The notes beneath the pieces were generated by a model. The model made no database searches. It was not told where the DNA came from and saw nothing but the letters and a program-made list of their open reading frames with translations. A stretch of DNA of 49,950 nt from an uncultured Ilumatobacter sp. (lineage in GTDB: Bacteria; Actinomycetota; Acidimicrobiia; Acidimicrobiales; Ilumatobacteraceae), in NCBI GenBank assembly GCA_937919625.1, contig CALFRK010000091.1, positions 1 to 49,950 on the forward strand. Reading direction: 5' to 3'. Shown here one piece after another: positions 1 through 49,950 of this stretch. Made by a program: the position numbers and the translations under genes. Positions within the stretch are counted from its first letter, which is position 1. Each line of letters starts with the position of its first letter.

Positions 1-165
1 GACGGGTACTGGCCGAGGTGACGTCGGATGGGTGGGCCGGGTCCGCAGCCGACGGTGGAACTGCTGGGTCGCGGCGGTGAGCCCGGTGCCGCTGTGGACG
101 GCGATCACCTCCGGTGTGCGGTAGGACTTGACGGGCTCGAGCGCCAGCTCGCCTGGTGAGTGGTA
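1..165 (-). pseudogene. Truncated GH36 alpha-galactosidase fragment running off the left edge
   Basis: Read on the minus strand, this stretch encodes about 55 residues that align without gaps to roughly residues 242-296 of the intact GH36 enzyme at 14612-16720. Shared blocks are SPGELALEP versus HPGELSLEP, SYRTPEVIAVHS, and TQQFHRRLRTRPTHPTS versus TQQFHRHLRARTTHPTS. The frame is open to the window edge, so the catalytic half may lie outside. Upstream of about position 165 the similarity stops, although the frame stays open, and no domain before this point can be found. The N-terminal 240 or so residues are therefore missing or replaced. I call it a 5'-truncated remnant. A diverged but functional short gene starting at a rare codon (for example TTG at 360) cannot be excluded without the left flank. 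Confidence 0.7.
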
Positions 166-369
166 GTAGGCGGTATCGCCGCCGTGAGCCGCATGCACGG
201 CTTGCCGCGTCGATCCGGTTCGCTGTGAGATGCCGGGAAGGCGATCATCGTGTCGCCCGCTACTAAGGTGGACTCGTCTGCCGCGAGCGCATAGCGCAGG
301 TGTTGCCTGACTGCGATCTGACAGCTGTCGGATCGGCCGACGCAGTTCGGAAACGAGCAAGGAGTGAGA
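166..369. other. Non-coding stretch upstream of the aldo/keto reductase
   Basis: No convincing gene is seen. Minus-strand frames stay open here but match nothing that precedes the conserved block in the intact GH36 protein, so this probably holds the truncation junction and scrambled sequence. The last bases (about 357-363) carry the Shine-Dalgarno of the next gene, AAGGAG, five bases before the ATG at 370. Confidence 0.4.
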
Positions 370-1341
370 ATGCGATACCGACGACTCGGCCGAACGGCTC
401 TCGAGGTCAGCGAGTTGTGTCTCGGCACCATGAACTTCGGCCCGAACACGGCCGAGTTCGACGCCTTCTCGATCCTCGACGAGGCCGTCGAGGCCGGCAT
501 CAACTTCGTCGACACCGCAGACCAATACGGCGGACGCCTCGGTGTCGGTGCCACCGAGGAGCTGATCGGTCGCTGGCTCGCTCAGGGCGGCGAGCGTCGT
601 GACCGGATCGTGTTGGCTACCAAGCTCTACGAACCGATGTCGGAGTGGCCCAACGGACGTGGGCTGTCGGCCACCCACATACGGCGTGCGTGCGACGCCA
701 GCCTTCGCCGACTGCAGACCGACCACATCGATCTGTACCAGATGCACCACCTCGACCGGACCGCACCGTGGGACGAGGTGTGGCAGGCGATGGAGACGCT
801 CGTCGCCCAGGGCAAGATCACCTACGTCGGCTCCAGCAACTTCGCCGGCTGGTCGATCGCTCAGGCCAACGAGGCGGCGAAGTCGCGCCACTTCCTCGGG
901 CTCGTGTCCGAACAGAGCCTCTACAACCTCACCGAGCGCACGATCGAACTCGAGGTCATACCTGCCTGCACCGCCTACGGGCTCGCCGTCTTGCCGTGGA
1001 GCCCTTTGGCGGGAGGGCTGCTGGCGGGAGCCCCGTCGGAGGAGTCGCCCGGACGGAGGCGGGGTTCGGCGCAGCTGCAACATCGAGCTGCACAGATGCG
1101 GCCGCAGCTCGACCGGTGGGAGCAGGTGTGCCGGGACCTCGGCGAAGCGCCGGGTGCGGTCGGGTTGGCATGGCTGCTGCATCGCCCGGGTGTCACGGCC
1201 CCGGTCGTCGGGCCGCGCACGATCGACCAACTCGGTGGAGCGCTGCGTGCGACCAGTATCGAGCTGCCACAGGAGATCCTCGAGCAGCTCGACACGATCT
1301 TCCCTGGTCCGGGACCCGCTCCCGAGGCTTATGCGTGGTGA
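370..1341 (+). CDS. Aldo/keto reductase (AKR superfamily)
   Basis: A 323-residue single-domain TIM-barrel NADPH-dependent oxidoreductase of the AKR superfamily. The opening RRLGRTALEVSELCLGTMNFG is characteristic. The catalytic tetrad can be placed as the Asp in FVDTAD, the Tyr in QYGG, the Lys in LATKLY and the His in QMHHLD. The C-terminal cofactor segment contains VVGPRTIDQL. The ATG at 370 is chosen over the GTG at 364 because AAGGAG sits five bases before the ATG and overlaps the GTG. The stop overlaps the GTG of the following hydrolase, so the two are probably translationally coupled. It probably reduces or oxidises a small aldehyde, ketone or sugar; the substrate is not predictable. 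Confidence 0.88.
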   Translation: MRYRRLGRTALEVSELCLGTMNFGPNTAEFDAFSILDEAVEAGINFVDTADQYGGRLGVGATEELIGRWLAQGGERRDRIVLATKLYEPMSEWPNGRGLSATHIRRACDASLRRLQTDHIDLYQMHHLDRTAPWDEVWQAMETLVAQGKITYVGSSNFAGWSIAQANEAAKSRHFLGLVSEQSLYNLTERTIELEVIPACTAYGLAVLPWSPLAGGLLAGAPSEESPGRRRGSAQLQHRAAQMRPQLDRWEQVCRDLGEAPGAVGLAWLLHRPGVTAPVVGPRTIDQLGGALRATSIELPQEILEQLDTIFPGPGPAPEAYAW

Positions 1342-2168
1342 GTTCCAGCCAGGGGTTTGATGTGAGGGAAGACTGGACCGAGGGTGACATCGACGCCGAC
1401 GGAGTACGCCTGCACTTCTACCGGACCGGCACTGGGGGGCAACCGCCGGTCGTGCTCGTTCATGGATTCAGCGACAACGGCCTGTGCTGGAGCCGGGTCG
1501 CGCGCCTGCTCGAAACCGCGTTCGACGTCGTCATGATCGATGCCCGCAACCATGGAAGATCGACGACCGCATCCGGTGACTTGTCGGATTCGGCCGAGGA
1601 CGTCCGTGCCGTCATCATCGGTCTCGAACTCGACCGACCGACCGTGGTGGGCCATTCGATCGGCGCCGCCGCCGCGGCGGAGCTGGCTGCTCGCCACCCA
1701 GGCCTCGTGTCACGGCTGGTGCTCGAGGACCCTCCTTGGCAGGAAGCACCGGAGGAGTCGCTCGCTCTCTCGCAGCAGCGCCGCGACGGAGCCCGCGCCT
1801 ACTTGAACTCGGTGACCACGATGACGGAACGGGAGATCCGGGTACTCGGACACAGCCAGCATCCCGACTGGGAGGACACCGACATCGCCGATTGGGTGGT
1901 CGCGAAGCGGCAAGTGAGGGTCGAAGCGGTCTTCAGTTTGACGCGGTCGAGCTGGTCGGACGTGATCGATCGGATCGGGTGCCCCACGCTGCTGATCCAC
2001 GGTGATCCTGCTCGTGGGGGGATCGTGACGCCCGCCCTCGCTGAGCGGGTCGGAACGTCGAACGGTTGGATCGTGACGTGTTCGATCGAGAATTCCGGTC
2101 ACAACATCAGGCGAGAGAACTTCGCACGGTACAGCGAGGTACTCGGCGCGTTCCTGACGTCCGGGTAG
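1338..2168 (+). CDS. Alpha/beta-hydrolase fold protein
   Basis: A 276-residue alpha/beta hydrolase. It has the HGFSDN oxyanion-hole loop, the nucleophile elbow GHSIGA with catalytic Ser, an acid-bearing strand PTLLIHGDP and a terminal SGHNI carrying the catalytic His. GTG at 1338 forms a 4-base GTGA overlap with the reductase stop. GTG at 1362, preceded by AGGGG, is an alternative that would trim a poorly conserved N terminus. Ester or lactone hydrolysis is most likely, fitting a partner that acts on the product or substrate of the adjacent reductase. The gene converges on the PhyH gene with only four bases between stops. Confidence 0.82.
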   Translation: MSSSQGFDVREDWTEGDIDADGVRLHFYRTGTGGQPPVVLVHGFSDNGLCWSRVARLLETAFDVVMIDARNHGRSTTASGDLSDSAEDVRAVIIGLELDRPTVVGHSIGAAAAAELAARHPGLVSRLVLEDPPWQEAPEESLALSQQRRDGARAYLNSVTTMTEREIRVLGHSQHPDWEDTDIADWVVAKRQVRVEAVFSLTRSSWSDVIDRIGCPTLLIHGDPARGGIVTPALAERVGTSNGWIVTCSIENSGHNIRRENFARYSEVLGAFLTSG

Positions 2169-2172
2169 TCCA

Positions 2173-3201
2173 TCAGGTGTTCGGCGATCGGACCTGCCCA
2201 AGCTGCCGTGGCAGTGGTTTGACGATGTAGCCGGTCGGGAGTTGCTCGGACGAGTCCGCCACGACGAATCGGGTCAGTCGCTGGGCGTGCTCGGAAAGTC
2301 GGCGGTGGTCGTGGTACGAGATGCCGGGAGTCAGCGGTTCCCGGAACCACGGTGCGTAGTACTCGATGTTCGGGATCGCCCGCAGGTCGTCGGACAGATT
2401 CGGTGTACCACCGTGCCACGCCCGCACGTCACGGATCTGGACCGCACCGGCGGGAGCGGGGCAGACGGTGCTGAGACGCATCCACTCGGGCTCCTCCTCC
2501 AGCGTCGGGAATGGCGCCCGTGAGTGCTGGGTGCCCGGGATCTGGCGGGTCGGACCGTTGAGCGCCGTCTGATCGGTCGGCAGGAAATTGACGCACACGT
2601 ACGGACACGGCAGGTCCCGGGTGGAGAGGTGCCCGCGTGGGTCGTGGAACGAGCTGAACGGCGTCGTCTCGGCGTCGATCCGGTCGCGCATGTCGGCGTG
2701 CAGCGGCTGGTATTCGACGGCGCCGGGCAGGCAGAAGTCACCACTGCCCGAGCGCACCATGTAGTCGGGCGATCCGAAGATGGCGATCAGGATCGGGGTC
2801 ACCGTCGGGAGGTCGACCAACATCTGCCATTCGGGACGGTGCAGCATGCTGCGGGTGACGCTCGATCCACCGAACGAGTATCGGTGCGATCCCCGGTTGC
2901 CGGCCCGTGCGGCGTCGAGTGCGACGATGTCGTCGGCGACCTCGACGACACCGTTGCGCAGGAACGCTGTCTGTTCCGGGGAGAGGGCATCACGAACGAC
3001 GACGAAGCCGTCGCGATGGAACAGCCTGACGGCCCGCTCGATCTCCGTCGGATCGAGGATCTCGAGGTCGGTGATCCCGTTGTTGGCGAGGAGGTGTTGG
3101 CGAAGTGCGACGGTCTCGGGAGCATTGCGATCGCGCCCGACCCAGCCGAGTTCGGCGTGGTGATCGGTGGGCGAAATGCTGGCCTCGGATGCTTCGTTCA
3201 T
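2173..3201 (-). CDS. Phytanoyl-CoA dioxygenase (PhyH) family Fe(II)/2-oxoglutarate oxygenase
   Basis: A 342-residue PhyH-superfamily protein. The metal triad is visible as H168-x-D170 in PLHADM and H263 in AWHGGTP, with a 2-oxoglutarate-binding Arg candidate at R274 (DLRAIPN). Mid-protein, SGSGDFCLPGAVEYQPLHADM and VCVNFLPTD are typical of the small-molecule hydroxylase branch. The ATG at 3201 is chosen because AAGGAAA lies eight bases upstream; the longer ORF start at 3270 has no ribosome binding site. It follows the SDR gene on the same strand by 84 bases, so it may be the last gene of a VOC-SDR-PhyH operon. The family hydroxylates or O-demethylates diverse organic acids, lipids and secondary metabolites; the substrate here is unknown. 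Confidence 0.83.
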   Translation of the reverse strand: MNEASEASISPTDHHAELGWVGRDRNAPETVALRQHLLANNGITDLEILDPTEIERAVRLFHRDGFVVVRDALSPEQTAFLRNGVVEVADDIVALDAARAGNRGSHRYSFGGSSVTRSMLHRPEWQMLVDLPTVTPILIAIFGSPDYMVRSGSGDFCLPGAVEYQPLHADMRDRIDAETTPFSSFHDPRGHLSTRDLPCPYVCVNFLPTDQTALNGPTRQIPGTQHSRAPFPTLEEEPEWMRLSTVCPAPAGAVQIRDVRAWHGGTPNLSDDLRAIPNIEYYAPWFREPLTPGISYHDHRRLSEHAQRLTRFVVADSSEQLPTGYIVKPLPRQLGQVRSPNT

Positions 3202-3285
3202 GTGATTCGTTTCCTTCGCTGTCCGGTCTCGATGGACGTAGTCGGTGGCGGTCGTCGCCGCTGAGATCATGTGATTGCAGTGAGA

Positions 3286-4056
3286 TCACCCAGCGGTGTT
3301 GCCGCCGTCGACCGGCAGTATCGCGCCCGTGATGAACGACGCCCCGCTGCCGGCCAGGAACAACGCTGCCTCGGCGATCTCATCGGCCTCGGCGAAGCGC
3401 CCCATGGGGGTGGTCGCCGTGAAGGCCCGCTCGAACTCATCGTCGGTCGTGTCTGCCGCAACCCGGTCGTGCATGTCCCACATCATTCGCGTGTTCGTCG
3501 GTGACGGGCAGACAGCGTTGACCCGGATCGTCGGCGCCAACTCGATCGCCGCGCTGCGCGTCAGCCCGACGACGGCGTGCTTGCTGGCGCTGTAGCCGAT
3601 GATGTTGGCGCTGCCCTTCACACCCATGTTCGAGGCGTTGTTGATGATCGAACCGCCACCGGTCTCGCGCATCAACTCGACAGCGTGCCGCATTCCGAGG
3701 AACACGCCGCGCACGTTGATCGCCATCACGCGATCGAATTCGGCGAGCGGGTAGTCGAGCATCGAACCGAGGGCCCCCTCGATCCCGGCATTGTTGAACA
3801 GTACGTCGAGCCGACCGAACCGGTCGCGACACACGCTGATGACGCGTGCCCAATCCTGGTCGGAACTGACGTCTCCGTTCACAGTCTCGATGCTCGGGCC
3901 ACCCTCGGTGAGCGTGGGGAGATCTTCGAACGGGGCGCCTGGGAGGTCGACAGCGACGATGTCGTAGCCGGCCTCGACGAAACGGCCGACAGCGGCGAGC
4001 CCGATGCCGCGAGCCGCCCCCGTGATGATTGCGACCGGTCGAGATGCGGTTTTCAT
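3286..4056 (-). CDS. Short-chain dehydrogenase/reductase (classical SDR)
   Basis: A 256-residue classical SDR using NAD(P). It has the TGAARGIG dinucleotide motif near the N terminus, the NNAG motif, SIINNAS carrying the catalytic Ser region, and YSASK with the catalytic Tyr and Lys. The C terminus ends in the usual LPVDGGNTAG. ATG at 4056 has GGAGG seven bases upstream and overlaps the stop of the VOC gene by four bases (ATGA), so translation is coupled. With its VOC partner and the PhyH gene it looks like a small catabolic or biosynthetic operon. Substrate is not deducible; the polar insert DMHDRVAADTTDDE before the C-terminal lid suggests a small polar alcohol. Confidence 0.87.
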   Translation of the reverse strand: MKTASRPVAIITGAARGIGLAAVGRFVEAGYDIVAVDLPGAPFEDLPTLTEGGPSIETVNGDVSSDQDWARVISVCRDRFGRLDVLFNNAGIEGALGSMLDYPLAEFDRVMAINVRGVFLGMRHAVELMRETGGGSIINNASNMGVKGSANIIGYSASKHAVVGLTRSAAIELAPTIRVNAVCPSPTNTRMMWDMHDRVAADTTDDEFERAFTATTPMGRFAEADEIAEAALFLAGSGASFITGAILPVDGGNTAG

Positions 4057-4979
4057 TGTTGGCCTCCGTGGAGCAGGGCGTCCATCCGAGATGGGCGGAG
4101 TAGATCGGGTCGCATGCGCAGCGAGAGGGTGTCGTCGGCTCGGTGGAAGGCGATCAGTTCGACCCAGTTGCCGTCCGGGTCGCGAAGTCTCGTCATCTCG
4201 AGTCTGTCGGTGCCGGCGGGTTCGTCCTCGACGGTGAAGCCGGCAGCCTTCGCTCGGGCGAGGTCGGCGTGGAGGTCGTCGCTCTCGAAGGCGAGATGGC
4301 CCGTTCCGGGCGTTTCGTAGTCCGGTTGTTCGGGGGCACCGGTCGGCGGGTTGTGGAACTGCCAGATCTCGACCTTGGCGTTGGTCAGTGGGACCCACGT
4401 GCCCGTGATGTCGACATCGCTGAGGGCCGACAGCCGATCGACCGCAGCGTGCCCTCGCAGGCGGGCCGTGTTCAGTGCCGGAGAGCCGATCAGGTCCTCG
4501 TAGGCGGCGCGAAGACGGTCGACGTCGGGCGTGGCGATCGCCCCGTGCACGAGCCATGGCTCGAGATCGGCGGGAGCGTGCGGCGCCCCTTCGATCTCGG
4601 TGACGAGCTGTTCGGCGTCGCGCACGTACAGGTACTGGAAACCCGTTCCGAGTTCGACCGGATCTGCGTGCGACACGATTCCGGCCGTCGAGGCTCGATC
4701 GGCGACCTGTTCGATGCTGCCGGTCTGGATGCCGGCGTGGGTCACGCCAGGTTCGTTGACTTCTCGGCGTCGGCCGGCCGGAGCGGCGACGCCGACCAGT
4801 TCGATCCACCCGTTCGGGCCCTCCGCTCGGGCGCTGGCCTGCACGTCGCGGCCGGCGACCAGGGGGTCGTCGCCGGCCGCCAGCGATGTGATCGGCCAAC
4901 CGCTCATGGCATGGAGTTGGCGAGCGGTGTGTTCGAGGTCGTGAACAACGCGTCCGACGTGGTGCAACCCGATCAGCAT
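4053..4979 (-). CDS. Two-domain VOC (glyoxalase/extradiol dioxygenase superfamily) protein
   Basis: A 308-residue protein made of two vicinal-oxygen-chelate modules, roughly residues 1-135 and 140-280. Candidate metal ligands are His in IGLHHVGRVV, His in GVTHAGIQ and Glu in GWIELVG in the first module, and His in LVHGAIATPD, His in GTGHLAFESDD and Glu in GNWVELIAF in the second. This arrangement fits a metal-dependent lyase, isomerase or dioxygenase rather than a bleomycin-type binding protein. ATG at 4979 has AGGGG nine bases upstream. It is the first gene of a minus-strand operon whose stop overlaps the SDR start, and it diverges from the SDR at 5242. Confidence 0.8.
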   Translation of the reverse strand: MLIGLHHVGRVVHDLEHTARQLHAMSGWPITSLAAGDDPLVAGRDVQASARAEGPNGWIELVGVAAPAGRRREVNEPGVTHAGIQTGSIEQVADRASTAGIVSHADPVELGTGFQYLYVRDAEQLVTEIEGAPHAPADLEPWLVHGAIATPDVDRLRAAYEDLIGSPALNTARLRGHAAVDRLSALSDVDITGTWVPLTNAKVEIWQFHNPPTGAPEQPDYETPGTGHLAFESDDLHADLARAKAAGFTVEDEPAGTDRLEMTRLRDPDGNWVELIAFHRADDTLSLRMRPDLLRPSRMDALLHGGQQ

Positions 4980-5089
4980 GGTCGCCGCCCCTTATCTGTC
5001 CCGTCGCGGTGGATGAGCGACGGCGTGTAATCCCTCGTGGATGTCGTCATGGCTGAGCCTCTCGGAGCGTCTTCGATCCCGGTGTGCAC

Positions 5090-5119
5090 TTGACACACAC
5101 CTTGTTGGCACGATATCTA
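5090..5119 (+). promoter_or_regulatory. Putative promoter of the SDR at 5242
   Basis: A perfect -35 TTGACA (5090-5095) is followed after 18 bases by TATCTA (5114-5119). The sequence ATCTAATA across the -10 matches seven of eight bases of one arm of the palindrome at 6895-6915, suggesting control by the same repressor, probably the TetR at 6031-6690. The opposite half-site is poor, so the operator claim is weak. Confidence 0.5.
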
Positions 5120-5138
5120 ATAACAAATCCGGCGTCGT

Positions 5139-5162
5139 GTGCAAGTGCAAGTGCAGGTGCAA
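5139..5162 (+). repeat. Tandem hexamer repeat in the leader of the SDR gene
   Basis: Four consecutive 6-base units: GTGCAA, GTGCAA, GTGCAG, GTGCAA. They lie just downstream of the predicted promoter and so in the 5' leader or spacer of the SDR mRNA. Such a tract is prone to slipped-strand length change. Confidence 0.7.
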
Positions 5163-5241
5163 GTACGGCCGGCGAACATCGACGACCAGAACACCGCGGG
5201 CATGATCGACGTGTGCCGGCCAACCGACGAAAGGACGCCAC

Positions 5242-6006
5242 ATGGATCTGCAACTGAGGGGTAAGAGCATTCTCGTGACCGGGGGGAGCCGTGGAATCGG
5301 CCGAGCCACGGTCGAACGGTTGTGTGCAGAGGGTGCCAGGGTGGCGACCTGCGCACGTGGTCAAGAGACGCTCGATGAGGTCGTCGCAGGCCTGCGGGCC
5401 GGCGGTGCTGACGTGATCGGAAACGTGGTCGATGTCACCGACGGCGATGCGCTCGAGAGCTGGATCGAGTCGACGGCGTCGAACTGGGGTGGGATCGACG
5501 GATTCGTCAGCAACGTCTCGGCCCGCGTCTACCGCACCGATCTCGAACGCTGGCAGGAGAACTTCGAGATCGACTTGTTCCAGCACATCCGGGCGATCGA
5601 AGCGGTGCTCCCTCATCTGCGCTCGTCGCAGGGCTCGATCGTGATCGTCTCGTCGATTGCAGCGATGATGTCCCAACTGCCCGATCTCGATCGAGCCTAT
5701 GGACCGATGAAGGCGGCGCTCGCCAGCTACGGATCGCAGCTGGCGCAAATCGAGGGTGCCAACGGTGTGCGCGTCAACTCGGTGTCGCCCGGGCCCGTGC
5801 ACGTCGACGGCGGGTTTTGGGATGAGGTCGGTCAACAACAACCGAAGCTCTACGCCCTGGCCGAGCGGCTCTCGGTGATGGGTCGCCTGGGGCGTCCGGA
5901 GGAGATTGCTGCGGCGATCGCGTTCTTGACGTCACCGCTCAGTTCCTACACGACCGCCGCCAATCTGCACATCGACGGGGGCACCGTGAAATCGGTCAGG
6001 TACTGA
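5242..6006 (+). CDS. SDR family oxidoreductase with atypical NNAG motif
   Basis: A 254-residue SDR. The Rossmann motif TGGSRGIG is near residue 13, the catalytic Ser lies in IVIVSSIAAMM and the Tyr/Lys pair in AYGPMKAAL. The normally conserved NNAG at the end of beta-4 is replaced by SNVSA. This is seen in a subset of SDRs that keep activity, but it is a departure from its neighbours. ATG at 5242 has AAGGA about seven bases upstream. It is transcribed divergently from the VOC/SDR pair and converges on the TetR gene with 24 bases between stops. Confidence 0.83.
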   Translation: MDLQLRGKSILVTGGSRGIGRATVERLCAEGARVATCARGQETLDEVVAGLRAGGADVIGNVVDVTDGDALESWIESTASNWGGIDGFVSNVSARVYRTDLERWQENFEIDLFQHIRAIEAVLPHLRSSQGSIVIVSSIAAMMSQLPDLDRAYGPMKAALASYGSQLAQIEGANGVRVNSVSPGPVHVDGGFWDEVGQQQPKLYALAERLSVMGRLGRPEEIAAAIAFLTSPLSSYTTAANLHIDGGTVKSVRY

Positions 6007-6030
6007 CCGCTCACACGAACCGGCGGGCGG

Positions 6031-6690
6031 TCACGCTCCGAGATCGTCCGCAGCTTGTTCGAGCAACCCATCGAGCGTGAGCCGGCTACTCAGAAAGAAG
6101 ACCTCCTCGATCACGGCGCGGTCGGCGAGGCCCCGAGCGATCAACTCCCACGTGATCTCGCTCGTGCCGTTGAGCAGGCTCGAGTAGACCAGCGCTCGCT
6201 GGCTGTCGATCCCCATCGTTTCCAGCAGACGAGCCCACCACGCGACGTTGTCGCGTTGGACCCGCTTGCGAAGCACTTCGACAGAGGTGTCCAGACTGGG
6301 TTCGGACACCAACCGGTAGAACAGCAAGCCGCCTTGTTCGATCTGGTCGAAGTACCACCGGGTGTTGGCCACGAGGCGGTCCTCGAACAATTGACGGGGT
6401 GGAGTCTCGGTGATGAGCTCGTCGACCGGGGGCATCGGTTCGACGTTCCACAGCGCCGCAACCTCGTTCCACAGCGCCTGCAGGAGACCGCTGCGATTCT
6501 CGAAATATGTGTACGCCAAGGCGCGGGACACACCGGCCGCTCGTGCAAGCGTGTCCATCGTGAGTGCCGCAGCTCCGTCGGACTCCACGATCGATCTGGC
6601 GACGTCGAGAAGGTGCCGGCGGCGATCGTCTGGGGTGAGCCTCGGGCCGACCGGCTCGGTCGCGGTCAGCTGTGGTTCGGTACCTGGCAT
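6031..6690 (-). CDS. TetR/AcrR family transcriptional regulator
   Basis: A 219-residue repressor. The N-terminal helix-turn-helix covers about residues 20-70, with the signature LLDVARSIVESDGAAALTMD, then AGVSRALAYTYFENRSGLL for the recognition helix region. The C-terminal ligand domain is unassigned. ATG at 6690 is used; GTG at 6696 has a better spaced GAGG and is an equal alternative. The longer ORF to 6831 is unsupported. It sits between two promoters that carry related half-sites (perfect palindrome at 6895-6915, degenerate at 5114-5122), so it plausibly represses its divergent neighbour, the enolase-superfamily operon, and perhaps the SDR unit. Confidence 0.86.
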   Translation of the reverse strand: MPGTEPQLTATEPVGPRLTPDDRRRHLLDVARSIVESDGAAALTMDTLARAAGVSRALAYTYFENRSGLLQALWNEVAALWNVEPMPPVDELITETPPRQLFEDRLVANTRWYFDQIEQGGLLFYRLVSEPSLDTSVEVLRKRVQRDNVAWWARLLETMGIDSQRALVYSSLLNGTSEITWELIARGLADRAVIEEVFFLSSRLTLDGLLEQAADDLGA

Positions 6691-6862
6691 GGACACATTC
6701 TGCCTCGTTTCATCACCGAGCAGAGCGGTGACCGGGGAGTTGTCCGGTTGGCAAATCAGTCGAAGGCGGAGAGCACCTCGGCATCGAACCGCTCGGTCTT
6801 TGGGGTGCAGGGGTTGGTTGGCCGCAGACACCGATCAGCGGGCAGGACGGGCACGGGGGCCC

Positions 6863-6891
6863 TTGACAACCTGGACCGGTCCTGTTTAGGT
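6863..6891 (+). promoter_or_regulatory. Putative promoter of the dehydratase-to-GH42 operon
   Basis: TTGACA at 6863-6868 is followed after 16-17 bases by the weak -10 TTTAGG/TTAGGT (6885-6891). Transcription would begin inside the palindrome at 6895-6915, a classic arrangement for repression. Confidence 0.5.
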
Positions 6892-6894
6892 GGC

Positions 6895-6915
6895 TATTAG
6901 ACGCTGTGTCTAATA
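6895..6915. promoter_or_regulatory. 21-bp palindromic operator
   Basis: A perfect inverted repeat with 8-base arms TATTAGAC and GTCTAATA and a 5-base spacer. It lies at the expected transcription start of the operon beginning at 6940 and 205 bases from the TetR start. Arm length and spacing suit a TetR-family dimer (a GntR-type site would also look similar). It is the most regular palindrome in the catabolic half. Confidence 0.75.
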
Positions 6916-6939
6916 AGACTGTCGAGTCAGGCGGCTCTC

Positions 6940-8145
6940 GTGAAGCTCACCAATGTCAAGTCGTACGTGATCAAGACTGACGCTCCACACCTCGGTGGAT
7001 TGCTCTGGTACTTCGTGAAACTCGAAACCGACGAGGGCTACGAGGGGTGGGGTGAAACCGCTGTCCTGTCCACGCTGATGGGCCTTGAGGATGGCTACGA
7101 GGCGATGGTAAGAGGCGTGTTCGACACCCATCTCAAGGGCGAGGACGCATTGGGTCCTGAGACGATATACAACAAGCTCTACACCTCTCTGACCGCCCGC
7201 CATCCCGACTACGTGATGCAGGGCATCATCAGCGCATTCGACATCGCCCTGTGGGATATCTGCGGCAAGTTCTACAAGACGCCCGTCTACAACTTGCTCG
7301 GCGGCAAGTGCCGCGACCGGATCCGCACCTACACCTACATCTACGACCTCGAGGCGCAGGGCGGCCTGCGTGCCGCGGCAGGCAGCTGGACCACCGATCC
7401 TGATCGGCTGGCCGTTCTGGCCGCTGGTCTCGTCGACGAGGGGTTCACGGCTCTGAAGTTTGACCCCGTGCCACAGCAGAAGCTGAAGCAGGGCATGCGG
7501 CCCCCCTTCGAGCTGTCGCTGGCCGAATACGAACACGCCGACAAAGCGGTTGGAGCGATCCGTGACGCCGTCGGCAACCGCGCCGACATCCTGATCGGCA
7601 CACACGGGCAGATCACACCATCGGCAGCCCGCCGGTTGGCGGCGAGAATCGAGCATCACGATCCGTTGTGGCTCGAAGAGCCCTGCCCGCCCGAGAACTA
7701 TCAGCAGATGGGCCGGATTGCCCAGAGCACGACGATTCCGGTCGCCACCGGTGAGCGGCTCGTCACGCCGTACGAGTTCCAGAACCTCTTCGCCGAAGGG
7801 GCGTGCGCGTTCGCCCAGCCCGACTTGGGAAGCTGCGGTGGGATCACGGCGTGCAAGAAGATCTCGAACATTGCCGAAGCGAACTACGTGCTGATGGCCC
7901 CGCATGTGTGGGGAGGGCCGGTGATCACCGCGGCAGCGCTACAGATCGACGCCAATGTTCCCAACTTCCTGATCCAGGAGAGCATCTACAAGTCGCGCGG
8001 GTTCTTCGACGAGATCGTGAAGGAACCGTTCGAGTGGGAGAGCGGTGACCTGATCGTCTCTGACCGGCCAGGTATCGGCATCGAGCTCGACGAAGACAAG
8101 CTCGAGGGCTATCGAGGCAGGTTCGTCGATTTCGCGACCTACTGA
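6940..8145 (+). CDS. Mandelate racemase/muconate lactonizing enzyme family protein (galactonate-dehydratase-like)
   Basis: A 401-residue enolase-superfamily enzyme: alpha/beta capping domain (residues 1-125) and a TIM barrel. Features include FDIALWDICGK, K173-x-D175 in ALKFDP, E246/E247 in LWLEEP, E272 in ATGERL and the catalytic-type His322 in MAPHVWGG. In D-galactonate dehydratases the metal ligands are spaced Asp-26-Glu-26-Glu. Here E246 and E272 fit, but the Asp position is G220, in IGTHGQ, whereas H222 is kept. The family abstracts a proton alpha to a carboxylate, so an aldonate or anhydro-aldonate is expected. It starts with GTG at 6940 and leads the operon that ends in GH42. Dehydratase or cycloisomerase activity cannot be chosen from sequence alone. 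Confidence 0.8.
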   Translation: MKLTNVKSYVIKTDAPHLGGLLWYFVKLETDEGYEGWGETAVLSTLMGLEDGYEAMVRGVFDTHLKGEDALGPETIYNKLYTSLTARHPDYVMQGIISAFDIALWDICGKFYKTPVYNLLGGKCRDRIRTYTYIYDLEAQGGLRAAAGSWTTDPDRLAVLAAGLVDEGFTALKFDPVPQQKLKQGMRPPFELSLAEYEHADKAVGAIRDAVGNRADILIGTHGQITPSAARRLAARIEHHDPLWLEEPCPPENYQQMGRIAQSTTIPVATGERLVTPYEFQNLFAEGACAFAQPDLGSCGGITACKKISNIAEANYVLMAPHVWGGPVITAAALQIDANVPNFLIQESIYKSRGFFDEIVKEPFEWESGDLIVSDRPGIGIELDEDKLEGYRGRFVDFATY

Positions 8146-8221
8146 TCCCCAAGTAACACCGTGTGATCAGCCCGCAGCTGCGAACACGACAGACATCAAC
8201 TCGTTGTCGAGGTGACACAGA

Positions 8222-9682
8222 ATGAGTGCGCTGAGCGTCAGAATCGGGTTCGTTCCCTCGTATCGACCGTACGGACCGATACCGCCGTGGGTCGTCTCGA
8301 TGAGAGCGAGCGCGATCGCCGCCCTCGAACAGATCGAAGGGCTCACGCTCGTCTTCCCGAAGATCCATCCCGAGGACCCCACCACCACCGATGGCGTCGA
8401 GGGCTTCTCCCCGGATGGCTGCGTCTGCAACCTGGATGAGGCCGATGCCGTCGCCGAATATTTCATGCATCAGAAGGTTGACGCCATCATTGTCGGTGCC
8501 ATGAATTTCGGCGATGAGCGGTCGGCGATCAAGGTCGCCGAGCTGCTCGATGTGCCGACGTTTCTCTACGCCACGAAAGAGCCGCCGGCCCTCGAGAACC
8601 GGTCGTTGGCACGCCAATCCGACTCGTACTGCGGCACGATCGCGATCGCCGCAGGCCTGTATCGCCGGAGACTCCACTATCACTTCGGCGGCATCTTCTT
8701 CCACGATGAGTCAGAGTTCACCGAATCGATCGACACCTTCGTGCGAGCGGTCGCTGTCAAGAAGTCGCTGTTCAATGCCCGCATCGGACAGATCGGTGTC
8801 CGTCCCCAGACTTTCGAGTCGGTCGGCTTCGACGAGATCGCGATGGCCCGCAAGTTCAACCAGAACGTGATCTATTCCGAGCTGTCGGCATTGGTGAACC
8901 AAGCCCAAGACCTCGCCGACGACGACCCTCGTGTCGTCGTCTTGATCGACGCCATGCACAGCTCTGCTCAACAGATCACGGTGACGGAAGATTGGGTCGT
9001 CAAGGCAGCCAAATTGGAGGCCACGATCGCCGAGTTCTGGAGAGTCAACAAGCTCAGCGCCGTGTCGATCCAGTGTTGGCCGGTCATCCAACGCTCATGG
9101 GGTATGTCCGTGTGCGCTGTGCTGGGCAGTCTCACGGGGAAGGGAATGCCGGTCGCCTGTGAGGCGGACACGATGGGAGCGTTGGCAATGCTGGCGGGGT
9201 ACAGCGCCGGGCTGGGAACGACCGACCCACACTTCGTCGACTGGACCATTCAGCATCGTGACAACCCCAATCGGTTCCTCTCGTGGCATTGCGGGAATGC
9301 CCCAGTCAGCTTGGCCGCCGCCGAGCAGCCAGTCGCGCTCCGGTCGCGTGTCGACATGGTCGGCGACGGACAGCCGACCGAGAACGACGTGATGGCGGGT
9401 CTGTACCAGTTCCAGATCAAGCCTGGCGACGTCACGTTCTGCCGTTTGAGCGAAGTCGGCGATCAGTGGAAGATGCTGATCGTCCCCGGCCGAGTCGTTC
9501 CCTCCGACGAGGTGTTGAACGGCACCTGGGCCTGGATCGAGGTGCCGGATCACGAGCGCCTGTATCGCTCGATCGTGGAGAATGGTTTCATCCACCATGC
9601 CAGCATGGCCCACGGCAACCAGGTGGAGAGCCTGTCGTTGGCGTGCAAGCTGATGGACATCGAGCCTGTGATCGTCTGGTAG
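8222..9682 (+). CDS. L-fucose/L-arabinose isomerase-like ketol isomerase
   Basis: A 486-residue protein with the overall plan of the FucI/AraA isomerase fold. The C-terminal half contains the diagnostic CEADTMGALAML (E314) and SWHCGNAP (H356), which with an Asp near D340 are the likely Mn2+ ligands. The N-terminal half has the Rossmann-like segment VDAIIVGAMNFG. Members interconvert aldoses and ketoses. With a PfkB kinase and class II aldolase immediately downstream, an aldose-to-ketose step on the sugar released by GH42 is the simplest role, for example galactose to tagatose or a fucose-like sugar. It has an excellent ribosome binding site (GAGGTGA, six bases before ATG). Confidence 0.8.
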   Translation: MSALSVRIGFVPSYRPYGPIPPWVVSMRASAIAALEQIEGLTLVFPKIHPEDPTTTDGVEGFSPDGCVCNLDEADAVAEYFMHQKVDAIIVGAMNFGDERSAIKVAELLDVPTFLYATKEPPALENRSLARQSDSYCGTIAIAAGLYRRRLHYHFGGIFFHDESEFTESIDTFVRAVAVKKSLFNARIGQIGVRPQTFESVGFDEIAMARKFNQNVIYSELSALVNQAQDLADDDPRVVVLIDAMHSSAQQITVTEDWVVKAAKLEATIAEFWRVNKLSAVSIQCWPVIQRSWGMSVCAVLGSLTGKGMPVACEADTMGALAMLAGYSAGLGTTDPHFVDWTIQHRDNPNRFLSWHCGNAPVSLAAAEQPVALRSRVDMVGDGQPTENDVMAGLYQFQIKPGDVTFCRLSEVGDQWKMLIVPGRVVPSDEVLNGTWAWIEVPDHERLYRSIVENGFIHHASMAHGNQVESLSLACKLMDIEPVIVW

Positions 9683-9688
9683 GTCGCC

Positions 9689-10654
9689 GTGACAAGCCCA
9701 ACCGTGGTGGGCGTCGGGCTCAGCACGCTCGACATCGTTCAACGACTCGAACACCTACCGACCTGGGACAACCCAGGCAGGATCGATGACATCTTGTTCG
9801 ATGGCGGTGGACCGGCCGCGACCGCTCTGGCCACGGTCTCTCGCTTCGGCGAACGCACGGGATTCGTCGGCACGGTCGGCAACGACTGGGTGGGTGAGGT
9901 CAAACTTCGCTCATTGCGCGAACACGGCGTCGATGTCACACGTGTCCGTTCGCGTGACCAACCGGAGACGCAGGTCATCTTCTGCTACGTCGACTCGCGC
10001 TCGGGTGAACGGATCTTCTCGGGGTCGAAGGACTTCGGGCGTGATCCGCTTCGGGTAGCCGAACTCGACGAGGCGTACATCGCGGGCGCCGAACTCCTGC
10101 ACATGGACGGATTTCATCACGAAGCAGCACTCCAGGCAGCGCGATGGATGAAGGCGGCAGGGAAGACGGTGGTGCTCGACGGATCCGCTGTGTCCGGCAA
10201 CACGCTTCCACCACAGTTCGCCGCATTGGTCGAATTCACCGATGTTCTGGTGTGCGGCGACGGGTTCGTGCAGGCCCTGACCGGACACGACGACGACATC
10301 GCGGCCGCGACGTCGGCGCTCGAACGCGGGCCGGAGATCGTGGTCATCACCAAGGGCGCCGAGGGCAGTCATCTCGTGACTGCCTCAGAACGGCTCGTTG
10401 CGCCTGCCTTCCCCATCGACGTCGTCGACACCACCGGTGCAGGCGATGTGTTCCATGGCGCATTCATCTATGGCCTGCTCCAGGATTGGTCCCTGGACCA
10501 GGTCCTCGAGTTCTCCTCGGCGACAGCGGCGCTCGCGTGCACCCGACTCGGCGGCCGAGCAGGAATCCCCACACTTGCGGAAGTTCTGCTCCTCCTGCAG
10601 GAACACGCGACCACTCGGCGCGTGCAACACCACGATCGAGAGGCAGATCGATGA
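9689..10654 (+). CDS. PfkB-family carbohydrate kinase
   Basis: A 321-residue ribokinase-fold sugar kinase. It shows the N-terminal PfkB glycine motif FDGGGPAATALA, VGTVGNDWVG, and the C-terminal signature D247-TTGAGD, where D253 is the catalytic base. The tail CTRLGGRAGIPTL resembles the ketohexokinase/sulfofructose-kinase-like branch. GTG at 9689 with AGG just upstream begins six bases after the isomerase stop. The aldolase start overlaps its stop by four bases (ATGA). Likely role: phosphorylation of the ketose made by the isomerase. A 2-keto-3-deoxy-aldonate kinase role is the alternative, because KDG kinases share this fold and an enolase-family enzyme is in the same operon. Confidence 0.85.
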   Translation: MTSPTVVGVGLSTLDIVQRLEHLPTWDNPGRIDDILFDGGGPAATALATVSRFGERTGFVGTVGNDWVGEVKLRSLREHGVDVTRVRSRDQPETQVIFCYVDSRSGERIFSGSKDFGRDPLRVAELDEAYIAGAELLHMDGFHHEAALQAARWMKAAGKTVVLDGSAVSGNTLPPQFAALVEFTDVLVCGDGFVQALTGHDDDIAAATSALERGPEIVVITKGAEGSHLVTASERLVAPAFPIDVVDTTGAGDVFHGAFIYGLLQDWSLDQVLEFSSATAALACTRLGGRAGIPTLAEVLLLLQEHATTRRVQHHDREADR

Positions 10655-11505
10655 GTCTCGTCCGTATCAAGGACCACCTCGAAGCAGCAAGGGCAGGCGG
10701 CTACGCGATTCCGCTGATCGACGTCTTCGAGATGCAGGGGGCACGAGGAACGTTCGACGCGATCGCTGAGAAACAGGCGCCGGCGATCGTTGCGGTGTAC
10801 GCGCACCTGATCGACCTTCCGGACGCCGAGGCATTCGCGGCGTACTTGAAGATGATGGCGGAACGCGTTGCTGCCCCGGTGTCGGTCATGCTCGACCACG
10901 GCGAGAACGTCGAGCAATGTCTGAAGGCGATCTCGCTCGGGTTCACGGACGTCATGTACGACGGCTCGAAGTTGCCGATCGCCGAGAATGTCTCGAAGAC
11001 GCTCGAGGTCGTTGCCGCTGCGCGGCCACTCGGCATCGGAGTCGAGGCTGAGTTGGGCCATGTCGGGAATGCCGCCGACTACGCCGACTTTGCCGCCAAG
11101 CGCCAGGGTTTCACCGATCCCGAGAGTGTCGTTCCGTTCCTCGAAGCGACCGGCGTCGACTACTTGGCGGTCGCGTTCGGAACAGCCCATGGCGTGTTCA
11201 AGGGCGACCCGCAACTCGATCTCGAGCTCTTCAAGCACATCGCATCCCTGGTGGATGTCCCTCTGGTCATGCATGGTGGGTCAGGCCTGACGGACGAGCA
11301 GTTCACGGCCGCCATCGCCGCCGGCGTGGCGAAGATCAATGTGGCAACCAACTTGGTCATCGGCGCCAGCAAGGCAATGAAGAAGGAGGCAGCTGGTGAC
11401 GCTGCCAACCTGTTCACGATCAGCACTGCAGCTCGCAAGGCCTACAAGGACGGCGTCGGCGGGGTGCTCGAACTGTTCGGTAGCGCAGGCAAGGCGGCGG
11501 CGTGA
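10651..11505 (+). CDS. Class II (zinc) ketose-bisphosphate-type aldolase
   Basis: A 284-residue class II aldolase of the FbaA/GatY/KbaY group. Catalytic Asp and first Zn ligand are D82-H83 in MLDHGE, followed by E134 in VEAELGHVG, H180 in FGTAHG and H208 in MHGGSG; the phosphate loop is GGSGLTD with INVATN near the C terminus. The family cleaves ketose phosphates to dihydroxyacetone phosphate and an aldehyde. Coupled to the preceding kinase, it would split a ketose 1-phosphate or bisphosphate such as a tagatose ester. ATG at 10651 overlaps the kinase stop; the mutarotase start follows directly. Confidence 0.87.
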   Translation: MSLVRIKDHLEAARAGGYAIPLIDVFEMQGARGTFDAIAEKQAPAIVAVYAHLIDLPDAEAFAAYLKMMAERVAAPVSVMLDHGENVEQCLKAISLGFTDVMYDGSKLPIAENVSKTLEVVAAARPLGIGVEAELGHVGNAADYADFAAKRQGFTDPESVVPFLEATGVDYLAVAFGTAHGVFKGDPQLDLELFKHIASLVDVPLVMHGGSGLTDEQFTAAIAAGVAKINVATNLVIGASKAMKKEAAGDAANLFTISTAARKAYKDGVGGVLELFGSAGKAAA

Positions 11506-12494
11506 TGAAGTTCGGCTACGACGTCGGCACCCACCCTGATTTCGCCAAGGAGACGGTGAGTCTCTACGGCGAGGACGACGCCGGCGAGCGACAGATCGAG
11601 ATCACCTATTCCCCGCAGATGGGCTGCAACATGTTCAGCCTGCTGCACGACGGGATCGAGTACCTCCTGGACACAACGTCGACCGCCCAGGGGCCGGCCT
11701 TGCTGGGATCTCCGATCTTGTATCCCAGCCCGAACCGGATCCGGAACGCCCGTTTCGAATTCGACGACCGCCAGTTCTGCTTCGAGCCGAACGACGGCAC
11801 GAACTTCCTGCACGGGCTGGTGGCGAAGACCGCATGGACGGGCGAGACACCAGAACCCGTTGACGATGGCATTGCGGTTCGCAACTCGATCTCGTTTGTC
11901 CCCGGTTCGGACCTGTACGAGCAGTTTCCGATACAGCATCGTTTGGAGCTGACGTACACCCTTCACGAGAATCGAGTCAGCCTGGACTTCGCTGTGATCA
12001 ATCTCGACGACACACACCGGCTCCCGTTCGGCCTGGGGATACATCCATACTTCAACCTGATCGGCACTCGTGACGACGTCAGGCTGGATGTGCCGGCCAG
12101 GAAGTGGATGGAGGCCACGGATCTGCTGCCATCCGGTCGCCTCGTCGATCTTGCGAACAGCCCCGGAGATTTCCGTGAACCGAAGTTGCTGTCGGAGCTC
12201 GATCTGGATGATGTCTTCTGGGGGCTCGAACCTGATCTCCCGCAGGTCATCTACTACGAGAACATCGGCGTCCGTCTGACGCTGTCCGCTTCGGACATCT
12301 TCACCCACACCTGCATCTTCTGCCCGCCCAAGTACCCGATCTTCTGCGTCGAGAATCAGACGTGCTCGGCCGATGCACACAATCTCTACGCCCAAGGGTT
12401 CACCGAGGAGTCGAATCTGTTGATTCTCGAACCGGGAGAGAGCCGCGCGGGCCGGATCGAGATCCGCATTGACGAGATTGGGCTGGCGCCCTGA
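11505..12494 (+). CDS. Aldose 1-epimerase (mutarotase) family protein
   Basis: A 329-residue beta-sandwich galactose-mutarotase-like protein. Signature features are the arginine in PSPNRIRN, the catalytic His in NFLHGL, a second His in GLGIHPYF and a catalytic Glu candidate near the C terminus in LILEPGES. It interconverts alpha and beta anomers, supplying the anomer preferred by kinase or isomerase. ATG at 11505 shares one base with the aldolase stop (TGATG); GTG at 11502 is also possible. The stop again overlaps the GH42 start, so the six-gene operon is tightly coupled from 9689 on. The exact sugar is unknown; galactose is favoured by the neighbouring galactosidases. Confidence 0.84.
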   Translation: MKFGYDVGTHPDFAKETVSLYGEDDAGERQIEITYSPQMGCNMFSLLHDGIEYLLDTTSTAQGPALLGSPILYPSPNRIRNARFEFDDRQFCFEPNDGTNFLHGLVAKTAWTGETPEPVDDGIAVRNSISFVPGSDLYEQFPIQHRLELTYTLHENRVSLDFAVINLDDTHRLPFGLGIHPYFNLIGTRDDVRLDVPARKWMEATDLLPSGRLVDLANSPGDFREPKLLSELDLDDVFWGLEPDLPQVIYYENIGVRLTLSASDIFTHTCIFCPPKYPIFCVENQTCSADAHNLYAQGFTEESNLLILEPGESRAGRIEIRIDEIGLAP

Positions 12495-14563
12495 TGTTCT
12501 ATGGAGTTGCGTACTACCCAGAGCACTGGCCGGAGGAAGACTGGGAACGTGATGCCGGCAATATTCGCGAGTGCGGTATGGACGGTGTCCGGATCGGCGA
12601 GTTCGCCTGGTCCAGGATGGAGCCAGAGGAAAGCGTCTTCAGTTTCGATTGGCTGGATCGAGCGATCGACACACTCGGCGAGGCAGGCCTGCAAGTGATC
12701 CTGGGCACTCCAACAGCGACACCTCCATCGTGGCTCGTGCACAAACACCCGGAAATCCTGCCGATCGATGTCAACGGCGTTCAGATGAAGAACGGGGTGC
12801 GCAAGTACTACTGCCACTCCAACATGACCTACCGGGACTACTGCCGAAAGATCGCCACCGAACTCGCCCAACGTTACGGGGACAATCCACACGTGGTGGG
12901 CTGGCAGGTCGACAACGAGTTCGGAGATCACGACACGACGAGGTGCTACTGCCAGTACTGTCGCCAAGCGTTCATCGACTGGTGCCAGAAGAAATACGGC
13001 TCCGTCACCGAGATGAACAGTGCCTGGGGCACCGTCTTTTGGAGTCAGGAGTACTCAGCGTGGGCTGAGATCGATCTGCCGTACCCACGCCGCGAGATCG
13101 GATTGAATCCCAGCCACCTGCTCGACTACTACCGGTTCGCTTCCGATCAGGTGGTGAGCTTCTGCCAGAACCAGGTGTCGGTCCTGCGCGACACCATTTC
13201 GGAACGGCAGTGGTTGACGACGAATGTGATCGCGACGTACTGGGAGATCGACCTTCACGACCTGGCTGAGCAGCTCGACTTCATCAGTTGGGACTGCTAC
13301 TCCGTGATCGACGCCATGTCGCCGGTGCGTCACCCGAGCGTGGGCCCGGCTCCTCCGATCAACTGGCCGGCTCGTCCCGAGATGTACTCGCTGGTGCACG
13401 ACATGATGCGCAGTGTCACGAAGCAGCCGTTCTGGGTGATGGAGACCGCTGGCGAGGACCGACTCGTGTCGTATCACACGCTTGCGCACGGGGGAGGAGG
13501 CGTCAACTTCTTTCGATGGAGAGGTTCTCGGTTCGGTGCTGAGCAATCTCGAGGAGGGTTCGAATACCACGGCGTGTTGGGCGATCGTTTTCACGAAGAC
13601 CATGAACTCTCGTCGGAACTGGACCGGCTCAGAGCTCCCTTGGCCTCAACGGAGTTCTCAGCCCAAGTCGGGCTGCTGTTTTCGTTCGACATGGGCTGGG
13701 CCTACGACATCAACTTTGTCTATCCGCGGTCGACGTGGATCGATGGTGTCGGATACTGGCGGCTTCTCGAGGAGTACTACGGAGCGTTCTGGAGAGAGAA
13801 CATCTCGATCCAGCCACTGGGAGCCGACGACGATCTCACGCGATACCCAGTGCTCGTGGTTCCATGCTTGTATCTGACCAGTGCTGCGATCAACGCCAGG
13901 TTGAGCGAGTATGTGGAACAGGGCGGCACGCTGATCGTCGGGCCGGCGTCGGGAACCAAGGATTGGAGCAACGTCTACCTCGACGCGCTCCCACCTGACG
14001 GTGAACTGAAGACCGTGTTCGGCTGCGAGTTGATCGGCTCGGGCCACGTCGGCTCATTCGAAGACGTGTTGAAGGTGACCATGACTCCTGATGCACCGTT
14101 TGCCTGCGACCGGGAATTCTCGATCAAGTCGGAATCGACTGGAGTGTTCGGAGCCTTCGACCCCAGGCGGCCAGCAGAGGTGCTGCGCCCGACGACGGCG
14201 CGTGTGTTCGGCTATTTCTCCACGGGTCAGCCGGCTTGCACGATCAATCGGTATGGAAGTGGGATCGCCGTCTACCTCGGATTCAGTCCCGATGGGAACC
14301 TCATGCGCGAGCTGATCGGCTGGCTCGAGGCTGAGCAGAAGGTGAGTCCTTTGATGAAGACCCCGGATGGTGTGGAGGTGACCGTCCGGAAAGGTGAACA
14401 CACCGAGGTGGTCTTTGTCGTCAACCACACCTCATCGGCGACCACCGTACGTTTGGACAGGACCTACAAGGACTTGGTCCGAGACTGCGTCTTGCCGGAT
14501 CTCGTGGAGATCGCCCCCCATCACACCCTGGTGCTCGCGGAGGTTCGCTCGGCGGGGCGGTGA
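12494..14563 (+). CDS. GH42 beta-galactosidase
   Basis: A 689-residue glycoside hydrolase family 42 enzyme with the usual three domains: catalytic TIM barrel (1-390), trimerisation/Rossmann-like domain (about 395-610) and C-terminal beta domain. The acid/base is E142 in WQVDNEFG and the nucleophile E317 in FWVMETAGED. Cysteines C107, C151, C153 and C156 match the zinc cluster known in GH42. No signal peptide is visible, so hydrolysis is cytoplasmic, acting on imported beta-galactosides. ATG overlaps the mutarotase stop (TGATG). It is the last gene of the operon and converges on the GH36 gene. Confidence 0.92.
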   Translation: MFYGVAYYPEHWPEEDWERDAGNIRECGMDGVRIGEFAWSRMEPEESVFSFDWLDRAIDTLGEAGLQVILGTPTATPPSWLVHKHPEILPIDVNGVQMKNGVRKYYCHSNMTYRDYCRKIATELAQRYGDNPHVVGWQVDNEFGDHDTTRCYCQYCRQAFIDWCQKKYGSVTEMNSAWGTVFWSQEYSAWAEIDLPYPRREIGLNPSHLLDYYRFASDQVVSFCQNQVSVLRDTISERQWLTTNVIATYWEIDLHDLAEQLDFISWDCYSVIDAMSPVRHPSVGPAPPINWPARPEMYSLVHDMMRSVTKQPFWVMETAGEDRLVSYHTLAHGGGGVNFFRWRGSRFGAEQSRGGFEYHGVLGDRFHEDHELSSELDRLRAPLASTEFSAQVGLLFSFDMGWAYDINFVYPRSTWIDGVGYWRLLEEYYGAFWRENISIQPLGADDDLTRYPVLVVPCLYLTSAAINARLSEYVEQGGTLIVGPASGTKDWSNVYLDALPPDGELKTVFGCELIGSGHVGSFEDVLKVTMTPDAPFACDREFSIKSESTGVFGAFDPRRPAEVLRPTTARVFGYFSTGQPACTINRYGSGIAVYLGFSPDGNLMRELIGWLEAEQKVSPLMKTPDGVEVTVRKGEHTEVVFVVNHTSSATTVRLDRTYKDLVRDCVLPDLVEIAPHHTLVLAEVRSAGR

Positions 14564-14611
14564 GGGTTTGGCCTGTGGGGGCCACGGCTGAAGCACAACA
14601 CAATGCTGGAT

Positions 14612-16720
14612 TCAGCTGGTGAGGCGAATCAACACCGCTGTGTCGGGGTGCATCGCAGGGGGTTGGATGCCGATCGTTGCGAGCATCAGCCCCGTCACAT
14701 GGGCACCGGCACTACACCAGCGCGGCTCGGTGCGCCCGGCGCCGCCTCGTTCGCCCGGGAGCCGCAAGCGCTCGACGCGGTACGTGCGATCGGGGTCGAG
14801 ACCCGGCAGCAGTAGTGGTGGAGGCGTGAGGCTGATTGCCGTCGCGATCGTGGCGAACGACACGATCGCCTCGCTGCGATCGGTCGCGTACACGCCATGT
14901 GCGACGTAGGCCGGCTCGGTGTCGAAGCGAACCGCGTCGCCACCGTGCAGGAGCGGACGGAGCCGCTGGTGGAGTGCGATCACCTCGGCGAGCGCATCGA
15001 GCTCGGTGTCGTCCAACGAGAGCAGATTCCACTCGACACCGAGATGACCGAACAGCGCCGTCGCTGCACGAAACGCGAGGTCGTGGCGGCGGCCGGTGGT
15101 GTGCGAGCGCTCGGGACCGACGTGGGCGCCCATCAGCTCGGGCGGGATCAGCATCGACGCGCCGCGCTGGATCGTCTGACGTTCGAGCGCATCGTTGCAG
15201 TCGCTGGTCCACACCCGTTCGGTGCGACGCAGGATCTCGTGGTCGATCCGAGCTCCGCCCGACGAGCACGATTCGATCTCGACGCCGGGATGTCGCGAAC
15301 GAAGCTCGTCGATGAGTCGGTAGGTCGCCGACGTCTGGGCATGTGTGCCGGCTGCCCCGTCGGCGTTCGAACCACCGATGTGGTCACGGTTCATGTCCCA
15401 CTTGACATACGCGATGTCGTGGTCGCTGAGTAGCGCGTCGAGTTGGCCGAGCACGTGCTCGAACGCTTCCGACCGGGCGAGGTCGAGCGCCAGTTGGTGA
15501 CGCGACAGTACGGGTTCGTACCCGTCGGTCGTGAGCGCCCACTCGGGGTGCGCCCGATAGAGCTCGCTGTCGGGGTTGACCATCTCGGGCTCGACCCAGA
15601 TGCCAAAGTCCATACCGAGCCCTTGCACATGCTCGATCAGCGGACTGAGACCGTTCGGGTGTGCGTCGGTCGACACCTCCCAGTCGCCGAGACCCGAGCG
15701 GTCGTCACGCCGAGAGCCGAACCAGCCGTCATCGAGCACGAACCGCTCGATACCCACGCGTGCAGCGCGGTCGGCGAGGGTCCGCAGCGTGTCGAGATCG
15801 TGGTCGAAGTACACCGCCTCCCAGGTGTTCACCAGCACGGGCCGCGCCGAGGTGGGGTGGGTGGTCCGCGCTCGCAGGTGCCGGTGGAACTGCTGCGTGG
15901 CCGGCGTGAGGCCACGATCGCTGTGCACGGCGATCACCTCGGGGGTGCGGTACGACGCGCCGGGTTCGAGCGAGAGCTCGCCGGGGTGCAGCAGCTCGCC
16001 GAGCTGTACGTATCGACGTCCGTCGGGCAGCCGTTCGGCGAAGATCGTGTGGTTGCCGCTCCATGCCAGGTGGGCGCCCCACACCGAGCCCCGCCACTCT
16101 CCGAAATCGGGTGTGCCGGCAAACACGAGTGGCGGGTGTTCGTGGGACGTGCGACCGCGCCGGTTCTCGGTGGTGTGGGCGCCGTGGGACCATGGAATCC
16201 GCACCGGGTGGAACTCGCGGGTCCAGCGACCAGCGAACGACCCGAGCTCGCCGGCGTGTTGCGGCACGGGAAGAGTGATCGTGAGCGCGTCGAGCAGGTA
16301 GCGCTCATCGGTGCTGGTGTTCGTCAACTCGGCCCACACGAGCAAGGTGTGATCGAGCTCGAACGTGACATCGAGATCGAGCCCTGCGATCTCGTCGCGG
16401 GAGTGGACCACCAGCCGGTTGCCGTCGAGCTCGTACCCGACGCCGTCGATCGGCGCCGCGAAGCGAGGTGCCCACGCCGTGCCGCGCCGGCGATGGCCGA
16501 GCAACCCCGGTCGGCCGGTGTGGCCCGATCCGTGCTCGGGTACGACGGGGAGCGGGCCGACGACGTCGGCCGAGCCGTGTACCAGCGGGCGTTCGATCAC
16601 CGCCGTGAGATCGTCGATGTCGCCGAGGCGGTCGATCGGCGCGCCCCAGTGCACGATCGTCGGCGCACCCGTCGACACGTCGACGAGCACGTCACTCGTG
16701 CGCCCTCTGAGATGGATCAT
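14612..16720 (-). CDS. GH36 alpha-galactosidase
   Basis: A 702-residue family 36 enzyme of normal length. It has an N-terminal beta-supersandwich (about 1-320), a catalytic barrel containing ERFVLDDGWFG, the nucleophile Asp near residue 442 in YVKWDMNRD and the acid/base Asp near residue 507 in VWTSDCNDALER, then a C-terminal beta domain. The conserved SCSSGGARID is present. No signal peptide is seen. ATG at 16720 is four bases after the stop of the PhyH oxygenase gene, so the two form one operon; an upstream extension of the ORF is unlike the family. It releases galactose from alpha-galactosides such as melibiose, raffinose or, in marine settings, floridoside. Confidence 0.93.
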   Translation of the reverse strand: MIHLRGRTSDVLVDVSTGAPTIVHWGAPIDRLGDIDDLTAVIERPLVHGSADVVGPLPVVPEHGSGHTGRPGLLGHRRRGTAWAPRFAAPIDGVGYELDGNRLVVHSRDEIAGLDLDVTFELDHTLLVWAELTNTSTDERYLLDALTITLPVPQHAGELGSFAGRWTREFHPVRIPWSHGAHTTENRRGRTSHEHPPLVFAGTPDFGEWRGSVWGAHLAWSGNHTIFAERLPDGRRYVQLGELLHPGELSLEPGASYRTPEVIAVHSDRGLTPATQQFHRHLRARTTHPTSARPVLVNTWEAVYFDHDLDTLRTLADRAARVGIERFVLDDGWFGSRRDDRSGLGDWEVSTDAHPNGLSPLIEHVQGLGMDFGIWVEPEMVNPDSELYRAHPEWALTTDGYEPVLSRHQLALDLARSEAFEHVLGQLDALLSDHDIAYVKWDMNRDHIGGSNADGAAGTHAQTSATYRLIDELRSRHPGVEIESCSSGGARIDHEILRRTERVWTSDCNDALERQTIQRGASMLIPPELMGAHVGPERSHTTGRRHDLAFRAATALFGHLGVEWNLLSLDDTELDALAEVIALHQRLRPLLHGGDAVRFDTEPAYVAHGVYATDRSEAIVSFATIATAISLTPPPLLLPGLDPDRTYRVERLRLPGERGGAGRTEPRWCSAGAHVTGLMLATIGIQPPAMHPDTAVLIRLTS

Positions 16721-16724
16721 TCGG

Positions 16725-17615
16725 TCAGGAGTCTGCCCGATAGCTCGAGTGCAGGTCGAGTGGCACGTGGGTGCTGCCCGTGAGCTGAGGTGGGATGGGC
16801 TGCAGGATCTTGCGTCGCTCGGGTGTGAGTCGGCCGAGCAAACCGTCGGACAGCGTGTAGCCGAAGCGAGGCCGCGACCACGGTGGGCCGTACCGCAAGA
16901 TGATGACCCGGCGCTCGCCGTCGTTGGTGCGGCTGGATCCACCGTGCAGGCAGGCGTCGACGAACAACAGGGCATCGCCCGCGTTCGCGTACACGGGCTC
17001 GGCCCATGGCAGATCGTCCATCCGGTCGCCACGGGCGTAGTCGCCGATCAGAGGGTGCGACAGGTTCTGCTTGTGACTGCCAGGGACGATCATCGTCGGC
17101 CCATCGCCGGGGCCGATGTCGCGCAGGGCGATGAGGACGTTCAGCTGGCCGCACCGAAACCGACCGTTGCGGTACCCGTACTGGGTGCGGATCGAGGCGT
17201 CGTGGCCTCCCGAGTGCACCGGGTGGTGGCCGCCGCTGGTGCGAATGGTGGCGATCGCCTCGTCGATCATCGTGCCCTGTACATAGGTGCCCTCCTCGCC
17301 GGCGTAGCGGAGCGCATGGCCGACCCACGAAGGGTGGTCGATCAGCACGTCGAACGCCGGGTCGCCACAATCGAGCAGGTTGTGCAGCTCGAATCCGGTG
17401 TCGGCGGTGTAGTCGCGGCGTTGGGCGTTGCCGTACCACTCACCGTTGTCGAGTTCGGGGAATCGGTCGTAGGCGTCGTTGAGCGATGCCACTTCGGCGG
17501 CCGACAGCGCTCCGTGAACCACGAGGTAACCGCGCAGATCGAATTCGTAGTCGTCGAGGATGGTGGGTCGGCCAACCGGTGTTGCACCGGTCCGAGCGAG
17601 AGAGATGTTGCTCAC
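16725..17615 (-). CDS. PhyH-family Fe(II)/2-oxoglutarate dioxygenase in the galactosidase operon
   Basis: A 296-residue PhyH-type oxygenase. The core includes RCGQLNVLIALRDIGPGDG, MIVPGSHK and LLFVDACLHGGSSRT. The distal metal His is H224, a 2-oxoglutarate Arg candidate is R235 or R236, and the proximal ligand is probably H134 or H138 in HSGGHD. It is only distantly like the PhyH protein at 2173-3201. The GTG start at 17615 lacks a ribosome binding site but has TATTCT seven bases upstream, the pattern of a leaderless transcript. It is first in a two-gene operon with the GH36 alpha-galactosidase and is divergent from the DeoR regulator. Oxidation or demethylation of a sugar or aglycone is inferred from context only. 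Confidence 0.8.
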   Translation of the reverse strand: MSNISLARTGATPVGRPTILDDYEFDLRGYLVVHGALSAAEVASLNDAYDRFPELDNGEWYGNAQRRDYTADTGFELHNLLDCGDPAFDVLIDHPSWVGHALRYAGEEGTYVQGTMIDEAIATIRTSGGHHPVHSGGHDASIRTQYGYRNGRFRCGQLNVLIALRDIGPGDGPTMIVPGSHKQNLSHPLIGDYARGDRMDDLPWAEPVYANAGDALLFVDACLHGGSSRTNDGERRVIILRYGPPWSRPRFGYTLSDGLLGRLTPERRKILQPIPPQLTGSTHVPLDLHSSYRADS

Positions 17616-17676
17616 GAACGTGAGAATAACAGTTTCGTATTGACAGGTAACCCAAAGAGAAGGAAGGATATCGAAA
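17616..17676. promoter_or_regulatory. Divergent control region between PhyH/GH36 and DeoR/ABC operons
   Basis: This 61-base gap holds a minus-strand -10 TATTCT (reverse complement of 17623-17628), a plus-strand TTGACA at 17640-17645 without a clear -10, and the AAGGAAGGA ribosome binding site of the regulator. Repeated GAAAG-like units span the DeoR start (around 17672-17690), resembling the short A-rich repeats bound by DeoR-type repressors. Confidence 0.45.
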
Positions 17677-18486
17677 GTGAATGAAAGTCGAAGGTCGCCT
17701 CAGCAGACCCATCTCCCCGCCGAGATGAGGTTGGTTCTGATCCAGCAGTTGCTGGAGCAACGCGGCTTCGTGCGCGTTCGTGATCTGTCCGATCGGTTCG
17801 GTGTCAGCACCGTGACGGTCCGCAATGATCTGCAAGTGCTCGAAGAACGCCAGATGGCGTTCCGCGTGCACGGTGGAGCGATGCCGTTCAACGGGGCGCG
17901 AGGTGAACGCCCGTTCGAGGAAGTCGCGGAACGACAGACCGAGCAAAAGGCAGCGATCGCCAAGCTCGCAGCATCTCTGGTCTCGAACGGCGAGACGATC
18001 ATCGTCGACGTCGGTACGACGGCCGCCTCGCTCGCCCATGCGCTGGTCGATCGGACCGACCTGACCGAGCTGACCGTGATCACGAGCGGCCTCAAGGTCG
18101 CCTTGTCGCTCGAAGCGGCGCACCCGAGGTTCTCCGTCGTCGTCACGGGCGGCACGCTGCGTCCCAAGCAGCACTCGCTGGTCGAGCCGCTGGCCACCTC
18201 GATGTTCGAGAAGTTGCGGGCCGACACCGTCTTCGTCGGCTGCAACGGCATTTCGATCGACGGTGGCGTCACGAATGTCAACCTGCCCGAAGCGGCCGTG
18301 AAGCGTGCGATGATCGCCGCCGCCGCTCGCTGCGTGGTACTCGCCGACAGTACCAAGCTCGGCGTCCGGGCCCTGGCGCCGGTCTGCACGCTCGACGAGA
18401 TCGATGTGCTCGTCACCGACACGGGCGCCGAACCATCCGAGCTCGAAGCGATTCGTGAACGAGGAGTCGACGTCGTCACGGTGTAA
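17677..18486 (+). CDS. DeoR/GlpR family transcriptional regulator
   Basis: A 269-residue sugar-responsive repressor. The N-terminal winged helix-turn-helix (about residues 18-70) contains the hallmark VSTVTVRNDLQVLE and VHGGA. The C-terminal sugar-phosphate isomerase-like sensor domain has IVDVGTTAASLA, VVVTGGTLR, FVGCNGISIDGGVTN and CVVLADSTKLG. GTG at 17677 has AAGGA eight bases upstream. Its location, directly ahead of the ABC importer and divergent from PhyH/GH36, points to control of both units by a phosphorylated sugar made inside the cell, for example galactose 1-phosphate or a ketose phosphate. Confidence 0.92.
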   Translation: MNESRRSPQQTHLPAEMRLVLIQQLLEQRGFVRVRDLSDRFGVSTVTVRNDLQVLEERQMAFRVHGGAMPFNGARGERPFEEVAERQTEQKAAIAKLAASLVSNGETIIVDVGTTAASLAHALVDRTDLTELTVITSGLKVALSLEAAHPRFSVVVTGGTLRPKQHSLVEPLATSMFEKLRADTVFVGCNGISIDGGVTNVNLPEAAVKRAMIAAAARCVVLADSTKLGVRALAPVCTLDEIDVLVTDTGAEPSELEAIRERGVDVVTV

Positions 18487-18603
18487 GCCGCCTGACGGCA
18501 CAACAGATCGTCCAGGTCCTCGACCCGGCCGAAACCGGCCCACATGCGTGGGCGGGGGAGCAACCGGCGACAGATCCCGTCGCCACCGACCAAGGAGTAC
18601 ACA

Positions 18604-20025
18604 GTGCGAAGAATCAAGAAACTGGCTACCGCTGTCGTGGCGCTGTCGTTGGTTGCTGCCGCGTGCGGCGGCGACGATGACGCCTCCGAACCAGCTGCCG
18701 ACGAACCAGCTGCCTCCGAACCAGCTGCCGACGAACCAGCTGCCGACGAACCAGCTGCCGACGAACCAGCTGCCGACGAACCAGCAGCCGACGAACCAGC
18801 AGCCGACGGCGAAGCGGTCACGATCCGTTGGCGCACACGTCCCGACAATGATGCCGAAGCCGCTGTCTACGCCTCGATCAGCGACACGATCGACGCAGCC
18901 AACGGCGACAACGTCACGCTCGAGTACGAGCCAGGCACCACCGACGGCGGCAACTACCAGGACCAGCTGGTCACCGAGATCGCCAACGGAACCGCGCCAG
19001 ACGTGTTCTGGATTCCCGGCACCGACATCGCTCGCTTCCAGAGCGCCGATCTGCTTTATGACCTGGGCCCGCTGGCAGCGGCCGACGGGTTCGACGTCGG
19101 CGAGTTCTATCCCGAGCCGATGGTCCACCTGACGTTCGATCCGGCAGCTGGAGCGCCCGGCGACAAGCTGTGGGGTCTGCCCCGCGACGTGTCGACGTTT
19201 GCCCTCTATCTCAACAACGACCTGATCGCCGAGGCCGGCGCCGATGATCCGCGTGCGCTCGCCGCAGCCGGTGAGTGGGACTGGGCTGCGTTTGCCGACG
19301 TCGCCACGAAGGTCGCTGCTCTCGGTGGCGAGAACAAGGGCTTCGCGATGGACGCCTGGTGGGGTCCGTACGGGTACTTCATCAACTCCGCCGGCGGCAG
19401 CTTCTTCAATGAGGCCGGTACGGAGTGCGCGATCGACACGCCCGAGGCGATCGCCGGTCTGACCCAGATGAGGGCCGTCTACGACGGCGGCATCGCGGTG
19501 CCCTACGGCGAAGGTGGCGAGGCGCCTTGGAAGGCAGGAACGGTCGGCATGTACATGAACGGTCGCTGGGCAACCCCAGGCGCCCGCGCCGACGCTGCGT
19601 TCAACTGGGACGTCGTGCAACTGCCCACCGGCCCCGGTGGCACGCAGGGCAACTGGTTGTTCTGGGGCGCCTACGTGGTCAATGCCAACACGGACAACCC
19701 GCAGCAGGCGTGGGAACTCGTGAAGGCGCTCACCGCTGCGGACTCCCAGGCCGCGGTCAGCGCCGCTGGTGCCAATATCCCGAGCCGCCGTAGCCAGGAC
19801 GCGATCGACGCCTTCCTGGGCTTCACGCCGCCCGAGAACAACCAGGCCTTCATCGATGGCCTGGCCGACTCTCCGACCGCCGAAGGTCCGCTGTGGACTG
19901 GTAGCCGCCCCGAGTTCGACTCGGTCACGGGTGCCGCCATCGGTGCGGTCATCAATGGCGAACGCACGATCGAAGACTTCGCAGCGAAGATCTGCTCCGA
20001 AGCAGCGGTTGCGTTCGAAGGCTGA
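18604..20025 (+). CDS. Sugar ABC transporter substrate-binding lipoprotein
   Basis: A 473-residue family 1 extracellular solute-binding protein. The start is GTG at 18604 with AAGGAG six bases upstream; it opens with VRRIKK, a hydrophobic helix and the lipobox LVAAAC, so Cys is lipidated and the protein tethered outside the membrane. A linker of eight EPAAD-type pentapeptides separates the anchor from the ligand domain. The folded part contains VTIRWRTRPDND, the cleft segments GTAPDVFWIPG and LWGLPRDVSTFALY, and WDWAAFADVA. It delivers an oligosaccharide or galactoside to the two permeases encoded next. Family 1 proteins often bind di- to oligosaccharides. Confidence 0.9.
   Translation: MRRIKKLATAVVALSLVAAACGGDDDASEPAADEPAASEPAADEPAADEPAADEPAADEPAADEPAADGEAVTIRWRTRPDNDAEAAVYASISDTIDAANGDNVTLEYEPGTTDGGNYQDQLVTEIANGTAPDVFWIPGTDIARFQSADLLYDLGPLAAADGFDVGEFYPEPMVHLTFDPAAGAPGDKLWGLPRDVSTFALYLNNDLIAEAGADDPRALAAAGEWDWAAFADVATKVAALGGENKGFAMDAWWGPYGYFINSAGGSFFNEAGTECAIDTPEAIAGLTQMRAVYDGGIAVPYGEGGEAPWKAGTVGMYMNGRWATPGARADAAFNWDVVQLPTGPGGTQGNWLFWGAYVVNANTDNPQQAWELVKALTAADSQAAVSAAGANIPSRRSQDAIDAFLGFTPPENNQAFIDGLADSPTAEGPLWTGSRPEFDSVTGAAIGAVINGERTIEDFAAKICSEAAVAFEG
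18688..18807 (+). repeat. Eight tandem 15-bp repeats encoding the EPAAD linker
   Basis: Eight near-identical 15-base units (GAACCAGCTGCCGAC type) encode EPAAD, with one EPAAS in position 2. Synonymous GCT/GCA changes mark the last two units, so the array has grown from the front. Anti-sense and shifted frames remain open through it and produce spurious long ORFs. Confidence 0.95.
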
Positions 20026-20052
20026 TCGTCACTTGATCAGCTGCTAATCAGT

Positions 20053-20086
20053 GGGTCGGGGCCGAGCGAGAGCTCGGCCCCGACCC
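20053..20086 (+). terminator. Strong hairpin between binding-protein and permease genes
   Basis: A perfect 15-bp GC-rich stem (20053-20067 with 20072-20086) closed by a GAGA tetraloop, without a T-run. Located 28 bases after the substrate-binding protein stop and inside an operon, it probably stabilises the upstream mRNA end or partially terminates, giving excess binding protein over permease as is common in such importers. Confidence 0.8.
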
Positions 20087-20146
20087 GACCAATCTGTGTG
20101 CCGAGCGCGAGCCTGGCGTACCGACTACTGAACTCCGGGGGGACTC

Positions 20147-21859
20147 GTGTCGGAAACCAATAGTGTCGACGCAACCATCGATTCATCTGATGGCGTCAGT
20201 CGCCGAATCACCCGTCCCGATGGTGATCTCGGCGCCAGTCTGAAACTGCTGTCGTTGTGGCATCTGTTTGGTGCCGCAACCTGCGTGATCGGCATCCTGC
20301 TGGCGCGCCGCGGCGGTGCCGCCGAACTTCCCTGGATGCCGCGTTTCGCCCTCCAGGGATTCTTCAGCTTCGCCTTCGTTGCGCACATGGCGAGTGCCTA
20401 CGGAGTCTCGGCGCGGACCCGATGGGCGCGGCCGGCATCGCTGGCCGTCAACTATCTCGTCACGCTCGTTGGTGCCGCAGCCACACTGCATCTGTTCAAC
20501 GCCTACCGCGCCATCGGCGATCTCGGCGAAGGGCTGTACAAAGCGTTCGTACCCTTCTTGGTCATCTGTGTCGGATTGATCTGGGTGCTGGTCGCCGGAC
20601 AGTTGCTGGCGAACCGCCCAACCGCTGTTGGCCCGAACAATCTCCGCAAGGCCGGCTGGGGGTTGGCGGCGCTGGCCGGTGTGTGGTTTGTCATCAAGGC
20701 CGACCCGTCGGGGTTGATCTCGTCATTCGGGGACAGCATCACCCGTTCCCTCACAATGGGCGCCCTGGCGCTCACGATTTGCTCCGCCCTCGCAACCCGG
20801 CTGATGTGGTCGCGAGCGGCTGCCCAGCACTTCGGCACCAAAGCGAGCACCGAGCAGGCCCTGAGTGGGCTTGCCTTCCTGTCGCCGAACCTGATCGGTT
20901 TCCTGGTCTTCTTCGCATTCCCGTTGCTGTTCTCGCTGTGGGTCAGCTTCTTCGACTGGGACACCACGAATACCCATCGCGACTTCATCGGCCTCGGCAA
21001 TTACGTCAAGGCACTCTCACTCGATTTCTCGAGTGCTCCGCAGGCCAACGCCGGCACCGAGGCGCTGAAACCCGGGTACCAGGTCCTCATGAACATGGAC
21101 TGGTTCGGCCAACACTGGCTGATCGGGGCCCGCGACATCGAGTTCTGGTTGTCGCTCCGCAATATCACGGTGTTCCTGGTGCTCGCCGTGCCGTTGGCGG
21201 TTCTCCCCGCCCTGCTGCTGTCGAGCGTTCTCACCTCCCGCCTGCCTGGCATGAAGATCTTCCGCACGATCTACTTCATCCCATCGGTCGCCGGCGTGAT
21301 CGGCGTGGCGATCGTATGGGGCCAGATGTTCGACGCCACGATCGGATGGATCAACTATCTCCTTGATCTGGTCGGACTCTCCGAGGCCGGGGCCGGTCAG
21401 GGATGGCTGACCGAGCGAAGTACCGCGCTGCTCGCGATGGTGATCGTCTTCGCCTGGATGAGCTTCGGCTTCAACACCGTGCTCTATCTGGCCGGTCACC
21501 AAGGGATACCGAAAGAGCTGTATGAGGCGGCCGAGATCGATGGGGCCAACCCATGGCAGATCTTCCGAAAGATCACCGTGCCGCAGCTCCGCAACACCAC
21601 CTTCTACGTGGTGATCACCACGTCGATCCTCGCACTCCAACTGTTCGACATCGTGTGGATCCTGGCCCGGCCGGCGCCGGGTGGGCCGAACAACGCCACC
21701 CGAACCCCAGTGCTCACGCTGTATCAGGAGGCCTTCACCAACAACCGTCAGGGCTACGCGTCAGCGCTCGCCTGGGTGTTGTTCATCATCATCTTCGGGT
21801 TCACGTCGTTCCAGTTCCGACGACAGCGTGACGTCGCCACCTCAGGAGGTCTGTCATGA
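20147..21859 (+). CDS. Sugar ABC transporter permease with extra N-terminal membrane domain
   Basis: A 570-residue permease, about twice the usual 290-320. The C-terminal part from about residue 240 is a normal MalF/UgpA-type module: LAFLSPNLIGFLVFFAFPLLFSLW, and the coupling EAA loop at residues 460-479 (EAAEIDGANPWQIFRKI). Ahead of it are about six extra hydrophobic segments (near 33-52, 67-86, 97-117, 133-154, 170-184, 201-220) with no family I recognise. GTG at 20147 follows GGGGGG closely. The stop overlaps the second permease start by four bases. The function of the extra membrane domain is unknown. Confidence 0.88.
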   Translation: MSETNSVDATIDSSDGVSRRITRPDGDLGASLKLLSLWHLFGAATCVIGILLARRGGAAELPWMPRFALQGFFSFAFVAHMASAYGVSARTRWARPASLAVNYLVTLVGAAATLHLFNAYRAIGDLGEGLYKAFVPFLVICVGLIWVLVAGQLLANRPTAVGPNNLRKAGWGLAALAGVWFVIKADPSGLISSFGDSITRSLTMGALALTICSALATRLMWSRAAAQHFGTKASTEQALSGLAFLSPNLIGFLVFFAFPLLFSLWVSFFDWDTTNTHRDFIGLGNYVKALSLDFSSAPQANAGTEALKPGYQVLMNMDWFGQHWLIGARDIEFWLSLRNITVFLVLAVPLAVLPALLLSSVLTSRLPGMKIFRTIYFIPSVAGVIGVAIVWGQMFDATIGWINYLLDLVGLSEAGAGQGWLTERSTALLAMVIVFAWMSFGFNTVLYLAGHQGIPKELYEAAEIDGANPWQIFRKITVPQLRNTTFYVVITTSILALQLFDIVWILARPAPGGPNNATRTPVLTLYQEAFTNNRQGYASALAWVLFIIIFGFTSFQFRRQRDVATSGGLS

Positions 21860-23061
21860 GCGTTCGACGCAAGGGCCCACGTGCCACGGCTGTGAGAGTG
21901 CTGACGTATACGATCTTGGTGGCGGTCGCCGCGATCGTCGTGTTCCCGTTCGTCGTTGCGGTCGCCACGTCGACCAAGAACAGCCAGGACATCTTCAACT
22001 ATCCGCCCACGTTGATCCCTCGTGAGGCTCAGACCGTTCCCGCCGCCGACGTCGGTCTGGAGGGCGACTCGATCCCGCTCTACGCGTTCGCAGACACCGA
22101 CGCCGAGTTCGCACTCGTCGACAACAACGTCTCGGTGGCCGAGTTTCGGCCGCTCGACGATCTCGAACGGGTCATTCGGCTCGATGTGAGTTCGGGTGAG
22201 AGGACCGGCGAAACCGTCACGATCGATGGCGAAGAGGAGGACGTGTTCCTGATCGAGGTCGACGGTGCTCAACTCGAGGTCTACCGGAGTCGGCTCACAT
22301 CGGGTGGGTTGTTCGTCGATGTCGCCGATCCATCCGATGCCCGCGTCGATCTCGTGAATCTGGTCGAGCCACTCGAGCAGTTCGGTCCTCGACTCGAGAA
22401 CTTCAGAGAGGTGGTGGTCGAGAAGGATCTCGGCCGCTCTCTGACCAACACCATCCTGGTCACGATCATCGTGGTGGCCGGTCAGATCATCACGTCGATC
22501 TTCGGTGGCTACGCCTTCGCCCGGATCGACTTCAAGGGTCGTGACAGGCTGTTCCTGCTGTACCTCGGATCGGTGATGGTGCCCTTCGTCGTGCTCATCA
22601 TCCCGCTGTTCCAGTTGATGCTGCAGTTTGGGTGGCTCGACAACCTGGCGGCGCTGATCATCCCGTTCACCTTCACCGCCTACGGAACGTTCCTGATGCG
22701 CCAGTTCTTCGTCGCCATCCCGAAGGAGATCGAGGAGGCGGCGTTGCTCGACAATGCATCACGGTCGACGATCCTGTGGAAGATCATGGTGCCGCTCGCT
22801 CGACCGGCGATCGCGACACTGTCGACGTTCGGCTTCCTGTACGCCTGGAACTCGTTCTTCTGGCCGCTGGTCATCATCAACTCCGGCAACCCGGACGGTC
22901 GAGTGCTGTCGCTCACCCTGTCGACGCTCGGCGGACGCGGCAGTGCCGATCTCAACCTCGTCTTCGCCGGTGCGGTCATCGCCATGACCCCACCGATTCT
23001 CGTCTTCCTGTTCGCCCAGCGGTACTTCGTCGAGAACTCCGCCTCGAGTGGTCTCAAATAA
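21856..23061 (+). CDS. Sugar ABC transporter permease (MalG type) with extracytoplasmic insertion
   Basis: A 401-residue permease, about 120 longer than usual. TM1 is near residues 16-36; the normal PPTLIP segment follows at 50-55, but then about 120 polar, acidic residues (56-178) intervene before the standard ENFREV segment and the remaining five membrane spans. The EAA loop EEAALLDNASRSTILWKI is intact. The insert contains a beta-rich stretch with acidic EEEDVFLIEVDGAQLEVY, predicted outside the cytoplasm next to the binding protein. ATG at 21856 has a full AGGAGGT and overlaps the previous stop. Confidence 0.9.
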   Translation: MSVRRKGPRATAVRVLTYTILVAVAAIVVFPFVVAVATSTKNSQDIFNYPPTLIPREAQTVPAADVGLEGDSIPLYAFADTDAEFALVDNNVSVAEFRPLDDLERVIRLDVSSGERTGETVTIDGEEEDVFLIEVDGAQLEVYRSRLTSGGLFVDVADPSDARVDLVNLVEPLEQFGPRLENFREVVVEKDLGRSLTNTILVTIIVVAGQIITSIFGGYAFARIDFKGRDRLFLLYLGSVMVPFVVLIIPLFQLMLQFGWLDNLAALIIPFTFTAYGTFLMRQFFVAIPKEIEEAALLDNASRSTILWKIMVPLARPAIATLSTFGFLYAWNSFFWPLVIINSGNPDGRVLSLTLSTLGGRGSADLNLVFAGAVIAMTPPILVFLFAQRYFVENSASSGLK

Positions 23062-23073
23062 AGGATCGATCCC

Positions 23074-24255
23074 ATGTCAGTAGTCAGTTTCAGCTCCGTC
23101 AGCAAGCAGTACAAAGGTGACGGTCCGTTGGCGGTCGATGCGCTTGATCTCACGATCGAAGATGGCGAGTTCATGGTGCTCGTCGGACCGTCGGGGTGCG
23201 GCAAGTCGACCGCCCTGCGCATGATTGCCGGGCTCGAGGAGATCACCGGCGGCGAGCTGCGGATCGGCGAGCGTGTCGTCAACGACGTTCCGCCCGGCGA
23301 CCGCGACATCGCGATGGTGTTTCAGAACTACGCCCTGTATCCGCACATGACGGTGCGCGCCAACATCGGGTTCGCGCTCGAGGTCGCCAAGGTGCCCAAG
23401 GCCGAGATCAAGTCGCGTACCGAGGATGCCGCCGAGATGTTGGGGCTCACCGAATACCTCGATCGGCTCCCGAAGGCGCTCTCTGGTGGTCAGCGCCAGC
23501 GTGTCGCCATGGGGCGGGCGATCGTGCGCAGCCCGCAGGTCTTCTTGATGGACGAGCCGCTCTCGAACCTCGATGCCAAGCTGCGTGTGCAGATGCGATC
23601 CGAGATCATCCACATCCAGAAGCGGCTCGGCACCACGATGGTCTACGTCACCCACGACCAGATCGAGGCGATGACAATGGGCCACCGGGTGGCCGTAATG
23701 CGCAAGGGCCTGCTGCAGCAGGTGGCGGCGCCGCAGGACCTGTACCACCGGCCGGCCAACCTGTTTGTCGCCGCCTTCATCGGCAGCCCGGCGATGAATC
23801 TTGTCACCGCCGCAGTCGGCGGCAGCGCCGAGCGCCCGACCGTCACCTTCGCCGAGCACACGTTGGCGATCGACCACGGCGCGATCGAGCGCTATCCGAA
23901 GCTGCCGGATCGGATCGGTTCCACGGTGATCCTGGGCCTGCGCCCCGAACACTTCGTGATGGAGGGTGACGCCGACCTGCCCGACGATCAGAAACTCACG
24001 CTCAACGTCGACCTCGCCGAGGCGATGGGTGCCGAAGTACACATCCACGCCCACCTCGACGTGCCACCGGTCGAGTTGGACGGAGCGCCGGTCGCCGCCG
24101 AGGAGGGCGAGGAGGAGTTGTCGACGTCGACGACGAACATCATCGCCCGGGTCGAGGGCATCCACACCGTGCGCGAAGACGAAGATGTCCGGCTCGCCGT
24201 GAAGACCCACCTCGCCCACTTCTTCGATCCGGCCACAGGCGACCCGCTCCGTTGA
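23074..24255 (+). CDS. Sugar ABC transporter ATP-binding protein (MsmK/UgpC/MalK type)
   Basis: A 393-residue ATPase with the full set: Walker A GPSGCGKST, Q-loop VFQNYALYPHMTV, signature LSGGQRQR, Walker B VFLMDEPLSNLD and the switch His in VTHDQ. The C-terminal TOBE/OB regulatory domain (about 240-393) carries LGLRPEHF and an acidic insert EEGEEELSTSTT. The gene follows the permease by 12 bases. Unlike many actinobacteria, which share one MsmK-type ATPase among importers, this locus encodes its own. Confidence 0.93.
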   Translation: MSVVSFSSVSKQYKGDGPLAVDALDLTIEDGEFMVLVGPSGCGKSTALRMIAGLEEITGGELRIGERVVNDVPPGDRDIAMVFQNYALYPHMTVRANIGFALEVAKVPKAEIKSRTEDAAEMLGLTEYLDRLPKALSGGQRQRVAMGRAIVRSPQVFLMDEPLSNLDAKLRVQMRSEIIHIQKRLGTTMVYVTHDQIEAMTMGHRVAVMRKGLLQQVAAPQDLYHRPANLFVAAFIGSPAMNLVTAAVGGSAERPTVTFAEHTLAIDHGAIERYPKLPDRIGSTVILGLRPEHFVMEGDADLPDDQKLTLNVDLAEAMGAEVHIHAHLDVPPVELDGAPVAAEEGEEELSTSTTNIIARVEGIHTVREDEDVRLAVKTHLAHFFDPATGDPLR

Positions 24256-24326
24256 GCAGCCATCCCTGTTGACCCGCTGCCGACGGCACCCCCAGATCAC
24301 CCTCGAGAACTCCAAACCAGGCGGTC

Positions 24327-28130
<3,804 letters not shown>

Positions 28131-28152
28131 ATCGGGCTGGCTGCCGGGCCGG

Positions 28153-29697
28153 CTACCGGCTGTGTCCGGTCAGGCGCTCGACCACGTTGCGCGTGACCCG
28201 GCCGACCATCGGGTCGGTCAGCCCGAACACCCAGTCGGTGCTCCCGATCGTGACGACCTGACCGGCCTGACGACCGTAGGGGTGGCACGTCAGCATCACG
28301 GCGTTGCCGTGACGGGCCAGTGCCATCGCGTCGGGGCCACCACCGAACGCCCGCTCGGCGATGAACTCGATGTCGCCCTGATCGTCGAGGGCGGCGATCG
28401 ACGCCGGGTACTCGCCCATCGCCAGATTGCTGGCGGGCGTGACCGCCACCAGTTCGACGTCGGACGGATCGGGCAGCAACGGGTCGGTCACGATCACCGG
28501 CAGATTGACGTGATCGAACGTGAACCGGGTGCCGACGGTCTCGTACCCCACGACGCCGTCGTCGTCGCCGACCACGTCGCCGTAGTGCAGCCCGGTGCCC
28601 GCCAGCATCCAATGGTCGTCGCGGTAGACGACGAACCCGCCGATGCCCCGCGGTGTCGCCTGGCCGAACCGGCTGTACAGCCCGTACATCGATGAGGCTC
28701 CGAGGAAACGGCTCTCGGGCCTGCCGACGGCCGGATCACACCACATCCCCGTCATCGCCGAGGGATCGTCGGCGATAACCGGATCGTCGAGGTGAGCCGA
28801 GTACTTGTGGCACACCATCGCGCCGCCGTCGTCGGTGAGGCGGACCTGCCAGAACATCGTGTTGCCCGAAAACGAGGCGTAGTTGCCGCCAGCAGCCACG
28901 AAGCGCTCGACGGCGTCACGTTGCAGACCCGACCAGTACTCGTCGTGGCCTGCTCCGATCACCAGCTGATAGCCATCGGTCAGCCCCTCCAACCGCTCGA
29001 GATCGCTCGACACCGCATAGTCGAATTCGAGCCCAGCGCGTTCGGCCCACTCGACGAAACGGCGGTCGTAGGTGAACCAGCCGGCGGACCCCATGTATCC
29101 CGGGTAGCCGTGCTCGTAGCGGTAGCGCTGATAGATCTCGCCGTCGACATCGGGCTGCTCGCCGCGCCAGCGCGGGCGGGCCTTGCGGTCGTCGCGCTCG
29201 GTCTCGGGCCGCGTCAGCATGCCGCGCCCGAACGGCCGTTGGAATGAAACCTGGTGTCCCCCGGTGTAAAGGCTGCGTCCGCCCCAGTCGTTGTAGGCGT
29301 TCCAGGTGTTGGTTGCCAACACGAACAGGGCCCGCCGTCGAGGCGTCGAGGACCGCACGACGAAGCAGGCGTGGCCGAGGCGACGAGCTGGTGGCGCGTC
29401 GGCTGCCACCAACTCGACCAGGTAGAAGCCGCTCTGCCAGTTGTCGTCGACCGGGATTTGGACGGTGGCCTCCCAGCTGCATCCCGTGCTATCGGCGGTC
29501 ACCGGGGTCGGTTGCGCGGTGCCGGCGAGACCGTTGGCCGACCACACGATCTCCCTGGCAGCCCCCCAGCGCGAGACGGTGACGTCGAAGCTCGGCGCCC
29601 CTGTCGAGACACACAGCCCGACGGTCTCGCCGGCCGTGTAGCTCAACTGCTCGCAGTACCCCTCGATCGCGTCATAGTGCGTGATGACATCGGCCAT
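28153..29697 (-). CDS. N,N-dimethylformamidase large-subunit-like protein
   Basis: A 514-residue protein matching the beta/large subunit of N,N-dimethylformamidase and its many uncharacterised relatives. The diagnostic core is AGHDEYWSGLQRDAVERF followed by GGNYASFSGNTMFWQVR, with upstream NTWNAYNDWGG. In the characterised enzyme a mononuclear iron is held by two Tyr and one Glu; Y135 and Y254 are candidate Tyr ligands here. An N-terminal beta-rich region (1-120) looks like the lectin-like fold of this family. It starts nine bases after the galK stop, so the two are co-transcribed. The presence in a galactose operon hints at hydrolysis of an amide or a sugar-linked group; the substrate is unknown. 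Confidence 0.78.
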   Translation of the reverse strand: MADVITHYDAIEGYCEQLSYTAGETVGLCVSTGAPSFDVTVSRWGAAREIVWSANGLAGTAQPTPVTADSTGCSWEATVQIPVDDNWQSGFYLVELVAADAPPARRLGHACFVVRSSTPRRRALFVLATNTWNAYNDWGGRSLYTGGHQVSFQRPFGRGMLTRPETERDDRKARPRWRGEQPDVDGEIYQRYRYEHGYPGYMGSAGWFTYDRRFVEWAERAGLEFDYAVSSDLERLEGLTDGYQLVIGAGHDEYWSGLQRDAVERFVAAGGNYASFSGNTMFWQVRLTDDGGAMVCHKYSAHLDDPVIADDPSAMTGMWCDPAVGRPESRFLGASSMYGLYSRFGQATPRGIGGFVVYRDDHWMLAGTGLHYGDVVGDDDGVVGYETVGTRFTFDHVNLPVIVTDPLLPDPSDVELVAVTPASNLAMGEYPASIAALDDQGDIEFIAERAFGGGPDAMALARHGNAVMLTCHPYGRQAGQVVTIGSTDWVFGLTDPMVGRVTRNVVERLTGHSR

Positions 29698-29706
29698 TCC
29701 GACTGT

Positions 29707-30864
29707 CTAGCTCGGCCAGCGCGACTTTTCGATCACGCCGGCCCCTTCCGACGGCTCACAGATCCAAACACGGGCGGTGTGACCGTTGTATCGATAGTTG
29801 TCGAGTACCGACTGTATGAATGCCTCGGTCTGTTCGGCGTCGATCAGCGCGATCGCGCAACCGGCGAATCCGCCCCCCGTCATTCGGGCGCCGAGGCATC
29901 CTGGGCTGGCGAGGGCGACCTCGACGATCGCGTCGAGTCCGGGGCCGGACACCTCGAAGTCGTCGCGCAGGCTGATGTGGCTCTCGGACATCAGTCGACC
30001 GAGCTCGACAGTGTTACCGGCGGCCATCGCAGCCACGGCGTCGAGCGTTCGTTGGTTCTCGGTGACGATGTGGTGTGCTCTGCGGCGGTCGACGGCGTCG
30101 GGGATCGTGGCCACCTGCTCGAGCGAGGCGTCCCGCAGGGCATCGAGACCCAACTGGGCGACCGCCCGCTCACATGCGGCACGCCGGTCGCCGTAGGCCG
30201 CCTCTGCCAGCACGCGGCGCGTGCCGGTGTCCATGATGGCGATCGCTACACCTGCCGGCAGGGGCGCTGGTGACAGGGTGAGGGCGCGGCAGTCCATCAA
30301 GCTGGCGTGACCGGCGATCGCTCCAGCAGAGATGAACTGGTCCATGATGCCGCTCGGCAGCCCCACGATCTCGTTCTCGACGCGTTGACCGAGGTGGGCG
30401 ATGTCGATCGCCTCCCACGTTGCTCCCGCTCGTGTCAGCAGCGACGTGATGACCGCAACTTCGAGTGCCGCCGACGACGACAGGCTGGCGCCGGTGGGGA
30501 TGTCGGTGCTGATCGTCGCCCGCCATCCCCCGGTCGGAACACCGCGCTCGCCGAGCAGCCGGATGACGCCGACGATGTGTATCGCCCAACCCTCGACGTT
30601 GCGCGGGTCGCCGGCCGGATCGATCACGATCGATCCAAATCCTTCGGAGACGACGGTGACGAGCCCAACGAGCGGGTCACCGCTCGAACTGAGGGCGACG
30701 ACGGTGTCGAACGGCAGCGCCATCGGCAGCGTGAACCCGTCGTTGTAGTCGGTGTGTTCGCCGATCAGGTTGACCCGCCCGGGGGCGCGGACGAGCAACT
30801 CGGGCTCGCCCCAGAGCGCTCGATGTTCGGTGATCGCCCGTTTCACGGCAGTCAGATGGGCCAC
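29707..30864 (-). CDS. galK: Galactokinase
   Basis: A 385-residue GHMP kinase with the galactokinase signature GRVNLIGEHTDYNDGF at about residue 29, the ATP-binding GASLSSSAALEVA, a catalytic Asp region IMDQF and the C-terminal GARMTGGGFAGC. It phosphorylates galactose to galactose 1-phosphate for GalT. The GTG start at 30864 has no Shine-Dalgarno but TACATT lies six bases upstream, consistent with a leaderless mRNA. It heads a minus-strand operon with the DMFase-like gene and is divergent from the DUF3107 gene. Confidence 0.94.
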   Translation of the reverse strand: MAHLTAVKRAITEHRALWGEPELLVRAPGRVNLIGEHTDYNDGFTLPMALPFDTVVALSSSGDPLVGLVTVVSEGFGSIVIDPAGDPRNVEGWAIHIVGVIRLLGERGVPTGGWRATISTDIPTGASLSSSAALEVAVITSLLTRAGATWEAIDIAHLGQRVENEIVGLPSGIMDQFISAGAIAGHASLMDCRALTLSPAPLPAGVAIAIMDTGTRRVLAEAAYGDRRAACERAVAQLGLDALRDASLEQVATIPDAVDRRRAHHIVTENQRTLDAVAAMAAGNTVELGRLMSESHISLRDDFEVSGPGLDAIVEVALASPGCLGARMTGGGFAGCAIALIDAEQTEAFIQSVLDNYRYNGHTARVWICEPSEGAGVIEKSRWPS

Positions 30865-30908
30865 GAGCCGAATGTAGCGGGCCGGCGCTGGATGCGGATC
30901 GCCGGGTG

Positions 30909-30930
30909 GGCCGCTACCGTCTCAATCGTG
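30909..30930 (+). promoter_or_regulatory. Leaderless-type promoter of the DUF3107/ArsA operon
   Basis: TACCGT at 30915-30920 lies seven bases before the GTG at 30928, the distance of a -10 box to a transcription start. No Shine-Dalgarno is present. On the other strand galK has TACATT six bases before its GTG. Confidence 0.5.
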
Positions 30931-31158
30931 GACGTACGAATCGGTGTGACCCAGGCCGCTCGCGAGATCTCGTTGGAGGTGGAAGACGCAACACGCGAAG
31001 ATCTCAAGGCGCGCGTCGAGGCTGCCCTCAGCGGCGCCACTGACGTGTTGTGGATCACCGACAAGCGCGGCAAAGACGTCGGCGTGCCATCGGCCAAGAT
31101 TGCCTATGTCGAAGTCGGCTCGGCAGACGGCGAACGTCGCATCGGATTCGGCGGCTGA
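30928..31158 (+). CDS. DUF3107 family protein
   Basis: A 76-residue actinobacterial protein beginning VDVRIGVTQAAREISLEVED and ending AKIAYVEVGSADGERRIGFGG, which fits DUF3107. Function is unknown. It is small, acidic and has no membrane segment. The GTG start is probably leaderless. Its stop shares a base with the ATG of the first ArsA-like gene (TGATG), so it opens a four-gene operon of DUF3107, two ATPases and a methyltransferase. From memory the family lies near the pdtaS/whiB1 region in mycobacteria, which agrees with the neighbours here. Confidence 0.82.
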   Translation: MDVRIGVTQAAREISLEVEDATREDLKARVEAALSGATDVLWITDKRGKDVGVPSAKIAYVEVGSADGERRIGFGG

Positions 31159-32105
31159 TGCCTGCCGGGGTCGACGTGTCGATTCTCGACCGACGACTCG
31201 TCTTCGTCACCGGCAAGGGCGGTGTCGGTAAAACCTCGATCGCCGCCGCGCTGGCCCATCTCGCGGCGCAACGCGGCAAACGCACACTGGTCTGCGAGAT
31301 GGATGCCAAAGGTTCGTTGGCTGCCGCCTTCGATGTCGGCTCGCTGAAGTTCCAGCCACGTCAGATCGAACCGAATCTGTTCGCGATGACGATGACCACC
31401 GAGGACGCCCTCAAGGAGTATCTCCGACTGTTCGTCAAGCTGCCGTTGATCGGCAGGATCGGCCCGCTGGCGCGAACGTTCGACTTCCTGGCCGACGCCG
31501 CGCCCGGAGTGCGCGAGATTCTCGTGATCGGCAAGCTGTGCTACGAGGTTCGCGAACGGCACTACGACATCGTGATCGTCGACGCCGAAGCAACCGGGCA
31601 CATCGTTTCCCAGATCGGTGCGCCAACGACTATTCGCGAGATGGCGCAGGTCGGGCTTGTGCGCGACCAGACCGATTGGATGCTCAAGGTGCTGCACGAC
31701 ACATCGGTCACCGGCGTCGCCGTGGTTACCACACCCGAGGAGATGCCGGTCACCGAGACGCTGGCGCTGCTCGAGCGGTTGGAACGCGAGACCGGCGTGG
31801 CACCGACGTCTCTGATCGCCAATCGTGTGTTACCGAACCTATTCGAGGGGCCGCAACGCGATGTCGCAGATCGACTTGCCGAGATGTTGCCGCTGATCAA
31901 AAGTGAGGCGGGTCGCGGCGCCTCGGCGGTGCTCGAGGCGGCGCGCATCACCGAGGCCCGGCGTCAGATCGGTGCGGGGCACCTCGACCGCCTACGAGCC
32001 GAATCCGACCTGCCGATGCTGTGTGTGCCCGAACTGTTCACCAGAGCGACGGGCCGTCGTGTGGTCACCCTTGTGGCCGACGCCTTAGACGAGAAGGTGG
32101 GCTGA
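31158..32105 (+). CDS. ArsA-like ATPase, first of a pair
   Basis: A 315-residue SIMIBI-class ATPase of the ArsA/GET3 family. Deviant Walker A GKGGVGKTS at residue 18, switch I-type EMDAKGSLAAAF, and switch II IVIVDAEATGHIV. TGTPEEM-type region reads TTPEEMPVTE. It lacks obvious metal-binding cysteines of arsenite pumps. It forms an actinobacterial heteromeric pair with the next gene, as for Rv3679/Rv3680 in mycobacteria and the pair beside wblA in Streptomyces. ATG at 31158 overlaps the DUF3107 stop. The pair is thought to link redox or glycerol metabolism to an unknown client, but the biochemical role is unsettled. Confidence 0.87.
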   Translation: MPAGVDVSILDRRLVFVTGKGGVGKTSIAAALAHLAAQRGKRTLVCEMDAKGSLAAAFDVGSLKFQPRQIEPNLFAMTMTTEDALKEYLRLFVKLPLIGRIGPLARTFDFLADAAPGVREILVIGKLCYEVRERHYDIVIVDAEATGHIVSQIGAPTTIREMAQVGLVRDQTDWMLKVLHDTSVTGVAVVTTPEEMPVTETLALLERLERETGVAPTSLIANRVLPNLFEGPQRDVADRLAEMLPLIKSEAGRGASAVLEAARITEARRQIGAGHLDRLRAESDLPMLCVPELFTRATGRRVVTLVADALDEKVG

Positions 32106-33283
32106 TGGAGCGCCGCCGTCGCGCGACCGACCGCGCTGATTTGCTCGCCTTGATGGCGGCCAAGGAGATGGTGTTGGTGTGCGGCTCTGGCGGGGTCGGC
32201 AAAACTACCGTTGCTGCTGCGATGGCGGTGTCGGCGGTAACCGAGATCGGTGGGCGCGTGCTCGTGCTCACGGTCGATCCGGCGCGCCGCCTGGCCGATG
32301 CCCTGGGCGTCGGCCAGATCGGTAACGAGGCAACGCTCGTGCCCGCGTCGGCGTTCCTCGAAGCAGGTGTCGAGCCGCGCGGCGAGCTCTGGGCAGCGAT
32401 GCTCGACACCAAGGCAGGGTGGGACGATCTGATTCGACTGCATGCCCCCGACGCCAAGGTGCGCGAGGCGGTGCTGTCGAACTCGACGTACCAAAACGTC
32501 GCCAGCAGATTCGTGCAAAGCCACGACTATCTGGCGATGGAGCGGCTGCACGAGTTGCACTCGTCTGGCAAATATGACCTGATCATCGTCGACACGCCAC
32601 CGTCACGCAACGCTCTCGACATCCTCGATGCCCCGCGCCACATGAAGGAGTTCTTCAGGTCGTGGCTGCTGCGGTGGCTCACGGTTCCGTACCGATCGCG
32701 GCTGTTCACGATGGCGTCGAAGCCGTTCTACCAAATTGCCGATCGCATCCTCGGGTCGCGCTTTCTTCAGGACATCGCCGAATTCTTCATGCTGTTCCAG
32801 GCCATGGAGCGCGGCTTCGTACGGCATGCCAACGAGGTCGAGCGGTTACTGGCCGACCCGCGCACCACCTTCGTCGTGGTGTCCACCTTGGAAGCGGCGC
32901 CCAGCTACGAGGCCACCTATCTTGCACGCGAGCTGGTGCGGCGGGATTATCACCTCGGTGCGATCATTGCCAACCGCGTACTGCCTTTGTCGATGACGGC
33001 GAAGGCGTCGGCCACCAGCGCCCGCAAGATGGTCAAGGCGGCTGATGGAGAACTCGCCGATCGGATCGCCGAACAACTCGGTGTGTCATCGCAAATCGTT
33101 GGTGATGTGTTGACAGAGATCGGCACGAGGTTCCATGATGTCGCCGTCGTGGCGACCCGTGAAGCCGAACGCCGTTCCGAGCTGGCCGAGCTATGTCACC
33201 TCCTGGTCGCCGCCCCCATGCTCGACCGAGATGTGAACAACGTCGCCGACCTGCTCGAACTGGCGGCACACTTCACGTCATGA
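32105..33283 (+). CDS. ArsA-like ATPase, second of a pair
   Basis: A 392-residue ArsA-family ATPase with Walker A CGSGGVGKTTVAAAMA, LTVDPARRLADALG and the switch II VDTPPSRNALDILDAP. A middle helical region (FFRSWLLRWLTVPYRSRLF) is hydrophobic and could form the client groove, as in GET3-like proteins. The start ATG overlaps the stop of the first ATPase; its own stop overlaps the methyltransferase ATG. The two ATPases share under half of their sequence, so they most likely act as a heterodimer rather than as redundant copies. Confidence 0.88.
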   Translation: MERRRRATDRADLLALMAAKEMVLVCGSGGVGKTTVAAAMAVSAVTEIGGRVLVLTVDPARRLADALGVGQIGNEATLVPASAFLEAGVEPRGELWAAMLDTKAGWDDLIRLHAPDAKVREAVLSNSTYQNVASRFVQSHDYLAMERLHELHSSGKYDLIIVDTPPSRNALDILDAPRHMKEFFRSWLLRWLTVPYRSRLFTMASKPFYQIADRILGSRFLQDIAEFFMLFQAMERGFVRHANEVERLLADPRTTFVVVSTLEAAPSYEATYLARELVRRDYHLGAIIANRVLPLSMTAKASATSARKMVKAADGELADRIAEQLGVSSQIVGDVLTEIGTRFHDVAVVATREAERRSELAELCHLLVAAPMLDRDVNNVADLLELAAHFTS

Positions 33284-34554
33284 CCACATCGATCGAGCAC
33301 CTTCCCACACCGGGGGCGCGCCGTCTCGCCGTGCGCGTGACCCCCGATGCGATGCGCCAGATTCGAGGTGGGAGCCCGTGGCTCTACGACGGTTCGATCA
33401 CATCCGTCAGCCATTCCGGCGCTCCGGGCGACCTGGCGGTGGTATTCGACGAAGACCGCAACTTTGCTGCGATCGGGCTGTGGGACCCGACCTCGCCGAT
33501 CAGGCTCAAGGTTCTACACCGGGGCGCCCCGACACAGATCGACGGCGGCTTCTGGCGCACCGTGCTGTCGACGGCGCTCGACCGGCGCGCTGGTTTGGTG
33601 GCCGACGACGAAACGACGGCCTACCGCATTGTGCACGGCGAGAACGACGGGATGCCCGGCCTGGTGGTCGATCGATACGACCAGACGCTGGTCGTCAAGA
33701 TCTACACGCCTGCATGGTTTCCTCATCTGGGTCAGGTGCTCGATGCGCTCGTCGATCTGCTGTTGCCTGTGCGGATCGTGCTGCGGCTCAGCCGCGGGGT
33801 GGCGAACGGCGAGTCGTTTGGGCTCTCCGACGGTGACACTGTTTTTGGGCCGGCGCCCGAGGGGCCGGTGCCGTTCCGCGAGCGCGACCTAACGATGGAG
33901 GCCGACGTCGTACGCGGCCAGAAGACGGGGCATTTCCTCGATCAGCGTGACAACCGGGCACTCGTTCGCAGCATGGCCGAAGGGGCTTCGGTTCTCGATG
34001 TGTTTTCCAGCACCGGTGGGTTCTCGCTGGCCGCTGCAGCAGGTGGCGCCAAGTCGGTGCACCTGATCGACCAGTCGGCGCCCGCTCTCGAGACCGCCAA
34101 ACAAAACCTTGCCCACAATCATCGGCTCGGCGAAGTTCGACGTTGTCTGGTGCATGCCACCGTCGGCGATGCCTTCCAGGTGCTGATCGAGTTGGGCAAA
34201 CGAGGCGAGCAGTTCGACATAGTGATTCTCGACCCGCCGTCGTTCGCCAGTAACCAGGCCGCCGTGCCGCGGGCGCTGGCCGCTTATGCGCGACTGACCC
34301 GTCTCGGCCTGGCGGTCGTCAAACCCGGAGGCACGTTGATCCAGGCCTCGTGTTCGAGTCGCGTCACGAACGACGAATTCGTGTCGACCGTGCTCAACGC
34401 TGCCGCGTCGGCAGGCGTCGATGTACATGTGACCCGCCGCACCGGGCACGCCGTCGATCACCCGATCGGCTTCGAGTTCGGCAGCTACCTGAAGGCCGTA
34501 TATCTGTCCGTGCGAAGTGTGTCAGGCGCACTCCGAACGAATCCTGCTCGGTGA
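33280..34554 (+). CDS. RlmI-like class I SAM-dependent rRNA methyltransferase
   Basis: A 424-residue protein with an N-terminal PUA-like RNA-binding domain (about 15-95; RQIRGGSPWLYDGSI), an RlmI-type linker, and a Rossmann methyltransferase domain. Motifs include GQKTGHFLDQRDNR, SAM motif VLDVFSSTGGFSLAAA, VHLIDQSAPALE and the catalytic-motif DPPSFAS with the following QASCSSRV Cys. This architecture is that of 23S rRNA m5C methyltransferase RlmI. The last 14 or so residues are encoded by a copy of a 24-bp interspersed repeat, so the natural C terminus was probably extended. It is the last gene of the operon starting at 30928. Confidence 0.86.
   Translation: MTTSIEHLPTPGARRLAVRVTPDAMRQIRGGSPWLYDGSITSVSHSGAPGDLAVVFDEDRNFAAIGLWDPTSPIRLKVLHRGAPTQIDGGFWRTVLSTALDRRAGLVADDETTAYRIVHGENDGMPGLVVDRYDQTLVVKIYTPAWFPHLGQVLDALVDLLLPVRIVLRLSRGVANGESFGLSDGDTVFGPAPEGPVPFRERDLTMEADVVRGQKTGHFLDQRDNRALVRSMAEGASVLDVFSSTGGFSLAAAAGGAKSVHLIDQSAPALETAKQNLAHNHRLGEVRRCLVHATVGDAFQVLIELGKRGEQFDIVILDPPSFASNQAAVPRALAAYARLTRLGLAVVKPGGTLIQASCSSRVTNDEFVSTVLNAAASAGVDVHVTRRTGHAVDHPIGFEFGSYLKAVYLSVRSVSGALRTNPAR
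34510..34533 (+). repeat. 24-bp repeat, copy 1 (inside the end of rlmI-like gene)
   Basis: Begins GTGCGAAGTGTGTCAG and ends CGCACTC. It differs from copy 2 at a single base and supplies coding sequence for residues near the C terminus of the methyltransferase. Confidence 0.85.
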
Positions 34555-34557
34555 CCA

Positions 34558-34596
34558 GCGTGCGTGCGAAGTGTGTCAGACGCACTCAGCGCACGC
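34558..34596 (+). terminator. Imperfect hairpin holding 24-bp repeat copy 2
   Basis: Outer arms GCGTGCG (34558-34564) and CGCACGC (34590-34596) pair perfectly; inner AGTGTG pairs with CGCACT through one G-T. The second repeat copy spans 34564-34587. Located right after the rlmI-like stop, it may end the DUF3107-ArsA-ArsA-methyltransferase transcript. No T-run follows. Confidence 0.5.
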
Positions 34597-34662
34597 CCTG
34601 ATGCGCGTCTCTTGGGCGTGGTCGCATGAGTTGGCGCGCGAATCGGCAAGACTCAGGTAACG

Positions 34663-36156
34663 ATGCCGAAGCTCACTGAAATTGCCCGCGAGCGGACCAC
34701 ACTCGACCGTGACCAGTTAGCCCATCTCAGCCGACTCGTGTCGGAATGGGGAATGCTCGCCGATCTCTGTTTCGCGGATCTCCTGCTCTACGTTCCCACC
34801 TCGGATCAGCGGTGGGTGGTAGTCGCTCAGGTGCGCCCGGCGACCGGCCAAACGATGTATCTCACCGATTGGGTCGCGTTGTGGGCGAACGAGTCCGAGT
34901 CGGCGCTGCTCGACCGGGCGATCGAATCGGGCGAGACCTGCGAGGGCGAGATTTCGGTCGAGGGCATACCCGATGAAACCCGCATGCTTGCGGTTCCGGT
35001 CATGTTCGGCGGCAAGCCGATCGCGGTCATGACCAAGGAGTGGATCGAGCTGATCGGACGTCGTCGGCCGGGCGGACTCGAGCGGGCCTATGGCAGCGTG
35101 TTCGACCGGTTTGTACGGATGATCGCCGGTGGCACGTTCCCGTTCGCCCAACGCGCTGGTGATTCAAGCGCGGCCCCGCGGGTCGGTGACGGCGTGATGT
35201 GGCTCGACAGCAGCGCTGAGGTTCAATATCTTTCGCCCAACGCCAACTCGCACTTACATCGGGTCGGCATCCAGGCTTCGGCGCTCGGAATGCGCTTGGC
35301 CGAGCTCGGATTTCACGACGGTCCGGTGCGCCAGGCATTCGAGCGTGGTGTGCCGGTGATCGAAGAGTTCGAGCAAGGCCCATCCGTGACGCTGCTATGC
35401 AGATGTGTGCCCTTCATCGATGAAGGGTTGGTCACGGGCGCCGTGCTGTTGTTGCGAGATGTCACCGAGCTACGTAAACGCGATCGTCTGCTGCTCAGCA
35501 AGGATGCGACGATTCGTGAGATCCACCACCGGGTCAAAAACAATCTGCAGACGATCTCGTCGTTGCTGCGCCTGCAGGCGCGGCGGCTCACGCACCCCGA
35601 GGCAATCGCCGCTGTCGGCGAATCTGTTCGGCGTATTCGCACGATTGCTCTGGTGCACGAGGCGCTGTCACGCGAACCGGGCGACGATGTCACCTTCATC
35701 GAAATTGTTCGGCCGTTGCTGCGACTTGCCGAAGAAGGCCTGCAGTCGGCCGACCGACCGGTGCGATTTAGTGTCCAAGGCGACGGTGGACGGATTCCAG
35801 CGGCGATCGCGACACCATTGTCGGTCGTGCTGACCGAGTTGCTTCAGAATGCCGTCGATCACGGGTTCCCCGAGGGATCGGGCGGCGGCTCGGTGACGGT
35901 TCGGCTCGACAACACCGGCGCTGAACTTCAGTTGTCGGTTATCGATGATGGGCGCGGTGTCGACAGCGGTTTCCGGCTGGAGGATGCGACCGGGCTCGGT
36001 CTGTCGATCGTGCGGACCCTGGTGACGACCGAACTCAACGGCAGGATCTCGATGCGCCAGCTGACCCTCGACGTGGCCGAACGGGCCAATCTGGAGGTCC
36101 ACGGTTCGCCCCGCGGCACGGTGGTCGACCTTGCTGTGCCGTTGGCCGAGGACTGA
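34663..36156 (+). CDS. PdtaS-like sensor histidine kinase
   Basis: A 497-residue cytosolic kinase with no membrane span. The N-terminal GAF-like domain (about 15-155), a PAS domain (about 175-270), then HisKA_2 with the phosphoacceptor His289 in EIHHRVKNNLQTISSLL and an HATPase_c domain (NAVDHGF, DDGRGVD, GLGLSIV). This order is that of mycobacterial PdtaS, which phosphorylates the RNA-binding antiterminator PdtaR. The GAF lacks obvious heme cysteines. ATG at 34663 has AGG five bases upstream. As in mycobacteria the kinase lies near a WhiB gene. A PdtaR partner is not in the window. Confidence 0.88.
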   Translation: MPKLTEIARERTTLDRDQLAHLSRLVSEWGMLADLCFADLLLYVPTSDQRWVVVAQVRPATGQTMYLTDWVALWANESESALLDRAIESGETCEGEISVEGIPDETRMLAVPVMFGGKPIAVMTKEWIELIGRRRPGGLERAYGSVFDRFVRMIAGGTFPFAQRAGDSSAAPRVGDGVMWLDSSAEVQYLSPNANSHLHRVGIQASALGMRLAELGFHDGPVRQAFERGVPVIEEFEQGPSVTLLCRCVPFIDEGLVTGAVLLLRDVTELRKRDRLLLSKDATIREIHHRVKNNLQTISSLLRLQARRLTHPEAIAAVGESVRRIRTIALVHEALSREPGDDVTFIEIVRPLLRLAEEGLQSADRPVRFSVQGDGGRIPAAIATPLSVVLTELLQNAVDHGFPEGSGGGSVTVRLDNTGAELQLSVIDDGRGVDSGFRLEDATGLGLSIVRTLVTTELNGRISMRQLTLDVAERANLEVHGSPRGTVVDLAVPLAED

Positions 36157-36289
36157 GTTCGCCTTTCAAATGCCCGCCTCGGTGCTCTGGGGTGGCGAAT
36201 TGATGCAGTTGGCGCCAAATTTCGCTCGAACTGATTGGATAGTTGTCACGCGACCGTAACATTCGGCGGGATGCTGCCAGAATGATCGC

Positions 36290-37147
36290 GTGACCGATCA
36301 CATCCTCCACTGGTTCAGGCCTCACTCGCTAGGCGCCCCCCTCATCTTGTTGATTGTGTGCATGGCTGCGTTCGTCGCCACCCGTGTCTCACGGCTGATC
36401 TCGCGGCGGGTCATCCGCCGGTTGGCCAGGGCGAGCCTCGGTTCTGGGCGTTCGGGATTGTGGCGGGCGCGGGCGACGCGAGTTGGGGGCGAGAGCGGTG
36501 AGACGGGTGAGTGGCGACGACGGCAACGCGTGGATGCAGCGTCGCGAATGGTGAATCATCTTGCGTCGCTTCTGATCTGGATCGTCGCCACGATCGTTGC
36601 GTTCCATCTGCTCGATATCGATCCGGCCTTCTTCTTGTCGAGTGCTGGCTTTATCGGAGCTGGTTTGGCGATCGGTGGCCAGCACAAGGTCAACGACTAT
36701 CTGACTGGCCTCAGCGTGCACTTCGAGGATCGTTATGGGGTCGGCGACGAGATCGTTGTCGACGTTGGTTGGGATGCGCCGGTGCAGGGGATCGTCGACC
36801 ATGTCGGGCTGTTCAGCACCCGAGTCGGCGATTACCGCAGCACGCTACATTTCCCGAATCACGCCCTGACGAGCGTGCGCAACCTGTCACAAGAGGGGGC
36901 AACGTCGACGCTGCGACTGCGTCTGCCCGACAGTGCTGATCCCGCCGCCGCCGCCGACTTGTTGCGAGGGTTGGCGGGTACAGAAGGTCTGACGGACGTC
37001 GTGTTTGTGGGCGACTTCGACAGTCGCCAACCAGCCACGGGCGAGGTCGAGGTCGACGTGATGACCAGCCGGGCACTCCGCGGTAGCGATCGTGATCGTT
37101 TGATCGGGCGAGCAGAGCAAGCGCTTTTTGACAACGCCAAAGCTTGA
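36290..37147 (+). CDS. MscS-family small mechanosensitive channel
   Basis: A 285-residue membrane protein. TM segments lie at about 14-32, 88-108 and a pore-lining glycine/alanine-rich helix SAGFIGAGLAIGGQHKVNDYLTG. The beta domain follows with FEDRYGVGDEIVV and the conserved FPNHALTSVRNLS. A charged 45-residue insert separates TM1 and TM2 (RARATRVGGESGETGEWRRR). This matches the short MscS plan and predicts release of osmolytes upon hypo-osmotic shock. GTG at 36290 lacks a clear Shine-Dalgarno. It converges on whiB with 33 bases between the ends. Confidence 0.86.
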   Translation: MTDHILHWFRPHSLGAPLILLIVCMAAFVATRVSRLISRRVIRRLARASLGSGRSGLWRARATRVGGESGETGEWRRRQRVDAASRMVNHLASLLIWIVATIVAFHLLDIDPAFFLSSAGFIGAGLAIGGQHKVNDYLTGLSVHFEDRYGVGDEIVVDVGWDAPVQGIVDHVGLFSTRVGDYRSTLHFPNHALTSVRNLSQEGATSTLRLRLPDSADPAAAADLLRGLAGTEGLTDVVFVGDFDSRQPATGEVEVDVMTSRALRGSDRDRLIGRAEQALFDNAKA

Positions 37148-37180
37148 TGTCGACGCCCAGTGCCGACGGCCGGCGTCGGT

Positions 37181-37486
37181 TCAGCTGGCGGTGATGCGGG
37201 CGGCCCGCATGGCTGCTGCGCGACGACGGCGGATCGCCCGCCGCTCTTCTTCGGAGAGTCCACCCCAGATTCCAGAATCCTGGTTGGTCTCGAGCGCAAA
37301 GTCGAGGCAATCGCCGGTCACGGCGCACTCGCCACAGACCCGCCTGGCGTGATCGATGGAGATCAAGGCCTGGCCCGTGGTGCCGACCGGAAAGAACAGA
37401 TCCGGATCGGTATCGCGACACAAGGCGAAGTCTCGCCAGGTGTCTTCTGCGACGGCAAGAGCGAGGGTGGACGCGAGGTTCGACAC
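37181..37486 (-). CDS. WhiB-family Fe-S transcriptional regulator (WhiB1-like)
   Basis: A 101-residue WhiB protein with four Fe-S cysteines: ALCRD, then RVCGECAVTGDC as C-x2-C-x5-C, a G-IWGG turn (SGIWGGLSEEER) and a basic tail RRAIRRRRAAAMRAAR for DNA binding. Binds a [4Fe-4S] cluster and the sigma factor C-terminal domain. GTG at 37486 with AGGAG nine bases upstream gives the family length; the longer frame to 37612 is upstream leader. It is closest in feel to WhiB1/WblE by DPDLFFPVG. A typical -35/-10 pair lies 125-155 bases upstream, giving a long leader. Confidence 0.92.
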   Translation of the reverse strand: MSNLASTLALAVAEDTWRDFALCRDTDPDLFFPVGTTGQALISIDHARRVCGECAVTGDCLDFALETNQDSGIWGGLSEEERRAIRRRRAAAMRAARITAS

Positions 37487-37611
37487 GAAGGAGAACTCCT
37501 CGTAGATAAAGAGGTGGCGGCCAGCGGCCGACGAGCAGGAGACTACGACTTCACACCGCCGATCATGCAGATGAACGGGGGATGAAGAGGGCATTGCCAC
37601 TCGCAGCGACA

Positions 37612-37640
37612 ACGTTAGATCATGGCAGAACCGTTGACAA
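37612..37640 (-). promoter_or_regulatory. Predicted promoter of whiB
   Basis: Minus-strand TTGTCA (37640-37635) and TAACGT (37617-37612) are separated by 17 bases. Transcription would start near 37605, giving a leader of about 120 bases before the GTG start of whiB. Long leaders are known for several whiB genes. Confidence 0.6.
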
Positions 37641-37664
37641 GAAGATCAGATAGAACCTCGGTGC

Positions 37665-37683
37665 CCATCTGAAATTCAGATGG
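37665..37683. promoter_or_regulatory. Perfect 19-bp palindrome between whiB and the phosphodiesterase
   Basis: Arms CCATCTGAA and TTCAGATGG surround a single central base. It lies about 50 bases before the ATG at 37734 and just upstream of the whiB promoter on the other strand, so a dimeric regulator bound here could touch either gene. As an RNA it would form an 8-bp hairpin with a 3-base loop. I do not recognise the site. Confidence 0.65.
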
Positions 37684-37733
37684 AGTGATGTGTGTTGATC
37701 GGCGCCGGTGGCGCGATCTGCGACGATCGTGAC

Positions 37734-38423
37734 ATGACCGTTGTCATCGCCCATCGTGGCGCCTCGCGCGCCGAGCCGGAAAATACGATCGCCGCCTTTC
37801 GGCGTGCCGTTGAGATGGGGGCCGAAGGCATCGAACTCGATGTGCGTCGAACCGTCGATGACGCCCTCGTGGTACATCACGACGCGGTGCTTGACGATGG
37901 CCGGGTGATCCGTCACACGGCGTCGACAGAACTGCCGGATCACGTGCCGTCGTTGTCGGCGGCACTCGACGCCTGCGCCGGGGCGTTCGTCAACGTCGAG
38001 ATCAAGAACAGCCCGTCCGAGCCTGACTTCGATCCGTCCGATTGGGTCGCTCACCGCACGGTCATCGAACTCGGCGCCAGGGGTGCCGATCAGCGATGGC
38101 TGGTGTCGTCGTTCCGGCTCGCAACGGTCGACACGGTGCGACGTCTGGCGCCCGGCGTCCGCACCGCCTGGCTGGTGGTGGGGGCCGGCCCCGAGCAACT
38201 GACCGCCACGGTGGCGGCTCGGCATGTGGCAATCCATCCCTACGTCGATGCCCTCGATGCCGATGTCGTCCGTGCAGCCCACGCAGCCGGGCTGGCCGTC
38301 AACACATGGACGTGCGACGACCCAGAGCGGATGCGCCAGTTGATCGCATGGGGGATCGACGGGATCTGCACGAATGTGCCCGACGTCGCCCTCGCCGTTC
38401 GTCACGAAGCGCTCAGAAGCTAA
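37734..38423 (+). CDS. Glycerophosphodiester phosphodiesterase
   Basis: A 229-residue GDPD-family TIM barrel. It opens VVIAHRGASRAEPENTIAAF, the family signature with the catalytic His, then GIELDVRRTVDDALVVHHD with the metal-binding Glu-Asp and second His; VEIKNSP and GLAVNTWTCDDPE complete the barrel. Hydrolyses glycerophosphodiesters to glycerol 3-phosphate and an alcohol. ATG at 37734 is taken because the family begins right at VVIAHRG; the preceding part of the frame is not conserved. Its stop overlaps the stop of the convergent DagK-like gene by four bases. Confidence 0.88.
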   Translation: MTVVIAHRGASRAEPENTIAAFRRAVEMGAEGIELDVRRTVDDALVVHHDAVLDDGRVIRHTASTELPDHVPSLSAALDACAGAFVNVEIKNSPSEPDFDPSDWVAHRTVIELGARGADQRWLVSSFRLATVDTVRRLAPGVRTAWLVVGAGPEQLTATVAARHVAIHPYVDALDADVVRAAHAAGLAVNTWTCDDPERMRQLIAWGIDGICTNVPDVALAVRHEALRS

Positions 38424-39358
38424 CCGTCGCTGCCCGTCAGGTGTGAGTCAGCCGAACCTGGGAATACCAACTGCACGGCGTCGGGAATGTGATCGAACTC
38501 GAGCCGATTGACCGAGCCGAGAAAATCACCGTCGACCTGATACGGAAATGGTTCGACATGTTCGACCACCATGTGGTCGACGTCGCTCCATTCGACCAGG
38601 TGCTCGCTGGTGGTGACGCCGCCGCCACGCAGAGCCGAACCGAGCCCACGCAGGATCGGGAGCACCCGCAAGGTGCGGAACGTCACCACAACCAGACCGC
38701 GGTCGAGTGTGGCGGCGGGTGATAGATCGAGCGCCCGGTTGCCGAGATAGGTGTACGGGTTGGTGTTGAGGACGATCGAGAAGTACCCATCATCGACGTG
38801 GCCGCGGTCGCCGGCGTCGAGCGAGAAGTGTGGGTCGTGTCGGTCGTAGCCGCGCAGCCATGTCGTGAGCGCGGCCGAGATGAACAGCGGATGCCCGAGC
38901 CAGCGTTTGAGTGAGGCCCGGCGTTCGACGGCTTGCACGACTGCGGCGTCGTAGCCGATCCCGGTGTGAAAGCAGAAAAATCGCCCATTGACGCGGCCGA
39001 GTCCGATCGGACGCATGTCGGCCGCGTCGATCCCGGCGGCGAGCAGCTCGACAGCCGCGATCGGGTCGTTGGGGAGGCCGATCGTGCGGGCGAAGACGTT
39101 GGTCGATCCGCCTGGCAACACACCCAGAGCGGTGTCGGTGCCGGCGATGCCGGTGGCCACCTCGTTGAGGGTGCCGTCGCCGCCGTAGCCGATGACGACG
39201 TCGACGCCGCGCCGCGCAGCGTCGTGGGCAAAGCGTGTGGCGTGGCCGCGCCGGTTCGTCTCGACAACCTCGACATCGTGCCCGCGCGCCAACCGCCGAT
39301 GAACGACCACCGTGTTGCGCGCCGTCACCGATGACGCAAACGAGTTGACCACGAGCAT
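38420..39358 (-). CDS. Diacylglycerol/lipid kinase family protein
   Basis: A 312-residue DagK-catalytic domain protein. The N-terminal kinase fold shows MLVVNSFASS and the active-site GYGGDGTLNEVATG with LPGGSTNVFAR; the C-terminal beta domain has GIGYDAAVV, SIVLNTNPYTYLG and VDGDFLG. Phosphorylates diacylglycerol, sphingoid bases or related lipids; such proteins also occur in phosphatidylinositol mannoside or carotenoid pathways. ATG at 39358 is the only sensible start: upstream, the open frame merely runs antisense to etfB. It is convergent with the phosphodiesterase, both lipid-related. Confidence 0.84.
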   Translation of the reverse strand: MLVVNSFASSVTARNTVVVHRRLARGHDVEVVETNRRGHATRFAHDAARRGVDVVIGYGGDGTLNEVATGIAGTDTALGVLPGGSTNVFARTIGLPNDPIAAVELLAAGIDAADMRPIGLGRVNGRFFCFHTGIGYDAAVVQAVERRASLKRWLGHPLFISAALTTWLRGYDRHDPHFSLDAGDRGHVDDGYFSIVLNTNPYTYLGNRALDLSPAATLDRGLVVVTFRTLRVLPILRGLGSALRGGGVTTSEHLVEWSDVDHMVVEHVEPFPYQVDGDFLGSVNRLEFDHIPDAVQLVFPGSADSHLTGSDG

Positions 39359-39469
39359 TATCCGCAAGGACGCGAACGGTATCAGCGCGGGTGTGACGTG
39401 TGTCGAGAGTCGGATCGAACCTCGCTTCGGCTTGGGCGGAGGCGCCACCGATCGGTAGCTTGTGAATCT

Positions 39470-40246
39470 ATGAACGTGACTGTGTGCGTGAAGCAGATCC
39501 CCGACCCGGCCCTGCCAGGTGAGTTGGATCCCTCGACGAACACGCTGAAGCGCGACGGGAAGCTCATCCTCGATGAGTCCGACAGCTATGGCGTGGAAAT
39601 GGCTCTCCAGTTGGTCGGCGCGGCCGGCGGCGGGGAGGTGGGCATCATCTCGATGGCTCCCAACGGTGAAGTATCGGGCATGCGCACGGCGCTCGCCATG
39701 GGTGCCGCCAAGGGTGTACTCGTCTCCGACCCCGAGCTCAGCGGCTCCGATGCTTTGACCACCGCCAAGGTGCTGGCCGCCGCGGCGCAGAAGCTCGGCC
39801 ACGCCGACCTGATCATCGCCGGCACCGAGTCGAGCGATGGATACACCGGAACTGTGCCCGAGCAGATCGCCGAAGTGCTCGGGCTTCCGTCTGTCACATT
39901 CGCCAAGAGCGTCGTCGTCGACGGTGACACCATCAAGGTCAACCGCCAGAGTGAGAACGGCTATGACGAGGTTGTCTGCTCGTTGCCTGCAGTGATCAGC
40001 GTCACCGCCGGCGTGGTCGAGCCCCGCTATCCCAGCTTCAAGGGCATCATGGCCGCCAAGTCGAAGCCGGTCGACACCGTCACCGCCGCCGACTTGGGCA
40101 TCACGCCCGTCGGTTGGGGAGGCGCCTTTCAGCAGATCACCGGTATCGAGCAGGCGCCCGCCCGCCAGGCCGGCGAGATCGTAGAAGACGATGGCGAGGC
40201 CCACCTGAAGATCGTGGCGTTCCTCGAGAACCTCAAAGTCATCTGA
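39470..40246 (+). CDS. etfB: Electron transfer flavoprotein beta subunit
   Basis: A 258-residue EtfB beginning VTVCVKQIPDP, with the AMP/nucleotide-binding VGIISMAPNGEVSGMRTALAMGA, the partner recognition segment around GLPSVTFAKSV and VISVTAGVVEPRYPSFKGIMAAK. With EtfA it accepts electrons from acyl-CoA and other dehydrogenases and passes them to EtfQO or menaquinone. ATG at 39470 lacks a ribosome binding site; TAGCTT eight bases upstream suggests a leaderless transcript. etfA follows 27 bases later. Confidence 0.95.
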   Translation: MNVTVCVKQIPDPALPGELDPSTNTLKRDGKLILDESDSYGVEMALQLVGAAGGGEVGIISMAPNGEVSGMRTALAMGAAKGVLVSDPELSGSDALTTAKVLAAAAQKLGHADLIIAGTESSDGYTGTVPEQIAEVLGLPSVTFAKSVVVDGDTIKVNRQSENGYDEVVCSLPAVISVTAGVVEPRYPSFKGIMAAKSKPVDTVTAADLGITPVGWGGAFQQITGIEQAPARQAGEIVEDDGEAHLKIVAFLENLKVI

Positions 40247-40273
40247 GCGAAGTAGAGAACGGAGAATCGAATC

Positions 40274-41239
40274 ATGGGTATCAATAACATCTGGGTCTTC
40301 GCTCAAGAAACCAACGGAGCACCGTCGTCGAGCACGCTCGAACTGCTCTCTAAGGCCGGTTCGCTCGGTGGCATCGTGTCGGCATTCGTTGTCGGTGATG
40401 GTGCGGGCATCGCCGGTGCACTCGGCGAGTACGGCGCCGCCAAGGTCTATTCGACCGGCGATTTGGGCGGCAACCTGCCCGGCGTTGCCGGCGCATCAGC
40501 GATCAAGGCTGTGATCGACGGTGGCGATTCACCTGACCTGATCATGTTCCCTCAGAGCTATGAGGGTCGCGACGTGATGAGCCGACTGTCGGTCAAACTC
40601 GACCGCACGGTGCTAACCAACAATGTCGACATTGTTGTCGACGGCGATGCGGTCCGGGTCACGACGCCGGTGTTTGGCGGCGAAACGATGGTCACCACCA
40701 CGTTCACTGGTTCTGGCCCGTTTCTGGCGGGGTTCCGGCCGAAGTCGTTCGAGGCCGCTGCGGGCGCCGCTGGTAACGGCGAAGTTGTTGCCGCCCCGAT
40801 TCCCGACCTGGGCGCCGCTGGTTCGGCCAAGGTCATCGCCGTGCACGTCGAAGAGTCGACCGGTCCGAAGCTCGACGAAGCGGGCATCGTGGTCTCGGGT
40901 GGTCGCGGGCTCGGCGAGAAAGACAAATACGCGATGGTCAGTGATCTCGCCAATCTGCTCAAGGGTGCCGCCGGTGCCTCGCGTGCGATCGTCGACGCCG
41001 GCTGGGTGCCGTACTCGATGCAGGTCGGCCAGACCGGCAAGGTCGTCAAGCCAAACGTATACATCGCCTGCGGCATCTCCGGTGCCACACAGCACATGGT
41101 CGGCATGAAGGGCTCGAAGAACATCATCGCCATTAACAAAGACAAGGAGGCACCGATCTTTGGTGTCGCCGACCTCGGCATTGTGGGCGACGTCCACAAG
41201 GTGATGCCGAAACTGATCGAGGCTCTCCAAGGCCGCTAA
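40274..41239 (+). CDS. etfA: Electron transfer flavoprotein alpha subunit
   Basis: A 321-residue EtfA. The C-terminal FAD-binding domain is unmistakable: [74 protein letters not shown] and [15 protein letters not shown]. The N-terminal half pairs with EtfB. GGAG lies nine bases before the ATG at 40274. It forms a standard etfBA operon with the preceding gene, for electrons from beta-oxidation. Confidence 0.96.
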
Positions 41240-41488
41240 CGAGCGTGTCGCGTCCGGTTGTCGGGCGTAGTGACCACACTGTGGGCCTTGCCGTCACCGT
41301 CGGCAACCCGCCCAACAGTTGCACCAACGCCTCGGGCTCAGCACCGACCACGACGTTTGGCGGTTTGCCCATGCCGGTGGTGACCGGCCGGCAATGACCT
41401 CCCGATGACCGAGCAGGCGAAGATCCGCCGATCCGCTGACCAACAAACTGTCGGCGCCCGTCGCGCTTAGCGCGAGTACGGTCACCAC
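41240..41488. other. Intergenic region, possible decayed minus-strand coding remnant
   Basis: No intact gene. On the minus strand two overlapping frames look protein-like in succession: one with ATGADSLLVSGSADLRLL and, displaced by one frame, one with GKPPNVVVGAEPEALVQLL. This could be a frameshifted remnant of a small protein, but no family is recognised. The end of the gap contains the predicted -10 TACGGT (41477-41482) of the next gene, six bases before its GTG. Confidence 0.35.
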
Positions 41489-42514
41489 GTGTCAACTCGA
41501 CGATCTAACAAGCAGCCCGCGTCAGCACCATTGGCCGCGGGTGCTGCCGTGTCGGTCACCGATCTTCGCAAGGTGTTTGAGGTGCCGGTTCGCGAGGCCG
41601 GTCTGGCGGCCTCGATCAAGAGCCTGGTGCACCGTGAACATCGCGACGTCGTGGCCGTGGAGGACGTGACGTTCTCGATCGCGCCGGGCGAGATCGTCGG
41701 ATTTCTCGGACCCAATGGGGCCGGCAAGACCACGACGCTCAAGATGCTGTCCGGGCTGCTGCACCCGTCCGATGGCACCGCCCGCGTGCTCGGCCACGAA
41801 CCCTGGAAACGTGAGCGTGACTACCTGCGCCGCATGACGTTGTTGATGGGCAACCGCAACCAGCTCCAATGGGACCTTCCGGCGCTCGACAGCTTTGAGC
41901 TGACGCGGGCGATCTACCGGCTGCCCGAGGCGATGTTCACGGCGCAACGTGACGAGTTGATCGAACTGCTCGAGCTCGGCCCACTCGTCAACAAGCCGGT
42001 CCGCAACCTGTCGCTCGGTGAACGAATGAAGGCAGAGATCGCCAACTCGCTCTTACACCGCCCCGAGATCTTGTTTCTCGACGAACCAACGCTCGGTCTC
42101 GACGTCACGATGCAGCGCCGAATTCGGGCCTTCTTGGCCGACTACAACCGGCGCTACGGCGCCAGCATCATGCTGACCACGCACTACATGGCAGACGTCG
42201 AGGCACTGTGTGAGCGGGTGATCGTGATCCACCATGGATCGCTTCTGTTCGATGGCCCGCTCAGTGTGCTGTCCCAGCAGTTTGCCGGACACAAGACCCT
42301 GGTGGTGACGCTTGACGAGCCTGCCGATCTGTCCAACTATGGTGAAGTTATCGAGTCGAGCGCCACGCGCACGACGTTGCGAATCGCCCGTGACCAAACG
42401 GCATCCGTCACCGCCCGACTGTTGTCGGAGTTGCCGGTACGCGACCTGACCGTTGAGGATCCACCGATCGATGATGTCATCGAACTCGCATTCGCCAGTG
42501 TGAAGCCGGCATGA
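41489..42514 (+). CDS. ABC transporter ATP-binding protein (ABC-2 type exporter)
   Basis: A 341-residue ATPase with Walker A GPNGAGKTT, Q-loop LLMGNRNQLQWDLP, signature NLSLGERMKAEIA, Walker B ILFLDEPTLGLD and switch His in LTTHYMADVE. The N terminus before VSVTDLRKVFEVPVREAGL is characteristic of the exporter type that pairs with PF06182 permeases. GTG at 41489 is probably leaderless (TACGGT six bases upstream). It is followed by two such permeases with ATGA overlaps; the three form a complete exporter. Cargo is unknown; homologues are linked with drug or viologen export. Confidence 0.91.
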   Translation: MSTRRSNKQPASAPLAAGAAVSVTDLRKVFEVPVREAGLAASIKSLVHREHRDVVAVEDVTFSIAPGEIVGFLGPNGAGKTTTLKMLSGLLHPSDGTARVLGHEPWKRERDYLRRMTLLMGNRNQLQWDLPALDSFELTRAIYRLPEAMFTAQRDELIELLELGPLVNKPVRNLSLGERMKAEIANSLLHRPEILFLDEPTLGLDVTMQRRIRAFLADYNRRYGASIMLTTHYMADVEALCERVIVIHHGSLLFDGPLSVLSQQFAGHKTLVVTLDEPADLSNYGEVIESSATRTTLRIARDQTASVTARLLSELPVRDLTVEDPPIDDVIELAFASVKPA

Positions 42515-43365
42515 CAGAAGTCGCCACCGGAGTGCACGAATCGATCGACCGCGAGAGTGCGGTCCGGTCGTACGTGCGTCTGTACGCGACCCTCGCCCGC
42601 ACCTCGATGATGCAGGGGTTCCAGTACCGGGTCGGCAACTATTTCTACATGATCGGCATGGTCGCCGAGCCGGTCGTGTATTTGGTCGTCTGGTCTACGA
42701 TCGCCCGCCAGCAGGGCGGCGACGTCGGCGGCTACACGCCCGGCACGTTTGCGGCTTACTACATCGTCTGGACACTGGTGCGAAACATGAACATCGTGTT
42801 CACACCGTTCGGGTGGGAACAGCGGATCCGCGAGGGCGAACTGTCGGGTCACCTGGCTCGGCCGCTGCACCCGATCCATTACGACCTCGGCTCGTTCGCC
42901 GGTTGGAAGGTTGTCGTGATCGTGCTGTGGTTGCCGATCGCGGGCATCTTGTCATTGATCTTTCGCCCCGAGCTGAGCCCGACGATCGCCCAGATCGCCG
43001 TTTTTGGCATCGCAATCTGGGGTGCCTACCTGATCCGCTCGCTGTTCCTCTGGATGCTCGGCATGGTCACGATCTGGACCACGAGGGTGAGCGCCATCTT
43101 CGAGGCCTACTTCGCTGCTGAGCTGTTGTTGTCCGGACGCCTGCTTCCGGTCTCGCTGATGCCAGAGTGGGCGCAGACGCTGGCCGGCTATCTGCCGTTC
43201 GAGTCGACCTTCGGGTTTCCGATCACGGCGTTGGTGGGGCCGATCACCAGCCGCGAACTCGTGATCGGTCTGGTCCGCCAGTTCGTGTGGATCGCGATCG
43301 GAATCGCCGGCGTGCAGTTGATGTGGCGGCGGGCGATCAAGGCCTATACGGCGGTAAACGGATGA
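42511..43365 (+). CDS. ABC-2 family permease (PF06182 type), first
   Basis: A 284-residue integral membrane protein with about six hydrophobic segments: for example YFYMIGMVAEPVVYLVVWSTI, VVIVLWLPIAGILSLIF and IAVFGIAIWGAYLIRSLFLWML. The region GELSGHLARPLHPI, VSAIFEAYFAAELLLSGRLLPVSLMP and YLPFESTFGFPI is characteristic of the family. ATG overlaps the ATPase stop by four bases. It and the following gene form the heterodimeric membrane part of the exporter. Confidence 0.87.
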   Translation: MTEVATGVHESIDRESAVRSYVRLYATLARTSMMQGFQYRVGNYFYMIGMVAEPVVYLVVWSTIARQQGGDVGGYTPGTFAAYYIVWTLVRNMNIVFTPFGWEQRIREGELSGHLARPLHPIHYDLGSFAGWKVVVIVLWLPIAGILSLIFRPELSPTIAQIAVFGIAIWGAYLIRSLFLWMLGMVTIWTTRVSAIFEAYFAAELLLSGRLLPVSLMPEWAQTLAGYLPFESTFGFPITALVGPITSRELVIGLVRQFVWIAIGIAGVQLMWRRAIKAYTAVNG

Positions 43366-44195
43366 GCCCCCCGCAGCGAGAATTCGATACTCGTACAGAT
43401 CGGCACCTGCTCGGCGGCCTGCGGATCGCCTGGCTGCACTTGCGGATCGGTGTGATGAACGAGCTGCAATACCGGGCCAATTTCGTGATCCAGCTGATCC
43501 AGTCGCTGGTGGCGATCAGCACCGGACTGGTGGTGCTGGCGTTGATCTTCGACCGCACCGATCAACTCGGCGGATGGACCCGTCCGGAGCTGCTGGTCGT
43601 GATGGGGGTCTTCACGTTGGTCGGTGGCCTGATCGGATTTGTAGTCGAACCGAACATGGGCCGAGTGATGGGCGATATCGAACGCGGCACGTTCGACTAC
43701 GTGCTCACCAAGCCGGTCGATTCCCAGCTGCTCTCAAGCCTGCGCGAGTTCCGGATCTGGAGGCTTACCGATGCCGTCGTCGGGCTGGCGGTGATGATCT
43801 GGGGCCTCGCCGAGTTGAAAGCCGATTTCGACGCCGGCGAGGTTGCCGGGTTCGTGATCACGCTGGCGGCTGGAATGTTATTGATCTACTGCCTGTGGCT
43901 AGTGCTCACGGCGGGGGCGTTCTGGGTGGTGCGGATGGACATGGTGCAAGAGCTGTTCACCGGTCTCTACCGCGCCGGTCAGTACCCCGTCACCGTGTAC
44001 CCGGTCTGGCTGCGGCTGATGTTGACATATCTGGTGCCGCTCGGGTTCGCGATCACTGTGCCGTCCGAATCGTTGACCGGTCGGCTCACGCTGACCCGGT
44101 TGGTGATCACGGTTGCCTTCATGGTGGTCGCCTTCACAGCCACGCGATGGTTCTGGAGGCTCGGCACCCGGCGCTACTCGGGCGCTTCAGCCTGA
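43362..44195 (+). CDS. ABC-2 family permease (PF06182 type), second
   Basis: A 277-residue membrane protein paired with the previous gene. It shows YRANFVIQLIQSLVAISTGLVVLALIF, the family motif DIERGTFDYVLTKPVDSQLL matching the GELSGHLARPL loop of its partner, VAGFVITLAAGMLLIYCLWLVL, and YPVTVYPVWLRLMLTYLVPL. ATG at 43362 overlaps the preceding stop by four bases (ATGA). It ends shortly before a convergent SDR. Confidence 0.87.
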   Translation: MSPPQREFDTRTDRHLLGGLRIAWLHLRIGVMNELQYRANFVIQLIQSLVAISTGLVVLALIFDRTDQLGGWTRPELLVVMGVFTLVGGLIGFVVEPNMGRVMGDIERGTFDYVLTKPVDSQLLSSLREFRIWRLTDAVVGLAVMIWGLAELKADFDAGEVAGFVITLAAGMLLIYCLWLVLTAGAFWVVRMDMVQELFTGLYRAGQYPVTVYPVWLRLMLTYLVPLGFAITVPSESLTGRLTLTRLVITVAFMVVAFTATRWFWRLGTRRYSGASA

Positions 44196-44212
44196 ATCCC
44201 ACAACACCCGGT

Positions 44213-44980
44213 TCAGCCGGCCATCGTGAGGCCGCCGGAGACGCTGATCGTCTGACCGGTGATAAACGCCGCGTCGTCGCTGGAAAGAAAACAGATCACG
44301 CCTGGCAGATCGTCGGGTCGGCCAATCCGACCGAGCGGCACCGAACGCTCGAAAGCCGCCTTCAGCTTCTCGGGGTTGGCGGCCCCTTCGAGAACGCTGG
44401 CGAACAGACTGGTGTCGGTCGGCCCGGGGCACACGACGTTGAGCGTGATGCCGTGCTTGGAGTGCTCTCGGGCGAGCGTCTTGGTGAGTCCGGTGATGCC
44501 CGCCTTGCAGGCGGCGTATACCGCCTCACCCGACGACCCGACGCGAGCTGCATCAGAGGCGACGTTGACCACGCGGCCGTATCCGCGCTCGACCATGCCG
44601 GGTAGCACGGCGTAGTGCATGTTGAGCACGCCGACCAGATTGATGTCGATCAGCTTGCGCCATTCGTCCGGCACGGTCTGCAGGAACGGTTTGAAGATGT
44701 CCCAGCCGGCATTGTTGACCAACACGTCGATCGGTCCGAACTCGGCCTCGACGTTGGCGATCGAGGCCAGGACTACATCGAGATCGGTGATGTCGCATCG
44801 CACGGCGATCGCTTGTCCACCGCCGGCGACTATCGATGCAGCCGTCGCCTCGGCGGTCGCCGCGTCGCGGTCGAGTACGCCGACGACGGCACCCTCCTCG
44901 GCGAAACGTTGGGCGGTGGCGCCTCCGATCCCGCCACCTGCCCCGGTGACGATCACAACACGGTCGGTGAGTCCTCGCAT
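44213..44980 (-). CDS. SDR family oxidoreductase
   Basis: A 255-residue classical SDR: TGAGGGIG, VLDRDAATAEATA suggesting NAD preference by the Asp after beta-2, VNNAGWDIFKPF, VVNVASDAARVG with the catalytic Ser, and YAACKAG with Tyr and Lys. WDIFKPFLQT and CPGPTDTSLF resemble 2-hydroxycyclohexanecarboxyl-CoA dehydrogenase (BadH) and 3-oxoacyl reductases. ATG at 44980 has TACTGT seven bases upstream and no ribosome binding site, so it is probably leaderless. It converges on the exporter operon and diverges from the MFS gene. Confidence 0.87.
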   Translation of the reverse strand: MRGLTDRVVIVTGAGGGIGGATAQRFAEEGAVVGVLDRDAATAEATAASIVAGGGQAIAVRCDITDLDVVLASIANVEAEFGPIDVLVNNAGWDIFKPFLQTVPDEWRKLIDINLVGVLNMHYAVLPGMVERGYGRVVNVASDAARVGSSGEAVYAACKAGITGLTKTLAREHSKHGITLNVVCPGPTDTSLFASVLEGAANPEKLKAAFERSVPLGRIGRPDDLPGVICFLSSDDAAFITGQTISVSGGLTMAG

Positions 44981-45043
44981 GTCGGCGACAGTAGGCAATC
45001 CCAACCCGCCCCGACGAGCGGGGGCGGGTAGCGTTCGACGGCC

Positions 45044-46273
45044 GTGAGCCGGATCGTCGACGCCGTTGCGCCCCCCAGGATGGGGTCGAGCTTCAGGTGG
45101 CTGCTGGCGTCGTGGTGGGTAACCAACATCGGCGACGGCATCGCTCTGGCGGCAGGCCCGTTGTTGGTCGCCTCGCAGACACGAGATCCGTTGCTCGTGG
45201 CGCTGGCGACGTTGCTTCAGCGGCTGCCCTGGGTGTTGTTCGGGCTGTACGCGGGCGTGATCGCCGACCGCCTTGACCGGCGGATGATCATCATCGTCGT
45301 CAACATCCTCCGGGCGGCGGCGTTGGCCGCCCTCACCGTGACGATCGTGACCGACGCGGTCAATGTCGGCGTCGTGCTGGCCACGATGTTCGTGCTCGGC
45401 ACTGCGGAGACTTTTGTCGATACCACCGGCAGCACCCTGTTGCCGATGTTGGTCGACAAGGCAGATCTCGGAATCTGCAACGCCCGTCTGATGTTCGGCG
45501 ACATCACACTCAACCGGTTGGCGGGACCACCGTTGGGCGCCGTGTTGTTCGCGGCGGGTATGGCGTGGCCGTTCGTGACGCAGGCGGTGTCGGTCGCCTT
45601 GGGCGCCGTTTTGATCCGGCGGATCGCAACGACGATGCCGGCCCGCCCAGAGCTGCGGCCCCGCGTCCGCACGGAGATCGCGGCAGGTGTTCGCTGGCTG
45701 TGGAATCACCCGCCGGTCAGAACGTTGACGATGACCGTCGTGCTGTTCAACATCACGTTCGGGGCGGCGATCTCGATCCTCGTGCTGTACGCACTCGAGC
45801 GGCTCGGGTTGGGCCCGCTCGGGTTCGGCTTGCTGACGATGTCGGCGGGGGTCGGCGGGATCGTCGGAACCATGGCCTACGGCTGGCTCGAGAAGAATCT
45901 GGGGCTCGCCAACATCATGCGGATCGGGTTGATCATCGAGACGATCACCCATCTCACGCTGGCGGTCACGACTTCGGCGTCGGTGGCGATCGGAGTCTTG
46001 TTCGTGTTCGGCATGCACGAAGCAGCGTGGGGTACCACGGCGTCGACAATCCGCCAGCGGGCCGTGCCGGCCGAGTTTCAGGGCCGGGTGGCCAGCGTGT
46101 ACCTGGTGGGCGTATTCGGGAGCCTGGTGGTCGGTGCTGCGCTGGGCGGACTGATCGCCGGCCTGTGGGGTGTCACAGCTCCGTTCTGGTTCGCCTTTGT
46201 CGGCTCGGCACTGATCCTCGCTGGCATCTGGCGCCAGCTCGAACAGATCGCCCACATCGAGCCCGACGAATAG
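45044..46273 (+). CDS. MFS transporter (MFS_3/EntS-like)
   Basis: A 409-residue major facilitator of the MFS_3 group. It shows 12 predicted membrane spans; RWLLASWWVTNIGDGIALAAGPLL, the loop-2 GVIADRLDRRMIII and VDTTGSTLLPMLVDKADL are characteristic of enterobactin exporter-like and macrolide exporter-like MFS proteins. The cytoplasmic central loop is MPARPELRPRVRTEI. GTG at 45044 has no Shine-Dalgarno; TAGCGT nine bases upstream may mean leaderless. Substrate unknown. Confidence 0.87.
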   Translation: MSRIVDAVAPPRMGSSFRWLLASWWVTNIGDGIALAAGPLLVASQTRDPLLVALATLLQRLPWVLFGLYAGVIADRLDRRMIIIVVNILRAAALAALTVTIVTDAVNVGVVLATMFVLGTAETFVDTTGSTLLPMLVDKADLGICNARLMFGDITLNRLAGPPLGAVLFAAGMAWPFVTQAVSVALGAVLIRRIATTMPARPELRPRVRTEIAAGVRWLWNHPPVRTLTMTVVLFNITFGAAISILVLYALERLGLGPLGFGLLTMSAGVGGIVGTMAYGWLEKNLGLANIMRIGLIIETITHLTLAVTTSASVAIGVLFVFGMHEAAWGTTASTIRQRAVPAEFQGRVASVYLVGVFGSLVVGAALGGLIAGLWGVTAPFWFAFVGSALILAGIWRQLEQIAHIEPDE

Positions 46274-46288
46274 CGTTGGGCGGGACGC

Positions 46289-47293
46289 TCAGGCCTGGTC
46301 GGTGGCGTTGATCGCCCAGGCCAGTCGCTCGGCGCTGTCCTCGATCAGCAGTTGCAGGCGCCAACCGCCCTCGGGTTCGTGGGCGTCCCAGCGATACCAG
46401 CGCAGATTGGCGAGCAGTTCGTCGATCTCGTCGTTGGTGGGCGGCCACTCATCGTGCAGGTCGCCCAGTGCGCCAAGCAGCCACCACATCGAGAACCGAC
46501 CGATTGCCATGCCGCGCCGCCGGCCCTGTGCAGCACCACTTGCGCCGGCCCAAGCGAGGTGTGCCAGTGCCTCTGATGCAGGGATCTCGACCAGGCGTGC
46601 CGACCGAACGCCGAGCGCACCGAGCGCGTCGAGCCCGGTTCCCTCGACACAAGCGATCTCGGCGCGGCCCGTGGAGGCGGCGGTCCAGGCCTCGACCAGT
46701 TGGCGGACGGCAAGCTCGGTGGCGTCGTCGTCGACAAGCGTGCCGTGCTGGGTCGCCGTTACCGATTCGAGCACCCCCGATGTCGTCGGGTCGGGGTGCT
46801 CGGCCCCTTCCTCGGTATAGGTCGACAGTGGATAGTTGGGCTCCCACGGCTGAATCGCGGCAGGGATGTCGAGCACCGGCGGGAGATCTTCCAGCGTCGC
46901 CGCGTCGATCTGCTCGCCGCGGATCGAGCGCTCGTGGGCGACGAACAGGCTGATCGGTACCGAGGCGAGGTGGGGAGCCAGTTGGCGCCACGTGTGGCGT
47001 ACTGCGGCGACTTCCGACAATGGGCCGAGCGTGAATCGACCGGCCTCCCCGTCGAGCACGGTGGCGGCCCACTCGGGTGGCGCCAGCAGCGCCAGCCGGT
47101 ACTCGGCCAGCGTCGCCGCCGGCCACAGCTGACGCCCGGTCTCCCGCGTGGCGGCCAGGCATCGATCGCGCAAGCGCAGGAGACCAGACCAGTCGCTGTC
47201 CGAACAGCGATCGTCGATCAGTCGTACCAACCCGTCGAGCTCGACCGAGTGGATCAGCGCGGCGAGGCGCTCGTCGCGCTCCGGTTCAGCCAC
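46289..47293 (-). CDS. Conserved actinobacterial protein of unknown function
   Basis: A 334-residue soluble protein with no catalytic motif I recognise. The most conserved-looking part is the C terminus: EALAHLAWAGASGAAQGRRRGMAIGRFSMWWLLGAL, then LRWYRWDAHEPEGGW and AERLAWAINATDQA. From memory this matches an actinobacterial domain of unknown function (possibly DUF6183), which I cannot verify. GTG at 47293 lies three bases after the SCO1664-family stop, so it ends an operon with the phosphatase, DUF3090 and SCO1664 genes; a shared role is likely. The N-terminal half is helical and acidic. Confidence 0.7.
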   Translation of the reverse strand: MAEPERDERLAALIHSVELDGLVRLIDDRCSDSDWSGLLRLRDRCLAATRETGRQLWPAATLAEYRLALLAPPEWAATVLDGEAGRFTLGPLSEVAAVRHTWRQLAPHLASVPISLFVAHERSIRGEQIDAATLEDLPPVLDIPAAIQPWEPNYPLSTYTEEGAEHPDPTTSGVLESVTATQHGTLVDDDATELAVRQLVEAWTAASTGRAEIACVEGTGLDALGALGVRSARLVEIPASEALAHLAWAGASGAAQGRRRGMAIGRFSMWWLLGALGDLHDEWPPTNDEIDELLANLRWYRWDAHEPEGGWRLQLLIEDSAERLAWAINATDQA

Positions 47294-47296
47294 GAC

Positions 47297-48028
47297 TCAG
47301 ACCAGTGGCCAGGGGTAGCTGTGGCGGTGCTCATCGTTGGGGAGCACCCGTTCGGTTACGAGTTTGGTGGCGCGGTGCTGCATTGCGACGATCTCTTCGG
47401 CGTCGAGCAGCGACGCGATGTCGACAGGTATCTGTTCGACAAGCGGGGCGACGCGGTCGAGTAGGTGATCGGCGATGTCCTCACCGCCGAACTCCCAGAT
47501 CACGGTGCGCAGCTTGTAGGGCGAGCTGAAGCACAACCCGTTGTCGATCGCCCACACTCTCTCGTGGGCGAGCAGGCAATGACCCGACTTTCGGTCGGTG
47601 TTGTTGGCCAGAATGTCGAGCACGGCGATGTGGCGGCACTGATCGTGGAGATTCTGGTACTGCTCGAAGATCGTGAAGTAATGCTGGCGGTGGTCGGCGT
47701 CGACGAACCACTGGTACGAACCTTCGCCGAGCGGTCCGTCTCGAATCACGGTTGGAGGCACGACGCCGACGCCGAGGTGTTCGCTGAGCAGATAGGCGGC
47801 CCGCTCGCGTTTGTGCAGGCCCGGCTCGAAGTCCCACAGCGGACGTTCGCCGCGAACTGGTTTGTAGATGGCTCGCTGCTGGACCTCGTCGATTCGCATC
47901 GTGACCAGGAAGGTGGCGTTCGAACTCCACGGCATCCGGCCCTCGACCTCTGGCTCGGCATTCATCAAGAAGGCGACCGGATCGGGGATCGCTTCGGACG
48001 CCAGCACGGTCAGTTCATGCGCGGGCAT
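47297..48028 (-). CDS. SCO1664 family protein (PI3/4-kinase-like fold)
   Basis: A 243-residue actinobacterial conserved protein. MPWSSNATFLVTM and AIYKPVRGERPLWDFEPGL form a lysine-bearing lobe; HIAVLDILANNTDRKSGHCLL and VWAIDNGLCF resemble the catalytic and metal loops of PI3/4-kinase-like or HipA-like kinases. The ATG at 48028 overlaps the end of DUF3090 by 19 bases, so the two are coupled. The family is always next to DUF3090 and the MSMEG_4193 phosphatase; the physiological substrate is unknown. Confidence 0.85.
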   Translation of the reverse strand: MPAHELTVLASEAIPDPVAFLMNAEPEVEGRMPWSSNATFLVTMRIDEVQQRAIYKPVRGERPLWDFEPGLHKRERAAYLLSEHLGVGVVPPTVIRDGPLGEGSYQWFVDADHRQHYFTIFEQYQNLHDQCRHIAVLDILANNTDRKSGHCLLAHERVWAIDNGLCFSSPYKLRTVIWEFGGEDIADHLLDRVAPLVEQIPVDIASLLDAEEIVAMQHRATKLVTERVLPNDEHRHSYPWPLV

Positions 48029-48513
48029 GCATGACCGTCGGGGTCGATCGGGTGGCTGCACCACTGACAGTCCGGTCGGCCGGCGGCGACGACCTTGACC
48101 GCGTGCTCGCAGAACGACGCCGCCTGGGCGCGGGTCACGTACAGACGGATGTGCCCGTCGCGGCCTTCGAGCTCTTCGCCATCCTCGTCGTAGGCGCCCG
48201 CCTCTTCGAGTTGCACGATCAAGCGGTCGGCGTTGCGGTCGTAGCCGAGTCCGATCGGGCCGAGCACGAAGACCTCATCGACAGGCTGGGCCAACTCGAG
48301 CGCGCCCGCCATCGGCTTGTCATCGGGCGGCGGTAGATCGTTGAGTACCCGTTCGAGGTATCGTGCGATCGCCGTGACCTGCTGCTTCTCGCACTTGACG
48401 GCGACCCGTTGGCGACCATGCCTGGCTTGTAGGAAGAAGATCCGTTCACCCGGCCGACCGACCGCCCCGGTGGTGAAGGCATCGAGCTCTTCGAACTCGT
48501 AGAAGACGCTCAT
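48010..48513 (-). CDS. DUF3090 family protein
   Basis: A 167-residue protein: GERIFFLQARHGRQRVAVKCEKQQV, VLGPIGLGYDRNADRLIVQLEE, and the C-terminal zinc-ribbon-like CQWCSHPIDPDGHACP, with three Cys and one His able to bind metal. This matches DUF3090. ATG at 48513 has no strong ribosome binding site. It follows the phosphatase by 31 bases and overlaps SCO1664 by 19 bases on the minus strand. Function unknown. Confidence 0.88.
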   Translation of the reverse strand: MSVFYEFEELDAFTTGAVGRPGERIFFLQARHGRQRVAVKCEKQQVTAIARYLERVLNDLPPPDDKPMAGALELAQPVDEVFVLGPIGLGYDRNADRLIVQLEEAGAYDEDGEELEGRDGHIRLYVTRAQAASFCEHAVKVVAAGRPDCQWCSHPIDPDGHACPRMN

Positions 48514-48544
48514 CTTGTTGCCGCCGTTGCGGTGACCGACGGGC

Positions 48545-49201
48545 TCATGACGGTGTCAGCTCGGACAGCGAGCCGCCCGTCGAGTTGACGGTCAAGGCGA
48601 TCGGTCCGTCGGTCGACCAGGTGATGGCGCTGATCGAGCATGTGGAAATTACGATCCGTTGGAACAGGTCGATGTGGGTGCCGAGGGCATGTGCCATGGC
48701 GGCCTTGATCGGGTCGGCGTGGCTGACACACACGATCACGCCACCGGGATGCCGCGCCCTCAGCCGATCGAGCGCAGTCACGATCCGCACCTGCATCTCG
48801 GTGAAGCTCTCGCCGTTTGGAAAGCGAAAGCTGGAGGGTGCCTTCTGGACCGTGCGCCATTCGGGGAGCTTCATCAGCTGCTTGAGCTCGGCCCCCGTCC
48901 AGTCGCCGAAGTCGCACTCGAGCAGACCCCTGTCAACCTTGGGGCGGATGCCGATCGCCTTACCGATCGGGGCGGCGGTTTGGCGGGCGCGCTCGAGCGG
49001 TGAGCAGTAGATGGCGTCGACTCGTTTCAGCTCGGCGATCCGGTCGCCGGCCCTTTCGGCCTGTTGCACGCCGAGTTCGGCGAGGTGCAGACCTGGGGCA
49101 CGTCCGGGAAGCAAACGACCCGTAGTGGGAGTCTGTCCGTGGCGCACGAGCAGCACGGTGGTCGGCCTCGTGGCCGGAGGTGGGGTCTTCTTCGTCGCCA
49201 T
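48545..49201 (-). CDS. Histidine phosphatase, MSMEG_4193 family
   Basis: A 218-residue histidine-phosphatase-superfamily protein. The catalytic LVRHGQT is at about residue 18, CSPLERARQTA and LLECDFGDWTG follow, and the second His is in VCVSHADPIKAAMAH. The actinobacterial MSMEG_4193 branch is always associated with DUF3090 and SCO1664, as here. ATG at 49201 lies back-to-back with the divergent UDG gene; TATGTT ten bases upstream could give a nearly leaderless mRNA. The longer ORF to 49612 is antisense to the glycosylase. Confidence 0.88.
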   Translation of the reverse strand: MATKKTPPPATRPTTVLLVRHGQTPTTGRLLPGRAPGLHLAELGVQQAERAGDRIAELKRVDAIYCSPLERARQTAAPIGKAIGIRPKVDRGLLECDFGDWTGAELKQLMKLPEWRTVQKAPSSFRFPNGESFTEMQVRIVTALDRLRARHPGGVIVCVSHADPIKAAMAHALGTHIDLFQRIVISTCSISAITWSTDGPIALTVNSTGGSLSELTPS

Positions 49202-49232
49202 GTGGCTGTTCAACATACTGTCGAAGATCGTG
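49199..49232. promoter_or_regulatory. Overlapping divergent -10 boxes
   Basis: The sequence AACATACTGT (49212-49221) contains TATGTT on the minus strand (49217-49212) for the phosphatase and TACTGT on the plus strand (49216-49221) for the glycosylase. The two hexamers overlap by two base pairs. Both genes start within 8-10 bases and lack Shine-Dalgarno sequences. Confidence 0.5.
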
Positions 49233-49904
49233 ACCCGCGATGCCGAGCTACCGATCACCCTCGAAGCGGACGTGATCGAGTGTAGGGCATGCCCGCGCCT
49301 CGTCGATTGGAGGGAACAGGTCGCGGTCGAGAAACGGGCCTCGTATCGCAGCGAGACGTACTGGGGTCGCCCGGTCCCGGGCTTTGGTGACCCGAATGCG
49401 CGGATCGTGGTGCTCGGGCTGGCACCCGCAGCCCACGGCGCCAACCGCACAGGGAGGGTGTTCACCGGTGATCGCAGCGGTGACTGGCTGTTTCGGGCGA
49501 TGCACCGGGCCGGACTCGCCAGCCAGCTCGAGTCGGTGTCGACCGCCGACGGGTTGCGGTTGACCGACGCATGGGTCACCGCCGCTGTCAAGTGCGCGCC
49601 GCCCGCCAACAAGCCGTTGCCATCCGAGCGCGACGCCTGTGCGCCATTTCTCCACCGCGAGTTCGAGCTGCTGAGCCGAGCACAGGTCGTCGTGTGCCTC
49701 GGTGGGTTCGGGTACGACGCAGCGTGCCGGCATTTCGGGGTTCGGCCGCGGCCGAAGTTTGGTCACGGCGTCGTGGTGCCATTGGACGGGGGGCAGACTC
49801 TTGTGTGCTCGTTTCATCCGAGCCAGCAGAACACGTTCACCGGCCGACTGACCGAACAGATGCTCGACGACGTGTTCGAGCGTGCCAACGCGCTTGTCAG
49901 CTGA
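49230..49904 (+). CDS. Family 5 uracil-DNA glycosylase (UdgB-like, Fe-S)
   Basis: A 224-residue family-5 uracil-DNA glycosylase. ECRACPRLV gives the first two Fe-S cysteines and CAPPANKPLPSERDAC the second two. GLAPAAHGANRTGRVFTGDRSG is the uracil-binding motif with Ala-Ala rather than an activating Asp, characteristic of UdgB, and SFHPSQQNTFTGRLT is the Leu-loop His motif. The start GTG at 49230 is preferred (TACTGT eight bases upstream, family-like length); ATG at 49200 would add ten residues and overlap the divergent phosphatase start. Removes uracil and deaminated bases from DNA. Confidence 0.9.
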   Translation: MTRDAELPITLEADVIECRACPRLVDWREQVAVEKRASYRSETYWGRPVPGFGDPNARIVVLGLAPAAHGANRTGRVFTGDRSGDWLFRAMHRAGLASQLESVSTADGLRLTDAWVTAAVKCAPPANKPLPSERDACAPFLHREFELLSRAQVVVCLGGFGYDAACRHFGVRPRPKFGHGVVVPLDGGQTLVCSFHPSQQNTFTGRLTEQMLDDVFERANALVS

Positions 49905-49907
49905 CGG

Positions 49908-49950
49908 TCAGCGGGCGATCAGGCGAACGATGGCGTCGGCGAACGCGTCG
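49908..49950 (-). CDS. 3' end of an unidentified minus-strand gene
   Basis: The last 14 codons of a gene read DAFADAIVRLIAR-stop, helical in appearance, with TGA at 49910-49908. The rest lies outside the window. It converges on the glycosylase with three bases between the stops. No family can be named. Confidence 0.45.
   Translation of the reverse strand, partial: DAFADAIVRLIAR

Follow-up and report, generated by a model that had tools for sequence, protein, structure and literature searches.

The window analysed here, 49,950 nucleotides from an uncultured Ilumatobacter sp., carries an operon that probably feeds a galactose-like sugar into glycolysis, bypassing the usual galactose pathway. 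The operon probably consists of six genes under regulation that serve one galacto-configured sugar, and we lean slightly toward a generic ketose-1-phosphate mechanism acting on a galacto-configured aldose. Its isomerase-kinase-aldolase core is found in three phyla, i.e., Chloroflexota, Armatimonadota and one lineage of the Actinomycetota. The cassette appears to be a relative, so far uncharacterised, of the fucose and sulfosugar routes already described; no characterised member was found in the literature available without subscription, where the relevant work concerns sulfoglycolysis and tagatose engineering.

Operon layout and regulatory region

The five-gene run at 8222-14563 that the first-pass annotation had reported is present, with all genes on the plus strand (mechanically called starts; Table 1). 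The tight coupling claimed for it is borne out by the junctions: a 6-nt gap separates isomerase and kinase, the kinase stop and aldolase start share an ATGA overlap (aldolase ATG at 10651), aldolase and epimerase overlap by 4 nt, and epimerase and GH42 by 1 nt. The family assignments also hold, each of the five products scoring above its own Pfam cut-off, and GalT- and GalK-type genes indeed occur nearby in the window. With this Leloir set at the locus, a second route for galactose seems redundant. None of the operon proteins reached the equivalog cut-off of an NCBIfam model.

The MR/MLE gene upstream was overlooked in the first pass. It has the same direction, ends 76 nt before the isomerase gene, and is probably the first gene and sixth member of the operon, behind a palindrome and a divergent TetR gene. 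Its product matched galactonate dehydratase best among NCBIfam models (PRK14017, 245.7 bits, under the cut-off of 311), with 4e4u as the nearest PDB entry. The palindrome, likewise overlooked, adjoins the TetR gene and is the only match in the window when up to three mismatches are allowed, against a mean of 0.01 in 100 shuffles. The start of the TetR gene is not fixed, its DNA-binding domain beginning at residue 74 of the frame. A consensus scan of 6700-15000 gave no sigma-70-type promoter.

Table 1. Features of the operon and of the sugar genes around it (window coordinates)
Feature	Position	Strand	Basis
TetR-family regulator, divergent from operon	6031..6831	-	Pfam TetR_N 39.6 bits, cut-off 24
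Operator-like perfect palindrome TATTAGAC-N5-GTCTAATA	6895..6915	.	motif search of window
MR/MLE enolase-superfamily protein, probable sugar-acid dehydratase	6940..8145	+	Pfam MR_MLE_C 204.5 bits
FucI/AraA-superfamily aldose-ketose isomerase	8222..9682	+	Pfam Fucose_iso_C
PfkB-family kinase, probable ketose 1-kinase	9689..10654	+	Pfam PfkB; nearest PDB 7ag6
Class II (metal) ketose-phosphate aldolase	10651..11505	+	Pfam F_bP_aldolase; nearest PDB 7ncc, YdjI 6ofu
Aldose 1-epimerase family (mutarotase)	11502..12494	+	Pfam Aldose_epim 121.8 bits
GH42 beta-galactosidase family	12494..14563	+	Pfam GH42, GH42M, GH42C
GH36 alpha-galactosidase family, convergent neighbour (start not fixed; coordinates are the stretch scanned)	14612..16900	-	Pfam Melibiase 401 bits
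DeoR regulator and sugar ABC importer (binding protein, two permeases, MalK-type ATPase)	17677..24255	+	context
Galactose-1-phosphate uridylyltransferase family, GalT-type (Leloir)	24327..25181	+	context
Galactokinase family, GalK-type (Leloir)	29707..30864	-	context

Conservation of the isomerase-kinase-aldolase core

Gene neighbourhoods were compared in 20 genomes, including that of the window, that encode an isomerase at least 50% identical (25 copies); the relatives belong to the Chloroflexota and Armatimonadota. The kinase gene follows the isomerase gene within 63 nt, measured between alignment ends, in 22 of the 23 copies that could be assessed. The aldolase takes third place in 11 of the 18 genomes that could be assessed for it and is not beside the pair in the other seven. 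At distant isomerase loci, which served as comparison, a kinase was present at 1 of 29 and an aldolase at none (0/29). The proposed logic of isomerisation, ketose phosphorylation and retro-aldol cleavage to dihydroxyacetone phosphate (DHAP) is thus reflected in a near-invariant gene pair with the aldolase often third. In four genomes the order is isomerase-kinase-aldolase-isomerase-kinase, with one common aldolase, behind a LacI gene.

The suggestion that all five genes are conserved together did not survive the co-occurrence check: the full set occurs in 0 of the 19 other genomes, and only the three-gene core recurs, in 10 of them. By tblastn at E ≤ 1e-12, none of the 19 showed a relative of the epimerase or GH42 of the window; the search reached about 7-8 kb, or less at the several loci that are shorter. 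The conserved core is isomerase-kinase-aldolase; the other two genes, for the mutarotase and this GH42, are local.

Isomerase, kinase and aldolase

The isomerase is assigned to the FucI/AraA superfamily by its predicted fold and its C-terminal domain (Pfam Fucose_iso_C, 51.6 bits, cut-off 29.3). An AlphaFold model of middling confidence (mean pLDDT 71.8) matched L-arabinose and L-fucose isomerases with Z scores of 22-25, at a whole-chain rmsd of about 22-25. The top 19 VIA rows for the model were all AraA, D-arabinose isomerase or FucI structures, and the next row had a Z of 10.3. By sequence, neither a single-sequence search (best E 0.51) nor a profile search gave a significant solved relative. 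Residues E314, D340, H356 and H459, candidates for the metal ligands of the superfamily (Glu, Asp/Glu, His), are kept in 22 of 22 orthologues. In a midpoint-rooted tree, in which labels may have moved at rooting, all 24 near sequences group in a single clade that contains nothing else and has a printed support of 0.50. Because of this support value and the possible displacement of labels, identity and neighbourhood were preferred over the tree.

Domain and motif place the kinase in the PfkB family (Pfam PfkB, 149 bits). The DTTGAGD motif is typical of PfkB kinases, and DTTGA is present at positions 247-251 in all 21 orthologues with residues there. The nearest PDB entry is a sulfofructose kinase (7ag6, YihV; E 2.8e-35), and YdjH is also among the PDB matches; these relatives suggest that phosphorylation would occur at C1 of the ketose. 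The tagatose kinase model NF049991 gave 97.9 bits, short of its equivalog cut-off of 420.

The aldolase is placed among the class II ketose-phosphate aldolases by its domain (Pfam F_bP_aldolase, 264 bits) and by D85, H86, E137, H183 and H211, presumably metal-binding or catalytic residues, which are kept in 10 of 10 orthologues.

Proposed pathway and alternatives

In the ketose-1-phosphate mechanism, GH42 would free the sugar from a beta-galactoside-type glycan and the epimerase would provide the right anomer. The GH42 protein scored 389 bits with Pfam GH42 and also has the trimerisation and C-terminal domains, so that all three GH42 domains are present. The isomerase, as its family suggests, would convert the free aldose to the ketose, the kinase would phosphorylate this at C1, and the aldolase would cleave the ketose-1-phosphate to DHAP and an unphosphorylated aldehyde. 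The MR/MLE protein might, as a guess, act on an acid derived from that sugar or from the aldehyde. Our tentative first choice of substrate is D-galactose, converted via D-tagatose and tagatose-1-phosphate to DHAP and glyceraldehyde; L-arabinose (giving glycolaldehyde), D-fucose and C6-modified galactose are open alternatives. We consider it rather doubtful that the three-phylum cassette is a natural, dedicated non-Leloir galactose pathway, with a new AraA/FucI-type galactose isomerase, a new PfkB tagatose 1-kinase and a class II aldolase for ketose-1-phosphate.

Cleavage of tagatose or fructose bisphosphate by the aldolase, after the same entry and a second phosphorylation elsewhere, seems improbable. 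The aldolase of known bacterial tagatose routes does use a bisphosphate (PMC10101011, available part), and haloarchaeal fructose-1-phosphate is phosphorylated a second time (accessible text of PMC11519228), but neither the operon nor the conserved core contains a second kinase. Furthermore, an Arg of two tagatose-bisphosphate aldolases (8q57 and 8q58) is lost in 11 of 11 sequences, the position being V in the window and A, F, M, Y or L in the 10 orthologues. The nearest PDB entry, 7ncc, and also 7nc7, both solved chains labelled fructose-bisphosphate aldolase, have Gln there, and the second match, YdjI, lacks the Arg as well. Since 7ncc and 7nc7 are also without it, loss of the Arg is by itself no proof that the substrate is a monophosphate. 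The score with the tagatose-bisphosphate aldolase model TIGR01858 was 192 bits, not reaching the equivalog cut-off of 443.55.

Sulfoglycolysis had been the first lead, from the SftI and YihV matches, and was set back by score and residue tests. A hybrid sulfo-EMP operon, with SqvD-type isomerase, YihV-type kinase and SqiA-type aldolase, would yield DHAP and sulfolactaldehyde from sulfoquinovose or, given the GH42, from sulfofucose; we regard this as very unlikely. The sulfoquinovose isomerase SftI (NF048012) is the only NCBIfam match of the isomerase at E ≤ 1e-5, yet the score is 128 bits against an equivalog cut-off of 700, and the same range (98-155 bits) covers eight distant isomerases as well as two near relatives. 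The isomerase therefore has no special link to SftI. The kinase, for which a sulfofructose kinase is the best PDB match, has P29, G112 and F142 where the alignment places Lys27, Asn109 and Arg138 of YihV, which we take to be the sulfonate-binding residues; its orthologues have Lys in 0 of 22, Asn in 0 of 21 and Arg in 0 of 22. The L033 kinase carries an Arg at the first of these positions. Pfam detected no sulfoquinovosidase, aldehyde dehydrogenase or sulfolactaldehyde enzyme among 40 window frames, and some known sulfoglycolysis clusters are without the glycosidase (available text of PMC8873060). A Chloroflexota plasmid isomerase near a sulfite reductase, an SSADH-type dehydrogenase and a phosphofructokinase-type kinase is only 27% identical.

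We give little credence to an oxidative De Ley-Doudoroff-like route, in which the MR/MLE protein, with galactonate dehydratase as best match, would dehydrate galactonate and the PfkB protein would be a 2-keto-3-deoxygalactonate kinase: in three Armatimonadota loci (L034, L037 and L085) isomerase-kinase does precede genes for a further MR/MLE protein and for an aldehyde dehydrogenase, but the kinase accompanies the isomerase whether or not an MR/MLE gene is present, the operon contains no KDPG-type aldolase, and KDG/KDGal kinase models gave 27-74 bits with the kinase, compared to about 131-133 for ribokinase and IolC (5-dehydro-2-deoxygluconokinase) and 125 for sulfofructose kinase.

Relation to known systems

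The ketose-1-phosphate mechanism proposed here parallels the L-fucose pathway (FucI-FucK-FucA), in which isomerisation, 1-phosphorylation and retro-aldol cleavage also give DHAP and an unphosphorylated aldehyde. FucK is an FGGY kinase and FucA an AraD-type aldolase, whereas the window has PfkB and FBA-type class II enzymes instead. E. coli YdjH/YdjI combine a PfkB kinase and a class II aldolase as in the window; to our knowledge, the Ydj cluster has dehydrogenases and no isomerase. In inositol breakdown, the PfkB kinase IolC and class II aldolase IolJ also lead to DHAP, with a substrate that arises by a different route. The window kinase is under the IolC cut-off (130.9 bits against 300), and no other inositol gene was seen.

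The enzyme combination, which the first-pass annotation did not recognise, is already used by sulfo-EMP2, comprising a FucI-family isomerase, a kinase, a class II aldolase and a mutarotase (PMC9594981, available part), and by hybrids of sulfo-EMP2 with sulfo-EMP, reported in Proteobacteria and Actinobacteria (accessible part of PMC12890257). As far as these texts describe them, such clusters (SqvD/SftI, SqiK or YihV, SqiA, SqvB or YihR) share with the window a FucI-superfamily isomerase, a ketose 1-kinase, a DHAP-giving class II aldolase and a mutarotase. In contrast, the window operon has a GH42, and no sulfoquinovosidase or sulfolactaldehyde enzyme was seen in the frames scanned. It further differs by a kinase without the presumed sulfonate residues and an isomerase far under the SftI cut-off. 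Tagatose routes (GatY/KbaY, TagK) and E. coli evolved on galactose via L-arabinose isomerase share the galactose-to-tagatose logic and the class II aldolase; in the available text of PMC10101011 these proceed through a bisphosphate and, in the case of galactose, use an arabinose isomerase that had been introduced, whereas the window holds a natural operon.

If galactose is the substrate, the cassette would provide a natural galactose isomerase, which is wanted for making tagatose, and galactose would enter glycolysis without UDP-sugars. If it is another aldose, solving the cassette would assign a function to three so far unassigned enzyme subfamilies at once.

Neighbouring genes in related loci

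Glycosidases of relatives were identified in 26 hand-picked flanking frames rather than by exhaustive scanning. In agreement with the pathway logic of the first-pass annotation, beta-galactosidase-type enzymes adjoin two other isomerase-kinase pairs: in L081 a GH2 beta-galactosidase gene follows the kinase at a distance of about 50 nt, and a divergent GH42-like gene, visible by Pfam alone, lies beside the pair in L085. A GH123 gene is upstream of isomerase-kinase in L034 and L086.

In L033 and L036, DUF4147-kinase and enolase-like genes follow the aldolase. Their reading as a route from glycerate via 2-phosphoglycerate to PEP was weakened: the enolase-like copy beside the aldolase seems to lack what we take to be the canonical enolase motifs, and such pairs are also present elsewhere in those genomes, away from the isomerase. 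For these two reasons the pairs do not prove a glyceraldehyde product. Two observations favour that reading: in L033 the copy scores above the eno cut-off (309.8 against 300), and it is the sole enolase match found in its genome (G446). DUF4147 kinases (1-7 copies) occur in all nine of the searched Chloroflexota genomes that have the isomerase and in none of eight Armatimonadota. The genome of the window and two genus mates gave no DUF4147 kinase (0/2 for the mates); all three contain a PF02595 glycerate kinase.

Organization of the operon

The five genes proposed by the first-pass annotation are present in the window as described, and its overall observation is confirmed and extended by a sixth gene and a palindrome. 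The aldolase begins with an ATGA overlap. Because a co-directional MR/MLE gene lies 76 nt upstream of the isomerase and a perfect 8+8 palindrome separates it from a divergent TetR gene, the operon is better seen as six genes. The palindrome has no second match in the window at up to 3 mismatches; in 100 shuffled sequences the mean was 0.01 matches, and 1 shuffle contained a match. A consensus scan detected no promoter. GH36, DeoR, a sugar ABC importer, GalT and GalK are encoded further along the window, where a DMFA2_C (dimethylformamidase beta-like) protein adjoins GalK.

Positions of the features discussed, in the window and at the compared isomerase loci (L-numbers)
Feature	Sequence	Positions	Strand
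Palindrome, 8+8	window	6895-6915	
MR/MLE enolase superfamily gene	window	6940-8145	+
Isomerase	window	8222-9682	+
PfkB kinase	window	9689-10654	+
Class II aldolase	window	10651-11505	+
Epimerase	window	11502-12494	+
GH42	window	12494-14563	+
DMFA2_C protein	window	28153-29697	-
Two adjoining ArsA-type frames	window	31050-33283	
DUF4147-kinase/enolase-like pair	L033	12449-16784	
DUF4147-kinase/enolase-like pair	L036	4314-6756	
GH42/GH1/isomerase run	L098	689-11583	
Isomerase cluster, Chlorohelix plasmid	L147 (NZ_CP128401.1)	69356-84543	

Conservation of an isomerase-kinase-aldolase core

We compared a near set of 25 isomerase copies at least 50% identical to that of the window (20 genomes, window counted) with a far set of 29 loci at or below 40%. 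Of the near copies, 23 had enough sequence for this comparison; L082 and L084 were left out because their isomerase lies at a contig end. The kinase follows the isomerase within 63 nt (between alignment ends) in 22 of these 23, the exception being L083, at 2989 nt. The aldolase takes third place in 11 of the 18 genomes with room for it (L058 and L084 were too short). A kinase match was found at 1 of the 29 far loci (36%, 1320 nt away) and an aldolase at none, 3 of the 29 having less than 1 kb of room. Among the 7 of 18 genomes without an aldolase at the locus, G444 has a 43% aldolase elsewhere, and G447 and G450 gave weak aldolase matches only, anywhere in the genome. Conservation of all five genes together was not supported: relatives of the window's epimerase and GH42, sought by tblastn at E up to 1e-12 over some 7-8 kb (less at some loci), stood beside the isomerase in 0 of 19 other genomes.

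Four Chloroflexota genomes (G833, G1101, G1107, G1108; loci L078, L126, L127, L128) carry a LacI gene followed by isomerase-kinase-aldolase-isomerase-kinase, one aldolase being common to two isomerase-kinase pairs, as if it served two sugars.

Evidence from the individual enzymes

The isomerase model matched AraA and FucI structures, and residues E314, D340, H356 and H459 are unchanged in 22 of 22 orthologues. Its sole NCBIfam match is the sulfoquinovose isomerase SftI, at 128 bits vs a cut-off of 700; since two near and eight distant isomerases, taken from other loci, score 98-155, this label carries no weight. All operon proteins miss the equivalog cut-offs.

The solved structure nearest to the kinase is a sulfofructose kinase. 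The window enzyme lacks the three sulfonate-binding residues of sulfofructose kinase and has P29, G112 and F142 in their places, where K, N and R occur in 0 of 22, 0 of 21 and 0 of 22 orthologues, respectively, with Arg at the first position in one. In the aldolase, metal and catalytic residues are kept. The Arg of two tagatose-bisphosphate aldolases, which presumably binds the distal phosphate, is Val in the window, Cys in YdjI and Gln in 7ncc/7nc7, and neither Arg nor Lys occurs there in 10 orthologues. Judged from sequence, this loss would suggest a substrate lacking a distal phosphate, with moderate confidence only, because the role of the Arg is our assumption and 7ncc/7nc7 are labelled fructose-bisphosphate aldolases. 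Together, the enzyme evidence favours a ketose-1-phosphate, with neither phosphate nor sulfonate at its far end, as the compound that is cleaved. The earlier interpretation, which had named a path through tagatose 1-phosphate as the simplest case, is partly supported; an unrecognised combination and the joint conservation of the five genes are not upheld.

Candidate substrates

A galacto-configured sugar is the leading candidate substrate. In the window, it is suggested by the operon's own GH42 and mutarotase and by GH36, GalK and GalT nearby. Hand-chosen flanking frames of near loci outside Chloroflexota (26, searched with Pfam) added a GH2 beta-galactosidase that follows the kinase after about 50 nt (L081), a GH42-like protein divergent from the isomerase (L085; 36 bits, partial), GH123 proteins upstream of it (L034, L086) and, roughly 4 kb upstream, a Gfo/Idh/MocA protein that matches the GH109 C-terminal domain (L087). 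GH123 enzymes act on beta-N-acetylgalactosaminides. The other 21 of the 26 frames held no glycosidase catalytic family, and these neighbours serve as a lead, not a statistic. Among distant isomerases, GH42 and GH1 lie near that of L098 and GalK near that of L097. The L098 run comprises a binding protein and a ROK-like regulator, both recognised by eye, together with permeases, GH42, GH1, the isomerase and an FGGY kinase, and is likely a separate cluster for a pentose or a galactoside. L-arabinose stays a candidate because AraA enzymes accept both L-arabinose and galactose. An evolved and engineered E. coli strain uses galactose via arabinose isomerase and tagatose (PMC10101011); we found no natural case in searches of open-licence papers.

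Downstream of the kinase, the Armatimonadota loci L034, L037 and L085 encode an MR/MLE protein and an aldehyde dehydrogenase, which may form an acid branch. A DUF4147-kinase/enolase-like pair occurs at L033 and L036, the L033 enolase clearing its family cut-off; we judged the pair poor evidence for a glyceraldehyde product. Judged by the canonical enolase motifs, the copy adjoining the operon appears to be altered in its catalytic site. Chloroflexota with a near isomerase have 1-7 DUF4147 (glycerate-kinase-type) copies, and G445, G446, G448, G449 and G833 carry enolase paralogues with low scores, several of which lie near a DUF4147 gene.

Relation to known pathways

Sulfo-EMP2 combines the FucI-family isomerase SqvD with SqiK (PfkA family), the class II aldolase SqiA and a mutarotase, and in a Yersiniaceae sulfo-EMP cluster SqvD and SqiA replace YihS and YihT (PMC9594981); we infer that YihV, the PfkB kinase, is retained in this hybrid. 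Hybrids are likewise on record in Actinobacteria (PMC12890257), and sulfofucose is known to be degraded by a route of the oxidative ED type (PMC12421959). The family combination that the first-pass annotation did not recognise is therefore known, and that annotation overrated its novelty. It is this isomerase-kinase-aldolase subfamily set, together with its sugar, that lacks an assignment.

At L147, a FucI/AraA-type isomerase adjoins a PPi-type phosphofructokinase. Genes for an SSADH-type dehydrogenase and a nitrite/sulfite reductase lie close by, and the group resembles a sulfosugar cluster. At L145 and L146 (Sodalis and Rahnella plasmids), a ribose-type ABC importer is followed by a two-part transketolase, a FucI/AraA-type isomerase and an FGGY-type kinase.

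Origin and distribution of the isomerase

The isomerase was absent from 60 of 60 relatives of the genus, family and order (E up to 1e-20), whereas an ArsA-type gene on its flank has counterparts of 70-84% identity in 7 of 9 genus mates; of the other two, one has a 39% match and one has none. We conclude that the contig belongs to the host and that the isomerase, the one operon gene traced in relatives, was probably acquired. The second of the two ArsA-type ATPase frames is present in 17 of 20 relatives of the genus, family and order.

A phylum-wide draw gave a relative at E up to 1e-20 in 39 of 395 other genomes, the best by score being 38% identical over nearly the whole length; two contig-end fragments reached 42% over 190 residues and 51% over 98 residues. 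Of the full relatives found, the nearest, at 52-59% identity, belong to Chloroflexota and Armatimonadota (7 of 9 loci in a scan by pattern, which can overlook others). Isomerases of at least 52% identity are rare, occurring in 2 of 400 Chloroflexota and 10 of 251 Armatimonadota drawn (each count takes in its centre), and one Chloroflexota order has them in 7 of 15 genomes.
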